IMG/VR virus record: IMGVR_UViG_3300028607_003725
Location: 1-64,000 of that record
Strand: one strand, 5' to 3'
Length of the DNA stretch: 64,000 bases
Origin: a virus
The notes under the pieces were generated by a model that saw only the letters and a list, made by a program, of their open reading frames with translations, made no database searches and was not told where the DNA came from. Below, in pieces: positions 1 to 64,000 of the stretch. Each line of letters begins with the position of its first letter. The stretch's first letter is position 1. Both the position numbers and the translations under genes were made by a program.

Positions 1-129
1 AGACAAAGTCTTGAAGCACAGATCCAACAACTCGAAGAAAAAATAGAACATGAACAAGAAGTAGAAATTGCACAAATAGAAACACAAGAACATTCAGGGA
101 CTTATTGTTCCAGCAAATGGTGGTGCTGA
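1..129 (+). CDS. Upstream coiled-coil part of a frame-broken structural gene (5' end outside window)
   Basis: The reading frame is open from the left edge to a TGA at 127-129. The first 33 residues are Gln/Glu-rich and heptad-like (LEAQIQQLEEKIEHEQEVEI), typical of a coiled coil as in scaffold or head proteins. After about residue 33 the frame gives an unnatural Cys/Trp-rich tail (CSSKWWC). The +1 frame, open from 80, instead gives protein-like sequence (LIVPANGGADVQWEYGSD) that runs into the next entry. A +1 shift near 97-101 (ggg-a-ctt) would join the two. This may be a sequencing or assembly indel, a real mutation, or programmed frameshifting; the sequence alone cannot tell which. Confidence 0.5.
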   Translation, partial: RQSLEAQIQQLEEKIEHEQEVEIAQIETQEHSGTYCSSKWWC

Positions 130-172
130 TGTTCAATGGGAATATGGTAGCGACAGTGTAGGAGTTGTTCCA

Positions 173-1243
173 ATGGATGCAGGTGCCGGAATGGTGACCT
201 CAGCTAACGATTTCCTTGAGATTCCTGCAAATGCACCTATTGGGTGCATGGAGCATGATGTGTATCAAGATCTCAGAGGTGCTAACCTTAATTATGATAT
301 GCGAAATAAAAACTGGGGAGTTTTGGCTGCTCAGCTTATTCGTTTACCAGCAGTTAATGTAACTGCATTTGCAACTTTCTCAGGAATAGCAGAGGGCTTT
401 GTTGCGCAGAAAGCGGGAGAAAGCACAGCATATGAATCTGTTGTTACACTTGTTGAGTCTCTTGATGATCAGAGTCTTACATTTCCCGAACCACCAAACG
501 GCGGTTATGGCGGTGAGGCGATCTTAACAGATGGACCTAATTTTGATCAAGGTGGAGCACTGATGACGGCAGGTTGTACAGAAGGAGATGCAGGATCAGG
601 AGATTTTCATTGGCTTGGTGGATTTAGCCCTAATGGCAATAATACCCTTGTTATACATGGCGCGTCAGGTTCGCCCGGTAATTCTTGTACTAACCAATTC
701 GGCTCACTTACATCCGGAGCCCAGAAAATCAGCCTTACATATGCAGATGGAGATGACGGATCAGGAGCACCTGTTGGAAGTGATGTTAGTCAAGGGGGAG
801 CTGGAATGTGGCAGGACATTAAATGGGCTGGATATATTGCAGCAATGAAAAAGTATGCATTTCTTACCTATAATGGAGAAAATGGCGATGGTTTTGGTGG
901 ACAATTACTTCAGTCAGATGGAGTTGGAAACTGGATGGCACAAGCTGGAGGAGTACTATCACCAAAAACTGCTCAAACAGCAGGTAGACTCCTAGGTATA
1001 GATCGTAGATTTTCAAAGGATATGTTAGATGTCGTACAAGGTCCTTATGACCAGAAAGTAGCAGGAACTCAGACATTAGGTGTTCCTGATTTTCTGTATG
1101 ACTTCGCTAAGACTTGTTTGGTAGGATCAGGCTACAATCTTGCAGCTTTTGGTGGTGGTGGAAAAGATGAAGCTTATGCGATCAAAGCCGCCATTGATAT
1201 TGGTGTTTTTGGATACGCTTGGATCCAACTTAATATCCGATAG
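173..1243 (+). CDS. Virion protein of the head module, probably abundant (main body of the frame-broken gene)
   Basis: No family is recognised. The first ATG is at 173, but it has no ribosome-binding site and the frame stays protein-like back to base 80, so 173 is probably not the true start. The gene most likely begins left of the window in the other frame. The protein is rich in Gly, Asn, Ala and Asp, with low-complexity Gly stretches (GGYGG, GASGSPGNS, GGGGKDE) and no signal peptide or membrane helix. It sits directly upstream of the major capsid gene and is followed by a GC-rich hairpin, as are the capsid and sheath genes. By analogy it may be an abundant head component such as a decoration, second shell or scaffold-fused protein. 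That role is inference. Confidence 0.6.
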   Translation: MDAGAGMVTSANDFLEIPANAPIGCMEHDVYQDLRGANLNYDMRNKNWGVLAAQLIRLPAVNVTAFATFSGIAEGFVAQKAGESTAYESVVTLVESLDDQSLTFPEPPNGGYGGEAILTDGPNFDQGGALMTAGCTEGDAGSGDFHWLGGFSPNGNNTLVIHGASGSPGNSCTNQFGSLTSGAQKISLTYADGDDGSGAPVGSDVSQGGAGMWQDIKWAGYIAAMKKYAFLTYNGENGDGFGGQLLQSDGVGNWMAQAGGVLSPKTAQTAGRLLGIDRRFSKDMLDVVQGPYDQKVAGTQTLGVPDFLYDFAKTCLVGSGYNLAAFGGGGKDEAYAIKAAIDIGVFGYAWIQLNIR

Positions 1244-1257
1244 GATTATAAATAACT

Positions 1258-1287
1258 TAAGGGAGGTCTTTAACCAGTCCTCCCTTA
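1258..1287 (+). terminator. Hairpin after the first head gene (attenuator/terminator candidate)
   Basis: TAAGGGAGG (1258-1266) pairs perfectly with CCTCCCTTA (1279-1287) around a 12-nt loop, 14 nt after the stop. The tail (TTAACAGATTT) is only moderately T-rich. It may be a weak terminator or an mRNA-stabilising 3' hairpin that sets expression relative to the capsid gene. Confidence 0.45.
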
Positions 1288-1342
1288 TTAACAGATTTAG
1301 AGTTACAACAAGTAAACTCCATATAGAGAGTATAACAAGTAG

Positions 1343-1360
1343 GCAGAGACTGAACTCTGC
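1343..1360 (+). promoter_or_regulatory. Small hairpin in the leader of the capsid gene
   Basis: GCAGAG (1343-1348) and CTCTGC (1355-1360) form a 6-bp stem with a 6-nt loop, followed by TTTGT. It lies 40 nt upstream of the capsid start and just before its strong ribosome-binding site. It may be a second weak terminator or a 5' stabilising or processing structure. Confidence 0.3.
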
Positions 1361-1400
1361 TTTGTATGTTATCTAAAATCAACAAAGGAGATAATAAGAC

Positions 1401-2768
1401 GTGAAAGTCAGAAAAACAACAAAAAAGCAGGCTCAGGCTCAGCAATTGATCTACGATGTTTTTACCAACAACGGAGTTGTTGGCTTTGAAACAGAGGACA
1501 GAGATAAACTCGAACTTCATTTTGATTTTAAGGATGTCTTTAGAATAGATAATGCTTTGGCTAATGAACTACCAGAGTTTAAAGATGTATTTTATACTGA
1601 AGATTTAACTAGATATATTGGTACATCCATTACTAGGGTAGTTGAGGAAGCGCTTGAACCAGAACTTTTGGTAGTACCTAATTTGTTTCAACAAATTAAA
1701 TACGAAGGTCCTGGTAGAACAGTAGAAATTGGATCTCTTGGAGCGATCCATGCCGCAGAAGTACCTGAAGGTCAGGAATACGAAGAAGCTGAATTTAACT
1801 ATGGACAGGGATATATCATTCAATTGGGAATCGCTAAACATGGTTTGAAAATGCGCGTAACTGAGGAAGTTATAGCAGACAACTTATTCGATGTATTTGG
1901 CCTATGGCTTCGTATGGCAGGGAGAGCTTTAGCACGACATAAAGAAGAGTATGCAATTAAATTAATTAATGATAGCGGTTACACCGTATTTGATAATGGT
2001 AGTCCTAACGATGCTATTATTGGAACTACCAACGGTAGAAATATTGAAGGCGTACCTAATGGTTCTATGACCACTAGTGATATCTTTGATATGTGGATCT
2101 TTGGTTATCTGCGTGGCTTTAACTATGACACGCTATTAATTAATCCATTGGCATGGAAAGTTTTCATGAATGATACTAAACTTCGTGAAACTTTGCTATC
2201 AAATGGCGCTGTAGCTTCTAATAGAGGACCAGATGGTTCTGGTAGTAATACCGGCTTTGGTGTGGGTTCTTTTGGTAATAAGGGTTATCAGTATAATTCA
2301 ACAGGAAATATGTATCCTAACGGTTCACAGATTCCTGGTGTTGATCCTTTTACTACTCAATTGAATCCCTTGGGTTCGACTTTTAATATCGCCCCTAAGT
2401 ATTTACCCTCACCGCTTAAAATTTTAGTTTCTCCATTCGTAGAGTATAGAGAAGCTAATTACGCAGCGGGGGCGGGTGCTTCGGGAGACGATGATCTTTA
2501 TGTATGTGACATTATAATGGCCGATTCTCAGAATGCAGGTCTCTTGATGACTAAAGAAGGTGTTTCCATGGATGAATGGAATGACCCTGAACGCGACGTT
2601 CGTGCGATGAAAATCAAAGAACGTTGGGGTATGGCCCTCTTAGCACAAGGTAAAGGTGTTGCAGTTGCTAGAAATGTTGCGATCCAAGACAACTTTGACT
2701 TTGACAATGTAAATAGTCAGAATCTGAAGGAACTTGGTAGCAAAGATGCTTACATAGCAGAAGACTAA
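1401..2768 (+). CDS. Major capsid protein (HK97-fold-like)
   Basis: At 455 aa it is the usual size for a phage major capsid protein. The start is GTG, with AAAGGAG at 1384-1390 (10-nt spacing). Residues ~75-180 look like the N-arm/E-loop and spine of the fold: a charged YTEDLTRYIGTSITRVVEEA helix, then EIGSLGAIHAAEVPEGQEY, IAKHGLKMRVTEEVIADN, and a long helix RMAGRALARHKEEYAIKLI. The middle is a Gly/Asn-rich loop region and the C-terminal part returns to compact sequence (ILVSPFVEYREANY, ERWGMALLAQGKGVAVARN). It lies in the head module upstream of neck and sheath genes and is followed by a strong hairpin, fitting a very highly expressed gene. Identification rests on motif pattern and position, not on a search. 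Confidence 0.75.
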   Translation: MKVRKTTKKQAQAQQLIYDVFTNNGVVGFETEDRDKLELHFDFKDVFRIDNALANELPEFKDVFYTEDLTRYIGTSITRVVEEALEPELLVVPNLFQQIKYEGPGRTVEIGSLGAIHAAEVPEGQEYEEAEFNYGQGYIIQLGIAKHGLKMRVTEEVIADNLFDVFGLWLRMAGRALARHKEEYAIKLINDSGYTVFDNGSPNDAIIGTTNGRNIEGVPNGSMTTSDIFDMWIFGYLRGFNYDTLLINPLAWKVFMNDTKLRETLLSNGAVASNRGPDGSGSNTGFGVGSFGNKGYQYNSTGNMYPNGSQIPGVDPFTTQLNPLGSTFNIAPKYLPSPLKILVSPFVEYREANYAAGAGASGDDDLYVCDIIMADSQNAGLLMTKEGVSMDEWNDPERDVRAMKIKERWGMALLAQGKGVAVARNVAIQDNFDFDNVNSQNLKELGSKDAYIAED

Positions 2769-2788
2769 GCAACTATATAAACTAGATT

Positions 2789-2822
2789 AGGTTGAAGAGG
2801 GGAGATAACTCCCCTCTAACCT
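2789..2822 (+). terminator. Strong hairpin after the capsid gene
   Basis: AGGTT-(GA bulge)-AGAGGGGAG (2789-2804) pairs with CTCCCCTCT-AACCT (2809-2822) around an ATAA tetraloop: 14 bp with one 2-nt bulge. There is no clear T-run after it, so it may work as an RNase-blocking 3' stabiliser or partial terminator separating capsid from downstream expression. Confidence 0.55.
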
Positions 2823-2848
2823 ATGATCATTAATCTCAAGGAGATATT

Positions 2849-3358
2849 ATGCCCAAGAAAGCTAAAGAAGCTGAGAAAGCTAAACAGAGCATCTCACAAA
2901 AACCTATTTTCACTATTGGTGACGATGTTAGTAGAGAAAGTATGAAGCAACCTCTTACGGGGAGACTTCCTATTTTAAATACTCATGATGGTCGTTTTGT
3001 AAACACTAATACTGATAAGAATCCTTCATATACGAATAGAAATCTTTCGTTTAGTAAGGAAGGTAAGATCTACGAACAGGCATTTACTCTTTTATCCGCT
3101 ACATCAGCTGTGTCTGTTGAGCAGTTATCTATATCACTTTCTGCTATAGATAAAAAGGATGGAAAAGTAAAGTTTTTAAAAGCATGCTATGAAGTTGAAG
3201 AAAGTGGCTCAAATCCCACTATGCATCCTAGACCACAGGTAATGGAATTCTTAACTGATTCGTTATTTGAACTAGGAGAATCAGGTGGAATAGGTAGAGT
3301 TACTAAAAGCAACGAAAAAATAGTAAGTGATATAAAACCTGTACGATTCGTAGTCTAA
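2849..3358 (+). CDS. Small head-module protein of unknown function
   Basis: 169 aa, start ATG preceded by AAGGAG. The first ~20 residues are Lys/Ala/Glu-rich (MPKKAKEAEKAKQSISQK), a flexible basic N-terminus. The rest is mixed, with no signal peptide, membrane helix or catalytic motif that I recognise. Its place, right behind the capsid gene and before an Ig-like structural gene, suggests a head or head-completion protein. That is positional inference only. Confidence 0.6.
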   Translation: MPKKAKEAEKAKQSISQKPIFTIGDDVSRESMKQPLTGRLPILNTHDGRFVNTNTDKNPSYTNRNLSFSKEGKIYEQAFTLLSATSAVSVEQLSISLSAIDKKDGKVKFLKACYEVEESGSNPTMHPRPQVMEFLTDSLFELGESGGIGRVTKSNEKIVSDIKPVRFVV

Positions 3359-3375
3359 CATAGAAGACTAGGCTC

Positions 3376-4743
3376 ATGGCGTTTAACGTTACTGAAGTTA
3401 TAGCCTATAATGATTCGCAGGTTGCATTCAATGGGATGAATGCTTCTGATGTACCTGTAGATCTTGTTCCTGGATTGGACATCGTATTTAATTCAGATGT
3501 TGCATCATCTTCAGTTCTTTCCTATGCTATAAGTTTATTTCAAACTCTTCCCGACGGAACTAGTACCACTCCCGTAGATATATCTTTATCACAGCCCGCA
3601 ACTAATACGGTCAGGATAAATTCTAGTTCTCAATTAATCCCAAATTCCTCATATAATGTTTATATACCAAGTGGTACGTTTGGAATTACTTCAAGCGAGG
3701 GAGAGGCATTATCATCTAGTTTTACATTTTCTTTTAATACAGGGACGGCTATAGTTGAGGTAGAAGACCCAGACGTAGATGTAACTCCCGAGATAGATGT
3801 AGATCTGATGGAAGAAATTCCTGAAGATTTATTTTTTGTATCAAGTTTACCAGACCCCGATAGTATCTTACAGTATGGTTCAGGCATAGTAAGTGTTAAT
3901 TTTAATGGAAGATTACCTGCGGATACTGGAGTAAATATAAGCGCTATGCATCCGTTGGGGTATATATTTGAAACGGCATCATTATGGGTTAAGTATATGC
4001 AAGCACCTATTATAAGTGGTGGAGATATTCTTATATCCTCAAAAATTAATGAAGACGAATTATCTGAAGAATTTGGAACTGGTTGGGAAACACGGTTAAC
4101 TAAAATTGGAGTAGATCCGATTTCCTCAAATAGTATCCCTTATGTTAGTAAGGAGCCCGGAGAACACATTTACTTTTTAGATTTTGATGTTAATAGAATT
4201 TTTAATGTGAGTTTTGATATTGACGTTAATGAACTTAAATCAGATTTTAATTTCATGGGATTTTTATATCCATTCTACGGAAGTACAAGGGAATTAAGAT
4301 TAGATATTGGGCCATTTGTTAATGAATATAATGATTTTACATTGGCTTTAATTATACATAGGCACAGTATAACGGCCGATCAGCTATGGCCACATACTAT
4401 GCCACTTGTAGTTCCTACAAGAGTTTCTGAATATGTGGCAGCAAGAGCTAAAAAGGATATACTAGCTACATTTTTTACATCTGGAGAACGTATGTCTGCT
4501 TTAGGGGATTTGCGTATATCAGGAAAAGATGTATCATCCTATTTAGCGGAACAACTTCAAGCTTTGGATTTAAGGATAGTAGCTCTGGAAAGTGCTATTA
4601 GTAAAGGAGATCACAGTACAAGTCCATATACTTACTATAGTCATAAAAGCTTACCTGTGTCGACTACCAGTGCTGCTTTTGGAGCCGATAATGGGACTGA
4701 TTTTAGCTCTAGACCATTGGGTAGATCTCTTGAGGGTAAATAG
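3376..4743 (+). CDS. Ig-like domain structural protein (head fibre or neck-associated)
   Basis: 455 aa. Residues ~25-120 match the pattern of a bacterial SbsA/Big_5-type Ig-like domain: VPGLDIVFNSDV, then VRINSSSQLIPNSSYNVYIP, then SEGEALSSSFTFSFNTGT. An acidic linker follows (VEVEDPDVDVTPEIDVDLMEE is mostly Asp/Glu/Val). The remaining ~310 residues are beta-rich and end in a helix (AEQLQALDLRIVALESAI) and a Ser/Gly-rich tail, which suggests a trimerising stalk. Ig-like domains on phage proteins usually decorate heads, necks or tails and bind surfaces weakly. The ribosome-binding site is weak and the next gene starts 3 bases after the stop. Confidence 0.6.
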   Translation: MAFNVTEVIAYNDSQVAFNGMNASDVPVDLVPGLDIVFNSDVASSSVLSYAISLFQTLPDGTSTTPVDISLSQPATNTVRINSSSQLIPNSSYNVYIPSGTFGITSSEGEALSSSFTFSFNTGTAIVEVEDPDVDVTPEIDVDLMEEIPEDLFFVSSLPDPDSILQYGSGIVSVNFNGRLPADTGVNISAMHPLGYIFETASLWVKYMQAPIISGGDILISSKINEDELSEEFGTGWETRLTKIGVDPISSNSIPYVSKEPGEHIYFLDFDVNRIFNVSFDIDVNELKSDFNFMGFLYPFYGSTRELRLDIGPFVNEYNDFTLALIIHRHSITADQLWPHTMPLVVPTRVSEYVAARAKKDILATFFTSGERMSALGDLRISGKDVSSYLAEQLQALDLRIVALESAISKGDHSTSPYTYYSHKSLPVSTTSAAFGADNGTDFSSRPLGRSLEGK

Positions 4744-4745
4744 CC

Positions 4746-5213
4746 ATGGGATTGTCTTTATGGAAAGGCGCAAATGACGATACCTCTGCGGAGAAGTTAA
4801 CGTTTAAAAGGATACTTGGTAAATATGGCCATAATGTTCTGTACAGGAGATATGATGTAGGAAATCCTAGTGCGTTTTTTGATGAAACCACTGGCCAGGG
4901 AAAGGGAGGACCTTCTTGGGACTATTATGATGAAGTTATAAAAATTAGACATGATCCAATGAGCATAAGAGGAGCTGTTGGTATTACAATACAAAAGTCA
5001 AAAATATATGTTGAGGCTCACGTTAAACCAAAAAGATCGGATGTAATAATAGAGTTGGATTATGATTTAAAACCTGATGAGAAACCATATGAAATTTATC
5101 ATATGACTCACAGAGAAGCTTTTGAAATTGATGAAATTGATGTTAAAAGAGGAATAAGTGGAAAGATAATTTATTACTTGTGTTCGGTTATACCTCACTT
5201 AGGGGATTATTAA
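4746..5213 (+). CDS. Putative head-closure / neck protein
   Basis: 155 aa, start ATG with GAGGG upstream. The N-terminal half contains GHNVLYRRYDVGNPSAFFDE and a Gly-rich loop (TTGQGKGGPSW), then a beta-rich body (SKIYVEAHVKPKRSDVIIEL). Size, beta-rich character and place between capsid and sheath fit a head-closure or head-tail connector protein. It starts 3 bases after the preceding stop and is followed 1 base later by the next gene, so the two are probably translated together. No catalytic motif is seen. The assignment is positional. Confidence 0.5.
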   Translation: MGLSLWKGANDDTSAEKLTFKRILGKYGHNVLYRRYDVGNPSAFFDETTGQGKGGPSWDYYDEVIKIRHDPMSIRGAVGITIQKSKIYVEAHVKPKRSDVIIELDYDLKPDEKPYEIYHMTHREAFEIDEIDVKRGISGKIIYYLCSVIPHLGDY

Positions 5214-5214
5214 A

Positions 5215-5895
5215 ATGGCACATAATAAACTACCTCCTACTGATATTCCTAATCAAAACACAATTGACATAACTTTGTATAACGATGGTGTAAAAGGTGT
5301 GCAAATGCCTTTGACCATAAACGGGATCGATATAGTTGGAAATTCTAGTCCGTTAGCATATCTAGAAAGACTAAAAAAAGCGTTACATTTATTAAAAGAG
5401 GACGTTGAATTCGATGCTGCTTACCCAGAGTGGGTTATAAACAAAGAAACTACCATGAAAGTTGAAAACGGAATCGTATGGTCAATAAACCAAATGTTGC
5501 CAGTAAACTTGGATGGTAAGGCGAGAAGAAATCCCGAAACAGGGACAAGAGAGGTAAAACCTCGACTTAGGAAGGATATAACACTTGACGATGGAACGGC
5601 TTTACGCATATATGGACAAAAATTTACAGTATATTTTAGATTTGATATTTTTGCAAAATCTCCAGGTGGAGCAGAAGACTTGATTGACTGGTTTCAATTT
5701 GGATTTATGGATCACTTTGGGGGCTTGTTTGGGTCCCATAGAACAGTTTTTAATCAAAGATATAAAGATCGAGAAGTAGAAAAACTTAATCAGGATCTAG
5801 CAGTTAGAAGTTTAGAGTATATAGTAGATTTAGAACGATATACAGCAGTTCCAACTAGTTTAGTAGATTCGATAAGAATTAGTGTATCAATTTAA
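5215..5895 (+). CDS. Putative tail-completion / neck protein
   Basis: 226 aa, ATG one base after the previous stop, with TAGGGGAT upstream. The sequence is beta-rich and ends with a helix-strand arrangement (LEYIVDLERYTAVPTSLVDSI). GGAEDLIDWFQFGFMDHFG suggests a central amphipathic helix. It lies immediately upstream of the sheath gene, the usual place of tail terminator or completion proteins in contractile-tailed phages. No family signature was recognised with certainty. Confidence 0.45.
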   Translation: MAHNKLPPTDIPNQNTIDITLYNDGVKGVQMPLTINGIDIVGNSSPLAYLERLKKALHLLKEDVEFDAAYPEWVINKETTMKVENGIVWSINQMLPVNLDGKARRNPETGTREVKPRLRKDITLDDGTALRIYGQKFTVYFRFDIFAKSPGGAEDLIDWFQFGFMDHFGGLFGSHRTVFNQRYKDREVEKLNQDLAVRSLEYIVDLERYTAVPTSLVDSIRISVSI

Positions 5896-5923
5896 TTAAA
5901 AAAATAAAAGGGAGTAATAGAAA

Positions 5924-8587
5924 ATGGCAACCCCAAAAACAACAAGACAAATTCTAGACGGTAACTTAACCCGTGCTGTACCGAGTGGGGTCTTTAATAG
6001 ACGAATTCTCGTATTGGGAACATCAAAAGATGGTCCAATGTATACTCCGGTAAGTGTATCGTCTGCAGATGATGCTGCTCAAAATTTTGGACCTTTTGGT
6101 TCTGGATCATTGACTAGGGGCATCAAAGAAGCATTTGATGGACAGATTGGTTTCTCCAAGTCTCCCGATGTATGGGGTATGAGAGTTGGTGGAATTAAAG
6201 CTAAAAGAGCATCAGGAGACTTAGATGACGCTCTAACTAATGCAGTTTTAAAAATTGAAGCTATAAATGAAGGTGATATGTATAATGATGTCAGTGTAAA
6301 ATTCCAAGAAGGAAACTGCATCATATCAAATCCTAAAACAGGATTATCATCTTCCTATTCAGTAGATTTTGAGGACTGGAGTAATCCAGATGTTCAAGTG
6401 CATACATTAGACGAATTAGCAGCCAATATAGCAGCAGATTCAAATTTAAACGGTATTATATCTGCAATTGTTTATGATTATAGTGTGAATTTTGAAGTTC
6501 AATTAGATTCTACATCTGCCGCAGTAACTAACGCAGAAGCAGGAGAAACTAAAATAAATCTTGGCTTATTAGTGGATGGCGATGTTGTAGACGGAAACTT
6601 ATACCTCTCAGCTAATGCCAACGGCAATACTGCTTGGAACGGCGCCGCCGCTTTGGGCGAAGAACAGAACCCTATAAGAGAGATTACATCAGTTTATAGT
6701 ATTAATGCTTCAGATAATATTGCATGCCTTAAAGGCAATTCGGCTGTTAAAGTAAGTGAAGGTTCAGTCGCAAAAGGAAAAGCAGATGCATTTAACTCTA
6801 TTCTTAGAAACAATCTTTCAGCAAATGGTTTATTAGATAATGGAGCCACTTCTGAAGGTTATTGGAGAGTTAGAGGAGCTCAAGCGGTATTTTTAGATAA
6901 CGACTTAGCTGCTATTGGAACTGAAATAACATCAATAGTAGAAGACGATGTAATTAGATTAAAACTTAATGTTGGAGCCACTTGTGTTTATGATGGCTCT
7001 GCTGCAGGAAGCACAGGAACTGGTCAGTTAACATGGGTAGATGGTACAAAGAATATAAAAGTAACTATTGTTAATAAGAGCGATAATGAGCAACACTCTT
7101 TTTATTTTGCAGGCGCTACAGGTGCAGGCGGAATATTTGCGGGTGGAACCACAGGAAACGGTAATATTGAGGTAGAATATACTGGTGCATCTGGAACAAC
7201 AACATCAGGGTTTGTTACTCTGTCTACACATGAAGCTGATTTAATGCTTGGCTCTGGTCCATTTGAAGCTTATTTGGACTTTGATACAGAGCTTGTAGAG
7301 CTGGAGGGTAAAGAGGTACTATCAGCTGCAACTGAAGATACCCAGTATTTTGTAAGAGGAAATGAAATAGTATTTGGAGCGGCCCAGACTCATGAGTTAG
7401 CATTCAAGTATGCTCAAGTAACTTACTATGACGAGGGTACTACCCTTGTTGTAAACGACGGACAGGCAGGAAAATTAACATTGACAGGTTCATGTGGTCC
7501 AGGTTATGCATGTGGTGCGTTAACTGGAGCAGATGCTATTTTTGGTTTTTCTTATACATACTATCCAGGAAGCCCTACTACAGCTACAGTTGCTTTAACA
7601 GGTGGTGTTGATGGAACTAATCTTACAAGCTCAGATCTATATAACGATTTAGATGAAGCTTACACTCACCTAAATCAAGATTTCTTTGATATATTTACTG
7701 TGATGGGTGCTAGATTTGATACTTCAAAATCAGATTATGATTCTGTAACAGGAGTTCCTGTTATCATGAATGCTGGATTTGCAGATCAAATGAGAATATT
7801 TTTGAATAGTTTCAATGGTGAACTAATAGGAGTTATGGGTTTTGAACCTCTACAAGGTACAGGAGTAGGTGGCCGAATCCTAGCATCTGATGTTTCCAAA
7901 AGAGTTGATTATATGACAACCCCTAATATTGTGGGAGATCCTTTACGAGCAGCTAATATTCTTAATGGATTTCACCAACCATTTATGTTTGCAGTGGAAG
8001 CCGAGGTTATTATGAACTATAGAGGAAATCTTTATGGAACTGATGCAGCTGCGGTAACTAGTGGCTTACTTGCTGCAATTCCTACAGAAGAAGCAATCTA
8101 TAGATTTAATCTTCCTGGAGCGCAAGGTTTAGTATGGAGATATGATTCTGTTGATGCCTCATCTGGTAAAGAACAGATTGATATATTGTCTGATTCACGT
8201 TTACCGGTAGGAATAGTAAGTGGTACAAATATTAAGTTATCTGAGTCTAGGTCAATGGGTAGATCTGGATCAGATTTTGAGAATATAATGACTGTTCTTA
8301 TTCTGCAAGAAGTTTTACAAATATGTAGAGATGTAGCTAGGGATTATATAGGAAAGGTAAGTAGTGCACAACTGCTTCAAGCTTTCCAGAGTCAACTTGA
8401 TAGAACTATAGGCGATACCATGGTGCCACGAGCTTTAAGAGGATTTAAGGCTCCAGTAGAAATGACACCAGGTGAAAGAGTAGTAGGTAAGTTAACTATT
8501 CCTCTGACCCTTAGTCCTCAGTTTGAACTTCGTGATGTACATTACATAGTTCAGCTAACAGCTGATGAAATTACTGCTTCAGCATAG
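5924..8587 (+). CDS. Contractile tail sheath protein
   Basis: 887 aa, start ATG with GGGAG. The N-terminus (FNRRILVLGTSKDGPMYTPV, then FGPFGSGSLTRGIKEAFDG) is the classic start of phage sheath proteins. Residues ~576-887 form the conserved C-terminal sheath part: DFFDIFTVMGARFD, GDPLRAANILNGF, a segment with TSGLLAAIP followed by GLVWRYDS, and a final GERVVGKLTIPLTLSPQFEL strand used for inter-subunit weaving. The middle (~170-570) is an expanded, Gly/Thr-rich exposed region with several GATG/GASG-type turns. At 887 aa it is longer than many sheaths, consistent with extra surface domains. Polymerised sheath contracts to drive the tube through the envelope. A terminator follows. Confidence 0.88.
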   Translation: MATPKTTRQILDGNLTRAVPSGVFNRRILVLGTSKDGPMYTPVSVSSADDAAQNFGPFGSGSLTRGIKEAFDGQIGFSKSPDVWGMRVGGIKAKRASGDLDDALTNAVLKIEAINEGDMYNDVSVKFQEGNCIISNPKTGLSSSYSVDFEDWSNPDVQVHTLDELAANIAADSNLNGIISAIVYDYSVNFEVQLDSTSAAVTNAEAGETKINLGLLVDGDVVDGNLYLSANANGNTAWNGAAALGEEQNPIREITSVYSINASDNIACLKGNSAVKVSEGSVAKGKADAFNSILRNNLSANGLLDNGATSEGYWRVRGAQAVFLDNDLAAIGTEITSIVEDDVIRLKLNVGATCVYDGSAAGSTGTGQLTWVDGTKNIKVTIVNKSDNEQHSFYFAGATGAGGIFAGGTTGNGNIEVEYTGASGTTTSGFVTLSTHEADLMLGSGPFEAYLDFDTELVELEGKEVLSAATEDTQYFVRGNEIVFGAAQTHELAFKYAQVTYYDEGTTLVVNDGQAGKLTLTGSCGPGYACGALTGADAIFGFSYTYYPGSPTTATVALTGGVDGTNLTSSDLYNDLDEAYTHLNQDFFDIFTVMGARFDTSKSDYDSVTGVPVIMNAGFADQMRIFLNSFNGELIGVMGFEPLQGTGVGGRILASDVSKRVDYMTTPNIVGDPLRAANILNGFHQPFMFAVEAEVIMNYRGNLYGTDAAAVTSGLLAAIPTEEAIYRFNLPGAQGLVWRYDSVDASSGKEQIDILSDSRLPVGIVSGTNIKLSESRSMGRSGSDFENIMTVLILQEVLQICRDVARDYIGKVSSAQLLQAFQSQLDRTIGDTMVPRALRGFKAPVEMTPGERVVGKLTIPLTLSPQFELRDVHYIVQLTADEITASA

Positions 8588-8615
8588 ATAGACTAATAAT
8601 CTAATATATAAAATT

Positions 8616-8648
8616 AAAGGGGTCAGTTTTGGCCCCTTTTCTATTTTT
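8616..8648 (+). terminator. Rho-independent terminator after the sheath gene
   Basis: AAAGGGGTCA (8616-8625) pairs with TGGCCCCTTT (8630-8639), one G-U pair, loop GTTT, followed by T-rich TTTTCTATTTTT. A classical intrinsic terminator 28 nt behind the sheath stop. Confidence 0.85.
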
Positions 8649-8725
8649 ATATGACATATCTTTATTGTAACAAAGTACTAAGATTACCAGGAGTAACTCC
8701 CTAACTTTATTTAGGAGATAGTTCA

Positions 8726-9331
8726 ATGCCTTTTCAAGCAAACGAAACTGATTCAGGATTAATTTCTACTTTTTCAGGTTCAGATATTAAATGTGTTTTT
8801 GGTAATATTGAAATAGGAAACCTTCAAGGTATATCCTGGTCAACCAATCGGGAAGTTCGTCCTATATTTGTGTGCGGCGATCCTAATGCCCTTTCTTATT
8901 CTAAGAATAAACGAGGACATGCAGGTTCAATCGTACTTACAGTATTTGATAGAGCTGCCTTGAGGGATATTCAAGACGTTGCACGCGTTTATCGAAAAGA
9001 TCAAGGGTTCGTTCCCGGAACATCAGCTAGAATAGTAGAGGCTCAAAATCCATTTGAGGCTAATTATAGACAGGCTGTATATGCGGACGAAATTCCTCCA
9101 TTTGATTCCACTTTGTATGGAATGAATGAGTTCGGAAGACAAATGGCTATGCGAATATATGATATGACAATAATCTCAGAAGGTGCCGGTGTATCAATTG
9201 ATGACGGTATCCAAGAGGCTCAGTTCACCTATGTAGCTCGGCATATAGATGCCTGGCGATCATTGACTAGCGAGAGCGGTGCACAAGATGTTATTGATAT
9301 ATCAAATATATTTGATACTTTTGGCACCTAA
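8726..9331 (+). CDS. Tail tube protein (paralogue 1)
   Basis: 201 aa, ATG with TTTAGGAGA at ideal spacing. It lies directly behind the sheath gene and its terminator, the normal place of the tail tube gene. The core motif, IGNLQGISWSTNREVRPIFV followed by GHAGSIVLTVFDR, is a beta-strand pair, loop and strand pattern repeated in the next three genes (P-I-x-x-x-G...G-[TS]-x-x-L). An acidic loop and the segment DEIPPFDSTLYGMNEFGRQ follow. The protein probably forms hexameric rings that stack into the tube. Lack of extra domains and position make this the best candidate for the main tube subunit among the four paralogues. Confidence 0.72.
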   Translation: MPFQANETDSGLISTFSGSDIKCVFGNIEIGNLQGISWSTNREVRPIFVCGDPNALSYSKNKRGHAGSIVLTVFDRAALRDIQDVARVYRKDQGFVPGTSARIVEAQNPFEANYRQAVYADEIPPFDSTLYGMNEFGRQMAMRIYDMTIISEGAGVSIDDGIQEAQFTYVARHIDAWRSLTSESGAQDVIDISNIFDTFGT

Positions 9332-9351
9332 CACACAACAGTAAATAGCGA

Positions 9352-9419
9352 GGTAAATAGCTGGTGGCGGATACACGAGACATTAGAAGGGACGGATTAT
9401 TCTCCACCAGCTATTTACC
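9352..9419 (+). promoter_or_regulatory. Perfect 16-bp inverted repeat burying the ribosome-binding site and GTG start of the next gene
   Basis: GGTAAATAGCTGGTGG (9352-9367) is exactly complementary to CCACCAGCTATTTACC (9404-9419), with a 36-nt loop. The left arm contains the end of the GAGG ribosome-binding site and the GTG start (9364-9366) of the 459-aa tube-like gene. A related direct repeat GTAAATAG also occurs at 9341-9348 and 9353-9360. In mRNA the stem would hide the start, so it is a candidate translational control element. Confidence 0.65.
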
Positions 9420-10743
9420 GGATAATTTAGGATCGGGTAAACATACCGGTAGGATCGACCCAGAAACTAATGTTGCTCACCCAGTATCCCCTAATACTAA
9501 GGTTGCTTATTCAGGGGCAGATATATTTGCCTTTATAACTTCCTATGGTATTAACATAGCCCAGAATAGCCCTCTCATACCCCTTAAAAATCTTCTTGCT
9601 ATGAGTTATTCTGTTCATAGAGAAAAAATGCCAGTCAGAAGACTAGGCTCCGAGGTGGCCCACGATTACACTCTAGGAACCAAGACTATAGCAGGCTCAT
9701 TAGTATTACTTAATTTTGATAGAACAGCTTTATCTGAACTTATACTAGGTAGTGATATATATGGAGACAGTACTATTGTATCTACTTATGACGATATTCC
9801 ACCTTTTGATATAACTCTTATGTTTCAAGAGGAGATACAAGGGAGCTATGGAACCACATTTAGTAAAGAAAAAACAGCAGGTAATAATAGAGTCTCTCAT
9901 GGAGAAAATGTACAGTATTCTGTTCTTAAAATAAATGGAATAAGACTTGTGGATGAAGGAATGGTTGTAGGAACTGATGAAGCATATTTAGAAACTACGT
10001 TTCAGTATGTTGCTGAGAGTGTTGAGCCCTTAGATCCTGTAGTTATAAATACTAGAAATATTCAGTTAGCTGGACAAATTTTGGACGCAGACCAATTGGG
10101 AACGGTAGACGGTATATGGTATAAAGGAAAGGATAAATTTACATATGTTATAGAGGAACTCCCACCTATTGCAGATCTTCCCAGAATAAATCCACATGAT
10201 GGTATACAACGAGGCGGGCTTAATCTGCTTACAGCGACTGATGATCTGGCATTAATAACATCTGGAGCACCAGCTTCTTGGATAAATATGCCAGAGCTTC
10301 CAATTGTTCCCATAGTATTTAACCTTGCAGATAACACAAGTCAGTTTGATTGGAAAAACGGAGGGATAGATCTTAGTTCATTTGGATCTGTTTTAACCCA
10401 GGGTGCTACCTATGGCTGGGAAGGATCAGCTTCTGGGAAATGGCCCATTAAGCCTATGGATCATCATTATATAGGTAAGGTTGTTTTCCCAGTAACACCT
10501 GACGAAGCTCAAGAATTGTTTGATTCGGGAAATGGAAGTCTAGTAGACGAAAAGTTAATTTTTATACCAAGAACAGTCGATACCCAGGATTCATCTAAAG
10601 ATGCTGAGAGTCGAGCTGAACAAAAGAATAATACTCTAGATATGTGTAGAACTTACTTTGCAAGTAAATGTTTAGCAGCGTTCGACGCAACGGGTAAAAT
10701 ATTTAGTCATTGTGTTGATCCTGATCGAATAGTGGATACATAA
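9364..10743 (+). CDS. Tail-tube-like protein, enlarged (paralogue 2)
   Basis: 459 aa, start GTG with AGCGAGG upstream; both lie in the left arm of a perfect inverted repeat. Residues ~50-230 repeat the tube-like pattern: LLAMSYSVHREKMPVRRLGS, then TKTIAGSLVLLNFDRTALSE, then DDIPPFDITLMFQEE. These align by eye with paralogue 1 (GSIVLTVFDRAALRD, DEIPPFDSTLYG). The C-terminal ~230 residues are an extra domain not present in the other copies. It may be a minor tube, tube-tip or baseplate-tube junction protein rather than the main tube subunit. It is followed 1 base later by paralogue 3. Confidence 0.6.
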   Translation: MADTRDIRRDGLFSTSYLPDNLGSGKHTGRIDPETNVAHPVSPNTKVAYSGADIFAFITSYGINIAQNSPLIPLKNLLAMSYSVHREKMPVRRLGSEVAHDYTLGTKTIAGSLVLLNFDRTALSELILGSDIYGDSTIVSTYDDIPPFDITLMFQEEIQGSYGTTFSKEKTAGNNRVSHGENVQYSVLKINGIRLVDEGMVVGTDEAYLETTFQYVAESVEPLDPVVINTRNIQLAGQILDADQLGTVDGIWYKGKDKFTYVIEELPPIADLPRINPHDGIQRGGLNLLTATDDLALITSGAPASWINMPELPIVPIVFNLADNTSQFDWKNGGIDLSSFGSVLTQGATYGWEGSASGKWPIKPMDHHYIGKVVFPVTPDEAQELFDSGNGSLVDEKLIFIPRTVDTQDSSKDAESRAEQKNNTLDMCRTYFASKCLAAFDATGKIFSHCVDPDRIVDT

Positions 10744-10744
10744 A

Positions 10745-11467
10745 ATGCCTGCCAATGACTATTCTATTCAGCCTACGTCTGGTTCATATGTAAGTGGACT
10801 AGAAGCTGCTGTGTATATTACATCTAGTGATCCTACTATTCATCAAAGTATTACTAACCGTAAACTTGATATAATTACTTTGGAATTTACTGAGACACAA
10901 GAAAAACTGCCAATTTATGGCTATAAGTCAGAAGAGTGGGATACGGTGCTTAGAGGGGAAAAGCTAGTACAAGGTACTTTTTCTTTAAATATGAAATCTG
11001 CTCTTCAATTGACAAAGAACCTTGGTGGAACTGTATACTCTAGAGTTCAAGATTCTATAACTAATTTACCTCTGGCTAGACATGCTGATGCTAAGGGTTT
11101 TGATTATTGGTATGGCTCTGAAAGCACAGAGTACACTGATCTTTTTGGAAACTTAGTTTTACGAGATAGACCTGTGTTTACACAACGAAAACAAATACCA
11201 AAAATATCATTTGATATTAAACTAGTATATTCATCAATAAAAATGAAATTGTTTTCTATGGATTTTTCCAATCCCGATGAAGAGGACATAGTAAATAAGT
11301 ACATGCCTTTTCTTTATAGTAAATCTATAACAATTAAAAATGTTATGGTGAATTCTATTCAACAGTCTATTGCTCCCGATGGGGCACCAATTGGTGAATT
11401 TTATTCCTTTATAGGCAAGAATGTAATTGAAAAAAGTGAAACTCCTAAGGTTATAAAAAGGAAGTAG
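10745..11467 (+). CDS. Tail-tube-like protein (paralogue 3)
   Basis: 240 aa. The N-terminal half holds the shared core: ITLEFTETQEKLPIYGYKSE followed by VLRGEKLVQGTFSLNMKSAL. The C-terminal half has ISFDIKLVYSSIKMKLFSMD and SKSITIKNVMVNSIQQSI strands. It starts one base after paralogue 2 and ends 2 bases before paralogue 4, so the three are co-translated. Minor tube-fold proteins of contractile machines often form the tube initiator or tip. Which of these roles applies is not visible from the sequence. Confidence 0.58.
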   Translation: MPANDYSIQPTSGSYVSGLEAAVYITSSDPTIHQSITNRKLDIITLEFTETQEKLPIYGYKSEEWDTVLRGEKLVQGTFSLNMKSALQLTKNLGGTVYSRVQDSITNLPLARHADAKGFDYWYGSESTEYTDLFGNLVLRDRPVFTQRKQIPKISFDIKLVYSSIKMKLFSMDFSNPDEEDIVNKYMPFLYSKSITIKNVMVNSIQQSIAPDGAPIGEFYSFIGKNVIEKSETPKVIKRK

Positions 11468-11469
11468 AT

Positions 11470-11934
11470 ATGTATTTTTCAGGCAACGACGTAACTCTCT
11501 ATATTAGTAAAGGAGGTGGTTTAAGTAAAGAGCTGTTAGATGCAGTTTCTGTGCAATTTTCTATAAATCATCCCACATCACCAGTATACTCTCATGGAGA
11601 TAGACAATTTAAAACACAAATGATAGGAACAAAATTAATTCACGGATCAATTTCTTTAAATTACAAAGAAGGAACTAATCTATTAGCTTTGACAGATAAA
11701 GGGTATTCTGAATTGTATATAATGTATGCAAAAACTGCTTATGACAATACAGTAATTAAGGGTAAAAGGTATAAAGGGGCGGGGGAGTATACAGCAGAAA
11801 CTTCCTATTGCTTAAAAGGAATAGAGATTACCGCAAGGCAACATGTTGTTACACCAAATGCTGAGAATATAGTAAACAACTACCAATTTATAGCTAGATC
11901 TTTCATTGGAAATTTATTAGAAGAAACCATGTAA
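11470..11934 (+). CDS. Tail-tube-like protein, short (paralogue 4)
   Basis: 154 aa, ATG with AGGAAG. It is the smallest of the four copies and has almost only the core: VSVQFSINHPTSPVYSHGDR followed by MIGTKLIHGSISLNYKEGTN, then a terminal strand with EITARQHVVTP. The match to paralogue 3 (TKL/EKL-h-x-G-[ST]-[IF]-S-L-N) is the clearest in the set. It probably has the tube fold; the role in the tail is unknown. Confidence 0.58.
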   Translation: MYFSGNDVTLYISKGGGLSKELLDAVSVQFSINHPTSPVYSHGDRQFKTQMIGTKLIHGSISLNYKEGTNLLALTDKGYSELYIMYAKTAYDNTVIKGKRYKGAGEYTAETSYCLKGIEITARQHVVTPNAENIVNNYQFIARSFIGNLLEETM

Positions 11935-11948
11935 TTTTAAAATAAACC

Positions 11949-11978
11949 TTGCATAGCTTAATCAAATATTCGTAAATT
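11949..11978 (+). promoter_or_regulatory. Possible promoter ahead of the chaperone genes
   Basis: In the 94-nt AT-rich gap, TTGCAT (11949-11954) and TAAATT (11973-11978) are separated by 18 nt, resembling a sigma70-type promoter. In such AT-rich DNA this can arise by chance. Confidence 0.25.
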
Positions 11979-12028
11979 TACATACCATAGAAATAGTTAA
12001 TTAATTATATTAATTAGGAGAAATTCAC

Positions 12029-12397
12029 ATGACAGAAAAAATAGAAGATATGATACCAGATTCATATCCACTTGGAACAGACGGACCTTCTCAAACAGAA
12101 GTAGATTTGTTAAAGAAGAAGTATGGTAAAGTTAGAGCATGCTTTACAGGAAGTAAGGTATATATAGTTAGAATGATGAGTAGATCAGAACACATGGTTC
12201 TTCAGAATGAGATCTTTGAGAGAACCGAAGCTAATGATCCAGACTTAGATGTTGACTTTATGATTGCAAAAGATTTTACGATGTGGCCAAAGGATATTGA
12301 TTGGGATAAAGAACCAGGAGGAGCAGTACCTGTACTGTCTCAAGAAGTTTCAAAATTGTCAGGATTTGTTAAGGATAAGGAAAGTATAGAATTGTAA
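12029..12397 (+). CDS. Tail assembly chaperone-like protein 1
   Basis: 122 aa, ATG with TTAGGAGA. It is small and acidic, located between tube genes and the giant tape-measure-position gene, the normal place of tail assembly chaperones. The central segment LLKKKYGKVRACFTGSKVYI, then VRMMSRSEHMVLQ, resembles the start of the next gene (WKAKYGSVFIVSIEDKSIYY, RTLTAWEIQSII), so the two are probably paralogues. Many phages make a short and a long chaperone by frameshifting. Here they are two separate genes with a terminator between, which would give the first in excess. Role inferred from position and paralogy. Confidence 0.5.
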   Translation: MTEKIEDMIPDSYPLGTDGPSQTEVDLLKKKYGKVRACFTGSKVYIVRMMSRSEHMVLQNEIFERTEANDPDLDVDFMIAKDFTMWPKDIDWDKEPGGAVPVLSQEVSKLSGFVKDKESIEL

Positions 12398-12430
12398 ACA
12401 TCACCCGTATAGTGTGTTTCTTCCTGGTAC

Positions 12431-12465
12431 AAAAAAGGGTATGATTTTAATTCATACCCTTTTTT
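12431..12465 (+). terminator. Rho-independent terminator between the two chaperone-like genes
   Basis: AAAAAAGGGTATGA (12431-12444) pairs perfectly with TCATACCCTTTTTT (12452-12465), 7-nt loop, ending in a run of T. It lies between paralogous small genes, so read-through would set their ratio. Confidence 0.88.
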
Positions 12466-12483
12466 ATTAGACATACCTTTTAT

Positions 12484-13092
12484 ATGGATATATCAAAGAA
12501 AATAGCCGAATGGAAAGCCAAATATGGTTCAGTCTTTATAGTTTCTATTGAAGATAAGTCCATTTATTATAGAACATTAACTGCTTGGGAAATCCAAAGT
12601 ATAATTGATCTCACTAAACAAAACAAAGCTTCCTTAGATATAGAAGAGTCTACGTGTTTATTTGGAGTATTAGCTCCTAGTCCTTTACCTACCTTTAGTA
12701 AACCTGGCAGTATTTCCAGTTTAAGCGAAGAGATTTGGAATAAATCAACTCTGTCAGCTGATATTATGGCAAAAACTATAAAGGATAGTAGAGAGTGGAG
12801 TGAAAGTAGCGTAGACCAAAATTATAATTTAATTATAGCAAGTGTTATGTGTAAGCTAATGCCCTCGTTAGACTTAGCTCATCTCTTGGAGTTACCTACC
12901 ACTAAACTTGTAAGGCTGGGAGCAATAGTAGAAAAGATAACAGGAGAACAATTCTTAGAAGGAGAATTACTTAGTAAACAGGGAACTAAGAAAAGCATGG
13001 GTTCTGATAGAGTTACTAATGAAATGGCAGATAAAACAGCAAATCTGTTGGCGAATGCTCTTAAACAGCAAAGAACAAAGGCTAAGATATAA
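12484..13092 (+). CDS. Tail assembly chaperone-like protein 2
   Basis: 202 aa. The ATG at 12484 lies 19 nt after a terminator and has no visible ribosome-binding site. The frame is closed by a stop at 12448-12450, so no longer form is possible. The first ~40 residues resemble those of chaperone-like protein 1 (KAKYG-x-V...YxxR...E). The rest is helical and ends in a basic helix (ADKTANLLANALKQQRTKAK). Its stop overlaps the start of the 2622-aa gene (TAATG), implying translational coupling with the putative tape-measure protein, the partner expected for such a chaperone. Confidence 0.5.
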   Translation: MDISKKIAEWKAKYGSVFIVSIEDKSIYYRTLTAWEIQSIIDLTKQNKASLDIEESTCLFGVLAPSPLPTFSKPGSISSLSEEIWNKSTLSADIMAKTIKDSREWSESSVDQNYNLIIASVMCKLMPSLDLAHLLELPTTKLVRLGAIVEKITGEQFLEGELLSKQGTKKSMGSDRVTNEMADKTANLLANALKQQRTKAKI

Positions 13093-16000
13093 TGGCAACT
13101 GACGATTATATTGATGATTTAGTGAATCCCGAGGAACAGGGTGAAAGTACAATAGCAAAAGGCATAGGCCAAGCGGCTACTACTTTAGGTATGTTTATGG
13201 GGATCCATATGGCAGCCATGTTCATAGTCACTAAAGGTAAAATGAGAGCTTTTTCTGCTCTACAAAAATCAACCATCCCACGTATAAGAGCTGCAGCAAC
13301 CCGTGCTGCTACAACAACTCATTCTTTAACTGATTTCATTGCAACAGTAGGTCAAGGAAAAGGAACTGTTTCCCGTTTAGCGCAAAGTGTTTATGCGTCA
13401 AGTACTTCTAAAACAGCAGAAACACTAAGGGCAGGATGGAAAGATATATCAGCCTATGAAAAAATTGGAAAATTTAGAGAGCTTTCGAGGGCAAATAAAA
13501 CTACTATTGTTGAACGATCTGTTGGTAAATATTTGAGGGAAGCAGCGGTATTTATGCCGTCATTCTATATAGCTGAGCATAATATAGGTATATTACATGA
13601 TGGCCCAGAGAAGGAAGCAAAACCAGCCTGGTATAATTTACCAGGGCATGCTATAGGATTTGCAAAGTTTGTACCTCATATGTTGGCAATAGACTTAGGA
13701 TTTAGAGGAGTATTGCATGGTGCAAAAATAGCAGCATCGCCTCTTAGGGGAATGTTAGATCCTTTAGAACATTCTATAGCAAATTCCCCCATAGCTGACG
13801 CTGCTGTAGATGCATACAAATGGGCTGAACGTGGAGCATACAGAGAAAAGCAGATAGCAGGAATGAAGATAGGAGATATTATTGATCACATGGGTGTTGC
13901 AAAAGATGCCTTTGTTAAGTCTTTAAAAAGTCCTACTCGTACAAAAATGTGGAGACGAGATAAAGAAGTATTTTCTGGATATGAGAGAACTACAAATTCA
14001 TTGTATAAAGTATATACTCATCATAGACAGCACATAAAAGTTCTAAGAAGCCAGCTTTACACAAAGAAATTAGAGCGTTATGATAAACGTATACAAAAAG
14101 CAGGTCTGACCACTGAAGAATCCTTTAGACATAATTTTTCTGATTTTGTTAAATTTATGGACGAGCCTGGGATTTCTGGAAGAACAGACTATCAAGAGGC
14201 ACTTTATAAAAGTAATAGAGCTGCCAGTGGGAATGAATTACTCGGTAAACAATATTATAATGAGAATGCAAAGACTCCATTTATTGCTAGGATTCTTGGG
14301 TTAAAAAGAGCTAAAGCATCTGATTATAAAGCTGGTGAAAAAACACTTGGAAAAATTTACGATACTGCTAGTAAAGATAAATGGAATGAAGGCACAGATA
14401 CTATTTTAGGAAAAAGGAAAAAAGATTTTGTTAGTAAACTTCTATCTAATAATACCTTTATTCAGGAAAGATCAGGACAATCTGTAAATTTAGACTATTT
14501 AGATCCTAGATATTGGGCTACAAAAGGTCTAAATAGTTTTCCTACGATTCTGGGATACGGCGTAATTGATTTGTTTCCCTTTAAGGTTATGACAAGGAGA
14601 CCTGGGGATAGAGTAATGCTTGCTTCAGGACAAGTTCCATTAACTCCTTCCCAGCAAACGGACGCTTTTGGACGAAAATTGTTCCAGAAAGAATCACGAG
14701 CAGGCGAACTACACGTAACTTATAAAAATGTATATAATTTCTCTTCAGAATTCAATGATGGAAGTCGAGGTCTAATCATGAGAAGAGCTGGAGATAAACA
14801 TTATAGTTTATGGGACTTTCAAGGATCTCAAGGAGCGAATGTTGCTGATGGTTGGGTTCAGGTAGGTAAAAATATAAAATTAGCTTTAAGAAGTGATTCT
14901 CCTAAAGGACAAAGAGTGCATTACGAAGGTTTAGTTTCTGCTACAGATAAGAATACTAGGATGCCGGGAGAATTTAGTTCTAATCCATTTATGAGATTTA
15001 TGCAGGAGAAGCTTAGTCTTTTGGATAATAAAGGCTCTTTTCCTAGTATATTTAGAAACTTACAAATGGTAATGCCCGAAGGGATGCAAAATTTCTTTAA
15101 TGTTAGTGATGCAGTAAGGGGTTCTAGATCTAGAAAAATTTTAGAAGATCTAAAAAAATTATCACAGCATAAGGTTGACGATATTGTACAGTCTAGTCAT
15201 AAGCAAATGCAAATGTTAGACATTGTTAATCGTACTAAGGCGTTATCAGAAAGAGTAAGGAGAAGAAGTTTTGACAGTACGTTGTCGGATGACTATTTTT
15301 TTAATGATATTATTAAGTTCTTAGATACGAATATGCCTGGTGATTTTTTAAAGGGTAAGAAAATACGTAGCGTAGATGATATATTTGATCTAGCTTCACA
15401 CATTAGAAGAAATGTTGGAGAGAGTAATCTTAATATGTCTGAACGAGAATTGCTAAGAGTGGATGCTTTACTTAACGAAGCTCGTTTATCCAAAGACGTA
15501 CTGAGAAGAGAAGTACATCCTGAGTTACCCGTAGAAAAACTTAAAAGATTTATATATGATTATTCAGTAAACTTCTCACGTACTAATAACTTAGGAAAAC
15601 ACGGTATAGAGGAAAGGATGCTTAACAAGGCGATTAAGGCCTTTGAAAATCAGCGTATAACAAAACAACAATTAACAGATCTAGAAGTTAGTATATTTTC
15701 TACTGACTTTAGAGAGGTAATTAGAGATACAGATTTTTCTAAGGGTCGGCTACTCGAAAAAATAGGGAAAGATGATGTTTCAAAAGTAATAGATAGTATA
15801 AAAAAGGGTTTAGTAAATAAATTCTCAGGAGCAGCAGATGGTCGTTCTGTGATAGACACAGCTCTTGCTAACACTGGTATGTTTGAAACAGCTTACTCAA
15901 AAGCGATAGATACCGGAATTCCTGATTTAATTGATACATTACAGCTCACCATGGATAGTAACCCGTGGGTTGCCTACCCTACTGGTTTTAAAGAAGTGCT

Positions 16001-19000
16001 TGGACTAGGATTACGATGGGGTATATCTACGGTTGATAAACTTGTAAGTTCGTTTGGTTTAGGATGGGATAAAGGAAGATTTAGTACACCAGGAGAAGTG
16101 ATTGGATTACAAGGTAGAAGACTTGCCACATTTAGTGCAGCTTTATTGGGGTATAGTGCCGTAGACAGCGTTACAGATGCCTCTGGCGCATTTGATGGGA
16201 CATTTTTAGATGAAGGACTAACAGTTGGATTAGCCGATCAGGCAGTACGTTTACGAATGCTAGCTGCTAAAACTTATGACGTACTTGGAGTAGATAATGC
16301 GGCTAGGTATATGGAAGGTCTTATGCCTGGTTCTATGAATGTGTTACCAGGGCTTGCTATTGGCGGCCTGGCCGGAGGCATGGTGGGCTCCGGGATTCCA
16401 GGAGCTATTGTTGGAGCCATGGTTAATGCCTATTTAGGGCCTCAATTAAAAGAAGGTCCTTTAAGTTTTTTATCTATAGCGCCCCCACTTGCTCCATTTG
16501 TTTCAGATTTAACAAAAAGCTATGATGAAGTTCAAGATATATATGAAGGAAAAGAATTACTTGCTAGAAGAAAAGGAGCTGGATGGACATTAGGACAAAC
16601 TCCTATAGAAGGTGGCCGCATAGAAGGATGGGAGCTTCATTGGTACCCAAAGCTAAAATCCCAATATAAAGCAACTCCAGTTCTTTATGGCTCTAAGGTA
16701 GAACAATTCTTAGCAAAAGATGTACCCTTATTAGATTTTTCTATAATGGATATAATCGATCCTCAATATTTAACATACAAGCATTATGAAAATAGACCAT
16801 ACTTAATACCGGATACCCCTTTTACAGAAGTTCCAATTATTGGACCAGTACTGGGTGCTACTCTAGGTAGGGCTTATAATTTAGTGCATCCTTTAGGTCA
16901 GGTGGATCCAATGCATGTGCAAGAGGCTGCATCGGCCTTTATGAAAGGAAACAGTTATGATTGGAAAGGTGGTGCACAGGACACGTTTGGTCCTCAATAC
17001 CGAGGACTAGGGCCTGCAGGTGTTGGTTTAGCGGACAGGCAACCAGGACAACCTAATATAGGTAATATAGTTCTTTCTCCTTATGATATTAAACCATTGT
17101 TGGCAGAATCAGTATATAAAGGATGGATAGAGTGGATGGGGTTACCTGGATTTATAACATCAGCAGTAGCCTGGGGAGGGGATGAACCTTTTACTAATGT
17201 TCCTATTGCCCCTGCTGCTACTGATATGGATTCTTTTGCTAGATCTTATTGGGATTCTAATGCTGGAGATATGGCGTTAACTAATGAATTGTTTAGAAGA
17301 TTTGTTCCTAGACCTAGAACTAGTTATGAAACTGTAGATCTTATACATAATGCTATGCCTGGTTGGATACCTGAACATTTACGGACTGGAGATCCCTATT
17401 GTTTACTACCGGATACTTTAGTAGAAACTACTAATGGTTTAACTAGGTCTGAAGATATTACAGATGGTATGCTTGTTAAAACTATGTATGGAAGATTTTA
17501 TCCAGTAAGTAATACTGTAAGTAGGCCTGTTGAGGAGGAAATATATTGTATAACTTTGCCTGGATTAAAAGATTTTGAACTAAAAGTAACAGGGGAGCAT
17601 CCTTTTTATATAAAGCAAGGCGATGAGTATAAGTGGGTTTTAGCTAAAAATCTTACAACAGAGCATAGAGTAACTTATCCTTTGTTACAAATACAATTAA
17701 ATAATATAATAGACACTAATATTGAAATAGATGTTGAAGCTAAAATGGCTAAGCTCCTAGGTTTATTAGCTAGATGGACTAAATGGGGAAGTACCTTAGA
17801 GTATAGAGATGAAATCCCCGATAACATAACTAAAGAAATTGATAGTCTTGTAAAGCTATTGTCAATAGATTTAGAATTAATTAAGACAATAGTTTATGAA
17901 CATCAGAGTGATGGAATGGCTGTTCCTTTAGTAACTTCAGATTTAGCTATAGTTTTAAATTATCTAGAACCGTTTAGAGTAAAATCTAGTACTAATGAAA
18001 TAAAATATAGATTTCATTCTCAAAAAGCTGCTTATAATACGTGGACTGGTCTGTTACAAAATAAAATATTTTCGTTTATTAATAATGATACTTTGACTAT
18101 ACGGAATCAATTTGCTGCAGAGATTGCATATTTATTGGATATAGATATTAAGGTTACTGAATTTGAAAAGCCCTATTGTTCATTTAGCTTAGTTGATAGT
18201 AAAGTAGGCCCATTAGCAATCTTGTCTATAGAGAATATACGTAAAGAATATTATGAAGGCAATGTACACACTATAGAAGTATCAGATGATGTTACCTATT
18301 GTCTTCCGGGAGCTATTGTTCATAATAGTAAAATTACCCATGGAGAATTATATTTACCAGGGGAAGGATATGAAGCAGCTTTTAATCCAGATCTAACATT
18401 CCCTGTAGGAATGTCCCGACTCGGACGTTCGGCTTATGACCAAGCACTGGGCATGATAGGACTGTCTAATATCGCAGAAGACCAAGAGGAGATTTTAGAA
18501 AAGGGTACGGCTATTCACAAAATGGTACAGAATCAGCTAATGATGATGGGCGCTACTACTAGAATTGAAGCGTTAGTTACAGATCCTAGCGCTAATCTCA
18601 GATCTTATGTGGATGTAATGTTAAAAGATCCTAGAGGTAACGAAATGCCTCTTGAAATTAAGAGTATATCTGCCAAAGGCTTTGAAAGATTAGATAGACC
18701 AAAATATTCGCATAAAATTCAGTTAAATTCTTATCTAGCAGTTATGGGAGTTAACAGGGGTAAATTTTTATATGTATCTCGAGAAGATCCAACAAAAACA
18801 AAGCAATTTAGTTTACAATTTGATCCTGATATGTGGGAACAAACATTAGGTAAGTTACGTGAAGCCAGATATCTTGCTCAAGAGTTCTTATCTCAAGGTT
18901 ACGGTAGGGCTGCTGAAGGATACTCATATCTGGATAGAGCTAGAGTTTTATTAAACTCAGCTCCTTATTCAAAAGAGTACCGTGAAACATTCTCATTGCT

Positions 19001-20960
19001 TGAAGAACAAAAAGTTAGTGGACATTTGTCAGAACAAGAATCAGCACAACTGAGTAATTTAGAAGGTTATCACAAGGCAATGATGAGAAAGTATGAGATG
19101 TATCCTAGAAGGTTTACATTAGATAAACTTTTAGATCCGGATGCGGAGTATCAAAATCTATCCTCCAATGAATATATAGAACCAGCAGATACTTATTCAT
19201 TAGCTGAAAGAATAGCTGGTGCTTCATGGGAGTATGCTACCCATCTTAGATCTCCTATACATTCAAAATTATTTGGAAGATACTCTCCAGAGGAACAGTA
19301 TGATAGATTTGTAATGTATGGTGTTCCTTTTCAATCATGGGCAAGACCTTATGATACTTTTTTGAAACCCTATGCTAGGGGACTAAGGTCCGTTACTGAT
19401 CCATTGCAAGGAGCTATGTCTTTTGCAACGGGAGGATTAATATTTGGAGGAGGCCCTGGGGCCTTAGCTGGAGCAGCAATAGGTGCTGCTTATGGGTCGA
19501 TGCACGGAATGTATAGAGCAATTACTGGTGACACGTATCGCCCACAGAACTTTAAAGATAAGGTAGAGATGCAAGAGTACTTTGATACAATTGAGTATAT
19601 GAAAGCTGAGCAAATGTATATGGCTACAGGAAATCCAGATTATAGACGACAAATGGTAGGGACAATGAGAGGTTGGATTGAAACAAGTGGTGGTCAGTTT
19701 ATGACAGTACCAAATAGTGGAGGTATACAGGGCCATTATGGATATGATCCTGGAAGTTTGTTTGGAACCTCATCAGGACCAGCAGCCAGAGCTGCAAGGT
19801 TAATGAATAATCCATATGCCCAAGGAATTGGGACTGATCAAGGGTTCGGATCACCGTGGAAGGGATTGGCTAATGTTTATCGTCGATTATTTAAAAGTGA
19901 AAAAACAATAAAAATATTTAGAGGAGTTGATAAGTGGCATAGAGGACAAATGGTACAACAGGGTAACTTTGTCGGAGGAGGAAAATATACTCAAAGTAGT
20001 CGTGCCCCTGCATCTCCGATGTATATACCTAAATCTGAAACAGCACTATATACTTCCGGTAGTGCTAAAGATGCAATGTCTTACGGAAGACGAGGCAGAC
20101 GACCTGGAGCTCCTGAACCAACGTTGCTTGAATTTGCTGTTCCAGAAACATATGTTAGCAAAGCTGCAGTACAAATTAAAGGTCGTGATTTTAGTCATTA
20201 TGTTTTTGACGAGGGCATACCTAAACGTTTTTTAAGGAGAGTCTATTCCCCAAAAACAAGCCCCCAGAGTAGAGCCTTAAAAAAAACACAGAATCCAGCA
20301 GCTAAGAGTATAGGTGGAGACAAAGGTTTTGGATCTCCGTGGCAGGGAACAGATGACCAAGAAGCTCTTAACTATGATGCAAATATTAATGTATTCAGCG
20401 GCTTCTCTGCTTTAGCTGCTTGGGATAGACCTTTTTGGACAGCATTCTTAGAGACTCCTGAAGATAAAAGAGATAGAATATTAGATCAGGTAGATACACG
20501 AATGGGTGATATGCTAAAAATTGCATGGGGCAGAGGTGAAGAAGTTGCAATGCCTTCAATGGATGTGTTTTTTAGTAATTATAAAAAACCGTCAGCATTA
20601 GAACCAATAATGGGACCTGATACTGATATATCTGATTATATTACCGTTACTGCCAACTCAAGCGGACTAGATGCTCATGATTTTGGTTTTGGATGGAGAG
20701 ATCAATTAAGACGAATTCAAGATTCTGCTAATGCGATTTTACCGATTAATATTCATGGAAAAGACACTCCTGCCTTTGAAGCATCGGCAGTGTCACAGGG
20801 GGACATAAGTACCGCTTTAACAAAAGTACTAACAAGGATGGGATATGAAGGAGCTAGAATACAAGTAAACTCTATGATGTCCGAAAGAGATGATACCATT
20901 CTTAAACTTAATATAAGACGAGATTCAAGTATAGATATTATAAAGGCGTTATATGGCTAG
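13092..20960 (+). CDS. Giant virion protein in tape-measure position, with intein, RecB-like nuclease and possible ADP-ribosyltransferase domains
   Basis: 2622 aa (2313 after intein removal). Visible parts in order: a hydrophobic helix at 34-46; long helical stretches; a glycine-zipper hydrophobic segment at ~1084-1115; an intein at 1437-1745; a PD-(D/E)XK nuclease signature (GTAIH 1805-1809, D1841, E1855-I-K1857, Q1877, Y1881); a second glycine zipper at ~2113-2140 (FGGGPGALAGAAIGAAYG); a possible ADP-ribosyltransferase-like domain at ~2275-2385; and a C-terminal domain of unknown kind. Position after tail chaperones and before baseplate genes is that of the tape measure, and glycine zippers fit membrane insertion on ejection. 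The nuclease, and perhaps a transferase, would enter the host with the DNA. The family of the whole protein is not recognised, and the 2945-aa neighbour could instead be the length ruler. The 3' end overlaps the next gene by 8 nt. Confidence 0.75.
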   Translation: MATDDYIDDLVNPEEQGESTIAKGIGQAATTLGMFMGIHMAAMFIVTKGKMRAFSALQKSTIPRIRAAATRAATTTHSLTDFIATVGQGKGTVSRLAQSVYASSTSKTAETLRAGWKDISAYEKIGKFRELSRANKTTIVERSVGKYLREAAVFMPSFYIAEHNIGILHDGPEKEAKPAWYNLPGHAIGFAKFVPHMLAIDLGFRGVLHGAKIAASPLRGMLDPLEHSIANSPIADAAVDAYKWAERGAYREKQIAGMKIGDIIDHMGVAKDAFVKSLKSPTRTKMWRRDKEVFSGYERTTNSLYKVYTHHRQHIKVLRSQLYTKKLERYDKRIQKAGLTTEESFRHNFSDFVKFMDEPGISGRTDYQEALYKSNRAASGNELLGKQYYNENAKTPFIARILGLKRAKASDYKAGEKTLGKIYDTASKDKWNEGTDTILGKRKKDFVSKLLSNNTFIQERSGQSVNLDYLDPRYWATKGLNSFPTILGYGVIDLFPFKVMTRRPGDRVMLASGQVPLTPSQQTDAFGRKLFQKESRAGELHVTYKNVYNFSSEFNDGSRGLIMRRAGDKHYSLWDFQGSQGANVADGWVQVGKNIKLALRSDSPKGQRVHYEGLVSATDKNTRMPGEFSSNPFMRFMQEKLSLLDNKGSFPSIFRNLQMVMPEGMQNFFNVSDAVRGSRSRKILEDLKKLSQHKVDDIVQSSHKQMQMLDIVNRTKALSERVRRRSFDSTLSDDYFFNDIIKFLDTNMPGDFLKGKKIRSVDDIFDLASHIRRNVGESNLNMSERELLRVDALLNEARLSKDVLRREVHPELPVEKLKRFIYDYSVNFSRTNNLGKHGIEERMLNKAIKAFENQRITKQQLTDLEVSIFSTDFREVIRDTDFSKGRLLEKIGKDDVSKVIDSIKKGLVNKFSGAADGRSVIDTALANTGMFETAYSKAIDTGIPDLIDTLQLTMDSNPWVAYPTGFKEVLGLGLRWGISTVDKLVSSFGLGWDKGRFSTPGEVIGLQGRRLATFSAALLGYSAVDSVTDASGAFDGTFLDEGLTVGLADQAVRLRMLAAKTYDVLGVDNAARYMEGLMPGSMNVLPGLAIGGLAGGMVGSGIPGAIVGAMVNAYLGPQLKEGPLSFLSIAPPLAPFVSDLTKSYDEVQDIYEGKELLARRKGAGWTLGQTPIEGGRIEGWELHWYPKLKSQYKATPVLYGSKVEQFLAKDVPLLDFSIMDIIDPQYLTYKHYENRPYLIPDTPFTEVPIIGPVLGATLGRAYNLVHPLGQVDPMHVQEAASAFMKGNSYDWKGGAQDTFGPQYRGLGPAGVGLADRQPGQPNIGNIVLSPYDIKPLLAESVYKGWIEWMGLPGFITSAVAWGGDEPFTNVPIAPAATDMDSFARSYWDSNAGDMALTNELFRRFVPRPRTSYETVDLIHNAMPGWIPEHLRTGDPYCLLPDTLVETTNGLTRSEDITDGMLVKTMYGRFYPVSNTVSRPVEEEIYCITLPGLKDFELKVTGEHPFYIKQGDEYKWVLAKNLTTEHRVTYPLLQIQLNNIIDTNIEIDVEAKMAKLLGLLARWTKWGSTLEYRDEIPDNITKEIDSLVKLLSIDLELIKTIVYEHQSDGMAVPLVTSDLAIVLNYLEPFRVKSSTNEIKYRFHSQKAAYNTWTGLLQNKIFSFINNDTLTIRNQFAAEIAYLLDIDIKVTEFEKPYCSFSLVDSKVGPLAILSIENIRKEYYEGNVHTIEVSDDVTYCLPGAIVHNSKITHGELYLPGEGYEAAFNPDLTFPVGMSRLGRSAYDQALGMIGLSNIAEDQEEILEKGTAIHKMVQNQLMMMGATTRIEALVTDPSANLRSYVDVMLKDPRGNEMPLEIKSISAKGFERLDRPKYSHKIQLNSYLAVMGVNRGKFLYVSREDPTKTKQFSLQFDPDMWEQTLGKLREARYLAQEFLSQGYGRAAEGYSYLDRARVLLNSAPYSKEYRETFSLLEEQKVSGHLSEQESAQLSNLEGYHKAMMRKYEMYPRRFTLDKLLDPDAEYQNLSSNEYIEPADTYSLAERIAGASWEYATHLRSPIHSKLFGRYSPEEQYDRFVMYGVPFQSWARPYDTFLKPYARGLRSVTDPLQGAMSFATGGLIFGGGPGALAGAAIGAAYGSMHGMYRAITGDTYRPQNFKDKVEMQEYFDTIEYMKAEQMYMATGNPDYRRQMVGTMRGWIETSGGQFMTVPNSGGIQGHYGYDPGSLFGTSSGPAARAARLMNNPYAQGIGTDQGFGSPWKGLANVYRRLFKSEKTIKIFRGVDKWHRGQMVQQGNFVGGGKYTQSSRAPASPMYIPKSETALYTSGSAKDAMSYGRRGRRPGAPEPTLLEFAVPETYVSKAAVQIKGRDFSHYVFDEGIPKRFLRRVYSPKTSPQSRALKKTQNPAAKSIGGDKGFGSPWQGTDDQEALNYDANINVFSGFSALAAWDRPFWTAFLETPEDKRDRILDQVDTRMGDMLKIAWGRGEEVAMPSMDVFFSNYKKPSALEPIMGPDTDISDYITVTANSSGLDAHDFGFGWRDQLRRIQDSANAILPINIHGKDTPAFEASAVSQGDISTALTKVLTRMGYEGARIQVNSMMSERDDTILKLNIRRDSSIDIIKALYG
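17400..18326 (+). mobile_element. In-frame intein (309 aa) with decayed endonuclease region
   Basis: Residues 1437-1745 of the 2622-aa protein. Block A starts with the nucleophile C1437 in CLLPDTLVETTNG. Block B has T1500-G-E-H1503 (TxxH). The C-terminal blocks give EGNVHTIEVSDDVTYCLPGA and then H1744-N1745, with Ser1746 as the +1 residue. All four splicing residues are present, so splicing is expected. Joining the exteins gives GDPY-SKITHGELYLPGEGY just upstream of the nuclease domain. Between the blocks, KLLGLLARWTKWGS at ~1554-1567 resembles a LAGLIDADG motif but lacks its acidic residue. Confidence 0.88.
18501..18734 (+). other. PD-(D/E)XK (RecB/Cas4-type) nuclease signature within the giant protein
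   Basis: Within residues 1804-1881 the protein shows KGTAIH (H1809), YVDVML (D1841), PLEIKSIS (E1855, K1857) and HKIQLNSYL (Q1877, Y1881), with an SRLGRSAYDQ segment upstream. Order and spacing match the GxxxH...D...ExK...QxxxY pattern of RecB-family nucleases, and every catalytic position is filled. It is expected to cut DNA with a divalent metal. Whether it acts during ejection, packaging or on host DNA is unknown. Confidence 0.75.
19827..19865 (+). repeat. Direct repeat copy 1 flanking the transferase-like domain
   Basis: Encodes IGTDQGFGSPWKG. The second copy at 20310-20348 encodes IGGDKGFGSPWQG (10 of 13 residues identical, DNA more diverged). The pair brackets about 150 residues containing the transferase-like domain. 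Confidence 0.75.
19914..20250 (+). other. Possible ADP-ribosyltransferase-like domain within the giant protein
   Basis: Residues ~2275-2386. KIFRGVDKWHRGQ supplies an arginine (R2277), ALYTSGSAKDAMSYG a T/S strand-helix (T2321), LLEFAVPETYV a core strand, and VFDEGIPKRFL a glutamate (E2374). The order R...T/S...E is that of ADP-ribosyltransferase folds seen in some phage virion proteins. Residue spacing is plausible but the match is by eye and could be an inactive relative. Confidence 0.35.
20310..20348 (+). repeat. Direct repeat copy 2 flanking the transferase-like domain
   Basis: Encodes IGGDKGFGSPWQG, partner of the copy at 19827-19865. Short duplicated borders suggest a domain inserted by recombination, or a repeated binding motif. 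Confidence 0.75.
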
Positions 20961-23900
20961 AATAAATGATATAGAACAAGAACCAATATTTTCTCCTACC
21001 TATAAAGATCCGGAGAGAAGGGCATTAAGCTTAGGTATTCTTTTATCTCTTCCTACATTATTAGGAATAGTACAAAGTAGAGCTAAATTAATAAAAGGTG
21101 GTGTCTTTCAGAGTATGGCAGGTTTTGGTTCAGGAGCGAAGGCCAAGAGTGTACTACTTAAACGGATTGAGGCACTAGCTAATACTCGGCAAGCCGCTCT
21201 TGGTGAAATTGGTTCCTCAATCTCAGAACAACTTAAGGCAAATACTGATTTAATAAATAATCTTATTAGTGATCATAGTGCTGCAGAATTACATTTTGGA
21301 ATTGCGGGTGGTCGTCCTTATAAAGTTACTGGACCGGGTAGCTTGTTACAACAGGAGCTATTCACAGGATCAGCCACCTGGGACACTGCGCAGCATAATC
21401 TATTAATAAAATCGAAGGACGTAGCTCATGCTAAGTATAAAACTGCGCTAAGTGATTGGTGGTTTGGTAATATGCAATTTACAGATAAAAGAGGAGCTTA
21501 TGGGCAGGTCCGGGACAGTATCCTCTCTTTTCAGGGAAACTATCTGAAGCATACTCCTCGTAAATTGGAGGAGTATCTTGTAAATGTTCACGATGTTGTG
21601 CATAGAATATTATTACCGAGATGGCAGAATGGGTATGCTCCAGGAACATCGTATGATATAAATTTAAAAGGCGCATTAATTGAAAAAGATATTCCTATAC
21701 ATAAAGATTTAGTACAGGCAGCTAATGACTTGGCTGAAGCCCGAAGAAAGCTTGCTGACTTTCATGGCAATTATCAATGGTCAGGAGAACAAGTACATAA
21801 AAGATTAATAGAACTTGCTGCACAAGAAACTAAATCCCAAATAGGTGAGGGTTCTGGTTTTGGACCTTGGAGTAAACCTTCGAGATTTTCTGCATTCGAT
21901 AAGGGCGCATTAAATCCTGAGTTTATGTCTATGTTAAAAAATGATGAGTCGTATCGTCTAAATTTTTATAAAAACTTAGAAGCTCTTTATAATAGAGTAA
22001 AAGGGAATACAATAAATCTTCCTCCTTGGGCAACAGGGGTTTCTAGTGAAAATCCATTTATTTTAAGTGATACGATGACTGCGGAATCTACTGACTTTAG
22101 AAATAAGTTATTCCCAGGTAGAGAAAATTATAGTTTTACAAATGCCTCGGTAACAGAATTAACAGAAAAATTAGAAAGCAGAAATACTGGTTTAACTAAA
22201 GAACAAATGAAACATGTTTTGAGTCCGGAGAGATGGGGAGCTTATCATGACTTTCATAAAAAATCATTCGAGAGCATTGATCCTGTTTTTGCTGAACAGG
22301 TCCATGGACAACGAGGAAAAGCCCAACATCTAATAGCAGTAAGAGATTCTTTTCAAGCAGAAGTTAATAAGATAAAACGGAATGTAGTTGACCTGCTCAG
22401 TATGGAAAGAACATCAGGGAATCCAGCATACACTGCCCATATAGAGGCTTTAGCAGAGGCAGCAGGTATGGAGAGAAATCAGTATATTACTTTTATAGAG
22501 GGGTTAAAAATAAAAGCTGAAATTGGAGCTGATCTTAGCGGAAGAATGCCCTTTAAACATGCTAAGATTATAATCATCAGACCAGGACATACACCCATTC
22601 CATTAAACATTCCATTATCAGAATATGGAGCTTTTTTACCAAAAGCAAATTCTAAAATAAACACTTCTCCTTTGTTTTTAGATGCATTTGTACAGCCTAC
22701 CATACAAAATCTTACATCTATAGATGTAGCTATGATGAAAAAAATGCAAGTTAATGTTTCACATTATTTCAGAGATCTAGTACAGTCAGGGTATCAAAGT
22801 TCTGAAAAGGTACAGGGTCTTCATAAAAGTTATTGGGGATCATTTACGTCACTAGTACATACTGAAGTTGCTGGAATTAATCAGAACTTTTTTAGACGAC
22901 AGAAAGTAGTTTCTTCAACTCTGGATATCCTAAGAGGTGCAGTAAAAGAAAGTGGAGTAGGATCAAGAAGATGGTACGCTAAGTTTACTGCAGGCTGGGA
23001 AGCATTACAAGAGATACAAAATATAAGTAAGAGACAATCCACAATTTTAGGTTTAGATTTTGAATTCAATGCTTCTAAAACCTTAGGCTTTGATGCAATT
23101 CAAGGACTAGTGGCAAAGGAAACTACTCGTCCTTATCAGGCTGCTTATCAAATAACTAGAGGGTCTAAAAAACAATTATTTAATCATTGGATTAGACCAG
23201 ATAACTGGGATAATATACGGAATAATGTAAAACGATTTATGATTCAACAAGAAGGTATGGGGGGAATGATTGAGTATTCTAAATTAGAGGCTATAATGCA
23301 AGGAGCACAGGATCCTCTTTCTAAAGGAGAGGCAGTTGTAGATTTTAGTATTGGATTTGATGAGCAGGAGAAAAATTGGAGATTTTTTACCGATGAACAA
23401 AAAATAGATAAATCTATATTTAAAAAAGGATCTATTCAATCTGTTAGAGTTCATACGGAAGCCGGTTCTTTTGTTGAAATAGCTAGAGAAATATTTAGAT
23501 CACCTGATGGAGGTATCAAGTTTTTAACTCATGGAGGAGAAGAGGCAGATCTTATCTTATGGAATAAAAGAATAACTGGTATATTAGAAGAAATTAAACG
23601 AGGAAGAGACTTTGGCATAAGTGAGGGTGAGATAGGGTTGCTAAAAAGATTACATAAGGAAACCTCATTAACTAGTTTGTTAGCAAGAGGAGCATCTTTT
23701 GATACCCACTCAATGGCAATGGTTGTTTTAGCAGAGGAGGCAGGCAGCACTAAGTTTGGATTAACTGATATTTTTCATAAGCTTCTTACCTTATCTGTAG
23801 ATACTAAATTAGTTACTAGAGATGACGTAAGTAATGCTTTGAAAGCAATTGGAGGAGAAATAAAAGAGGGAAAATTGACAAAAGCAGGTAAAGCTGCATT

Positions 23901-26900
23901 AAAGGAATTTCCATTAACCGTACGTAATTCAATAAAACAACATATTCAAGCAAGTCCTCATGTTGTAAAAGAGCTATTATCTATGGGATTAGCAGGGCAT
24001 CATAATCCGGCCTTTGATAATATGATTACAGATTTCAATTCTCTACTGTCAGTACAGCATTATCAAAGAACAAAAATTTACAATCCAGAACTGTTTACTC
24101 GATGGGTACAAGCATATGAGGTTGCTAAACGAATAACAACCGGAAGATCGTTATCTTCGTTCCAGGCTATAGACGTAGTCAGACAACATGAAATGTTTGA
24201 TCCTGATAGAATAAAAAGAGAGGGTGAATTTAAATTATCTTTATTTGGTGGAACTCCTGCATCAGCCGCACAAGCTCATGGCTATTTAACTGGACCAGAA
24301 ACCTATTTGCCTTTTGGAAGATTAGCTAATTTACAGAAGCAGACTCAACAAGTTATGAGTGGAAGATTACTTCCTACTTTAGATTATACGGCAAGTAAAG
24401 ATGTTATGATTGAAACAGCTAAACCTATTTTAGGCCATAGACTGTTAAGTACATCTCAACAATTTTATGCTGAGGAAGATGCAAGGCTGGGAGTGTCTGC
24501 TAATAGATTTGGACTACAAGTAGCGCCCTCAGACCGAGGTGCACCTGGTCTTACTACTAGACGTACTTTATCCGTACTCTATTTATTAGGAGATAATAGA
24601 ATTGTAGGAGAGGACTCTGGGCTTTGGGCTAGCAAAGAAGCTATGAAAAATGCTATTAATTTTCCTAGAAGCGCTTTTGAGGCAGTAAAGGTAGATATTC
24701 CAACAGGATTGCTTAGTAGTACAAATTTAGATAAAATGAATATGTCTCTTTATGATTTTATGCAGTCAATAGGTATTAGCGAAAGAGTTATAGAAATAAC
24801 AAAGCGTAAAATAGGAGAAGATATGTCGCTTAGGGCCTTTATAGAGGCCCATAGTCAGCAAGGTGGAGTTGCAAAAGAGCTATATAGTTCTGAAGAAGCT
24901 ATAATTAGGGAAGCTACTGAACATTTTAATAAAACAGGAAAGGACTACATAAGACCTGGAGATCATATAGCGATAGGAAAAGGTCCAGTAAATTTACAAG
25001 TAGAACAGACCGGTCAAAGATTAACTACTATTACTAGAAGTCCTATTAGTAATCCATTTAATTCAGATGCTCTTATAAAATCTATCACTTATGATACTGA
25101 AAAAAATCAATTTATATTTAATCTTCTAGGAATAAGTAGACCTAGTATTTCTAAGTGGACATTTCAATTAAAGACAGCAAAGCCAATGCTAGTTGGGGTT
25201 GCTAACAATACTTTAGTAGGAAAAGGAATTGATTTAATAGTTGCAATGAAAAAACCGGATGCTGCTCAGACGTTAAACATTCAAATACGTAGAGTATTAC
25301 AGCATATGTACAGAGAACGACTACCAATAGAGGTACAAGTAAAGAGAATGAAAGAAGTTCTGATGAAATCATTTAATTTGGATTCTGCAGAGCTAGATGC
25401 TATGTTTACTATTCGCAAAAGTCCTATTTTGGATGCTAGTCAACGAGAATTATATAAGAGTTCGTTTTTAGCTACTGTTGAATTGAAAGATCCAACTGTT
25501 GCAAAGTTAGATAGTACTAATATTTATCCTAAAGTAGCTGCTCTATTAAAAGAGCAAGGTTTAACTATTAGAAGTATGCAAAAGATTTTTGTTGAGCAAC
25601 ATGCCGATGTCTTACAAGAAATATTCACTGATCTTAAACTTCCTGAAATTAAATCAGAACTTAGTAGTTTATATAGAAAAGCTATAAATTTACATAAAGA
25701 AAGCTTAAATAAATGGATAAAATCTAATCAACATATGAATATTGCAGGTCACGAGGGGTTTCATAGATTTATAGCTGCATCAAAAATGAGAGAAATATTA
25801 GGGAAGGGCTTGGCTTTTCACGACATGGCACTACTACCAAACAGAAGTGCTATGTTAGATGTATTAAATAAAAATAAGCAGCTAGGGCAAAGGCAAATAC
25901 TTAAAGATGTTTTTACAAAAATAACAGAGCATGAAGTTGTAAATGAAATGTTCTTTGCTAATGCAGCATTTTTAGTTGTTGATGAAGGAGTTTTACTGGA
26001 AGATTTATCTGATGTATCTAAATATAAAGGTACACTTAAGAATTTTTACGATACCCCTACGCAGAAATCAGGAAGTTTTTCTTTATGGGAGATGTTAGTA
26101 CGGATGGAGGCAGTTAAGGGCTCTAAGTTTGCTAATAAGTATATGATTCCTGAAATGATATCCTCCATGGGTTGGTATAATACTAATATCAGTTCATCAT
26201 TAAGTGTTCATAGTAAGTTTCTAGATATGTTAAAGGAGGGGTACAATGCTCCTTCTACTATAACTAGTGATCAGATTTATACCCCAGGAATGGCGGCCTT
26301 AGGACACGATATATCTATTTATAGATCTTCTATGCTAGGTGTATCGGAATTAGATGAATTAGTTAAAGAAGGTCTTTTTATTAAAAAAGATATAGAAGTT
26401 TTATTAAGTGATTCTAAACTAATGCTTATTTTGAAGCAACAGTTAGGTGAGGCTTTTGTGGATAGTCATGAGTTTCAGACAAGAAGAGAATCATATATAT
26501 CAGCGTTACGAGATCGTATTCAACGAGGTACAGGAAAGGGTTTTCTTTCTGGGGAAAACTTAGGTAAGATGAATATATTTAAAACAGATAAAGGTGTCAA
26601 TTATATTAAATTTGGTCTTCCTGATATAATGGCTGCTATTGAAAAAAGTGAATCTATCAGCCCTGAATTAAAAACACGCTTAAGAAAAACAGATTTATTT
26701 AGAAATGAGAAAAGTGTATTCTTTTCAAAACTAAGAGTTGCTCTGGAAGGAGTAGAAAGTAATCAAATGGAACGCTCTATGTTAGCCAAAATAGATTGGC
26801 TTAATGTTGACAAAGGATTTCCTAATACTGCATTAGAAGATACATTAGCGAAACTAGAAGTTGCACTATCTGATCATGATAATCCTAAGAAACTTAGAGA

Positions 26901-29790
26901 TCTTTTAGTTAATTTAGGAGAGCTTAAGGCGAGCTCAGCTTCAAAGCTGAAGGACAAGAACCTATGGGAACTTGCTAATAACTATAAACAAAGAGTAGTT
27001 TCTGGCCGAGAAGGACGACTAGCAGAAGTAATGTTTCCTCATTTAAAACATGAGTTTCCATTACCAGTAGGAGATCAGTATCTAATTACAGATGAAAGTG
27101 CTGCAAAATTAAAAGTAGCTAGTGCTATAGAAAGTTATCAAACACAAATAGATAAAATTGTAAAAGATCTTGAGCAAGAAGGAAGATCTCTTAAATCCTA
27201 TGAAATTAATGATAGGCTTTCTGAAATACAATCTTCCCACGAAGCATTTATGAGGAAGTTAGCTACAGGCCATATTAGTGCATTGAAAGGATTATCAAGT
27301 GCATCCTGGAAAAGTCAAAGAGCTTATGCTCCAATTATGTATGCCAAAGCAGTGGATGTTGGTATTTTATTAGAGCAAGGACTAGGTGGACTATTAGCTG
27401 ACATCAAAGATAAAAACATAAAAGGAATGGATATAAACTTCTTTGATAAGAAGATTGCATCCCCTAGCAATCCTATAATGGAAGCTATTAGAAGTAATAA
27501 ATTTAGAACACTCATTAAAGAAGCTCTTCTTTATCAGGGTAGTGATCCAACAACCGGTGAAGCTATTCTCAGCCTGGTAGGGGAAGAAGAAGCTAGAAAT
27601 ATACAAAGATTGTCTTCTGAAATATTCAAACACTCTAAGGACAGCGTTACCTGGGGTGAATATTTAGGAAATATTTTAGGAATAGAACATAAACTAGGAC
27701 TGAGTAATAAACTTTTGAATAATTTATCATTATATAAGGAGATAGGTACAACAGGTTATAAGCATTACTTTGCTAAAGGTTTTGGTATAGGCGAAGGCAT
27801 TATGTCCCATAGTATGTTTGCATCCTTTCTTGAAAAAGGAAATCCAGGAGCTTTATCCATGGTACGGAAACCAGACTTGTTTAGAAGTGTACTAGCGGGT
27901 AAGTCTCCTATTAGAGAGATGTTTGCACGAGCTCCTTTATTTGAGAACTGGTTTGGTGCACGGTTACGTAATGTTTACTTAATGCCTGATAAAATTTTTG
28001 AGCAGATGCACCTTGATCCTAGAGATACTAAACGAATGGTGGCTGTGAGTGCACTGGATATCTTTCTACACGGTGGTGACTTTGATGGGGACTTGGCTAA
28101 TTTTATGATAAATAACTCTAGTATGTATCGTAGAGAGTATTTTGGAAAAGATGCAGCATGGACCGGAGAAGTTAATGATGTGCAAAGAGTTAAGCAATGG
28201 TTGAATTTTAGAGTGCAACAAGCCGGTAGGGGTGCTCTTACAATCCAGGGACAGGACTATATTGGAATAGAAGAAACAGCAGATGGAAGACTACTTGTTC
28301 GGCACGATTCTAAGGAAAAGTTTGATTTTACTAAAAAAATGGAATTTTTAACCGAACAGATGGATGATCCTATGAAAAACATGTCTCATGCTGAAAAAAA
28401 TAGAGTGTATATGGTACAACAAGTACTAACACCTGTCTTTGGACAAAAAGCAAAAATGTTTCATCATTCTTTTCTTCCTACAGGTGGGATTGATCCTGCA
28501 ATGAAAAACGAAGTAGTGCAACGTATACAGGAAACTATACGGAAACATTATAAAGATCCTAAAATTTTGCAGGATTTGTTAACTGAATTAGGACATTTAC
28601 AAGATATAAAACCGTTGTCTCATGCTGAGTTAAAACTACAAGCTTCAAGGTACTTGGATAGTATAACTAATGCATGGGAAAGACTCCAACGAGAATCAAC
28701 AATACCTTTATATGAACAAGTTATAACACAAGATGGAACTAAGCAAAACCCTAAAATTTCAACTACAGTAAGACCAGGTACTATGAAGAAATCACGATTT
28801 GCTATGTTCTTTGATTGGCACAATAAGGCCATGATCCACGGTGTCCCAATAGAGAAAGCGAAAGCAGGACAACTTAATGATTGGTATAATATGACTGTTC
28901 AGTTTTCAAAGTTAATGTCTGGAGACAATCTTAGAGATACTAAGAATATTCATAGGTATTTCTGGGACACAAGTCCATTTACAGAGCTTAATCTGAGCAC
29001 ATGGTTTGTTAATCCAGGAGCGGATCATGGTATTCCGGAACATAAAGTATTGGAGATACAAGGCTTAGCGTTTATGGAAACACAAGAGACGTTTGAAGAT
29101 ATAATGAGACTTAAGCAAGCGGAGCGAGCTGTGTCTAAATCTTCTCTTCTCGGAGGACTTAAGTCCGCAGCATACTGGACGCTTTCAAAAAATCCTAGAA
29201 ATGCAATATATGGAGCTCAGGTTGATCTATTAAGTGAGCAGAAAAATTGGATACACAGCGGACTGACTTCTTTGCTTGGAGTTGAACGAGCTGGTATGAT
29301 TACAGATGCAGAAAGTGCGGCGTTTTTTACTATGCGATCATTTGAAGAAAGAATGGCCGGAAATAGGGCCGGTACAGAATCAATGATTAATTGGTTAAAA
29401 CAGTATATGTCAGAAGGAAAAATAAATAAATGGGGAAAGAGAGCATCCGTAGGAGTTCTGGCAGCGATCTTATTTGATCCAAATGCAAATTCTTTATTGC
29501 TTCCTGATTTAGAAGTTAATGGGGAAAAATATGACATACCTTCATTTAGGGAGCTAAGTAAATCTTACAGGAATAGACTCATGAAGATCAGAAGTACCTC
29601 CCCTCCTGTAATAGATAAACTTCTTAGAACATTTGGTTTACCGAATAGTGTTGGTGCTCGAGCTGTGCACGGACCCCCTTTACCTCCTAGACCTAATAGG
29701 GTCTCGTACTCTTATAGAGAACGTAGAGATAAAATATTAGGTATTAAAGAATATGCCAGAAAAGTTAATGGTATAATGTTAGGACAATAA
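20953..29790 (+). CDS. Giant virion protein with RNA-polymerase-like double-psi barrels (putative virion-packaged RNA polymerase)
   Basis: 2945 aa, start ATG overlapping the previous gene by 8 nt, with AAAGGCG upstream. A hydrophobic segment lies at ~25-40. The key signal is FLHGGDFDGDLANFM with D2376, D2378 and D2380: the DxDGD metal-binding loop of the beta prime-type barrel in multisubunit, YonO-like and crAss-like phage RNA polymerases. About 50 residues upstream is FARAPLFENW (R2326-A-P2328), where these enzymes have a conserved R-x-P. A beta-type barrel is suggested at ~1200-1440: GDNRIVGEDSGLW (E1220-D-S), YIRPGDHIAIGKG (D1337, K1343) and TAKPML...LVGKGI (K1410, K1424). A weak DnaQ-like GLDFEFN occurs at 702-704. 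It would transcribe early genes after ejection. The barrel motif is clear; polymerase activity and packaging are inference. Confidence 0.65.
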   Translation: MARINDIEQEPIFSPTYKDPERRALSLGILLSLPTLLGIVQSRAKLIKGGVFQSMAGFGSGAKAKSVLLKRIEALANTRQAALGEIGSSISEQLKANTDLINNLISDHSAAELHFGIAGGRPYKVTGPGSLLQQELFTGSATWDTAQHNLLIKSKDVAHAKYKTALSDWWFGNMQFTDKRGAYGQVRDSILSFQGNYLKHTPRKLEEYLVNVHDVVHRILLPRWQNGYAPGTSYDINLKGALIEKDIPIHKDLVQAANDLAEARRKLADFHGNYQWSGEQVHKRLIELAAQETKSQIGEGSGFGPWSKPSRFSAFDKGALNPEFMSMLKNDESYRLNFYKNLEALYNRVKGNTINLPPWATGVSSENPFILSDTMTAESTDFRNKLFPGRENYSFTNASVTELTEKLESRNTGLTKEQMKHVLSPERWGAYHDFHKKSFESIDPVFAEQVHGQRGKAQHLIAVRDSFQAEVNKIKRNVVDLLSMERTSGNPAYTAHIEALAEAAGMERNQYITFIEGLKIKAEIGADLSGRMPFKHAKIIIIRPGHTPIPLNIPLSEYGAFLPKANSKINTSPLFLDAFVQPTIQNLTSIDVAMMKKMQVNVSHYFRDLVQSGYQSSEKVQGLHKSYWGSFTSLVHTEVAGINQNFFRRQKVVSSTLDILRGAVKESGVGSRRWYAKFTAGWEALQEIQNISKRQSTILGLDFEFNASKTLGFDAIQGLVAKETTRPYQAAYQITRGSKKQLFNHWIRPDNWDNIRNNVKRFMIQQEGMGGMIEYSKLEAIMQGAQDPLSKGEAVVDFSIGFDEQEKNWRFFTDEQKIDKSIFKKGSIQSVRVHTEAGSFVEIAREIFRSPDGGIKFLTHGGEEADLILWNKRITGILEEIKRGRDFGISEGEIGLLKRLHKETSLTSLLARGASFDTHSMAMVVLAEEAGSTKFGLTDIFHKLLTLSVDTKLVTRDDVSNALKAIGGEIKEGKLTKAGKAALKEFPLTVRNSIKQHIQASPHVVKELLSMGLAGHHNPAFDNMITDFNSLLSVQHYQRTKIYNPELFTRWVQAYEVAKRITTGRSLSSFQAIDVVRQHEMFDPDRIKREGEFKLSLFGGTPASAAQAHGYLTGPETYLPFGRLANLQKQTQQVMSGRLLPTLDYTASKDVMIETAKPILGHRLLSTSQQFYAEEDARLGVSANRFGLQVAPSDRGAPGLTTRRTLSVLYLLGDNRIVGEDSGLWASKEAMKNAINFPRSAFEAVKVDIPTGLLSSTNLDKMNMSLYDFMQSIGISERVIEITKRKIGEDMSLRAFIEAHSQQGGVAKELYSSEEAIIREATEHFNKTGKDYIRPGDHIAIGKGPVNLQVEQTGQRLTTITRSPISNPFNSDALIKSITYDTEKNQFIFNLLGISRPSISKWTFQLKTAKPMLVGVANNTLVGKGIDLIVAMKKPDAAQTLNIQIRRVLQHMYRERLPIEVQVKRMKEVLMKSFNLDSAELDAMFTIRKSPILDASQRELYKSSFLATVELKDPTVAKLDSTNIYPKVAALLKEQGLTIRSMQKIFVEQHADVLQEIFTDLKLPEIKSELSSLYRKAINLHKESLNKWIKSNQHMNIAGHEGFHRFIAASKMREILGKGLAFHDMALLPNRSAMLDVLNKNKQLGQRQILKDVFTKITEHEVVNEMFFANAAFLVVDEGVLLEDLSDVSKYKGTLKNFYDTPTQKSGSFSLWEMLVRMEAVKGSKFANKYMIPEMISSMGWYNTNISSSLSVHSKFLDMLKEGYNAPSTITSDQIYTPGMAALGHDISIYRSSMLGVSELDELVKEGLFIKKDIEVLLSDSKLMLILKQQLGEAFVDSHEFQTRRESYISALRDRIQRGTGKGFLSGENLGKMNIFKTDKGVNYIKFGLPDIMAAIEKSESISPELKTRLRKTDLFRNEKSVFFSKLRVALEGVESNQMERSMLAKIDWLNVDKGFPNTALEDTLAKLEVALSDHDNPKKLRDLLVNLGELKASSASKLKDKNLWELANNYKQRVVSGREGRLAEVMFPHLKHEFPLPVGDQYLITDESAAKLKVASAIESYQTQIDKIVKDLEQEGRSLKSYEINDRLSEIQSSHEAFMRKLATGHISALKGLSSASWKSQRAYAPIMYAKAVDVGILLEQGLGGLLADIKDKNIKGMDINFFDKKIASPSNPIMEAIRSNKFRTLIKEALLYQGSDPTTGEAILSLVGEEEARNIQRLSSEIFKHSKDSVTWGEYLGNILGIEHKLGLSNKLLNNLSLYKEIGTTGYKHYFAKGFGIGEGIMSHSMFASFLEKGNPGALSMVRKPDLFRSVLAGKSPIREMFARAPLFENWFGARLRNVYLMPDKIFEQMHLDPRDTKRMVAVSALDIFLHGGDFDGDLANFMINNSSMYRREYFGKDAAWTGEVNDVQRVKQWLNFRVQQAGRGALTIQGQDYIGIEETADGRLLVRHDSKEKFDFTKKMEFLTEQMDDPMKNMSHAEKNRVYMVQQVLTPVFGQKAKMFHHSFLPTGGIDPAMKNEVVQRIQETIRKHYKDPKILQDLLTELGHLQDIKPLSHAELKLQASRYLDSITNAWERLQRESTIPLYEQVITQDGTKQNPKISTTVRPGTMKKSRFAMFFDWHNKAMIHGVPIEKAKAGQLNDWYNMTVQFSKLMSGDNLRDTKNIHRYFWDTSPFTELNLSTWFVNPGADHGIPEHKVLEIQGLAFMETQETFEDIMRLKQAERAVSKSSLLGGLKSAAYWTLSKNPRNAIYGAQVDLLSEQKNWIHSGLTSLLGVERAGMITDAESAAFFTMRSFEERMAGNRAGTESMINWLKQYMSEGKINKWGKRASVGVLAAILFDPNANSLLLPDLEVNGEKYDIPSFRELSKSYRNRLMKIRSTSPPVIDKLLRTFGLPNSVGARAVHGPPLPPRPNRVSYSYRERRDKILGIKEYARKVNGIMLGQ
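28078..28092 (+). other. DFDGD catalytic-loop motif of an RNA-polymerase-like barrel
   Basis: Codes for D2376-F-D2378-G-D2380 of the 2945-aa protein in the context LHGGDFDGDLANFM. In known polymerases of this superfamily the three aspartates hold the catalytic magnesium. The context and the upstream RAP support a real barrel rather than chance. Confidence 0.7.
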
Positions 29791-29791
29791 T

Positions 29792-29998
29792 ATGAGACGA
29801 GTAGTTGAAATAACTCTGCCTACTATTCCCTACGATAAGGATATTTCTGATATAGTAGGTTATCTCCGAATGGTGCTGTCTGAATTAACAAAAACATCTG
29901 TAGAAATCCAAATAAATGATATAGATTTTACAAACAAAATTGGTGTTTTTAATAATAATCGACGTCGTTCATTCCCTAATAGACAAAATAATATATAA
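29792..29998 (+). CDS. Small protein between giant virion genes, unknown function
   Basis: 68 aa, ATG with TTAGGA at good spacing, starting 1 base after the 2945-aa gene. The N-terminal 50 residues look like a compact beta-helix-beta unit (VEITLPTIPYDKDISDIVGY). The C-terminus is basic (NNNRRRSFPNRQNN). Its stop overlaps the next start (TAATG), so it is tightly coupled to the 5143-aa gene. It may be an assembly partner or adaptor; I do not recognise a family. Confidence 0.6.
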   Translation: MRRVVEITLPTIPYDKDISDIVGYLRMVLSELTKTSVEIQINDIDFTNKIGVFNNNRRRSFPNRQNNI

Positions 29999-32900
29999 TG
30001 GCTACTAATCCTACTGATGTTACATTTATAGACCCTGTAGACAAGTCTACTGTAAGACGTAAGTCGTCCGGTGAATTTAGTCAGATTGATCAACTAAAGG
30101 ATATTTTTGAGAAACTACGAAAGATTATTTATGAAATAGAAGCAGGGCCAGATGGTTTCAATGCCATGGGTCCTTCTTTAGATAGTACGTTTACTACTAC
30201 AAGTACAGCAACAACCGGCTCTATGACTATGCAAGTAGATAGAGGTTTAGGGGCCCAGCAGTTAAGAGTTAGCATTATTTCTACTATGATAGATTCTTTG
30301 CTAATTCCAAATAGTGTTCATTATACCCCTTTATTAGAATTTAAAGCCAAGATTCTTGATGAATCTTTGATTAAAAATAATGCAGATGTTACTTCATACT
30401 TTTCAGAAGAATGGCAGGTACTATTGCATTATATTTATTTATTAGAAACAATATACTCAGCACATGCGGATAGTCTTTATCTTGAATTAATTCCTCTTAA
30501 GAATGTAGGAGGACCTGGAGCTTATGGTTTAGGAAGTATGAACATGAGCGCCATGGAGGTTCTTAAGTCTAATATTCTGCCTCCTTCTATAGTTTCTATA
30601 AAGGTAACTTCTACTAAAGACTATCTCAAGGATGGAACATACCAGAATATTTTAAAAAGTAGACATATTGAACCTTTTTATATGACACCTGAGTTAGCAG
30701 ATAAACTGTTAACAGGTTATACTCTAGAAACTCCTCCCCATACCAGAGAAATGCCACCCATGTTTGCAGATCATCATATTAATGTATTTGATGGTACTGG
30801 TACAAAGAAGTATTACGCAGCACAGGGCGGTGTAGCGCATAATGCTATAATTTTTATGTTATCTTTTAGTAAAGCTCCTTCCAAGTGGCTGGAAAATGCT
30901 ATGGATAATGAGGATGAATTTATAACTCTAGGGGAAGATATTGGAGCAGGGCCGGCTGATTCGCATTTAGATGTAATCTTATGGAAAGATGCAGCTTCCA
31001 GAGATGACCCAGTAAATAGACAGGCCATTCGAAAGATAATAACGACAATATTAGCTAACGGAAGAAAAAATATGTCTACTTTAGATGTGGATGATTATGT
31101 AATGTCAGTTGAGTCCCGGAAAGAATTCGAATTGTTTATTGACACTTACTTCGTTGAGTTAACTTTGGAGGAGGCCACAACACCTCCCCCTAATGGTAAA
31201 TTTTTTATAAATGGAACATGGTTTACGGATACACCTTTGTACCTACATACTTGGGCAAACGCTAATACTCCAGGAAGTCCAAATTCTGGCAAATTTTGGA
31301 CAACTACAAATTATGATTATTTACGTAAGACTTCATTGTTTGATAAGTTTTTTATAGGAACTAAATCGTTACGTCAATTAGCTAATGACGCTGGTAATTA
31401 TCCTACAATAGGAGAACGCAGAGAAAAGTTTGTAGAATTTATAAACTCTTGGCACCTACTTGATAAACCAAACTCTATTAGAGCACTACAGAGCTTAATT
31501 GTGGATCATTTTAAAAACAATAGAAGTGCTTTTGCAGATTTAATAAGTTTTGGTGAGTTAAGAAATTTGGTTTTAGACTATTCGTTACATAATATCTCTC
31601 CGACTCATCCTTTGTACGTGCTTGACTCCTATTATAATATGCAGTCAATTACTTTAATAACCCCTACGGCTAAAATAGAAATAGCAACTCAAGATTCTAT
31701 AGGACAAGACTTATCCGGTCAAATACAATCTATAGAAAATTCAGAAGTAACTATTAATGTAACTGATAGCTTAACTGTTTCGAAAGTTCCAGGTTCAGAA
31801 AGCATTTCTCCTATAATAGACCAAAATGAAATAGAAACTTCAGACAAGGATATCTTACCATTTAAAGGTCTATTAGTGATGTCTACTATTTCAGCGGCTA
31901 ATAGTGGAATCGTGTATGAAGTATTAGACAGGTTTGGAACTATATGGAACCAAGGAGAAACTGCAATAACGTTTGCGATAAAAGATTCAAAAGGTAGTTT
32001 AGATCCTGGGAAATTGGGACTCAAAGGGCTGAAGTATGCCACTATCTTTCCGTTCTTTGATGAAAATGGTAATTCATTTCCTTATTCAAAAAATTATGCA
32101 ACTATGACTTGGATAGAAGAAACTAAAAGTCTTTACTTCATTACTCATGATGAATATGGGTTAACACAATTTGATTATCATGCAGTAGCTTCAATTACTT
32201 TAGAGGATTCTAGTTTTACAGATGAACAGGTACCACAATGGAGAGTTGTTTTTGAGGCATATGAAGCAACAGGTGCCCATGTTTTTGATTTATATGGAGG
32301 ACAGTTACTTGTATTTAATATTCCAAATATTCCGCAGGGGGCATTAATAACAGATAGAGTACAGCTCGGTATTACCTCTGTACCTAGTTATCCAGAAAAG
32401 GTTAAGAGTAAGTTATTTATTCAAGAGACCGAGCCTGTTACGCTAATGACTATTCCTGTTACTCAAAAGTTCGATGTTGAATACGATCTCTGGGGCGGCG
32501 ACGGCTTTAAGAACCCCGATGGTAGTACACCGGTTGTTATGGACCCATCATGGTTTGAGGATAAGGATACTGAAGAAGAAGCATTAGATGATGGTGGTGG
32601 AACTATTTCTCCATCAATAACAACAACTTTCAGTATTGGCAGTAAGGAAGTACCAATTGATGAATATTTAAGAGTACTAGAAAAAATTCAATTTAATAAG
32701 CCCTCAGTTGCAACAGACATTTCAGATATAATACAATATAATACGGAAACGGGTGAATCATTAACCAGATCTACTTCACTACCAGCTAAAGCTTTACAAA
32801 CGGATAGTCAATTTAAATACGTAAGACCTGCTAATCCAGAGGACACTGGAGTAATGTATATTGGTGATATACTTTTTCATATACCTCCAGTTAATCTGAG

Positions 32901-35900
32901 GTTCAGCACTGTTAACCAAACAATGTCGATTCCTACTATGAGAACAAAAGGGGATCCTATTAATACAAGTAATAATAATATACCTAAGGTAGATATAACA
33001 GTATATTTTAAAGGAACAGAGCAAATAAATAACACTCTTAGACCTTTGCTTGCTCTTTCCCAAGTTATGCCAACTACCTCTGTTCAAAATACTACCATTT
33101 TTGATTCGTGGATAGGTAGGAGAGATAAACTTTCTGACAGTACCTTAGACGAAATAGATAGATTTTTACCATTACCGTGCTATTTAGAGAGCATAAACGT
33201 CGGTACTATTCCCGGTTTTCCGAATACACTGCAGGCACACATTACTTTGATTCAAATGGACATTTCACCAATGGTTCCAGTTTTAACCTATTGGAAATAT
33301 ACATCCGATGCTCTAAATCAAGCTATGATGAAAACAACAAGGCAATCTATAAGTAATACAATCTTAACTATAAAGGACAAAGAGACTCCAGGGCTTACCA
33401 AGAATCCTAAAAATGATAGTGAAATCAAAGTACTTAATTCAGTGGGTCAATTGTTAACAATAAAACTCCCGGATAAAATGGATCAAGTCGATGACGACAA
33501 AATTACCGTCTATCCCCAAGAATCATTTCCCTTTAGAAAACTATATAGAAATAGATTATTAGAGGAAGAGAATACTTTTAGTAGAGTAGTGAAAGATCCC
33601 TTCTTACATTGGAATAAATATCTTCCTGCAGAAAATTCTACTTTGTATTTGACATATAAATCCCCAAGATATTTTAATGATGAATGGTATAGTTTTAAAA
33701 GTAGATTTGATCTATTAGCTCAAAATATGAATGGAGTCAGATTATTATTTCAAATAACAGGTGCAGGCCTGACAGAAGAAGCAAGTATATCAAATCTGTT
33801 TAGAAAAACTGAAGATTTTGGACTACGAGAGGCCATAGAATATATGGTAGGAGCATTATCTTGGGTAAAAGACTGGGACGCCACAATTAGTATTCTTAAT
33901 AGAGAATGGAAAAAAACTGTTGTAGGTATGGCTCGAAGATTTGGATCTGAGCCATTAATGATAACATTCAATAATTTGGATGGTACAGAGGAAACAGTAA
34001 ATTTAGCCGACTGGGTAGATTCTACTAGTGTTGATTTAGAATATGTTGATGAAGACGGAAATATAAAACAACCAGTTAGAGATATTATAAACTCACTGGT
34101 TAAGAGATTTGCAGAAGACCTGCAGCCTGATAAACGAGCAAAAAATGGAAATGTTTTACCGGCGTCTCTTGATTTTGTTGAAACTATTATTCAAAATATC
34201 CTAATTAATCCTATATTTGATGAAGAAACTCCGACCAATCCTCTAAACTATGAAGATATACAAATAGGACTTGGATGGTCTGAGTCTCCGTCTGTAGAAA
34301 ATATAGATCTTTTAGTTAAACAAGGTTTATTTCCGACTATGACTAAGGAAGGCAAAAAACAAAGAGGAAAAGTTGTTAGATATCATTTTCAATCCGTGAT
34401 TCAATCAATAAGTTGGTCATATGCAAATAATTTATCTCCTATGTTTTTAGCCTCTTCTACGTTGCCGACTTATCAGCATATGGGAACAGCTAATGCTATG
34501 GTAACTATATCTCTTAGAACACGAGATGAACGATTAATAAAAATATTAACAGATATGAAAGAAGCAGCTAATGCAATTGGTTCACAAATATTATCTGGAA
34601 ATACAGAGTTGGTAGGTTTTGATGTTATTTCACTATCAGGGGCTATGGATAAAGTATACTCCGGCCATTTATTAAACTCCTTTGGCTTTAAACATTGCAG
34701 TATTGCAAGTATGGAACATAGAAATATGGAAGGTTTTCCCGGGTGGTGGGAAGTAAATATTGATTTAATTGAAAATAATACTGTTCTAAGATCATGGGAA
34801 AACTTATCTCTTGTTCCATCAATAGGTTCAAATACTATCAATATACTTAAAAAAGCTTTATTTGCTATTCCTTTTGTTGTTGATTCAGGTGCGGAATTTG
34901 ATCCTACACTAGCCGGTCTTCAAGGTACAGGAAAAGAAATCACAATAAAAAAAGATATTGGTGGTAAGAAGACGTATAATAATAGAACCCGCTCCGTCAC
35001 GACAGCTAAGAACGTTGTAACAATAAAGACAACAATTCCAGAGAAACCTCCTTCAGAAAAATTAAATTTTGATGAAATAGCACTACAAGAACTTCCATTG
35101 GAAAGTATAATAGATCACTTAGTAAGAAGGGTAGTTCATGTCAGGACAGGCAAGAACTATGCTAAAGTAACATTAAAAGAAGTTGAAAGATCTGGTACTA
35201 TAAAAGCAACTTATAAGGAGTGGACAATAAATTTTGATAAGGATGGAAATGAACTAAAAGGACGATATAGCAAAGATGAAATAGCTAGAGTAGAGGAAAA
35301 ATGGGCATGGAAAGTATTCCAAAGTAAAAGAAAACCAAGCTATAAGGGTAATGTTGTTCTTGATCACTCGAAAGCTCTGGGTCCTTGGTTAGAAAAGTTG
35401 GCTGATATAACTAAGTTGTTTTCAGAGTATGACAAATATCTTAAAGGTGCAGATGTTAATTATCCTCAGTATACTAACGAAGCACAAGGGTTACCCGATA
35501 GACAAATAGCATTTGGTCTTCAAGCAGCCGTCGAAGATGCAATAGGTGCTTGTATTGAGATGACTTGTTATTTATTTGATTCAGCAGCATATAACTTAGT
35601 CGAGAGATCTTATAGAGAGGTTGAAGACAGAATTGCAAAGTTTATAAAGATGTATCCTGAGGCATTTTCATCTTCTGGAACTTTACCTTTAAGAGAGGCA
35701 ATATTCAGTGCAGTGAAATATGGTCCATCTCTGGCCAAATATGATTATTCCGTCCAGCCTTCCACCACATTTTTTACAAAAGGACTCAGATATCATATTG
35801 TTAAAGGATTTTTTATAGACCCCATTAATGCCTCTATTAATTTAAATACTGATGCATTAACTATTGAAGCGGGTATGTTTAGTAATACTTTATCTAATAA

Positions 35901-38900
35901 ATTAACACCATTAATACGTAGGCAAGATTTCAGAGAACTGATAGATCAACAGGCGGAGGCATTTGGATTTTCATCTACTAATAAACCAGATTTAGCAGCA
36001 TTGTATGCAGAGTTAAATAGATCTATTGCTCCAAATTATCCGGATCTAAATTTACCAGATATATATCTTACGTCAACCGGCACACAGTTAATGTCACCAA
36101 CGTTTTGTTTTGTTGATATTGATCCAGATCTTGAAATAGTTGAAATGGAAAAATCACTTGTAATGCTAAGAACAGTATTCTCAACTCAAATTGCTGCTTT
36201 ATGGGGAGTTATTAATAAAAGAGCATACGATGACATACAAGCTTATATGGTTACTAATAATGGACAGAATACTCCTATGTTTGATACAGCGTTAAATACT
36301 ATGAGTGCTCTTGAGATTGCGTTAGCAGGGAAGGGGGAAAGAAAACGAGGATTAGTAATTCCGGCTTGGTTATTAGATCAGACTGACCCCCTTGCTCCTA
36401 GAAAAGATAAGTTAGACATAAAGAACTTAAAAGCTGCCAATATTTTTAAGATAATGGGTGATCTTGTTAAAAAAATAGAACTTGAACAGACACAAAATAA
36501 TGAGAATCCCGATCCATTGGCAAGAACACCATTAACAGTTCCATTGACAGAGGGGTATCAGGGTTTAGCTAAATCGGATCTTATGAAGATAATGAGTCTT
36601 ACAGCATTAGTGGATTATGTTATTACTCTAATGGCAGTGGCTCCTTATGTAACTGATCAGGTAGAGGCGACTAAATGGCTAGGAGCCACTGATGGTCTTA
36701 ATTTTGTAGAAGCATCAAAAGCATTATCAAAACATGTTGCAGGATTTCTAGAGGAGGACAAACCAAATGTCGAAAAGTTAGCAAGTATTTTTAAAAACAC
36801 AGTACTTCTGACAGGAATAGAGGACCTAAAGATAGACTCAGAAATTAGAATAAAACGAACTATAGATTTAATTCTTAAAAAGAAAAATAAAGCTTCATCT
36901 ATGCTGACCATAGCATCTACCGGAGATTGGAGTGCTTTTAATTCATTTATGGGTATTGGAAACGTAGATGGTGATTTTAAGAGAACTGAATTACTAACAA
37001 AATTTAATGAGTATATGCAGACAAAAAGAAAAGGTACAATGGATAGAGTGTATCCTGCTTTTAAGCTGTTTATCTTAGAGGAAGATTCCCCTGTATGGCA
37101 TTCTTTTGATGACTTCTATACATATGATGCTGCTAGTGAAATTTCAATCATAGAGAGTAAACATGCTGCTAGTAAAACTGCATTGTTAAAACTATCTAAT
37201 GTTACTGGAAAATTAACTGGTAAAAAATATAATGATCTTATTAATGAAGGGTACATTCCTTTACCGGGCGCTAATGTAAATTTAAAAGTAGGCGCAGAAA
37301 TAATGATATTATTAGGATATGGTGCAGACTATCGACAGCTTAGAATGAAGTTTAAAGGGGCAATCACAGAAATTAATCCAGGTGCTATACTAGAACTAAC
37401 GGCACAATCGTGGGGAGCAGGTTTACTTAATCAAGTTGGTTCTCTTGGTGGAATTGAGCATACAACACTAAATGGAGCTTCTACACTAGGTGGAGTTCTG
37501 TTGGATATACTAACTCAAACACCTGGGTTAGGGAAACTAGGAAGATGGGGTCTCAGGGACTGGGATAAAAATGATCCCAAACATTTTACTTATACATCTT
37601 TAAAGAGAATATATTATGCCAGAGCAATGAATTCTGCTTTGGGTTGGATTCCTAGTAAGGATTTTGCAGTTGTTAGTAATATATCTGATATACTGGGGGG
37701 CTTTTTGGAAGATAGATCTGAGGGTTTACCTTTTACTGGAAAAGGGGTTCTAGAAAAATATAGACAAAATGATGTAATTGTCCGCTCTGTTGGTAATGCT
37801 ATTTTTGATAATATTATAATTAATAATAATAAATTAGACGGGTATGGTCTTTTTCAGTGGGTGTCCAGGGTTACAAAGATATCCAGTTGGGGATTCTCTT
37901 GGCATATTTATGCTCAATCAGCATGGGATGCTTTACATGAAGTTACATTGTTTTTAGGCGATTATATAGTGACGACTCTACCATTCGATGAGGGAAATGA
38001 TGTATTCAGTAATCCTCCGCGTGAAACTTTATATGTAGGCCCTAGAGAACATTTATATAATGCATCTTCTTTTAAACCAACATTTAATATCAGAGATATA
38101 ATGGCTGAAATAATTAAGGACTATAACAATAGTTCAACTATTGTTGCTAATGCTACTGAGCTGGCTAAAGACTTTTCAACGAATTTAGATAATGCGTTGG
38201 CTAAACTTAAGGAATTAGAGGATGGAGCAGAGTTTCCCGTTGGAGAGCCTCAAGTTGCCAATGTACCAATGTATTGTACAGAATGGTATGACGGGCATGA
38301 AGAAGATCCAGCAACTTCTCCAGGAGATGAATATACCGTACTTTATACTATTCCGACTCCTTATGATGTAGGCGCTTCTGGGGCAACTTTTACATTTTTT
38401 GTACCCGAAAAAGATAGTTTAGACAAGGATCAAGCCTCAAATCTAATAAATCCTGGATCCCCTTATCCGGCTGTGCACGTTCTTGGTGATTTTGTAAAAG
38501 ATCATGGAATTCCTGGTTGGGGAGGAATGATAGAAGTAACTCGAGTTAAAGCTACAGATAGAGTTACCGGTCAGCAGTTTAATGCGGAAGTAGAATATAC
38601 TAATGTAGGAGATGGATCTACAGCAGGATGGTGGGTTACTGTCAAAGATTTACCTGAAGTAGGAGCTACCTTTAGTCAAACGGTTTCTGAGGAATATTCT
38701 GACATTGAAATATTTGGAGCGTCAGGAAACTATTATGAATGGAATGCAGCTCCATTTTCTTCTGCCGGATCAACAGGTTCTAATGGGTTTAACCCAGAGC
38801 ACTACATAGGAAGAGGCAAAGTTCTCTTATCAACTCCAGGAAATAAGCCAATACAAGATGGAAGTTTAGACGTATTTTTAATAACGTGTAATAGTGGGGG

Positions 38901-41900
38901 CCCTGAGTGTGAGGAACAAATCTTTGAAGTAGGAACGCTAGGGTATACAGGAAGCGGGGGCGCAACAGGATTTCAAGTAATAAGTACTGTAGATATTTTG
39001 GGCCCAACTTATGCAGGGTCAACTCAGACTTTTCCTCACGGAACTAGGGAGTATATAGAAAGATCTTATATACTAGAAATATACGATACTCCAAGTATAT
39101 TCTTATATGATGAAAAATCAAGTGATGTTACTGGAGCTTCTTATGATTATGAACTTAGAGCTCCTATTAATTCAGATTCAACAAGCTTCTCTTATCAGAC
39201 TAAGTATAAAGTAGCAACTAAATCTTTAGACTTAGGATGTAGTTATGCTAGGGAGTCTCATAACGAAGATGTAGGAGCAGGGACTTATTCTGGATGGGAG
39301 TATGATATTTATCCTGAGGGAGATTTACTATTAGAGATTCCTAACTGTCGACCAGTGTCCGGAGACTGTCCATGGTTAGATGAAGCAGAACCACCAGGTA
39401 TGGATCAATATGGTCCACATATAGAAATTTCTGAGGAGGATTATGGATTAATTATTGAGGATAAAGCTTTTCTTAAGATACCACGTAGTCCGTGGTTTAA
39501 TCAATATATCGCTGATGCTTTTCCGGCGCAATCATCTACCTATTCTTGGCATGTACCAAATTTAGATCCAGATCCAGACGAGAGAGTATGGTTATCCAGA
39601 TGTGGGGTTGCTATTTCTAATGATTGGTTAGATTATAATGGAACATCAGAAAGTAATGCTGATCCTACATGGTGGGCTCCAGAAAAACGTTGGGACTGGA
39701 TATTACCCAATTCATTTCCGTCTCAAATAGCTGAATCCGACGCAGGGTATATTGCGCCATATAGTTCTAGTATTTTTTGGAACTGGATAGCTGCAAATAA
39801 TGCAATGTGGACCACATATTTTACAAGTGGATTTACTTCCCAATGGACAGGTAATGGTATTATTTTTCCAGATCCTCAAGACTTGTGGACATCTGTTTCT
39901 CAAATAAATACAGGAGGAGTAGGTGCTTGTGATGCTAGTACTGTATGGCAGACAGTAAATGAATGTACAGAGCTTAGCTTTACTAAATTTCCACCAATAA
40001 CTTGTTCTGAGCATACAACATATGGCGCAGGAGCGCCACCTCCTGATTGTGCTGGAAAATGTTCTGGTGAAATAGGATATGGTTCTTTATTAGATGAATG
40101 TGGGGTATGCATGGATCCGGGCTGTACAAATACAGGTCCAGGCGCTACGTTTACTGAAAATCCATGTAATGGAGATGAATATCCTGGAAATGTAAATGAG
40201 GAAGGAACTGGATGGAATCAAATATGTGCAGATTGTGGAGGGTTAGCTAATGGTGATTGGTTTAATAATCAATGCGGGGATTGTGTAGCACCTGAGTCCT
40301 TTGGGGCAACTGCCTGTATTAGACACTGTAATGGAAGATATTATTATACAGATGGAGCTGATTCTATTGATCAAGCTAGTTTGATATCAGGAACTACAGG
40401 TCCCCAGATTGATACTTGTGGAGTGTGCATGTATTCATATGGCGAAGGGGCACAGAATCCAAGTTTACAAACATGGTCTACTAATACAGATTGGCAATTC
40501 TGGGGAGGAACAGGCATTAATCACGGAGCTGGCTTTGGGTGGAACAAACCCTGTGCTGATTGTGCACTTGAACCTGGGGGCACAGCGCTTCATGATAGAT
40601 GTTATCAATGTGTCGGAGCAACTACTGGAGGTACCTATGCCGCAGATACGGTTGTTCCTTGTGTTACGGATTGTGCAGGTAACTGGGGCGGTACAGCTGA
40701 ATTTGATGATTGTGGTGTTTGTGTTTATGATACTGCTAGTGGTGACGGCACTGGATGGAATCAAACATGTGTAGACTGTGCTGGAGAACCAGGAGGTACT
40801 GCATACTATGATAACTGTGGAGTTTGTGTTGGTCTAAGTACTACAGGTCCTTACCCGGCAGGGGCAACTGCTCCATGTATTGCAGATTGTGCAGGAAATT
40901 GGGGAGGGGCTCTGTTAGATACCTGTATTGGAAATAATGCTACTGAAGAAGAGGACTGTGTGAATAATGGGGGTTTTTGGTCACCTTTAGGATATGATAT
41001 ATGTGGTAACTGTGGGAAATCTGTAACAGATGTAACTCCTCAGGCATTTTGTAATAATGGTACTCAGTATAACGATTGGTATACTGGATGCGGAGCAAAT
41101 ATTAATGACTATTTATTTCCAGGAATAGGAGTTTATGAAGAAACTAATGGATGGGCATTTTACGCTGTGTATAATGAGGACGATCCGACTGGTTCTGATC
41201 CATTGGATACAATTCACAATTCGTTCCATTCTTCCTACGGAGGAAATGGTGCAACTTTTTCAGGTGAAGATACAGCTAGAGCTGCTGCATATGACTGGTG
41301 GGAGAATTTATCTAATCAATCTTATGGACTGCCTCAGAGTCCTTTTGGAGATTGTACTTGTTGGGGCGGTAATGAAGATAGTGACTGTGATGGAAATTGT
41401 CAGTATGATAGATCCTTTAGTTATAATAACTCTTATGACGATAGTGCTTCTCAGTTTGATGATTGTAATGTATGTGTACGTGCCTCTACTTATAACTCTG
41501 GGTCATGTGCTGATTGTTCTGGTGTAGATAATGGTAGTGCCTATACTGATGATTGTGGGAATTGTGTATCAACTCCTGATGCAGGGTGTGCAAAAGGATG
41601 TGACGGCATATGGTATGATGATAGCTCTCAACCTGAATACGATGATTGTACTATTTGTACAGGTACATTTCCAGCAGGTGTTCCTACTTACAACGATGAA
41701 TCATGCTATGATTGTGGAGGAAATGTTAATGGAAATTTGCATATTAATAGATGTGGGCATTGTGGTGATCCATCTGATACAGGTGAGACAACTTATAATA
41801 GGTGTGAAATGGCTTGTGACGGAACATGGCAAACTAGAGTTTATGAGGATGATAGTGGTATAGGGGAAGATAGAGTCTTTTATTATCAAACTGGTTATTA

Positions 41901-44900
41901 TAATCCATCGTATCCAGCTAGATTGGATTGGTGTGATATTTGCCACTTTGAAGGTTCTGAAGAACCGGGTTGGGACTTCCCAGATCGGCCGGAGTGGAAT
42001 GAAAATTGTACAGATTGTGCGGGTGTTTTAAACAAACGACAACATTTACTTCATAATCAAGATAATGAATTTACTGCTACTGAGAATAAATGTGATGAAT
42101 GTGTGTCTTTAGATACTTGGAGTATGACAAGTTGTGCTCCTGAAGGTACTGATAATTGCCAAAAACGGTGTGATGGAACTTGGTCTATAGCAAGTGGAAC
42201 TGGAACTTGGCCACCATATGATACAAATGAATGTCCTAAACCGATATTCAATGATGGAGCAACTGCAGATAATATAGATAATTGTGGAGTATGTGGAGGA
42301 ACAGGTGTTCCATTTGGAGATACCTTAGGTGCTGATATGACCTATTATGGATGTGGATGTGAGGAAGCCTGTCGAGGAGATGTACCTTGGCAACTAAGAA
42401 CGGTATATGAAGCAAGGCATAAAGATCCGATTAAAGTTGTAGTCAGGTATTCCTATATAACTGATTTTATAGATGACGCATTAGAATTAGATATTGCAAT
42501 CTCATATTATGTTAAAAAAAAGTGTGCACAATTTGCATTTGAGCTTCCTCGAATTCCTACTAATATAGGAGTAAGTACAATAGAACAATTAGGATTTATT
42601 ACAATGGATCCTCATAATATTCAAGCAAAAATCACTATAAATCCTGCAGATTATGGACAGGAAAGTCCTGATGGAGGATCATCTCCCTATGAGATAACTA
42701 TGAATTCGTTTAGCCAATTTGGTCAATTAACTCCAGAGGGCGAGGTAACTGTTAATGAAATTGATCCAAATAATCCACCTGAGTTGTTAGATGCAAATCC
42801 AAATGTGATAGGAGCAAGTACAACATTAGCGCTTATTAATAAATATACAGTGGTACCAAAAGTTCATAGACAATTAAATCATGCTATTTCATATTTATCC
42901 TCTACTCCAGTCCCTGTGGATTACAACTTTTATTTTAAAACACTTGGTTCGTGGGTAGAGGTGACTTATAACTTAATTAATCATGTAGCAGCTAATCCTT
43001 TACAGATAGCAGGGGCCCAGCAAGCAGTGCAAGAAATACAAGCTAATATTAGCAACGTAGCCGAGTTAAAGGAGTTGGTTGCCAAAAATGAACAAGAAGT
43101 TTTAACATTAGCTAAACATAGTATTTCTAAAATAATAAAAGATATTTATAATCTTCAGGGGTATGGGCCTGGTTCATACTTAAATGGAGGATGGGAGTGG
43201 AGAGAGTTTGTTCCAATCTTTGTAAAACAGTTGATAGGGAATGGTTTTCACCGCTATGCAGCGATAGTATCAAAATGGGCAAGTGTAGGTTTCTGGAGTC
43301 CCTTCTTATCTAAAAAAATTCTGATATGGGGCATAGATATTAACGTATGGGGAAAGGTAATCCGAGAGATTGGCTGGTATGGGGATAGTCCTGTTCCTTT
43401 TACATATACTAAAGTTCATGAGATTTTAGTAGGTGATTATGAAAAAAACTTTATTGATAAAACTATGATGAGTAGTATTGAAATAGATGAATACTCTGTT
43501 GGGCTACTAGAGTATGTAAATAAGCTAAAAAAACTAAATTCAGAAGACTGTGAGTGGATGACTCCTGTTGTCGATCCTGCTACTAACGCTAACGTGTCTA
43601 AGTATAACAAGCAGATGTACAATTTTCGAATAAGTAAAGATAAAATGGTTTCTGAATCAGTAAAGGTTGATGAGAATGTGGATACTGGAGGTTATAGAAA
43701 TACATCAGGCTTCTATCACAAGGACAAACCAGAAATGAAAAAGCTCGGAATGGAATTTAAATATCTTGGTGGTATTAAAGGAGATATTACGTTTGCGGGC
43801 ATTGATCTTACCCTAACAATCTCATCTGTCGGGGTTCTTCAGCATTTAACGGACATGTATCATAATATATTTTTACTGTCGAAGCAAGATCTGGCCATGA
43901 AAGAAGATATAATTGACATAATGAAAAATCAAATAGAAGGCAGAGCAGCAGGTCTGGAGAGTTATAATATAGAAGAACCTGGTTATAGTGATATGTCTCT
44001 TGTTCTTATTGAACTAGAAGATAGAATAAGAGAAATTAGAGGATTAAATAATATATTTAGTTATAAGTCAGTAGTTCAACATCACTTCGTAGATAGTTAT
44101 AATGATATTTTGCAGAATAATATTATTGCTACAGCTGATGAAATGTTTAATCATGTTTCTATACATTATTTAGCAGAACCCTCTAAGGCTAAAACAAATA
44201 CGTCTGCTGAGTATTATAAAACAGAAGCTATGGTAAGCTATGACCAGGATGCTGATTATTTGAGAACTTATACCTCTTATATGAAAAATATGGATCCTAA
44301 TATGTTTAAAGACTGGTCGAGTGCAAATGTTTACTTAGGAGACCATAGAGCTAATGATGAGTTTGCTCAGGAGCAAATATTGGATGCATTTACACCAGAA
44401 GCTTCAAACATAGCACAAAATGTACTAAGAAATGTTATTAAACCTATGTATCAAGGAACGTTAAGTATGTTGGGTAACCCTAATATAAGACCATGGGATG
44501 TAGTATACATCTATGATGATAATATAGCTATGTATGGTCCAGTAGAAGTAGAACAAGTAGTTAATACAATATCGGTAGATGGAGGATATATAACTACTAT
44601 TATTCCTAACCTCTTGATTTATGATAAAGATTCAATGAGAGCAATTGAGCAACAACTAATGAGTCATATCCAGCAGTTTGGATTTAAAAATATGGCAGCT
44701 TTGGGGGCGTACTCCCTCATAAGACTAGGCGCCGCCAGAGTAGGATGGAAATGGGTCTATAATACGTTTTTGAAAGCATCTTCGGAAGGAGCAGGACTCT
44801 CTGTTTATAACGCAACTGCAAAGCTATGGGAACTATCTGCTAAGCAGGTTGCAGATGGAGGCTCTCGGTCGGCATTTGCATCAGCTAAACTAGCTAATAA

Positions 44901-45429
44901 GGCTCAGACTAAAGTAATAGGAAGACTTAAGGCAAAGTTAAAATCGCAAATGGCACTAGGAAGTTCAGGCAAACTTTTAGATGACGCCGGTAACCTTGTA
45001 GTTGGTAAGGAAAAAGAGGTTTCGAAACTTGTTCAACAAATTTCAAAACTGAGAGCAAAAGCACTAATATCTAAAACTACAATAAAAACTACTATAGCTT
45101 CTTTTACTAAAAGAGGAGGTTTAGCTTCTTGGGGAATAAAGGCATTTAATTATGCAGGTTGGGCATATCTGGCCTGGGAAGTACTGAGTACAGTATGGAA
45201 TATAATGGACAAAACAGCCTATTATAAAATAAATGTTGCTCAATTATTAGCTGGTGAAAATCAGTTCACATGGGTTCCTTTAACTTATAAAGGCGAAGAC
45301 TATGTTGCCGGGTTAGAGGGAATTATAGGCACTCCTAGAAGTACATCTACTATTATACACGGTGAGTTAAAAGGAAAAGAAGGAAGGAATAGAGCTATAT
45401 ATATACTAGGACAAATGTGGGATGCATAG
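29998..45429 (+). CDS. 5143-aa baseplate-hub-like giant protein with Cys-rich repeats
   Basis: An exceptionally long phage protein. Two related domains occur at ~974-1095 and ~1471-1600. Both end in a GFP-containing strand pair (TIPGFPNTLQAHITLIQMDI; MEGFPGWWEVNIDLIENN), resembling barrels of baseplate or tail-hub proteins. NLKVGAEIMILLGYGADYRQ at ~2427 and SMLGNPNIRPWDVVYIYDDN at ~4823 look like hub (gpD/gp27-type) strands. Residues ~3350-4125 are a Cys-rich repeat region inserted between hub-like parts. The C-terminus has basic helices and a hydrophobic segment (AFNYAGWAYLAWEVLSTVW). No lysozyme or peptidase motif was found. It probably forms the tail hub and tip that the tube grows from, with the Cys-rich region exposed. 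It lies between the ejected giants and the wedge genes. Confidence 0.6.
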   Translation: MATNPTDVTFIDPVDKSTVRRKSSGEFSQIDQLKDIFEKLRKIIYEIEAGPDGFNAMGPSLDSTFTTTSTATTGSMTMQVDRGLGAQQLRVSIISTMIDSLLIPNSVHYTPLLEFKAKILDESLIKNNADVTSYFSEEWQVLLHYIYLLETIYSAHADSLYLELIPLKNVGGPGAYGLGSMNMSAMEVLKSNILPPSIVSIKVTSTKDYLKDGTYQNILKSRHIEPFYMTPELADKLLTGYTLETPPHTREMPPMFADHHINVFDGTGTKKYYAAQGGVAHNAIIFMLSFSKAPSKWLENAMDNEDEFITLGEDIGAGPADSHLDVILWKDAASRDDPVNRQAIRKIITTILANGRKNMSTLDVDDYVMSVESRKEFELFIDTYFVELTLEEATTPPPNGKFFINGTWFTDTPLYLHTWANANTPGSPNSGKFWTTTNYDYLRKTSLFDKFFIGTKSLRQLANDAGNYPTIGERREKFVEFINSWHLLDKPNSIRALQSLIVDHFKNNRSAFADLISFGELRNLVLDYSLHNISPTHPLYVLDSYYNMQSITLITPTAKIEIATQDSIGQDLSGQIQSIENSEVTINVTDSLTVSKVPGSESISPIIDQNEIETSDKDILPFKGLLVMSTISAANSGIVYEVLDRFGTIWNQGETAITFAIKDSKGSLDPGKLGLKGLKYATIFPFFDENGNSFPYSKNYATMTWIEETKSLYFITHDEYGLTQFDYHAVASITLEDSSFTDEQVPQWRVVFEAYEATGAHVFDLYGGQLLVFNIPNIPQGALITDRVQLGITSVPSYPEKVKSKLFIQETEPVTLMTIPVTQKFDVEYDLWGGDGFKNPDGSTPVVMDPSWFEDKDTEEEALDDGGGTISPSITTTFSIGSKEVPIDEYLRVLEKIQFNKPSVATDISDIIQYNTETGESLTRSTSLPAKALQTDSQFKYVRPANPEDTGVMYIGDILFHIPPVNLRFSTVNQTMSIPTMRTKGDPINTSNNNIPKVDITVYFKGTEQINNTLRPLLALSQVMPTTSVQNTTIFDSWIGRRDKLSDSTLDEIDRFLPLPCYLESINVGTIPGFPNTLQAHITLIQMDISPMVPVLTYWKYTSDALNQAMMKTTRQSISNTILTIKDKETPGLTKNPKNDSEIKVLNSVGQLLTIKLPDKMDQVDDDKITVYPQESFPFRKLYRNRLLEEENTFSRVVKDPFLHWNKYLPAENSTLYLTYKSPRYFNDEWYSFKSRFDLLAQNMNGVRLLFQITGAGLTEEASISNLFRKTEDFGLREAIEYMVGALSWVKDWDATISILNREWKKTVVGMARRFGSEPLMITFNNLDGTEETVNLADWVDSTSVDLEYVDEDGNIKQPVRDIINSLVKRFAEDLQPDKRAKNGNVLPASLDFVETIIQNILINPIFDEETPTNPLNYEDIQIGLGWSESPSVENIDLLVKQGLFPTMTKEGKKQRGKVVRYHFQSVIQSISWSYANNLSPMFLASSTLPTYQHMGTANAMVTISLRTRDERLIKILTDMKEAANAIGSQILSGNTELVGFDVISLSGAMDKVYSGHLLNSFGFKHCSIASMEHRNMEGFPGWWEVNIDLIENNTVLRSWENLSLVPSIGSNTINILKKALFAIPFVVDSGAEFDPTLAGLQGTGKEITIKKDIGGKKTYNNRTRSVTTAKNVVTIKTTIPEKPPSEKLNFDEIALQELPLESIIDHLVRRVVHVRTGKNYAKVTLKEVERSGTIKATYKEWTINFDKDGNELKGRYSKDEIARVEEKWAWKVFQSKRKPSYKGNVVLDHSKALGPWLEKLADITKLFSEYDKYLKGADVNYPQYTNEAQGLPDRQIAFGLQAAVEDAIGACIEMTCYLFDSAAYNLVERSYREVEDRIAKFIKMYPEAFSSSGTLPLREAIFSAVKYGPSLAKYDYSVQPSTTFFTKGLRYHIVKGFFIDPINASINLNTDALTIEAGMFSNTLSNKLTPLIRRQDFRELIDQQAEAFGFSSTNKPDLAALYAELNRSIAPNYPDLNLPDIYLTSTGTQLMSPTFCFVDIDPDLEIVEMEKSLVMLRTVFSTQIAALWGVINKRAYDDIQAYMVTNNGQNTPMFDTALNTMSALEIALAGKGERKRGLVIPAWLLDQTDPLAPRKDKLDIKNLKAANIFKIMGDLVKKIELEQTQNNENPDPLARTPLTVPLTEGYQGLAKSDLMKIMSLTALVDYVITLMAVAPYVTDQVEATKWLGATDGLNFVEASKALSKHVAGFLEEDKPNVEKLASIFKNTVLLTGIEDLKIDSEIRIKRTIDLILKKKNKASSMLTIASTGDWSAFNSFMGIGNVDGDFKRTELLTKFNEYMQTKRKGTMDRVYPAFKLFILEEDSPVWHSFDDFYTYDAASEISIIESKHAASKTALLKLSNVTGKLTGKKYNDLINEGYIPLPGANVNLKVGAEIMILLGYGADYRQLRMKFKGAITEINPGAILELTAQSWGAGLLNQVGSLGGIEHTTLNGASTLGGVLLDILTQTPGLGKLGRWGLRDWDKNDPKHFTYTSLKRIYYARAMNSALGWIPSKDFAVVSNISDILGGFLEDRSEGLPFTGKGVLEKYRQNDVIVRSVGNAIFDNIIINNNKLDGYGLFQWVSRVTKISSWGFSWHIYAQSAWDALHEVTLFLGDYIVTTLPFDEGNDVFSNPPRETLYVGPREHLYNASSFKPTFNIRDIMAEIIKDYNNSSTIVANATELAKDFSTNLDNALAKLKELEDGAEFPVGEPQVANVPMYCTEWYDGHEEDPATSPGDEYTVLYTIPTPYDVGASGATFTFFVPEKDSLDKDQASNLINPGSPYPAVHVLGDFVKDHGIPGWGGMIEVTRVKATDRVTGQQFNAEVEYTNVGDGSTAGWWVTVKDLPEVGATFSQTVSEEYSDIEIFGASGNYYEWNAAPFSSAGSTGSNGFNPEHYIGRGKVLLSTPGNKPIQDGSLDVFLITCNSGGPECEEQIFEVGTLGYTGSGGATGFQVISTVDILGPTYAGSTQTFPHGTREYIERSYILEIYDTPSIFLYDEKSSDVTGASYDYELRAPINSDSTSFSYQTKYKVATKSLDLGCSYARESHNEDVGAGTYSGWEYDIYPEGDLLLEIPNCRPVSGDCPWLDEAEPPGMDQYGPHIEISEEDYGLIIEDKAFLKIPRSPWFNQYIADAFPAQSSTYSWHVPNLDPDPDERVWLSRCGVAISNDWLDYNGTSESNADPTWWAPEKRWDWILPNSFPSQIAESDAGYIAPYSSSIFWNWIAANNAMWTTYFTSGFTSQWTGNGIIFPDPQDLWTSVSQINTGGVGACDASTVWQTVNECTELSFTKFPPITCSEHTTYGAGAPPPDCAGKCSGEIGYGSLLDECGVCMDPGCTNTGPGATFTENPCNGDEYPGNVNEEGTGWNQICADCGGLANGDWFNNQCGDCVAPESFGATACIRHCNGRYYYTDGADSIDQASLISGTTGPQIDTCGVCMYSYGEGAQNPSLQTWSTNTDWQFWGGTGINHGAGFGWNKPCADCALEPGGTALHDRCYQCVGATTGGTYAADTVVPCVTDCAGNWGGTAEFDDCGVCVYDTASGDGTGWNQTCVDCAGEPGGTAYYDNCGVCVGLSTTGPYPAGATAPCIADCAGNWGGALLDTCIGNNATEEEDCVNNGGFWSPLGYDICGNCGKSVTDVTPQAFCNNGTQYNDWYTGCGANINDYLFPGIGVYEETNGWAFYAVYNEDDPTGSDPLDTIHNSFHSSYGGNGATFSGEDTARAAAYDWWENLSNQSYGLPQSPFGDCTCWGGNEDSDCDGNCQYDRSFSYNNSYDDSASQFDDCNVCVRASTYNSGSCADCSGVDNGSAYTDDCGNCVSTPDAGCAKGCDGIWYDDSSQPEYDDCTICTGTFPAGVPTYNDESCYDCGGNVNGNLHINRCGHCGDPSDTGETTYNRCEMACDGTWQTRVYEDDSGIGEDRVFYYQTGYYNPSYPARLDWCDICHFEGSEEPGWDFPDRPEWNENCTDCAGVLNKRQHLLHNQDNEFTATENKCDECVSLDTWSMTSCAPEGTDNCQKRCDGTWSIASGTGTWPPYDTNECPKPIFNDGATADNIDNCGVCGGTGVPFGDTLGADMTYYGCGCEEACRGDVPWQLRTVYEARHKDPIKVVVRYSYITDFIDDALELDIAISYYVKKKCAQFAFELPRIPTNIGVSTIEQLGFITMDPHNIQAKITINPADYGQESPDGGSSPYEITMNSFSQFGQLTPEGEVTVNEIDPNNPPELLDANPNVIGASTTLALINKYTVVPKVHRQLNHAISYLSSTPVPVDYNFYFKTLGSWVEVTYNLINHVAANPLQIAGAQQAVQEIQANISNVAELKELVAKNEQEVLTLAKHSISKIIKDIYNLQGYGPGSYLNGGWEWREFVPIFVKQLIGNGFHRYAAIVSKWASVGFWSPFLSKKILIWGIDINVWGKVIREIGWYGDSPVPFTYTKVHEILVGDYEKNFIDKTMMSSIEIDEYSVGLLEYVNKLKKLNSEDCEWMTPVVDPATNANVSKYNKQMYNFRISKDKMVSESVKVDENVDTGGYRNTSGFYHKDKPEMKKLGMEFKYLGGIKGDITFAGIDLTLTISSVGVLQHLTDMYHNIFLLSKQDLAMKEDIIDIMKNQIEGRAAGLESYNIEEPGYSDMSLVLIELEDRIREIRGLNNIFSYKSVVQHHFVDSYNDILQNNIIATADEMFNHVSIHYLAEPSKAKTNTSAEYYKTEAMVSYDQDADYLRTYTSYMKNMDPNMFKDWSSANVYLGDHRANDEFAQEQILDAFTPEASNIAQNVLRNVIKPMYQGTLSMLGNPNIRPWDVVYIYDDNIAMYGPVEVEQVVNTISVDGGYITTIIPNLLIYDKDSMRAIEQQLMSHIQQFGFKNMAALGAYSLIRLGAARVGWKWVYNTFLKASSEGAGLSVYNATAKLWELSAKQVADGGSRSAFASAKLANKAQTKVIGRLKAKLKSQMALGSSGKLLDDAGNLVVGKEKEVSKLVQQISKLRAKALISKTTIKTTIASFTKRGGLASWGIKAFNYAGWAYLAWEVLSTVWNIMDKTAYYKINVAQLLAGENQFTWVPLTYKGEDYVAGLEGIIGTPRSTSTIIHGELKGKEGRNRAIYILGQMWDA
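40045..42375 (+). repeat. Cys-rich D-C-A-G...D-x-C-G-V-C repeat region
   Basis: About 15 degenerate units of roughly 30-70 residues in the 5143-aa protein, for example DCAGNWGGTAEFDDCGVC and DCAGEPGGTAYYDNCGVC. The unit is D-C-x-G-x-x-x-G-x-A-x-x-D-x-C-G-x-C, with variable loops between. Similar Cys-rich repeats are known from secreted and surface proteins of marine bacteria. Paired cysteines suggest disulphide or metal stabilisation outside the cell. Confidence 0.75.
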
Positions 45430-45452
45430 ACAGAAGGTGACATATCTATAAC

Positions 45453-46226
45453 ATGGGAACAGCAAACGACCTTACTTCAAAATTTGACCATAAAGCAGCT
45501 AAGTCTGTTACTATGCGATATCCAGTTAGAATTGCATCAAATAGAGCAGTATGGCATAATGAATCCAATGTAATTGTAGTGCAGGGAGATGATTTTGACA
45601 AAACTAAAGTGGTACATTTTTGTTTGCTTATGAATCCTCCACCAAATTCTCACTCTAAGGAGGAAGAAATAAATCCAGATGAAGTAGAAGTATTGGAGCT
45701 ACTGTTTGCAACGCATAAACCTAATGATGATCCAAAAAGAACGTTACCTACAAAAGGGGTTCCATTAGAGATAGATGGTTTTGCGTTTATATTAAATACC
45801 CATTCCAGACAGACCCCCGCTAAACCGGCTACCATTAAAGCTTCACCTTCAGAAAAAGATCTATCGACAGATCGTGCTGATGGGACAGCATCTTATTTGA
45901 ATGTTGCGGGATACGGATTAAATATTACAGGAGGAGGAGATATATCAATAATAGGCAAAAATTCCTCTATGAACCTTGAGGATAGAATAACAATGACCGC
46001 ACCTGTTTCAACAAATGAATTGACAGGGAATATATTAACTACACAAAATTTTTTAACAGAATATTGCATGATACCACAGAATGTTTTACCTACCTGGATT
46101 GTAGGCATGGACCCGATTATTAATGTATTAGAAATTTTAGATGCATACAACGAAGTTAACAAATATGTACAAATATGTGATGGGTTAATGGATATTTATG
46201 AAGCATTCGGGGATCAGCTTGCATAG
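45453..46226 (+). CDS. Putative baseplate/spike-region protein
   Basis: 257 aa. AAGGTGA lies 12 nt upstream of the ATG, a rather long spacing. Residues ~15-60 look like a small beta-barrel (MRYPVRIASNRAVW, ESNVIVVQGDDFD). A middle segment contains GYGLNITGGGDISIIGKNSS followed by MNLEDRITM, short alternating strands like a beta-helix or spike stem. The end is helical (VLEILDAYNEVNKYVQICDG). Position behind the hub giant suggests a spike or hub-associated component. There is no PAAR or lysozyme motif. Function is positional inference. Confidence 0.4.
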   Translation: MGTANDLTSKFDHKAAKSVTMRYPVRIASNRAVWHNESNVIVVQGDDFDKTKVVHFCLLMNPPPNSHSKEEEINPDEVEVLELLFATHKPNDDPKRTLPTKGVPLEIDGFAFILNTHSRQTPAKPATIKASPSEKDLSTDRADGTASYLNVAGYGLNITGGGDISIIGKNSSMNLEDRITMTAPVSTNELTGNILTTQNFLTEYCMIPQNVLPTWIVGMDPIINVLEILDAYNEVNKYVQICDGLMDIYEAFGDQLA

Positions 46227-46257
46227 GATAAACAATTTAGCTGGGGGAAAAGAAGAG

Positions 46258-46410
46258 ATGAAATTTACAAAAGAATGGTTATCTTCATTATTAGAAGAGA
46301 ATATGACTAATTTAAAAACAGGAAAAAAAAGCGTAACGATAAATTATAAAAAACTTGAAGAAGAAATTGAGAAGTGGAGAAAGAAAACTAAACGTACTGA
46401 AGAAAGTTAA
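46258..46410 (+). CDS. Small basic coiled protein, unknown
   Basis: 50 aa from the ATG at 46258, which follows a GGGGGAAAAGAAGAG stretch. An in-frame ATG at 46198 would overlap the previous gene by 29 nt and lacks such a site, so I prefer 46258. The protein is Lys/Glu-rich with two predicted helices (EWLSSLLEENMTNL; YKKLEEEIEKWRKKTKR) and no membrane segment. It is the first of four tiny genes between hub and wedge genes. It may bind nucleic acid or a protein partner, but there is no family match. Confidence 0.5.
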   Translation: MKFTKEWLSSLLEENMTNLKTGKKSVTINYKKLEEEIEKWRKKTKRTEES

Positions 46411-46590
46411 ATGAGTGTAAATAAAGAATATAGACTTTTAACTAAAGTACCAATAGGTACAAAGATGATTGTTAACAAAACAGGTAAGTCTGTAAAACTT
46501 GATGAAATAAGATACTTTCCTACTCGGTATAAATGTGATGATGGTAATTACTATTATACACATGATGTGGATATATTATGGCATATATAA
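46411..46590 (+). CDS. Small protein of unknown function (59 aa)
   Basis: ATG directly follows the TAA of the preceding gene (TAAATG), with GAAGAAAG upstream. The protein runs MSVNKEYRLLTKVPIGTKMI to an end rich in Tyr and Asp (CDDGNYYYTHDVDIL). It has a beta-rich look like a small SH3-type fold, and its last 13 nt overlap the ferredoxin gene. The overlap and junction style match the surrounding genes, so I consider it real despite its size. No function can be named. Confidence 0.5.
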   Translation: MSVNKEYRLLTKVPIGTKMIVNKTGKSVKLDEIRYFPTRYKCDDGNYYYTHDVDILWHI

Positions 46591-46877
46591 TAGTAGATCC
46601 ATGTGTAAGTACTTGCGATACAGCTTGTGTGGAAGTTTGTCCCGTGGATTGTATTCATGGTCCTGAAGACACAGAGGGTTTAGGTGCAGAAGCAAAAGAA
46701 CCTGGATTTAATCCAGAAGGTAAACAACTCTATATCAATCCAGAAGAATGTATTGATTGTGGAGCTTGTGAACCTGAGTGCCCAGTAGAAGCTATTTACG
46801 AAGAAGATTCTGTTCCAAAGGAATGGGAAAAATTTATAGATAAAAATTATGAGTTTTTTGGACAAGAAAGACCCTAA
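46578..46877 (+). CDS. Ferredoxin with two iron-sulphur cluster sites
   Basis: 99 aa. The N-terminal motif has C9-x3-C13-x3-C17-x3-C21-P-x2-C25; the C-terminal motif is the classic C58-I-D-C61-G-A-C64-E-P-E-C68-P. The pattern, and the end segment with PKEWEKFIDKN, match bacterial 7Fe/8Fe ferredoxins (Azotobacter FdI/FdxA type). About 20 extra Gly/Glu-rich residues lie between the halves. It carries low-potential electrons; its partner is unknown. It is a metabolic-type gene inside a virion-structure operon, overlapping the previous gene by 13 nt and sharing the AT-rich codon use of its neighbours. That suggests long residence in the phage. It could be an auxiliary metabolic gene or, less likely, a virion cluster protein. 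Confidence 0.92.
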   Translation: MAYIIVDPCVSTCDTACVEVCPVDCIHGPEDTEGLGAEAKEPGFNPEGKQLYINPEECIDCGACEPECPVEAIYEEDSVPKEWEKFIDKNYEFFGQERP

Positions 46878-46892
46878 ATTGGAGAAATAAAA

Positions 46893-47075
46893 ATGATTAA
46901 ATATATAATAATAGCAGGTTTGTTTTGTACTTTTTCAACTGCAGCTGAAGTAGATGTTGCACTACCTGAAGTAGTACAATCACAGACTGATGATGATAAA
47001 TATGTAGTAGATGCTAGAAGACGTGGTGGTAAAGGAAACAAAAAACGTAGACGTGGAGGCAATGGTTTAAGATAA
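46893..47075 (+). CDS. Exported small peptide with basic, Arg/Gly-rich tail
   Basis: 60 aa, ATG with TTGGAG at good spacing. The first 18 residues (MIKYIIIAGLFCTFSTAA) form a textbook signal peptide: a Lys, a hydrophobic core and small residues before a likely A-A/E cleavage. The mature part is about 42 aa, acidic at first (EVDVALPEVVQSQTDDD), then strongly basic (RRRGGKGNKKRRRGG). There is no cysteine in the mature part, so disulphides are excluded. It could act at the membrane or cell surface, in lysis, superinfection exclusion or as an antimicrobial-like peptide; these are guesses. Its stop overlaps the next start (TAATG). Confidence 0.6.
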   Translation: MIKYIIIAGLFCTFSTAAEVDVALPEVVQSQTDDDKYVVDARRRGGKGNKKRRRGGNGLR

Positions 47076-47818
47076 TGAAATTAGCTTTTAATGAGCATGG
47101 TCAAATTATATCCAGTAGTGGAGCTCTTGCTAATATTGAAGGAGGAGCCCTGGCAGAAATGTACAGGCTTAATTCTTTTTTTGGTATAGTGCGAGGAGAT
47201 TATATTTTTGATGTTAAATTTGGCAACTCGGCAGCTCAATATACAGGTAAAGCCTTAAATTCTGAGGTACTTAATTCGTTTGCTAGTACTTTAAAAAAGG
47301 CTTTGGATAATTCAGATTTGCTTAACGATAGAACTTATGAAATAACTACTTCTCAAACAGGAAGAGATTCTCTATCAGTAAATATTACAGATCAAACTAC
47401 TGGACATAGCTATGCTTGGAGATATGATGTTAGAACTAATAGATTAACTAAAGTTGTAGAAGTAGATACTCCTTCTGTGGCAAAAACATATCAAGCATTT
47501 ACAGAGACATTTACAGTAGATGGTTTTACTAGGCTTTTGAACATAGAAGCCTTATATACGAAAACATTAGTTGATAATGGATTAGGAATATTTGATAATA
47601 TTGAAATTTTACATAACGTTTACATACAGGAGTCTAATTCTGCAGAAAGAAGGTTGGCATTCAGTAGTGAACTAGAAATTGACATGTTAAATTACACTGT
47701 TCAATTTTATACAGCCCCACCTGAAGGTTATAGAATAACTGTAGAATTGTGGCCTTCACTAATGGCTAATCTTTCAGGACTAGATAGCCCTTATTTAACA
47801 AGAAAATATGGAGTATAA
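47075..47818 (+). CDS. Putative baseplate wedge protein (gp25-like region?)
   Basis: 247 aa, start overlapping the previous stop. Residues ~25-95 (MYRLNSFFGIVRGDYIFDVK, then AQYTGKALNSEVLNSFASTL, then LNDRTYEI) recall small wedge proteins of the gp25/W type, which usually precede the J-like protein as here. The C-terminal half is beta-rich (NYTVQFYTAPPEGYRITVEL) and is additional. The match is by layout and general pattern. It would join the wedge around the hub. Confidence 0.4.
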   Translation: MKLAFNEHGQIISSSGALANIEGGALAEMYRLNSFFGIVRGDYIFDVKFGNSAAQYTGKALNSEVLNSFASTLKKALDNSDLLNDRTYEITTSQTGRDSLSVNITDQTTGHSYAWRYDVRTNRLTKVVEVDTPSVAKTYQAFTETFTVDGFTRLLNIEALYTKTLVDNGLGIFDNIEILHNVYIQESNSAERRLAFSSELEIDMLNYTVQFYTAPPEGYRITVELWPSLMANLSGLDSPYLTRKYGV

Positions 47819-47820
47819 TT

Positions 47821-49005
47821 ATGTCATATATTTTACAAAATAAAGATGAAATAGACGAACGACTAGTAGAATTATTTAAAGTTGCAGGATTTTCTAACGC
47901 TAGTAGCCCAGGTACTCCGGAGCATGCCCTTTATAAAGTACTAGTAGAAGAACTGTATAATGCATATGGAGTGCTTGATTCTGCTTATAGAGGAGCGCTT
48001 CCTTTAAACGCATCAGGTGCTAATTTGGATTTATGGTCAACGTTCTTTGGAAGTACAAGACAATTAGCAACTTATGCTAAAGATTCAACTTTAACTAATG
48101 TTTATTTTTATTTTCCTGAGGATTTTGATATTTCTGTAATCCAAGCGGATATAGATATATCAACAGGAACATTAATAAGTGCAAATGGAGTTAATAAATT
48201 TTATACTGTTACCGAGGACGCTGTTTTGACTACACTTGCTACTGAAGCCCGAATTGTCTATGTTAAAGTACAGGCACAAGAGAGTGGGGAAAATAACAAT
48301 GTAAATAGTGACGAGTTAAATACACATACTTTGGATGTAAGTGGCTTATTAGTGTCTAATAAATTTCCTATTACTTCTGGATTGTTTCCACAAACAGATT
48401 CGGATTTAAGAGTATCTATGCAGAATATTTTTGGTAAATTACTTAGTACCAACCTTGCTTCCATGCAATTTCATGTACTAAATCTTCCAGGTATATCTAA
48501 TGTTAATATTTTTCCATTAATACGAGGAACAGGTACATTCAGTTTATTTATAGATTCTGTAGCTCCTGTTGTATCTTTAGAGCTTTTAAATCAAGTTCAA
48601 GAAATTATAGATCAAAATAAAGCTCTAGGGACTATAGGATATGTTGACTATCCAGAATATAGAAGTATTACCATTGAATTTGAAGTCCTTGCTAAAGAGG
48701 GGTTAGATTCAGAGGCACTAATTTCAGAGTTAGAGTCATCTGAATCTCAAGTTATTGTAGATTTGATAAATAATATTCCCCGCGGTGATTCGTTTAGACC
48801 AAGTGAAATGGTAAGAATTATTCTTGATAATAGTAAAGTATTAAATGCAACCGTAAAAACCTTAAAAATTGGAAATTATAGCGTTATAGACCAAACAATA
48901 AAAGATAATGAAACAGTAGCTCCAACACCAAAACATATTGATATCACTCAAAAATGGTTTTGCTCTACTGATCTTTGCTCATATTGCGCTGTTTCTTTTG
49001 GATAA
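47821..49005 (+). CDS. Baseplate J-like protein
   Basis: 394 aa, within the normal range for P2 J/gp6-like proteins; ATG with GGAG. The N-terminus shows the typical helical start (LYKVLVEELYNAYGVLDSAY) and GANLDLWSTFFGSTRQLATY, where the family has a long-helix and G-x-x-L-D segment. The beta-rich centre carries the J-type sequence (STGTLISANGVNKFYTVTED; ARIVYVKVQAQESGENNNV). The end has the repeated strand-helix arrangement (YRSITIEFEVLAKEGLDSEA) with RPSEMVRIILD. J-like subunits form the wedge ring of contractile baseplates. The end (FCSTDLCSYCAVSFG) carries three cysteines, an unusual tail. Confidence 0.82.
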   Translation: MSYILQNKDEIDERLVELFKVAGFSNASSPGTPEHALYKVLVEELYNAYGVLDSAYRGALPLNASGANLDLWSTFFGSTRQLATYAKDSTLTNVYFYFPEDFDISVIQADIDISTGTLISANGVNKFYTVTEDAVLTTLATEARIVYVKVQAQESGENNNVNSDELNTHTLDVSGLLVSNKFPITSGLFPQTDSDLRVSMQNIFGKLLSTNLASMQFHVLNLPGISNVNIFPLIRGTGTFSLFIDSVAPVVSLELLNQVQEIIDQNKALGTIGYVDYPEYRSITIEFEVLAKEGLDSEALISELESSESQVIVDLINNIPRGDSFRPSEMVRIILDNSKVLNATVKTLKIGNYSVIDQTIKDNETVAPTPKHIDITQKWFCSTDLCSYCAVSFG

Positions 49006-52000
49006 ATGAGACCTAATTCAAAAAAAGAGTACTATATTTCTCCACGAACTAACGTATCGTTGTCGCAGCTGCCTTCTTTTATGAAGAAGGGTACGGACAG
49101 TACTTTGTTTACATTATCTAATCCTCAGAATATCGAGTTTGATAGATTTTATCATGATATAACAGAATCAGCACTAAATTTAAATCCAACGACATTAGAC
49201 TTATCTTTGCCTGATTTTATATATACTTTTTCAGATCTAGCTATAGGGTCGGGGGTAACTGGAGCAAATTCTGAATTAGAGGAAGTATCCTTATATGATT
49301 TTAATTTTAATTTACCTACCAGATCAGCTACAGCAGCTTCAGTTGTAGATGCTGTCATTGGAGTAACAGGGGCTAATTATATTGATATGCATCATGTGGC
49401 TCCAATTACTTATACGTTAGATGATTATAACTATACGGTAGCTAAAGGGTATATTGGGCTCCGAGAAGGATCTTGGCTTACCAATGATCTTATTTCAGTA
49501 TTTGATGCTGAGTTAAATTTAATAGAATCTTTTGGATTGCCTGCTGTTGAACAAAATCTAAGCAGTGCTTCCGATGAATGGATAGAATTAGATGAAAACC
49601 TTAGTTATTCTTTAGACAATAAGTTTATTGTAAAAGACAGTCTTACTGTTGTAAATCCTCATACAGGTACTATTGTAGATGAAGCTGGTTATACTTTTAG
49701 TAACAGTACGTTAACTTTTTATGAAGCTCCTGAGTTTACATTAGTAGTGGAGTATTCTTATGTTCCTTCTCCAGTTTTGCATTCATTATATTATTCTACA
49801 CATTTTCATGATATTTCAGTTTCTCAGGCCTCATCAGCAGCTAATCCTACTGGATTCTTATTTTTAATAACTGACCAACCTGATCTTAGTGCAGGAGTTT
49901 CAGCAGGGGCAGATTATTCACATCCAACAGGCACTACTAGAAGTATAAATTCGTATGATAATACACTAAGTGAAGCCGATGACATTAAAATTAATTTTAC
50001 TGCAACAGACGTATCAGTTGACCAAGAAGTAAGTGTTACCTTTAAATACTATGCAACTTATTCTTATGATTTATTTGATGGCACCTTGGCATATTGGGGT
50101 TACGCCAACGATCCTTATAATCATCTATTAGTTGTTAATGATTTTATAGATCCTGTTAAAGATACAATATTAATAAATGGAATAAAAGTAATAAATGTAA
50201 TCACAGAAGAAGATATTACAGCTGGTTTTACTTTTACGAATGTGGAGGGCAGCACAGGAGCTTATCTTACTAGGGTAGATTTGACAATAACAGGTTCTCC
50301 AGATACTTTTGAAATACAGATTCCTTATATTCGAGAAATTACCCAAACAGAAGCAGCTACCATTTATTCTGAGCCCATGACAGATATATTTACTGTAACA
50401 GATGTATCAGCTTCTTCGACATTTTATTTGAATTTTTCATATGTATATGGAGGAACATCAGATTACCACTCTTATATAACTTTTCCTACAACGTTATCTA
50501 AGCAATTTACTATGGATACAGCAGGAGCAACCTTAACCATAGGGTCAACATTTGATGTTTCATATGAGGGGTTGTCTAATTGGTCCGTTAAGCAAAAAAG
50601 ATTATGGGCAGATAATGGTATTACTATTGATCATTCAGTATTTAAATCAGGAGCAGGGGCATCAACAACATCTACTTATACTTACCAGGACTCCGTTAAC
50701 AATATAGAAATTATTAGTTTAGAAACGGAAACAAATTATCACGCTTCAACTGTTTACTATCCAGAAAAAATACATAGTGTGGACAGTTACTTTGATTTAA
50801 TTACTTATTCTTTAAATGATAAAGAAGGCAAAATAGAGCTCTACACAGCTTCACAGGATTTACATGATATTTATAATTTATATTTTATAGAATATGGAGT
50901 TACCGGTCTTGATGGAACTTCTACTTATTATGCTAGTGCAGTTCCCACCCATAGTTCTATTCGGAAACGACCAGTAGGTCTACAGTTATTTCACGACTCA
51001 ATAGCGTTATTAGAAGAAGATATATCATCCGGCGACTTTAATTTAGAGTTCAAAGATGTACATACCCTTAATTCTTTAGCTACCCTAAATACGTTCACTA
51101 CAGGAGCTACATCAGATACAATTAACTCATTTACTTTTAATAGTGATAATGATTGTCAGTTGTTCAGCGGAGGAACTGGCTATACTATTCCATTATACTA
51201 TGATTATCTTACCAGAATTGTAGATGAAGACACATCAACAGAATCTTTATACTTTCGGGAAGAGTATGCAGGAGCTACCGTAACGGGGGGAACTGGTTTA
51301 GTTTACAGCTTTTCAGACCGAGAAACATCAGTAGTTGAACATAGTGTTGATCATTGGGGTAGAATTTTTGGAAGCGATAGATGGCCAAAAGAAACTTTAA
51401 AAGATTATTTGAATAGGTTAACTAATATAACTGAGGCTAAAGGAGCCTCATCGTTTCAAAAATCATTAGATGGAATATCAGCTACTTTAGGGTCTCCTTC
51501 TTACAATATTAGTACCAGAAATTCATTTGATTTAAGGTATCCTGCTGCAGTTAGTACGGAATCACAAACAGTATTTTTGCAAGGACCTACTGCTACAATA
51601 TCCACCAATTATCCCATTAATGAGTTTATATCAGCTACAATATATCATTCAGACGGAGAAAATTATTCGATTACATTAGCTGATTTAGTCTATACAGTTG
51701 GTTCTACAGGCACAGACCTTTCCTTAATTACTGGAGGAGCAACTACAGGAGACTCTGTTAATATAAAATATAAACCTTATGCTACTCTATCTATAAATGG
51801 CGAAGGGTCAACAGGGCCATTTACATTAATCTATGAAAACGAGACACATGATAGTACGGCGGTATTAACCATAGATAAACAAGCAATTGATCGGGTATTA
51901 GCTTATGAGGACTCTCTTATTACTACTTATAGTTGTTCAGACTTCGTACCAGGAGGTACATTTGCATCATCCTACGGATGTGCTGGGACATATGGAGGAA

Positions 52001-53691
52001 CTACTGTTAGTGACTCATGCCAAATTTACTGCAATAATGGACAATATACGGCAGAAATAAGCTACTATGCAAACACTACAGATGATATTTTTGATCCAGT
52101 ATTATATGAAGAAACTAATATTCATTATTTTACTGATGTGGTTTCAGGATTAGCTCCGTTAACCGAGAATTCATCTCATATTGTAATAAATGATCTTATA
52201 AATTCTTCTTACATAGCAGAGAACTCTGTAAATAATATACCTGGAGCAACAGCTTCTGACCTTATTAATATGGGAAAAGGACCATTTTTATATAAATGGG
52301 GTGAGTTTTTCTGGGATAATTATAACTGGAAAGATGGTGAATCTTTAAAACTAGGCCTAAAGACCATATTTGATGCACATACAGCTACGCTATCTGTTAC
52401 CGACCCAAAATTCTCCAACGGAGTTGCTTCAGGGAACCATCTAAAATTTCTGGGATTTGATAAAGATAAAAAAGGAGTAGTACAGACTGGTCAATTTTAT
52501 TATAAGGATAAACAATATTATTTAGGTTCTGCTATGCAAGTAACGGCGTTTCCGGTTGATAGTGGATATCAACCTATGGTATTGTGGGAGGAAGGCGCAA
52601 CATTTTCTATAGACCTTCCTATAACAGATACCCCTATTGTTGTTCAAAGGGATGAGCCGTCAATTTTATATTCGGCTCAAAATTCTGTAGATATAAACAG
52701 TATTAACAGTAATCCATACAAAGAAGATCTTGGAGATAAAAGTACCGTTGTTACCGCATTATCAGGAAATAACGACTTAAATGTAGTCGAAGTACCTTAT
52801 GATTTTGGAGGAGGAACAACTGATAGGGGGTTTGAGGTATTTGTAACCGGAGCTACAGGAGGAACAGGGGCCTCTGCTGACTATGTTGAGTTTTTAGATG
52901 GTGTTATATTTTCGGAAAGTGGATCTAATCATATTGAGTTAACTGATGCACAGGTAATTTATATAACTAACGACATAGAATCAGATCAACATGTATGGTA
53001 TATTTATAATTCTGATAGATATGTTGCTACTCCAGGACCTGAGGATTCTCCCCCAAATTCTTCGATAATTGGGACAGATAAATCACTACGGCACTCTGTT
53101 GATGTATCACTTTCTTCCCTTATTACACCACTTTCTGATGTATATCCTGAAGTGTCTGAAATTATACAAGATATATCAGGAGCTACTAACGAATACTTTA
53201 TGATTGACGATTTTACTGAAAAAAGAATAAAAATAGAAGATCAGGGTTGGTTGGCAGGCAGTTCTGCTAATCACCATATATTTTCATTTGATACAGAAGA
53301 GGGAAACGAGTACACAATAAAGAGTATTAATATGGATTTTCATACACAAGATTTAGGTAATAAGATTTTAGCTCTAGGAGATGAATTATTACCAGTTAAA
53401 GCAATAACAACTAAACTTAGTTCGTCTATTATAGATTCGGTTCATCATACAATGAAGATTACTATTGAGGCTAAGGACGAAGAAAATGGATATGTACCTA
53501 ATGCTTTATTTACGTTAACAGGAGCAACTTTTACAGAGAACTCTTGTATAACTAAAGCCGACGGTTTATGCATTATAAATACTGACATTCAGATGGGCGC
53601 TTCAGGCGCTACTGGTGACATATCTATAACGGTGAGCTATAAAGATCTTCCATTTGATACATTTACAATTACTAACATAGGAGAGGTATAA
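49006..53691 (+). CDS. Large baseplate wedge / fibre-network protein with tail-protein-I-like motif
   Basis: 1561 aa, ATG directly after the previous TAA. Following a J-like gene, it holds the place of protein I/gp7-like wedge subunits. HWGRIFGSDRWPKETLKDYL and the following ASSFQKSLDGISATLGS at ~783-830 resemble the conserved N-terminal block of phage tail protein I, here in mid-protein. The rest is beta-rich with Ig-like stretches and many short GATG/GVTG/GSTG turns, such as VTGATGGTGAS. A small Cys-rich segment at 977-1009 (GCAGTYGGTTVSDSC) is a degenerate copy of the repeat in the 5143-aa protein. It probably links the wedge to fibres. Confidence 0.55.
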   Translation: MRPNSKKEYYISPRTNVSLSQLPSFMKKGTDSTLFTLSNPQNIEFDRFYHDITESALNLNPTTLDLSLPDFIYTFSDLAIGSGVTGANSELEEVSLYDFNFNLPTRSATAASVVDAVIGVTGANYIDMHHVAPITYTLDDYNYTVAKGYIGLREGSWLTNDLISVFDAELNLIESFGLPAVEQNLSSASDEWIELDENLSYSLDNKFIVKDSLTVVNPHTGTIVDEAGYTFSNSTLTFYEAPEFTLVVEYSYVPSPVLHSLYYSTHFHDISVSQASSAANPTGFLFLITDQPDLSAGVSAGADYSHPTGTTRSINSYDNTLSEADDIKINFTATDVSVDQEVSVTFKYYATYSYDLFDGTLAYWGYANDPYNHLLVVNDFIDPVKDTILINGIKVINVITEEDITAGFTFTNVEGSTGAYLTRVDLTITGSPDTFEIQIPYIREITQTEAATIYSEPMTDIFTVTDVSASSTFYLNFSYVYGGTSDYHSYITFPTTLSKQFTMDTAGATLTIGSTFDVSYEGLSNWSVKQKRLWADNGITIDHSVFKSGAGASTTSTYTYQDSVNNIEIISLETETNYHASTVYYPEKIHSVDSYFDLITYSLNDKEGKIELYTASQDLHDIYNLYFIEYGVTGLDGTSTYYASAVPTHSSIRKRPVGLQLFHDSIALLEEDISSGDFNLEFKDVHTLNSLATLNTFTTGATSDTINSFTFNSDNDCQLFSGGTGYTIPLYYDYLTRIVDEDTSTESLYFREEYAGATVTGGTGLVYSFSDRETSVVEHSVDHWGRIFGSDRWPKETLKDYLNRLTNITEAKGASSFQKSLDGISATLGSPSYNISTRNSFDLRYPAAVSTESQTVFLQGPTATISTNYPINEFISATIYHSDGENYSITLADLVYTVGSTGTDLSLITGGATTGDSVNIKYKPYATLSINGEGSTGPFTLIYENETHDSTAVLTIDKQAIDRVLAYEDSLITTYSCSDFVPGGTFASSYGCAGTYGGTTVSDSCQIYCNNGQYTAEISYYANTTDDIFDPVLYEETNIHYFTDVVSGLAPLTENSSHIVINDLINSSYIAENSVNNIPGATASDLINMGKGPFLYKWGEFFWDNYNWKDGESLKLGLKTIFDAHTATLSVTDPKFSNGVASGNHLKFLGFDKDKKGVVQTGQFYYKDKQYYLGSAMQVTAFPVDSGYQPMVLWEEGATFSIDLPITDTPIVVQRDEPSILYSAQNSVDINSINSNPYKEDLGDKSTVVTALSGNNDLNVVEVPYDFGGGTTDRGFEVFVTGATGGTGASADYVEFLDGVIFSESGSNHIELTDAQVIYITNDIESDQHVWYIYNSDRYVATPGPEDSPPNSSIIGTDKSLRHSVDVSLSSLITPLSDVYPEVSEIIQDISGATNEYFMIDDFTEKRIKIEDQGWLAGSSANHHIFSFDTEEGNEYTIKSINMDFHTQDLGNKILALGDELLPVKAITTKLSSSIIDSVHHTMKITIEAKDEENGYVPNALFTLTGATFTENSCITKADGLCIINTDIQMGASGATGDISITVSYKDLPFDTFTITNIGEV

Positions 53692-53693
53692 TA

Positions 53694-56132
53694 ATGTCTT
53701 ATTTTATAATTCCACCAGAACAATATTTCGATGATACGGCTGCAAATCTTGCCACACCGGAGAGATTTAATGCTATATTTAACATAATTAATCAAGAAGC
53801 AGTAAGTAGACATGGGTTTATTTATCCAATTATGCTGAATGTATCTCATCCAACTATTTCTTTAGATAGTGAGGGGGTTCCAAGCCCCTTGGTAATATCT
53901 TTTCAAGAGGTTGGAAGTGCACTGGCTCCAGTAGATGGGGAAGGTGCTACTTTGTATAACATAACCTATGAATGGTCTCTAGCTACTGATAGTGTAGGGG
54001 GTTTCACGGGAGCAACTGGTGATAGTTCAGTTTCTATAGATTTACAAGGTTCAACTTATGATTCTGCTACCGATACGGTAGGTGTAGACTTAACACTAAC
54101 ATATCTAAATATAAATCAATCTGAATATAAAGTGTTTTCTACTAGCTACTCTGTTCCTTTTGTAGAAAAAGGATTAGATGGAGAAGCTGCAATAACTACT
54201 CCTATGCCTTTAATATATGCACCTTTTAATCATCAACCATTAAGTTGGTTGGAGCCTAATAGCGATCAAAATGCTATGGCTAAAATACTTGCATTCAATC
54301 AATCTTTTGTTCCACCTGGTTGGGGAGCGTATAATGTAACGTGGAGTTTAGTGGATTCAGGAGGTAATGATTATAGTAATTATATTTCATCTTTTGATAA
54401 TACTAAAGTAGAACTGCAAATACCGGATGCAGACAAACATTTTATATTAACATTAACTATAACTAATAATGGGGGCATAAATGAGTACTCCACTACCGTT
54501 GATATATTTACCTATGGACCAGGAGTGTTTTTCTTACAATGGGGTTCGTCTGATGATATTCCCCAAAATCCACATTTTGTAAGTTTAGAGGGAATTACAA
54601 TTCCACATTCTGATTCCTTATTTCCTATAGAATCAGGCTCAATGAAAGTAAAATGGGGATATGATAATACCGATTTTGGAGAAGTAGGAATAGCTAATTA
54701 TTCTGGTTATTTAGGGGGACCTAACAGTCCTAATTCTGAAGCACTTTCAACAGCCTTTACAGCTGCTGGATTAACTCCGCCTACCTCCGAGGACGAGTGG
54801 AATTCATATGCTTTAATAAATATAGAACAAGCTGCTAATAATATAGTAGATAATCTAGCTACTTGGTTTATCTTTATTGGTGGTCAAGGAATGGTACAGC
54901 AGGCAAAAATTGAAGCAGATGTAAGTAGTTCTAATGCTTATTTTTCAGCAATTATTCCAGAATTTGTTAAATCACATACTTATTTAATATCCGGTTTAGC
55001 GGTAGGGCAAGCTCCTAATGGATTTTTTGACCAAAATGTTTCCATAGGGTCTAAATTTGAAAGATCAATAATCCACCTTAAACACTATGAGGTAGGAAAT
55101 GCAGGCAATTTAACATATGTAGGCAATCATGATCAAACTAGAATAGTTACCCCTAGTAAATCTATATTTCCTATATCTACTATATTTAAAGGTGTCCCAA
55201 ATAACATTTATTTTCATGCAAGTGTAGCATCAGCTATAGGCAGTTCCTATTCGGGATTAATGACTTCATATGGAGGATTAGTTCCTAGTACAGCTAATTC
55301 TGGGATAATCTCATTAACGTCGGCACGCACTATTTCAGGGGTTGTTGTTGCAGGAGAGCAGTTTGGAGTAGACGTTGATATAACTTTGAATAGTGGATCA
55401 GAAAATCCAATAGGGTATTTAGTATCGTATCGGGAATTTGGTGCTGCTGACATTATAGATGAATCTTTAGTTCCAAGTTTTAGTGCAAATAGCGCAGATT
55501 ACTCTGTATTGTTTATAAAAAGTAGACACTTCAGTCTTCCAGCAAAACTAGGAAGAAAGGTTAAGGTTTGGGTAAAGAGTGTCATGGGAGATGGTTCCAT
55601 GTCAGTCTATGTAGCCAGTTCAGAAGTAGTAGTTCAATTTCCATCTTCATTTGAGCAGTCCTTACTACGTGTACATTTAGGTAGAAGTAATGGAACGACT
55701 CCTGCAAGCTCAGGAGACTGGGAAAATACCTGGGAAGACGAAGGCGCAACTTATGATTTTAGTCAACATACTACTCATTTTGCTACTTTTGCCAAAAAGA
55801 CAGAATTACAAGGTGTTAATGTATGGGTTCAAGGCTTAGAAAGCAGTAGCAGTCAATGGGATATAATTATATCTATTGGCGGATCTGGGGCCAGTGAGCA
55901 CTATGATGTTGCCACGAATATAGATTCTTCTTCTCCTGGATTTTTTTCTAACACGACTCCTACTTTATATTATTTAGATGATTTATCTGTTACCAAGGAG
56001 GCAGGTACGCCAATTGGTATAAATTTGAGATTTAATGGAGCTACTGGAACAGAAATAGGAGACTTAGGAGACAAAGATTATGATATAACAGTTGAGCTAA
56101 CATATTCATACCCGTTTGAAGAGACTGCTTAA
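53694..56132 (+). CDS. Large beta-rich structural protein (wedge or fibre)
   Basis: 812 aa, ATG with strong AGGAGAGG. The sequence suggests several Ig-like beta-sandwiches: residues ~55-160 (PTISLDSEGVPSPLVISFQE, then YNITYEWSLAT), ~190-280 (YNVTWSLVDSGGNDYSNYIS, then FILTLTITNN), and a C-terminal lectin-like or jelly-roll-like part. GFTGATGDSS and FNGATGTEIGD carry the recurring GATG turns. There are no catalytic motifs. It is probably an exposed baseplate or short-fibre component. Its stop overlaps the next ATG (TAATG). Confidence 0.5.
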   Translation: MSYFIIPPEQYFDDTAANLATPERFNAIFNIINQEAVSRHGFIYPIMLNVSHPTISLDSEGVPSPLVISFQEVGSALAPVDGEGATLYNITYEWSLATDSVGGFTGATGDSSVSIDLQGSTYDSATDTVGVDLTLTYLNINQSEYKVFSTSYSVPFVEKGLDGEAAITTPMPLIYAPFNHQPLSWLEPNSDQNAMAKILAFNQSFVPPGWGAYNVTWSLVDSGGNDYSNYISSFDNTKVELQIPDADKHFILTLTITNNGGINEYSTTVDIFTYGPGVFFLQWGSSDDIPQNPHFVSLEGITIPHSDSLFPIESGSMKVKWGYDNTDFGEVGIANYSGYLGGPNSPNSEALSTAFTAAGLTPPTSEDEWNSYALINIEQAANNIVDNLATWFIFIGGQGMVQQAKIEADVSSSNAYFSAIIPEFVKSHTYLISGLAVGQAPNGFFDQNVSIGSKFERSIIHLKHYEVGNAGNLTYVGNHDQTRIVTPSKSIFPISTIFKGVPNNIYFHASVASAIGSSYSGLMTSYGGLVPSTANSGIISLTSARTISGVVVAGEQFGVDVDITLNSGSENPIGYLVSYREFGAADIIDESLVPSFSANSADYSVLFIKSRHFSLPAKLGRKVKVWVKSVMGDGSMSVYVASSEVVVQFPSSFEQSLLRVHLGRSNGTTPASSGDWENTWEDEGATYDFSQHTTHFATFAKKTELQGVNVWVQGLESSSSQWDIIISIGGSGASEHYDVATNIDSSSPGFFSNTTPTLYYLDDLSVTKEAGTPIGINLRFNGATGTEIGDLGDKDYDITVELTYSYPFEETA

Positions 56133-57730
56133 TGAATTTTAAATTCATAGATAAAATGACATTAGATGACTCTGGTTTCAATGTTGGTCCTGTTCCGATA
56201 ACAGCTTTTTTGGGAGGAGATACAGAATCCCATCAGGTTAATATAACAAAAGGTATAGACTACAATAGTATGTTTGGTTTTGATAAAACTACTAAACAAA
56301 TTTTGCCTATGGGTTCAACAGGTGCATTTATAATTCCAGGACAAAAGTTAGCAATCGGAGCAGCTGTAGACATTCTGTTAGGACCAGTAGATGCCAATTT
56401 AACGTCTACTTTAACTGACGCAACCGCAGATGAATTTATTATTTATGATTTATTAACTAATAAACCGTTTACCTCTTTTGCAAAAGTTAATTCTAATACA
56501 GTACATTTAGGCGCTTATGATTACCAAAACAATGTTTTAGTGTATAGAACTAGTACTGATGAGGAAAGATTTTTAAAGGTCTCTCCTCGTTATACAGTTG
56601 GAAGTGATTGGAGTATTGTTGATAATACTATTGAGTTAACACATTCCGATTTTGTAGTAGACAACCAACTTACCTTTATGAATAATCCTTTATCTCAAGT
56701 TGAACTATTATGGTGTGATAAAGAAGATTACAAAAATTGGACACTATATTTACCTAGAAAAATAGAATTAGGTCCAAATTCTACTATACTTATTACTCCT
56801 ACAGGAGCTGGACCATCTTCTAAACGACATAAATATATAGAAAAAGAACATATTAATAAAGTAAGATCTAGATTGTTACAAACCAACCATAGAGGCCTAG
56901 ATATAACAGGAGACGGAAGTTTTAGTAATAATACAGAGTCAATTAATTATGAGTATGGTTATATAAAACTATATGATAAAAAAGAAAAGCATTATAACAA
57001 AGTGGTGTGGGATATAGATCCTAAACGAGGCTATCTTCTTTTAGAAGATCCGGCAAAAGATGGACTTCTAATAGATTATAAAGTTGATGATTCTTGGTTC
57101 CCCTTTGATTCAGAGGTAATTAATATGAATCCTTTACGTAATAACGTATTGACATATTATGTATGGATTCATAACACTACACATAGATTGTATTATAGTA
57201 ATTCTAATAATAAATCACTTTTGTTTGAGAATAATACTTTTAGTAATACAGTTGTTTTAACAAATAAATACAGTCATTTATTTACTGTATCCACTGTCTA
57301 TAAAGATTCCCAGGCTATAGATATAAGACAACACGGAGGAGTTTTAAAAAATCAAGACGGTGCAGCTTTTGATATAAAATCACATACAACTCTCGGCTAT
57401 TGGGGTTACGAACCAACACCATTAAATATAGTTTTGGTAGATTTGCCAGACAATATACTAGAAAATATGATAGATCAATTTAACGAAAAAGGAGCAACAG
57501 CATATGACTTAGCTATTCCCGCTAGTATGCAGGAGGATAGACAGACGGCAGTAGTTTATTTAAATGAATTTGAAGATGAAAATGGAGTTAATTTAATACA
57601 AAATGAGATTTTTGAAGCAGTAGGTAAGTATATGCCATTAGGGATTGCGGTTATTGTCCGAGACCAATACACAAATGTATTGTTTGGAACAGAGGACTCA
57701 GCGTTACTTACTACTAGTCATGGTTTATAG
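56132..57730 (+). CDS. Baseplate/fibre structural protein, unknown family
   Basis: 532 aa, start overlapping the previous stop. The N-terminal half is beta-rich (SHQVNITKGIDYNSMFGFDK). A basic middle has HKYIEKEHINKVRSRLLQTN and DITGDGSFSNNTESINYEYG. The C-terminal ~100 residues are mixed alpha/beta (PLNIVLVDLPDNILENMIDQ; QTAVVYLNEFEDENGVNLIQ). Compact, with few GATG turns, unlike its neighbours, so it may be a core wedge element rather than a fibre. No family is recognised. Confidence 0.45.
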   Translation: MNFKFIDKMTLDDSGFNVGPVPITAFLGGDTESHQVNITKGIDYNSMFGFDKTTKQILPMGSTGAFIIPGQKLAIGAAVDILLGPVDANLTSTLTDATADEFIIYDLLTNKPFTSFAKVNSNTVHLGAYDYQNNVLVYRTSTDEERFLKVSPRYTVGSDWSIVDNTIELTHSDFVVDNQLTFMNNPLSQVELLWCDKEDYKNWTLYLPRKIELGPNSTILITPTGAGPSSKRHKYIEKEHINKVRSRLLQTNHRGLDITGDGSFSNNTESINYEYGYIKLYDKKEKHYNKVVWDIDPKRGYLLLEDPAKDGLLIDYKVDDSWFPFDSEVINMNPLRNNVLTYYVWIHNTTHRLYYSNSNNKSLLFENNTFSNTVVLTNKYSHLFTVSTVYKDSQAIDIRQHGGVLKNQDGAAFDIKSHTTLGYWGYEPTPLNIVLVDLPDNILENMIDQFNEKGATAYDLAIPASMQEDRQTAVVYLNEFEDENGVNLIQNEIFEAVGKYMPLGIAVIVRDQYTNVLFGTEDSALLTTSHGL

Positions 57731-57738
57731 GAGTATAT

Positions 57739-59814
57739 ATTATCGCAACACTACAATCATATAGAATAAAGGAAATACAAGAGCTTATTATATCAGTGTT
57801 TGGTCAAATGAATATAACTGATCCTGACGAAAGAAATAATATTGCATTAGATATAGCTACGAGACTTAATACAGGTAATCCGTTGTCTTCCTCATATTCT
57901 AAAAGCGATACAGCTAATTCTGCGAAATACAGAGCAGATATTAGAGCAATTTTAATTGATGTTATAACGGAATTATTATATATTAGGAATTTGCAAACAG
58001 AAGTAAATGACCTTGAAGCAGACTCCCGTGATTCAATAAGGTACGCTTCCAATAGAGTAGATAGAATACTTAGCAAACTTCATGCACTGGGAAGTAATGT
58101 ATTAGAAACATTTGAAGAGGGGTTAGTTTCAGGTAAATTTAGTGGGACTTTAATTAAGGATGGTAAACTAAGACTCGACGAAGCTCAGATTACGGCTGCC
58201 TTAAAATCTATTGATATACTAAAGGTTATTCCAGCTGAGTCTATTACTAATAACACCAAAGTTATTATAACTGGAGATCCCAATGTGCTAGGAGTTAGAG
58301 GGACAGGATCAGATACCTTATGGATAGAATGCATCACTCCCAGAAGAATTGAGCTTAATTGGATAGATAGACCATACTGGGAGTCAACGCAAGATTCTGG
58401 ATCCTCTATTAGAATACAAGGACTATTGATTGCTATAGATATAGAATTACAGGACGCTATAACCCCTGCTGCTATTACGGTTAAAGGTACTGATGATATA
58501 AGACTATTCAGGGTTTATGCTGGAGATTCTTTTGGGGGTACAAGACTTTTATCAGCTAATGGAAATCCAGTAGAAGATGTAACGGCGAGTAATACCTCTT
58601 ATGTGGATGATATTGTTTTATCATCTGACTCTGTATATAGTAAATTTAAATTACTATTAAATGTACCATATCCATTTAAAGAAATTGACGGAAAACAAGT
58701 TTATAAAATAGGATTACACAATATAAAAATATCTTCAGAAATAACTAGTGATTTAATTTCAGGAAGTTTTAGTACATTTCCATTTATTGCTAACAATTTA
58801 TCATTATTCAAAGCTAAACTGTACGCAAAACAAAAATTATACCCAGCATCTTTTACAGAATATAGTCTATGTTTTTATACAGGCAAACTTAAACAAGAGA
58901 TAGCTGTTTTACCAAAACGTACTCAAAAAGTTTATTCTCAATTAACATCTGATTCAGAAGGTAAGTTTACCTTACCTTTTCCTATTATTTCTGGGCCCAG
59001 TGCTGATGAGATGACCATTTGGACAAGTGATAATGTAGAAATAACGGATACTTTAGTGCTCGACAACAATGGATACGAAATACAATTAGAGAGCTATCCA
59101 AATACAACTGCTTTATTTGATTATTGGACATTCCCTTATACGTCTTATACAGGGGACAACACTACAGCCGAACACTGGACATCTCAAGATGACGTTCCTA
59201 TAATTCAAAGAACTCCACCTTCATCAAATCCTGATAGAATGCTAGGAGTAGATGAAGGAATATTTGCAGGAACATATCTAAATAAAGTTTATCATGATAA
59301 AGCTGACGGAAGGATATTTCCGTTAGATCGAGTTCCTCATATAAATGTTCGTTATATGGATGGTCACGATACATTTGCATTTGAGGTTAATGGTGATGGA
59401 ATCGGGATAGACGATATTACACCTTATCTTAATCCTCTTAATACTATTATATTCGACGAAGATGAGACCAAATTACAATTTTATTATAAAGATAGAAAAA
59501 TATATACAAGTTTTAATATGTTAGATCCGGTAGCTTATTCTACTGCTAATGCTAATAATACTTTTCCTTCTATAAACTCTGTTGTAGTAAAGTATGCTAC
59601 AAAAGCAGATTCTGTATCTTTAACAATCAAGTTATACGGAGAAGGTCCTTTAGTTGATATGTATAATCTAGAGCTTATAGGACTAGACTTAGGACTTGAA
59701 TCCACATCAACATTGAGTGTTGGAGCAGACCCAGGTACTGCTGAAAGTTCTACTACGTCTGGATCGTACCAAGGGACATCTAGTGGAGGTTCTAATATGG
59801 CTGGATCCTATTAA
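57739..59814 (+). CDS. Structural protein with probable ATT start codon
   Basis: 692 aa from 57739. The reading frame is protein-like (IATLQSYRIKEIQELIISV) upstream of the first conventional start, GTG at 57796, which has no ribosome-binding site. AGGAG lies at 57729-57733, directly over the previous stop, and points to ATT 57739 (5-nt spacing) or ATC 57742 (8 nt). I therefore choose a non-standard start; a conservative start would be 57796. The N-terminal ~120 residues are helical, with a coiled-coil segment (LYIRNLQTEVNDLEADSRDS). The body is beta-rich and the last 30 residues are Ser/Gly/Thr-rich (STTSGSYQGTSSGGSNMAGS), a flexible tail. Confidence 0.55.
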   Translation: MIATLQSYRIKEIQELIISVFGQMNITDPDERNNIALDIATRLNTGNPLSSSYSKSDTANSAKYRADIRAILIDVITELLYIRNLQTEVNDLEADSRDSIRYASNRVDRILSKLHALGSNVLETFEEGLVSGKFSGTLIKDGKLRLDEAQITAALKSIDILKVIPAESITNNTKVIITGDPNVLGVRGTGSDTLWIECITPRRIELNWIDRPYWESTQDSGSSIRIQGLLIAIDIELQDAITPAAITVKGTDDIRLFRVYAGDSFGGTRLLSANGNPVEDVTASNTSYVDDIVLSSDSVYSKFKLLLNVPYPFKEIDGKQVYKIGLHNIKISSEITSDLISGSFSTFPFIANNLSLFKAKLYAKQKLYPASFTEYSLCFYTGKLKQEIAVLPKRTQKVYSQLTSDSEGKFTLPFPIISGPSADEMTIWTSDNVEITDTLVLDNNGYEIQLESYPNTTALFDYWTFPYTSYTGDNTTAEHWTSQDDVPIIQRTPPSSNPDRMLGVDEGIFAGTYLNKVYHDKADGRIFPLDRVPHINVRYMDGHDTFAFEVNGDGIGIDDITPYLNPLNTIIFDEDETKLQFYYKDRKIYTSFNMLDPVAYSTANANNTFPSINSVVVKYATKADSVSLTIKLYGEGPLVDMYNLELIGLDLGLESTSTLSVGADPGTAESSTTSGSYQGTSSGGSNMAGSY

Positions 59815-61331
59815 TGTATCACAATTCTAATACTAGTAATGTTGTAACTCCTGTAAATGGTGATCCTAAAGATTCACTTCAAGAAATAATTTTTATTTTG
59901 CCAAATGGCTCTATATGGACAGGTCCTGTACATAAGATGAATAAGAATGAGTGGATGACTGGCTCCTTTCATACTAATGTTTCTGTACCTTTGTTTGCTT
60001 ATCAAACTACGCTAGATTTTCCAAAACAGGGTTCAGTCGCAACAAGCACTCCGTTAAACAAAGTTTTGGAAACCCTCGGTATACGAACAGAAGTAACAGA
60101 GAGTAACTTGCTAAGAATTGGTAACGTTATTACAACAGCTAGGTTATTATTAGAACAAGAAAATCAAGTTGTACATATTCTAGCTGATAAATTAGAACAA
60201 TTTATATCAAAGAGCATTATACAAGAAGAAACAAATGGAAGTGGAAGTTTAACTGATAGTTTTTCTACGCCTTTTCAATTAGAATCCGATTCTCCTCAAA
60301 ATTTAACCGAACAGATTAAATCTATTGAATATATTCCAAATAATGATGAGGATCACTTAGTATATTTTGGCAATGCAGAAACACTAGGGTTATCTGAAAC
60401 ATGGACTAGTTTAAAGACCAATTCGATTGCTGTTGATATGGTTTCTAGACGAAATCTATCCATAGAAACAATAGCTCAAACAAGCAGTGGCAATGGTGTG
60501 GATATTCCTTCCGAGGAGTTTAGAACTGTGCCTGATGGAGTCCAAAAAGGATTCAACGGACACTTAAAAATTTCAATGAATGGTTCCCCTTTTGTCAATA
60601 AAATTAAATTAAATACTCAGAGTGATGTTACCATAAGAAATATAAGATTTAATAGTGTAGAGTCCGACGATGAATTATCAGGTTCAGCATTTTCTGGAGA
60701 ACTTAGTTTAGTTCCAACTGCCGCTGATATTATATATATGGATATAGATTTTGTTTCTCCAGTACCTTTTACAACTTATGGAATATACGATCAAGAGGAG
60801 AATGCAGTAACAGATTTAATTTTTATGCCAAATTCAGACTACAATATGGAGTTCTCTCCATCAGGATTAAATGCTATTTATGAAAGGTCAAGATTAATAT
60901 TGGACCCAATATATTTATTATCAGAAACTTATAGGGATACAACTGAATATACTTTAGGAGACTATTACTGTAAAGGCGGGAGTTTAAAAAGTATTTATAT
61001 GATTACCCAAGAAACTATTCCAGATGAATTTGAACCTGGAACGTTCATTAAATATTTTCTTATACTTAATGAAAAGGAATATCCTATCACTCCTCAAAAT
61101 AAAATTGGGGATAATCCTTCTACATATGTACTTAATAGTACTCTGGGTAGTGAAATAAAAAACACACTGGTTCAAAAGGGGGATATGGCTTTCATAGAGG
61201 GAGATAATACAATAACATGGCAAATAAAGGTAATTTTAACCAGACCAAGTACTCAGACTAATATGACTCCCAGTTTATCTGCGATTAATTTTACATATAC
61301 AACAACTAGTTATGATAATCTGGTAGAATAA
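59814..61331 (+). CDS. Structural protein, probably baseplate/fibre
   Basis: 505 aa, start overlapping the previous stop (TAATG). An N-terminal beta-rich segment (QEIIFILPNGSIWTGPVHKM) is followed by a helical stretch at ~95-140 (NVITTARLLLEQENQVVHIL; ADKLEQFISKSIIQEE). The rest is beta-sandwich-like (DITFVSP-type strands; FEPGTFIKYFLILNEKEYPI). No enzymatic motif. It is one of four consecutive large proteins that share general architecture and probably build the outer wedge and fibre attachment. Confidence 0.45.
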   Translation: MYHNSNTSNVVTPVNGDPKDSLQEIIFILPNGSIWTGPVHKMNKNEWMTGSFHTNVSVPLFAYQTTLDFPKQGSVATSTPLNKVLETLGIRTEVTESNLLRIGNVITTARLLLEQENQVVHILADKLEQFISKSIIQEETNGSGSLTDSFSTPFQLESDSPQNLTEQIKSIEYIPNNDEDHLVYFGNAETLGLSETWTSLKTNSIAVDMVSRRNLSIETIAQTSSGNGVDIPSEEFRTVPDGVQKGFNGHLKISMNGSPFVNKIKLNTQSDVTIRNIRFNSVESDDELSGSAFSGELSLVPTAADIIYMDIDFVSPVPFTTYGIYDQEENAVTDLIFMPNSDYNMEFSPSGLNAIYERSRLILDPIYLLSETYRDTTEYTLGDYYCKGGSLKSIYMITQETIPDEFEPGTFIKYFLILNEKEYPITPQNKIGDNPSTYVLNSTLGSEIKNTLVQKGDMAFIEGDNTITWQIKVILTRPSTQTNMTPSLSAINFTYTTTSYDNLVE

Positions 61332-64000
61332 ATGTATAGCTCTAGACAACTACAGATTATTGAAAATTTAACTAGAGAGTTCCTGTCAGACAAAGGCAGA
61401 TTACCCACTAAACAAGAATTAGAAAAACATCTTAATAGAACTAAAGAGTATGCTCCTTTTGTTTCTCCAAAAGTACCTTTGAAGAATGCCCTTAGTAATG
61501 CTTCATATATAACGAAAACTTTAAGAGACCTTTTGCTAGATAGTAATTCAATACAAGAATTAATCAAAAAATTAATAGGTAAAATTGAAAGAATATTAAC
61601 AACTAGTAAAGCTGAATTAGAATCTATACAGAAAAGAGCAGCTAGATTACTAGAATTATATGAAAGTACTGATTTTAAAACTTCTATATATAATGATTTT
61701 CCGGGGGTACCCGATGAAGAATCTTATAATGTTCATTATGATGCGTCCGGTATAAAAATATTACCATCTACTAGCGAAGAATTAACTTATACTCATGGTA
61801 TAAATAGCTATAGTGCTGATGGAACTAATGTAACTTTACAAATAATAAGTACTTCAAATCCATTAGCTGTTTTAGCAAATGGTGTATCTGAAGGGGCAAA
61901 AGGTATATCTATTGCTGTTTCTCTTAGTAATGCTCCAGTATATGTATCATCCATTTATATACAATGTGCTCCTATTACTATAGAAATATTAGTAAATAAT
62001 ATTTCTATAGTTACAAAAGATGTTATTGGAAGTGAAACGTTTATAATAGGAGATGAAGTAACTTCTTTAGAAATTCGAGCATATGATACAACCCCACAAG
62101 TAATGGTAACAATAGATACTTTTCAAATATTTAAATCTGTTTATGGAACAGACGAGGGTTTTGATACTGGAGTTTATATTTCTCCAAAACTAGATTTGGG
62201 AAAAGAGAATGGAAGAACTATTTTTTCTCCAAGTGTTTATATACCAGCAAATGCAGGTATAGTGTGGTATTATTCAACAGATTATGGGGTTTCTGGACCA
62301 AGTGCAGATTGGACTATTGTTGAAAAAGATGAAAATGAAGTAATGCATTTGTGGTGGAATTCTTTGGGACAAACAGGATCAATAATTAACACTACAAGTA
62401 CCTCAGGTAATCTAGCAAATATAGCAAGCTTAGCTCAGTTAGCTTCGCCTGGAGCAAGTGGAGCAAGTGGAGCAAGTGGAGCAAGTGGAGCAAGTGTACC
62501 TTTTTCTATTTTAGAATATCAGGACTTAAAAGTACAAGCAGGACTTGGTAATATTATTTTTATAGCTGATGTGGATCTTAAATTGTATAGGTTTACTACA
62601 CATATGGAGATAGACGAGGCAGGGTATCTATTTGAATTTACTAACCCAACTACAGATGAAGGAAAACTTATTACAAATGTAAGTATAGTGTCTTCAACAT
62701 TTACACATAACGAAATAACAGGAAGTACTGATGTAGTATCAATTGAAGTTCCAGCAGGCAAACATAAGGTTAATATAGAACTACTTGAAGATGATAGATT
62801 TCTAGAAATGGTGAATAATGATGGTAATTTAGATTTTTCAAATATAGTAGATAAAATATCAAATAAATTTGGAGTTGAATTTAATCCTAGAAATATATTT
62901 AACAAAGATTATTTAGGAAGAACTCCTACTGTAAGTATACAGCCTAATACATTAACCGACGTGGATTATACAACTATTCACTACATGAGACCTCTGGATA
63001 GATTTAATTCAATGTGTATTTTACCTTCTACAATAGTGCAGGTAGAAAATTGGTCAAGTTCCCCCGAATTATATTCTATTGTTCCCATTTCTGATGTATA
63101 TACAAAGAATGCCGAATATAGTGCCATAAAAGAAACTCACACATATGGAGGATCAGGCGGTAATTGGTATTATCTAAACGAGTTATACCATAGTCCAACC
63201 GGAGCTACAGGTATTGACGTCACTACATATGTTGGTTCTACTGGAGGTATTTGTTATGGATATGATAGTAATCCTATTCTTGATCCTACTACAGATCTAT
63301 GTGCTAGTCATGATTACGATTTTCTAATAGTGCCAGATACTACTGCCTCCCGTCAAGATGAATTCTATTACAGAGGACTAGACCCAGTAGCTGTATTTGA
63401 ATTAGAATGGTCTGCTAAACCTGGAGCTACTGCTAGTATTGCAGCGTCTAGTTATAATACAACAGACTATTGGACCTGTAATTCATGTGTAACAGGAGCT
63501 ACGTTTTTACTAAGTAGAGAGCCTGATGAGGCTCCTACAGCAATAGAATCAGCTGGAATTACTTATGGAGTCACATATTCTGGTCCGACCGGACCTGGGG
63601 AAAATGGTGGAACAATACATTTAGCAGAAGCCCCTCTTTCTTCATCGATGACCTTTATCGTAGACTATGATGCTACTGCAAGTATTAGAGACCATGTTGC
63701 AGGTACGTCTCTTGTTATGGTACAAAATTTACCAGCATTTCCTGATGGAGCTACTGCCGTAGAGGGTCTAGAGTTAGGTATAAGTTTAACTGAATTTAGT
63801 GGAACTGAGGCTGCACCAGAAGATTTTACATTACATCATGATGTTTTTTCCGTTATATCTTTAGAATATTTGAGTGGGGAAGGGGTTACAGCTACTCTAA
63901 CTGGCTGGACTAGTGGAGCAGAAGGAGCCATAGGTGGAGCTTTATTGGCTATAAATGGTCAGACTATAACAGTTAATACTCAAAATTTAACACTAGATCA
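61332..64000 (+). CDS. Large fibre-type structural protein, cut by the window edge
   Basis: The frame is open from an ATG directly behind the previous TAA to base 64000, at least 889 residues without a stop. The first ~110 residues are helical (QLQIIENLTREFLSDKGRLP; coiled LKNALSNASYITKTLRDLLL). After that it is beta-rich, with a (Gly-Ala-Ser)5 linker at residues 374-388 and then Ig-like or receptor-binding-type beta domains with GATG/GSTG turns. This order (helical base, flexible linker, repeated beta domains) fits a tail fibre anchored to the baseplate by its N-terminus. The C-terminal receptor-binding part lies outside the window. Confidence 0.6.
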   Translation, partial: MYSSRQLQIIENLTREFLSDKGRLPTKQELEKHLNRTKEYAPFVSPKVPLKNALSNASYITKTLRDLLLDSNSIQELIKKLIGKIERILTTSKAELESIQKRAARLLELYESTDFKTSIYNDFPGVPDEESYNVHYDASGIKILPSTSEELTYTHGINSYSADGTNVTLQIISTSNPLAVLANGVSEGAKGISIAVSLSNAPVYVSSIYIQCAPITIEILVNNISIVTKDVIGSETFIIGDEVTSLEIRAYDTTPQVMVTIDTFQIFKSVYGTDEGFDTGVYISPKLDLGKENGRTIFSPSVYIPANAGIVWYYSTDYGVSGPSADWTIVEKDENEVMHLWWNSLGQTGSIINTTSTSGNLANIASLAQLASPGASGASGASGASGASVPFSILEYQDLKVQAGLGNIIFIADVDLKLYRFTTHMEIDEAGYLFEFTNPTTDEGKLITNVSIVSSTFTHNEITGSTDVVSIEVPAGKHKVNIELLEDDRFLEMVNNDGNLDFSNIVDKISNKFGVEFNPRNIFNKDYLGRTPTVSIQPNTLTDVDYTTIHYMRPLDRFNSMCILPSTIVQVENWSSSPELYSIVPISDVYTKNAEYSAIKETHTYGGSGGNWYYLNELYHSPTGATGIDVTTYVGSTGGICYGYDSNPILDPTTDLCASHDYDFLIVPDTTASRQDEFYYRGLDPVAVFELEWSAKPGATASIAASSYNTTDYWTCNSCVTGATFLLSREPDEAPTAIESAGITYGVTYSGPTGPGENGGTIHLAEAPLSSSMTFIVDYDATASIRDHVAGTSLVMVQNLPAFPDGATAVEGLELGISLTEFSGTEAAPEDFTLHHDVFSVISLEYLSGEGVTATLTGWTSGAEGAIGGALLAINGQTITVNTQNLTLD
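62451..62495 (+). repeat. Five tandem copies of GGAGCAAGT (Gly-Ala-Ser)
   Basis: A perfect 9-bp tandem repeat, five units, in frame in the last gene, encoding (Gly-Ala-Ser)5 as a flexible linker between two parts of a fibre protein. Identical units suggest recent expansion by slippage, so copy number may vary. Confidence 0.92.

Follow-up and report, generated by a model that had tools for sequence, protein, structure and literature searches.

A probable single-chain RNA polymerase in the tail-locus giant protein of a contractile-tailed phage lineage

The crAss-like phages are podoviruses, and their virion RNA polymerases (phi14:2 and others) consist of a giant virion chain with a DxDxD motif and an R-x-P motif 39 residues ahead of it (six phages). 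The multisubunit polymerases of the phiKZ/AR9 type are not known to lie in the tape-measure locus. They are divided among several polypeptides, as described in PMC7824862, and there are jumbo phages whose virions contain multisubunit RNA polymerases (PMC7598289). In the Thermus siphovirus P23-45, gp96 joins a single-chain virion RNA polymerase to the tape measure protein (PMC10770324), and this is the sole tape-measure-fused polymerase found among the literature matches listed. In 0305phi8-36, orf146 has been assigned as the tape measure and gp147 as the hub (PMC2147016), and the phage also has a separate RdRP/YonO-like polymerase, gp99 (PMC2147016; PMC7824862); the accounts of gp146 in these two sources do not call it a polymerase.

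Here we analyzed a 64,000-nt stretch of viral DNA (the window), in which an uninterrupted open reading frame at 20953-29790 (+) encodes a giant protein of 2945 aa, hereafter P0001. As stated in the initial annotation, P0001 contains LHGGDFDGDLANFM, with D2376, D2378 and D2380, and RAP 50 residues ahead of D2376. The putative metal-binding motif D2376-F-D-G-D2380 is encoded at 28078..28092 (+) and the R-x-P motif R2326-A-P2328 at 27928..27936 (+), while a further R-x-P (RKP) lies 71 residues ahead of D2376. Both motifs fall in a candidate beta-prime-type catalytic double-psi barrel, residues ~2265-2392 (27745..28128, +; bounds estimated), which was delimited from a ten-protein alignment and its PDB matches. 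Like P23-45 gp96, P0001 is a single-chain giant in the tape-measure place, and both have DFDGD, with R-x-P 38 residues ahead in gp96 and 50 in P0001. By contrast, the P23-45 polymerase is N-terminal (D779 of 5002), whereas the P0001 motif stands at 2376 of 2945. The crAss-like polymerases have DFDID or DFDVD in place of DFDGD, and P0001 is one chain, unlike the divided phiKZ/AR9-like enzymes.

We next considered the phage lineage and the gene neighbourhood. The major head protein, used as a lineage marker (1401..2768, +; phrog_3922, E 9.2e-11), matched Moorella phage MTATph1 (7e-37), Bacillus phage KLEB27-3 (2e-35) and Acinetobacter phage ME3 (2e-20) by tblastn. On the homologous major head protein and a similar gene order, we place the virus with KLEB27-3, ME3 and MTATph1, i.e. 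in the 0305phi8-36 lineage, the link to 0305phi8-36 itself being taken solely from ME3's annotation notes. The named lineage members infect Bacilli, Moorella and Acinetobacter. A tail sheath gene (5924..8587, +; phrog_16991, E 5.7e-19) indicates a contractile tail, as the initial annotation had proposed and in contrast to the non-contractile tail of P23-45, and a baseplate wedge is also encoded around P0001 (phrog_6, E 4e-32). Two small genes at 12029..13092 (+) occupy, by position alone, the tail-chaperone place, which bears "tail chaperonin" labels in the ME3, B. velezensis pAD3 and P. rhizovicinus records. The earlier description of P0001 as lying behind the tail chaperones is thus accurate as to position only, since another giant of 2622 aa (13092..20960, +) intervenes and overlaps the P0001 start by 8 bases. 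This upstream giant carries a Cas4-like nuclease and a Hint/intein-like stretch, the latter below the cut-off. Downstream, a 5143-aa giant (29998..45429, +) lies in the baseplate-hub position, and its equivalents are labelled baseplate hub (ME3_37) and putative baseplate protein (KLEB27-3 gp035). By location, P0001 occupies the tape-measure position between tail-chaperone and hub/tip genes, as do its counterparts in KLEB27-3 and ME3, and it precedes the hub-position gene as 0305phi8-36 gp146 precedes the hub gp147 (PMC2147016), a likeness of locus. The upstream giant may be the tape measure instead.

These neighbours also bear on whether P0001, if a genuine phage RNA polymerase, could be made during infection and be absent from the virion. 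Its virion location is deduced, and two-barrel polymerases outside the virion exist (PMC10770324). Nevertheless, the gene lies within the tail gene cluster, the same-locus giant of KLEB27-3 (gp034) is labelled "structural protein" in its record, and a separate RdRP-family frame is found elsewhere in the records of 6 of 11 relatives (five over the cut-off), much as the P23-45 genome has a second, non-virion polymerase. We therefore give a polymerase kept out of the virion very little probability.

Conservation was analyzed in the same-locus giants of 13 records, namely P0001, a homologue of 2994 aa (IMGVR_UViG_3300008735_000004; BLASTP E 1e-96) and 11 further named records. R-x-P and the three spaced aspartates were kept in 12 of the 13 (10 of the 11 further records), which agrees with the initial annotation, where loss of these aspartates in homologues was named as evidence against a polymerase. 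DxDGD itself was present in 11 of 13, with a variable second residue (F, Y, S, A or H). The distance from R-x-P to DxD was 38-50 residues in the 12 giants; 12 known polymerases, P23-45 and six crAss-like phages included, span 35-82. Among ten aligned same-locus giants, R, P and the three aspartates were the sole five invariant columns (10/10 each), and the glycine of the motif was present in 9/10.

An unlikely reading, in our opinion, is that the giant is a tape measure protein whose polymerase-like barrel has no catalytic role, either as a relic or as a structural module. The gene does lie in the tape-measure locus (PMC2147016), DxDGD is replaced by DHDQD in ME3, and DxDxD was not found in the same-locus giant of MTATph1, the gene of which appears to be interrupted by an insertion element. 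Loss of R, P, D, D and D would be expected in a relic, and these are exactly what ten strongly diverged proteins have retained; moreover, the DFDID and DFDVD of the crAss-like polymerases suggest that the fourth motif residue may vary. Outside the motif, the N-terminal residues 1-60 of P0001 (20953..21132, +), which include its hydropathy maximum at residue 24, showed 53% identity to the homologue vs 25% overall. The most conserved C-terminal stretch, residues 2821-2880 (29413..29592, +; 55% identity), has a hydrophobic part followed by LLPD...GE-YDIPS, and the Bacilli-type relatives covered to their end also have a hydrophobic segment near the C-terminus. Identity in the motif region was 34%, which is not unusual, 276 of 2874 windows being equal or higher.

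Single-sequence searches retrieved little. No match was obtained for P0001 in a direct search of the phage collection, its Pfam/PHROGs hits were non-significant or below the cut-off (Phe_hydrox_dim E 0.005, phrog_31275 E 0.14), and BLASTP against KLEB27-3 gp034 gave no significant match (best E 1.0). Pattern-based scans of IMG/VR, which may miss relatives, recovered only two family members, one a near-identical record and the other a distant homologue; a genome-contig scan with two peptide patterns, which may also miss relatives, returned no family member, and a scan of IMG/VR with gp034 gave no match. Scanning with the pattern GGDYDGD led to five other loci, one of which resembles the annotated beta-prime of AR9-like phages and was used among the 12 known barrels below. 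Searching PDB with residues 2251-2450 of P0001 alone gave nothing, and a two-sequence profile (P0001 and the homologue) gave two Sm proteins only, non-significant. AlphaFold with two sequences produced low-confidence models for residues 1350-2549 and 2250-2440 (pLDDT 31 and 41).

The profile of the ten giants behaved differently. It matched 44 of 177,635 PDB sequences at E<=10 (best 1.3e-4), and all 44 were, by name, RNA polymerase largest subunits or equivalents; the three displayed alignments were in register with R-x-P and DxDGD. The best phage-side matches were polymerases of the phiKZ/AR9-like multisubunit type, PHIKZ055 and the phage beta-prime chains of 7s00/7s01, which we take to be of AR9 origin. 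Among nine whole genomes of phages with known two-barrel polymerases, four were matched, the top three matches (E 1e-8 to 4e-5) being annotated beta-prime/RpoC (LPJP1, phiR1-37 and BpSp); in three of the matched genomes the profile found just one of the beta-prime genes. The other five of the nine, including P23-45 and phi14:2, gave no match, and no similarity to crAss-like polymerases was found with this profile in the phi14:2, cr128_1 and jaberico records. In Pfam, one of the ten aligned members matched RNA_pol_Rpb1_2, and a segment of KLEB27-3 gp034 matched this family at E 0.0014, below the cut-off.

In the reverse direction, a profile of the 12 known barrels ranked gp034 first and the homologue second, at the motif, among 697 sequences (297 real, 400 shuffled). 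P0001 alone scored weakly (1.9 bits, rank 9, at the motif; equalled by 1 of 200 shuffles), and with a Bacilli-type-only profile its motif did not stand out, 51 of 200 shuffles scoring equally well. The profile-profile comparison with known barrels suggested in the initial annotation did place the best full-length HHalign match at the motif, for known barrels against P0001 plus homologue (P 0.0019) and against the Bacilli-type giants (P 0.0007), and the P0001 family against the gp034 family gave P 0.034, with low HHalign probabilities in all three (1.5, 14 and 26%). Because the motif pair is conserved and the family profile retrieves only RNA polymerase largest subunits from PDB, the best reading is an RNA polymerase catalytic barrel in the tail-locus giant of a contractile-tailed phage.

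DxDxDG loops are common, and DxDGD alone arose in 119 of 5000 shuffles of P0001, so in a structural protein of this length the motif might have arisen by chance or might belong to an EF-hand-type or repeat-type loop that binds calcium. R-x-P followed by DxDGD 25-80 residues on, a pattern fixed after the protein was inspected, arose in 12 of 5000 shuffles. It was present in nine of 459 ORFs of at least 80 aa from 12 stretches (the virus and its relatives), and all nine were the giant at the P0001 locus. With R-x-P 38-50 residues ahead in 12 of 12 giants, a glycine after the motif in 0 of 12 and profile matches exclusively to RNA polymerases, a calcium loop or chance string is highly improbable; the EF-hand form was rejected, as the motif has no following glycine in 12 of 12.

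The initial annotation had also proposed a second barrel, which in the two-barrel superfamily bears two conserved lysines. GEDS (1219) and RPGDHIAIGKG (1334) are both present; they lie 1157 and 1042 residues ahead of D2376, farther than the stated figure of some 900. The candidate beta-type, lysine-bearing barrel covers residues ~1325-1445 (24925..25287, +), with RPGDHIAIGKG at 1334-1344, GKG at 1423 and AMKKP at 1431, and aligns with IIKPGQILGV...K of the relatives, one lysine being invariant in 9 of 9 hand-picked windows. A profile of this stretch from seven relatives gave no match in PDB. Thus, of the two barrels claimed, the catalytic one stands as the best reading, while the features at ~1325-1445 are suggestive only.

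Upstream of it, residues ~696-1040 (23038..24072, +) may form a DEDDh 3'-5' exonuclease domain (D702-x-E704, D866, H1017-x4-D1022), which is not mentioned for gp96 where PMC10770324 describes it. All five residues are identical in the homologue, an equivalent D-x-E, D, H-x4-D set recurs in all eight of the aligned Bacilli-type relatives, and the MTATph1 counterpart matched Pfam RNase_T (E 2.7e-6, over the cut-off). No Pfam exonuclease match was obtained in this part for P0001, the homologue or gp034. Such a domain in the same chain, together with the two barrels shared by archaeal PolD (PMC10770324), would fit a different type of two-barrel nucleic-acid polymerase, such as a DNA polymerase with the DEDDh-like domain as proofreader. 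We consider this very improbable, as PolD accounts for none of the 44 PDB matches, all named RNA polymerases, and a simple pattern search of ME3 did not find the DEDDh-like set. To our knowledge, the injected two-barrel polymerases described so far are RNA polymerases.

Overall, P0001 is probably a single-chain two-barrel virion RNA polymerase that sits, together with an exonuclease-like domain, within one giant tail protein of the contractile-tailed 0305phi8-36/KLEB27-3/ME3 lineage. The chain would be packed in the tail tube, in the place of the assigned 0305phi8-36 tape measure, exit before the DNA on contraction, fold at the inner face of the membrane and, given the predicted activity and promoter use, transcribe the first phage genes during DNA entry. 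Later polymerases would then take over, in several relatives perhaps the second, RdRP-family protein. A bolder version appears quite unlikely to us: an injected two-barrel polymerase and DEDDh 3'-5' exonuclease in one tape-measure-locus chain, bringing its own proofreading through a contractile tail across the lineage, which would mean RNA polymerase proofreading by DnaQ-type hydrolysis or a phage two-barrel DNA polymerase.

Among the matches listed in open-licence literature (title and abstract-opening level), none describes a tail-giant RNA polymerase from this lineage. Supplementary Data 4 of PMC10770324 is a survey of viral two-barrel polymerases, and the lineage may therefore already be listed there. 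The "new architecture" of the initial annotation has to be narrowed, since a tape-measure-fused polymerase has been published for the siphovirus P23-45 (PMC10770324) and multisubunit virion polymerases are familiar from jumbo phages (PMC7598289). On the best reading, what would be new is a P23-45-like arrangement in contractile-tailed phages, recurring in related phages. If true, tape-measure-borne transcription would extend from the Thermus siphovirus group to a contractile-tailed lineage, a further branch would be added among two-barrel polymerases, and one reason for the large size of the lineage's long tail protein would be given. An RNA polymerase loaded into the tail would then be suggested as a general solution to early transcription and, as some members are phage-plasmids of tractable Bacillus species, the way in which DNA entry is coupled to transcription would become testable in Bacillus.

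In P0001 (window 20953-29790, plus strand), we found R2326-x-P and D2376-F-D-G-D exactly at the positions reported in the initial annotation; its spacing of about 900 residues to the upstream features was wrong, the distances being 1042 and 1157 residues. A record less closely related to the window, IMGVR_UViG_3300008735_000004, encodes a 2994-aa homologue of P0001. The two proteins align with 24.6% identity across 1484 columns (E 1e-96) and with 23.2% across 1135 (E 6e-62), and they share 51% identity over 51 residues at the N-terminus; in the homologue, RQP and GGDYDGD occupy the corresponding motif positions. The window head protein matched Moorella phage MTATph1 (E 7e-37), Bacillus phage vB_BauM_KLEB27-3 (E 2e-35) and Acinetobacter phage ME3 (E 2e-20), and Bacillus phage 0305phi8-36 was linked through the ME3 annotation notes, which relate many ME3 genes to it. 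A tblastn search of plasmids returned 8 records with gp034, the same-locus giant of KLEB27-3, and 9 with the KLEB27-3 head protein (9 in total), all of them Bacilli plasmids of 200-240 kb. Giants were examined in eight of the nine records (NZ_CP021670 left out). A giant of 1957-2173 aa precedes the P0001-type giant in all eight, a "tail chaperonin" label was present upstream in two, and in six a large gene labelled nuclease, lysozyme family or glucosaminidase lies downstream, the stretch or record ending there in the other two. The giant gene spans the record start in two cases, B. velezensis and P. urinalis, and 2082 residues of the P. urinalis giant were covered.

The source record of 77,674 bases, of which the window represents bases 1-64000, is 99.96% identical to IMGVR_UViG_3300023192_002962 across 67 kb. 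Structural genes of a contractile-tailed phage are clustered in the window: those for a major head protein, a sheath and a baseplate wedge, other tail genes and, by position, tube-place genes and two small chaperone-place genes. Three giants (2622, 2945 and 5143 aa) are encoded, P0001 being the second. In the upstream giant (13092-20960), an intein-like Hint stretch (approximately residues 1431-1745; E 9e-4 to Pfam Intein_splicing, which is below cut-off) immediately precedes a Cas4-like nuclease at residues 1797-1930 (phrog_1706, E 8e-17); an intein would then lie inside a putative injected nuclease. The 5143-aa giant at the hub position (29998-45429) shows a long cysteine-rich stretch with CGVC/DCAG-type repeats, and its positional counterpart in IMGVR_UViG_3300008735_000004 has just 2976 aa. 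Another stretch, L004, has collagen-like G-x-T repeats in a frame at 2104-13674 that encodes 3857 aa or more and runs off the record end.

We compared 13 same-locus giants (P0001, its homologue, KLEB27-3, ME3, MTATph1 and eight plasmid proteins). R-x-P and three spaced aspartates were present in 12 of them, DxDGD in 11, with DHDQD instead in ME3, and R-x-P precedes the motif by 38 residues in the eight plasmid proteins, 40 in KLEB27-3, 43 in ME3 and 50 in P0001 and the homologue. The MTATph1 giant was the only one with no DxDxD. Its gene (30494-37868 of L026, the MTATph1 stretch) stops short, and after it come a transposase gene and an ATPase-like partner, which we take to be an IS21-type pair, and then a separate C-terminal piece; since the polymerase motif is also missing, the gene is possibly broken in this phage. 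The alignment around the motif took in ten of the 12 motif-bearing giants and omitted two near-duplicates, those of pSCDB14 and pBP1. Only five of 444 columns were invariant (R, P, D, D, D); picking windows around the motif favours aligned aspartates, but alone explains neither the invariant R and P nor the variable remainder. The motif G was kept in 9/10.

The profile of these ten giants, A5, was searched against 177,635 distinct PDB sequences. At E<=10 it gave 44 matches (best E 1.3e-4), every one of them by name the largest subunit of an RNA polymerase or its equivalent, including Pol I, II and V, bacterial beta-prime, gamma, archaeal Rpo1N/A', an RPB1 homologue, PHIKZ055 and phage beta-prime chains, and the three alignments shown were in register. 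A5 was also run on the complete genomes of nine phages whose two-barrel polymerases are known, and four of them gave a match at E<=1. The top three, in LPJP1, phiR1-37 and BpSp, are annotated RpoC or beta-prime, and the fourth was in JD-Fnp4 (E 0.04). No match was obtained in the other five, P23-45 and phi14:2 among them. L033 (IMGVR_UViG_3300025010_000028, a 187 kb metagenomic large phage) carries at 4992-5708 a GGDYDGD frame similar to beta-prime subunits from three phages, namely LPJP1 (Listeria), BpSp (Bacillus) and AR9. In LPJP1, phiR1-37 and BpSp, A5 each time matched another gene than L033 did, so A5 finds one paralogue and misses the other. Among the ten A5 members, a Pfam match to RNA_pol_Rpb1_2 was obtained for one (E 0.0013, short of the cut-off), and a profile of P0001 and its homologue found no polymerase in the PDB.

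Conversely, 12 known catalytic barrels were made into a profile, which was used to search 297 real ORFs together with 400 shuffled sequences. KLEB27-3 gp034 ranked first (E 0.006) and the homologue second (E 0.0097), both at the motif, and P0001 and ME3 matched at the motif with scores no better than background. With 200 shuffles each for P0001, the homologue and ME3, the score was equalled by 1, 0 and 2 shuffles, respectively, for the known-barrel profile, by 1, 0 and 0 for the known plus Bacilli-type profile, and by 51, 0 and 3 for the Bacilli-type profile alone. In each of the three pairings, the top full-length HHalign match fell on the motif, at low probability: known versus Bacilli-type (P 0.0007, 26%), known versus P0001 plus homologue (P 0.0019, 14%) and P0001 plus homologue versus Bacilli-type (P 0.034, 1.5%). 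The case for a polymerase is therefore strong for the giant family, to which P0001 belongs through its homologue, locus and motif, not its own score. The RNA polymerase reading of the initial annotation is supported in part: an RNA polymerase catalytic site within this tail giant is the best explanation and a probable one, and the site is common to the relatives, no curiosity of a single contig.

Further upstream, D702-x-E704, D866 and H1017-x4-D1022 are common to P0001 and the homologue, and matching D-x-E, D and H-x4-D residues recur in all eight Bacilli-type relatives aligned; this residue set is that of DEDDh exonucleases. The B. halotolerans giant matched RNase_H_2 (E 2.9e-4, 21.3 bits, cut-off 22) and the MTATph1 giant RNase_T (E 2.7e-6, over cut-off), and no exonuclease match was found in the P0001, homologue, KLEB27-3 or Cytobacillus giants. 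Residues 1325-1445 of P0001 form a candidate, unconfirmed lysine-bearing barrel. P0001 is best conserved at its two ends (53% and 55% identity to the homologue); conservation of the motif region, at 34%, is not unusual, with 276 of 2874 windows equalling or exceeding it. Similarly, 0305phi8-36 orf146 is reported to align to its relative over its last 60 residues alone (PMC2147016).

An RdRP-family (PF05183) frame of 1282-1424 aa, likely a non-virion polymerase, was found away from the giant in 6 of 11 relatives' records, namely those behind stretches L052, L056, L058, L059 and L060 (the five over cut-off) and L053 (below cut-off). The records of MTATph1, KLEB27-3, ME3, B. halotolerans and P. 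rhizovicinus yielded no such frame, and among 14 control genomes B. subtilis was the sole match, below cut-off. 0305phi8-36 gp99 is an RdRP-family protein of this kind (PMC2147016; PMC7824862), and the P23-45 tape measure carries a virion polymerase that transcribes pre-early genes, one encoding a non-virion polymerase (PMC10770324). By analogy, the RdRP-family frames and gp99 make a P23-45-like hand-over plausible, in which an injected P0001-type polymerase would act first and a later polymerase second; P0001 would pass through the contractile tail, refold and choose its promoters. P23-45 reduces the claim of a wholly new architecture to three points that are new: the contractile-tailed lineage, the place of the polymerase within the chain and the fused exonuclease-like domain.
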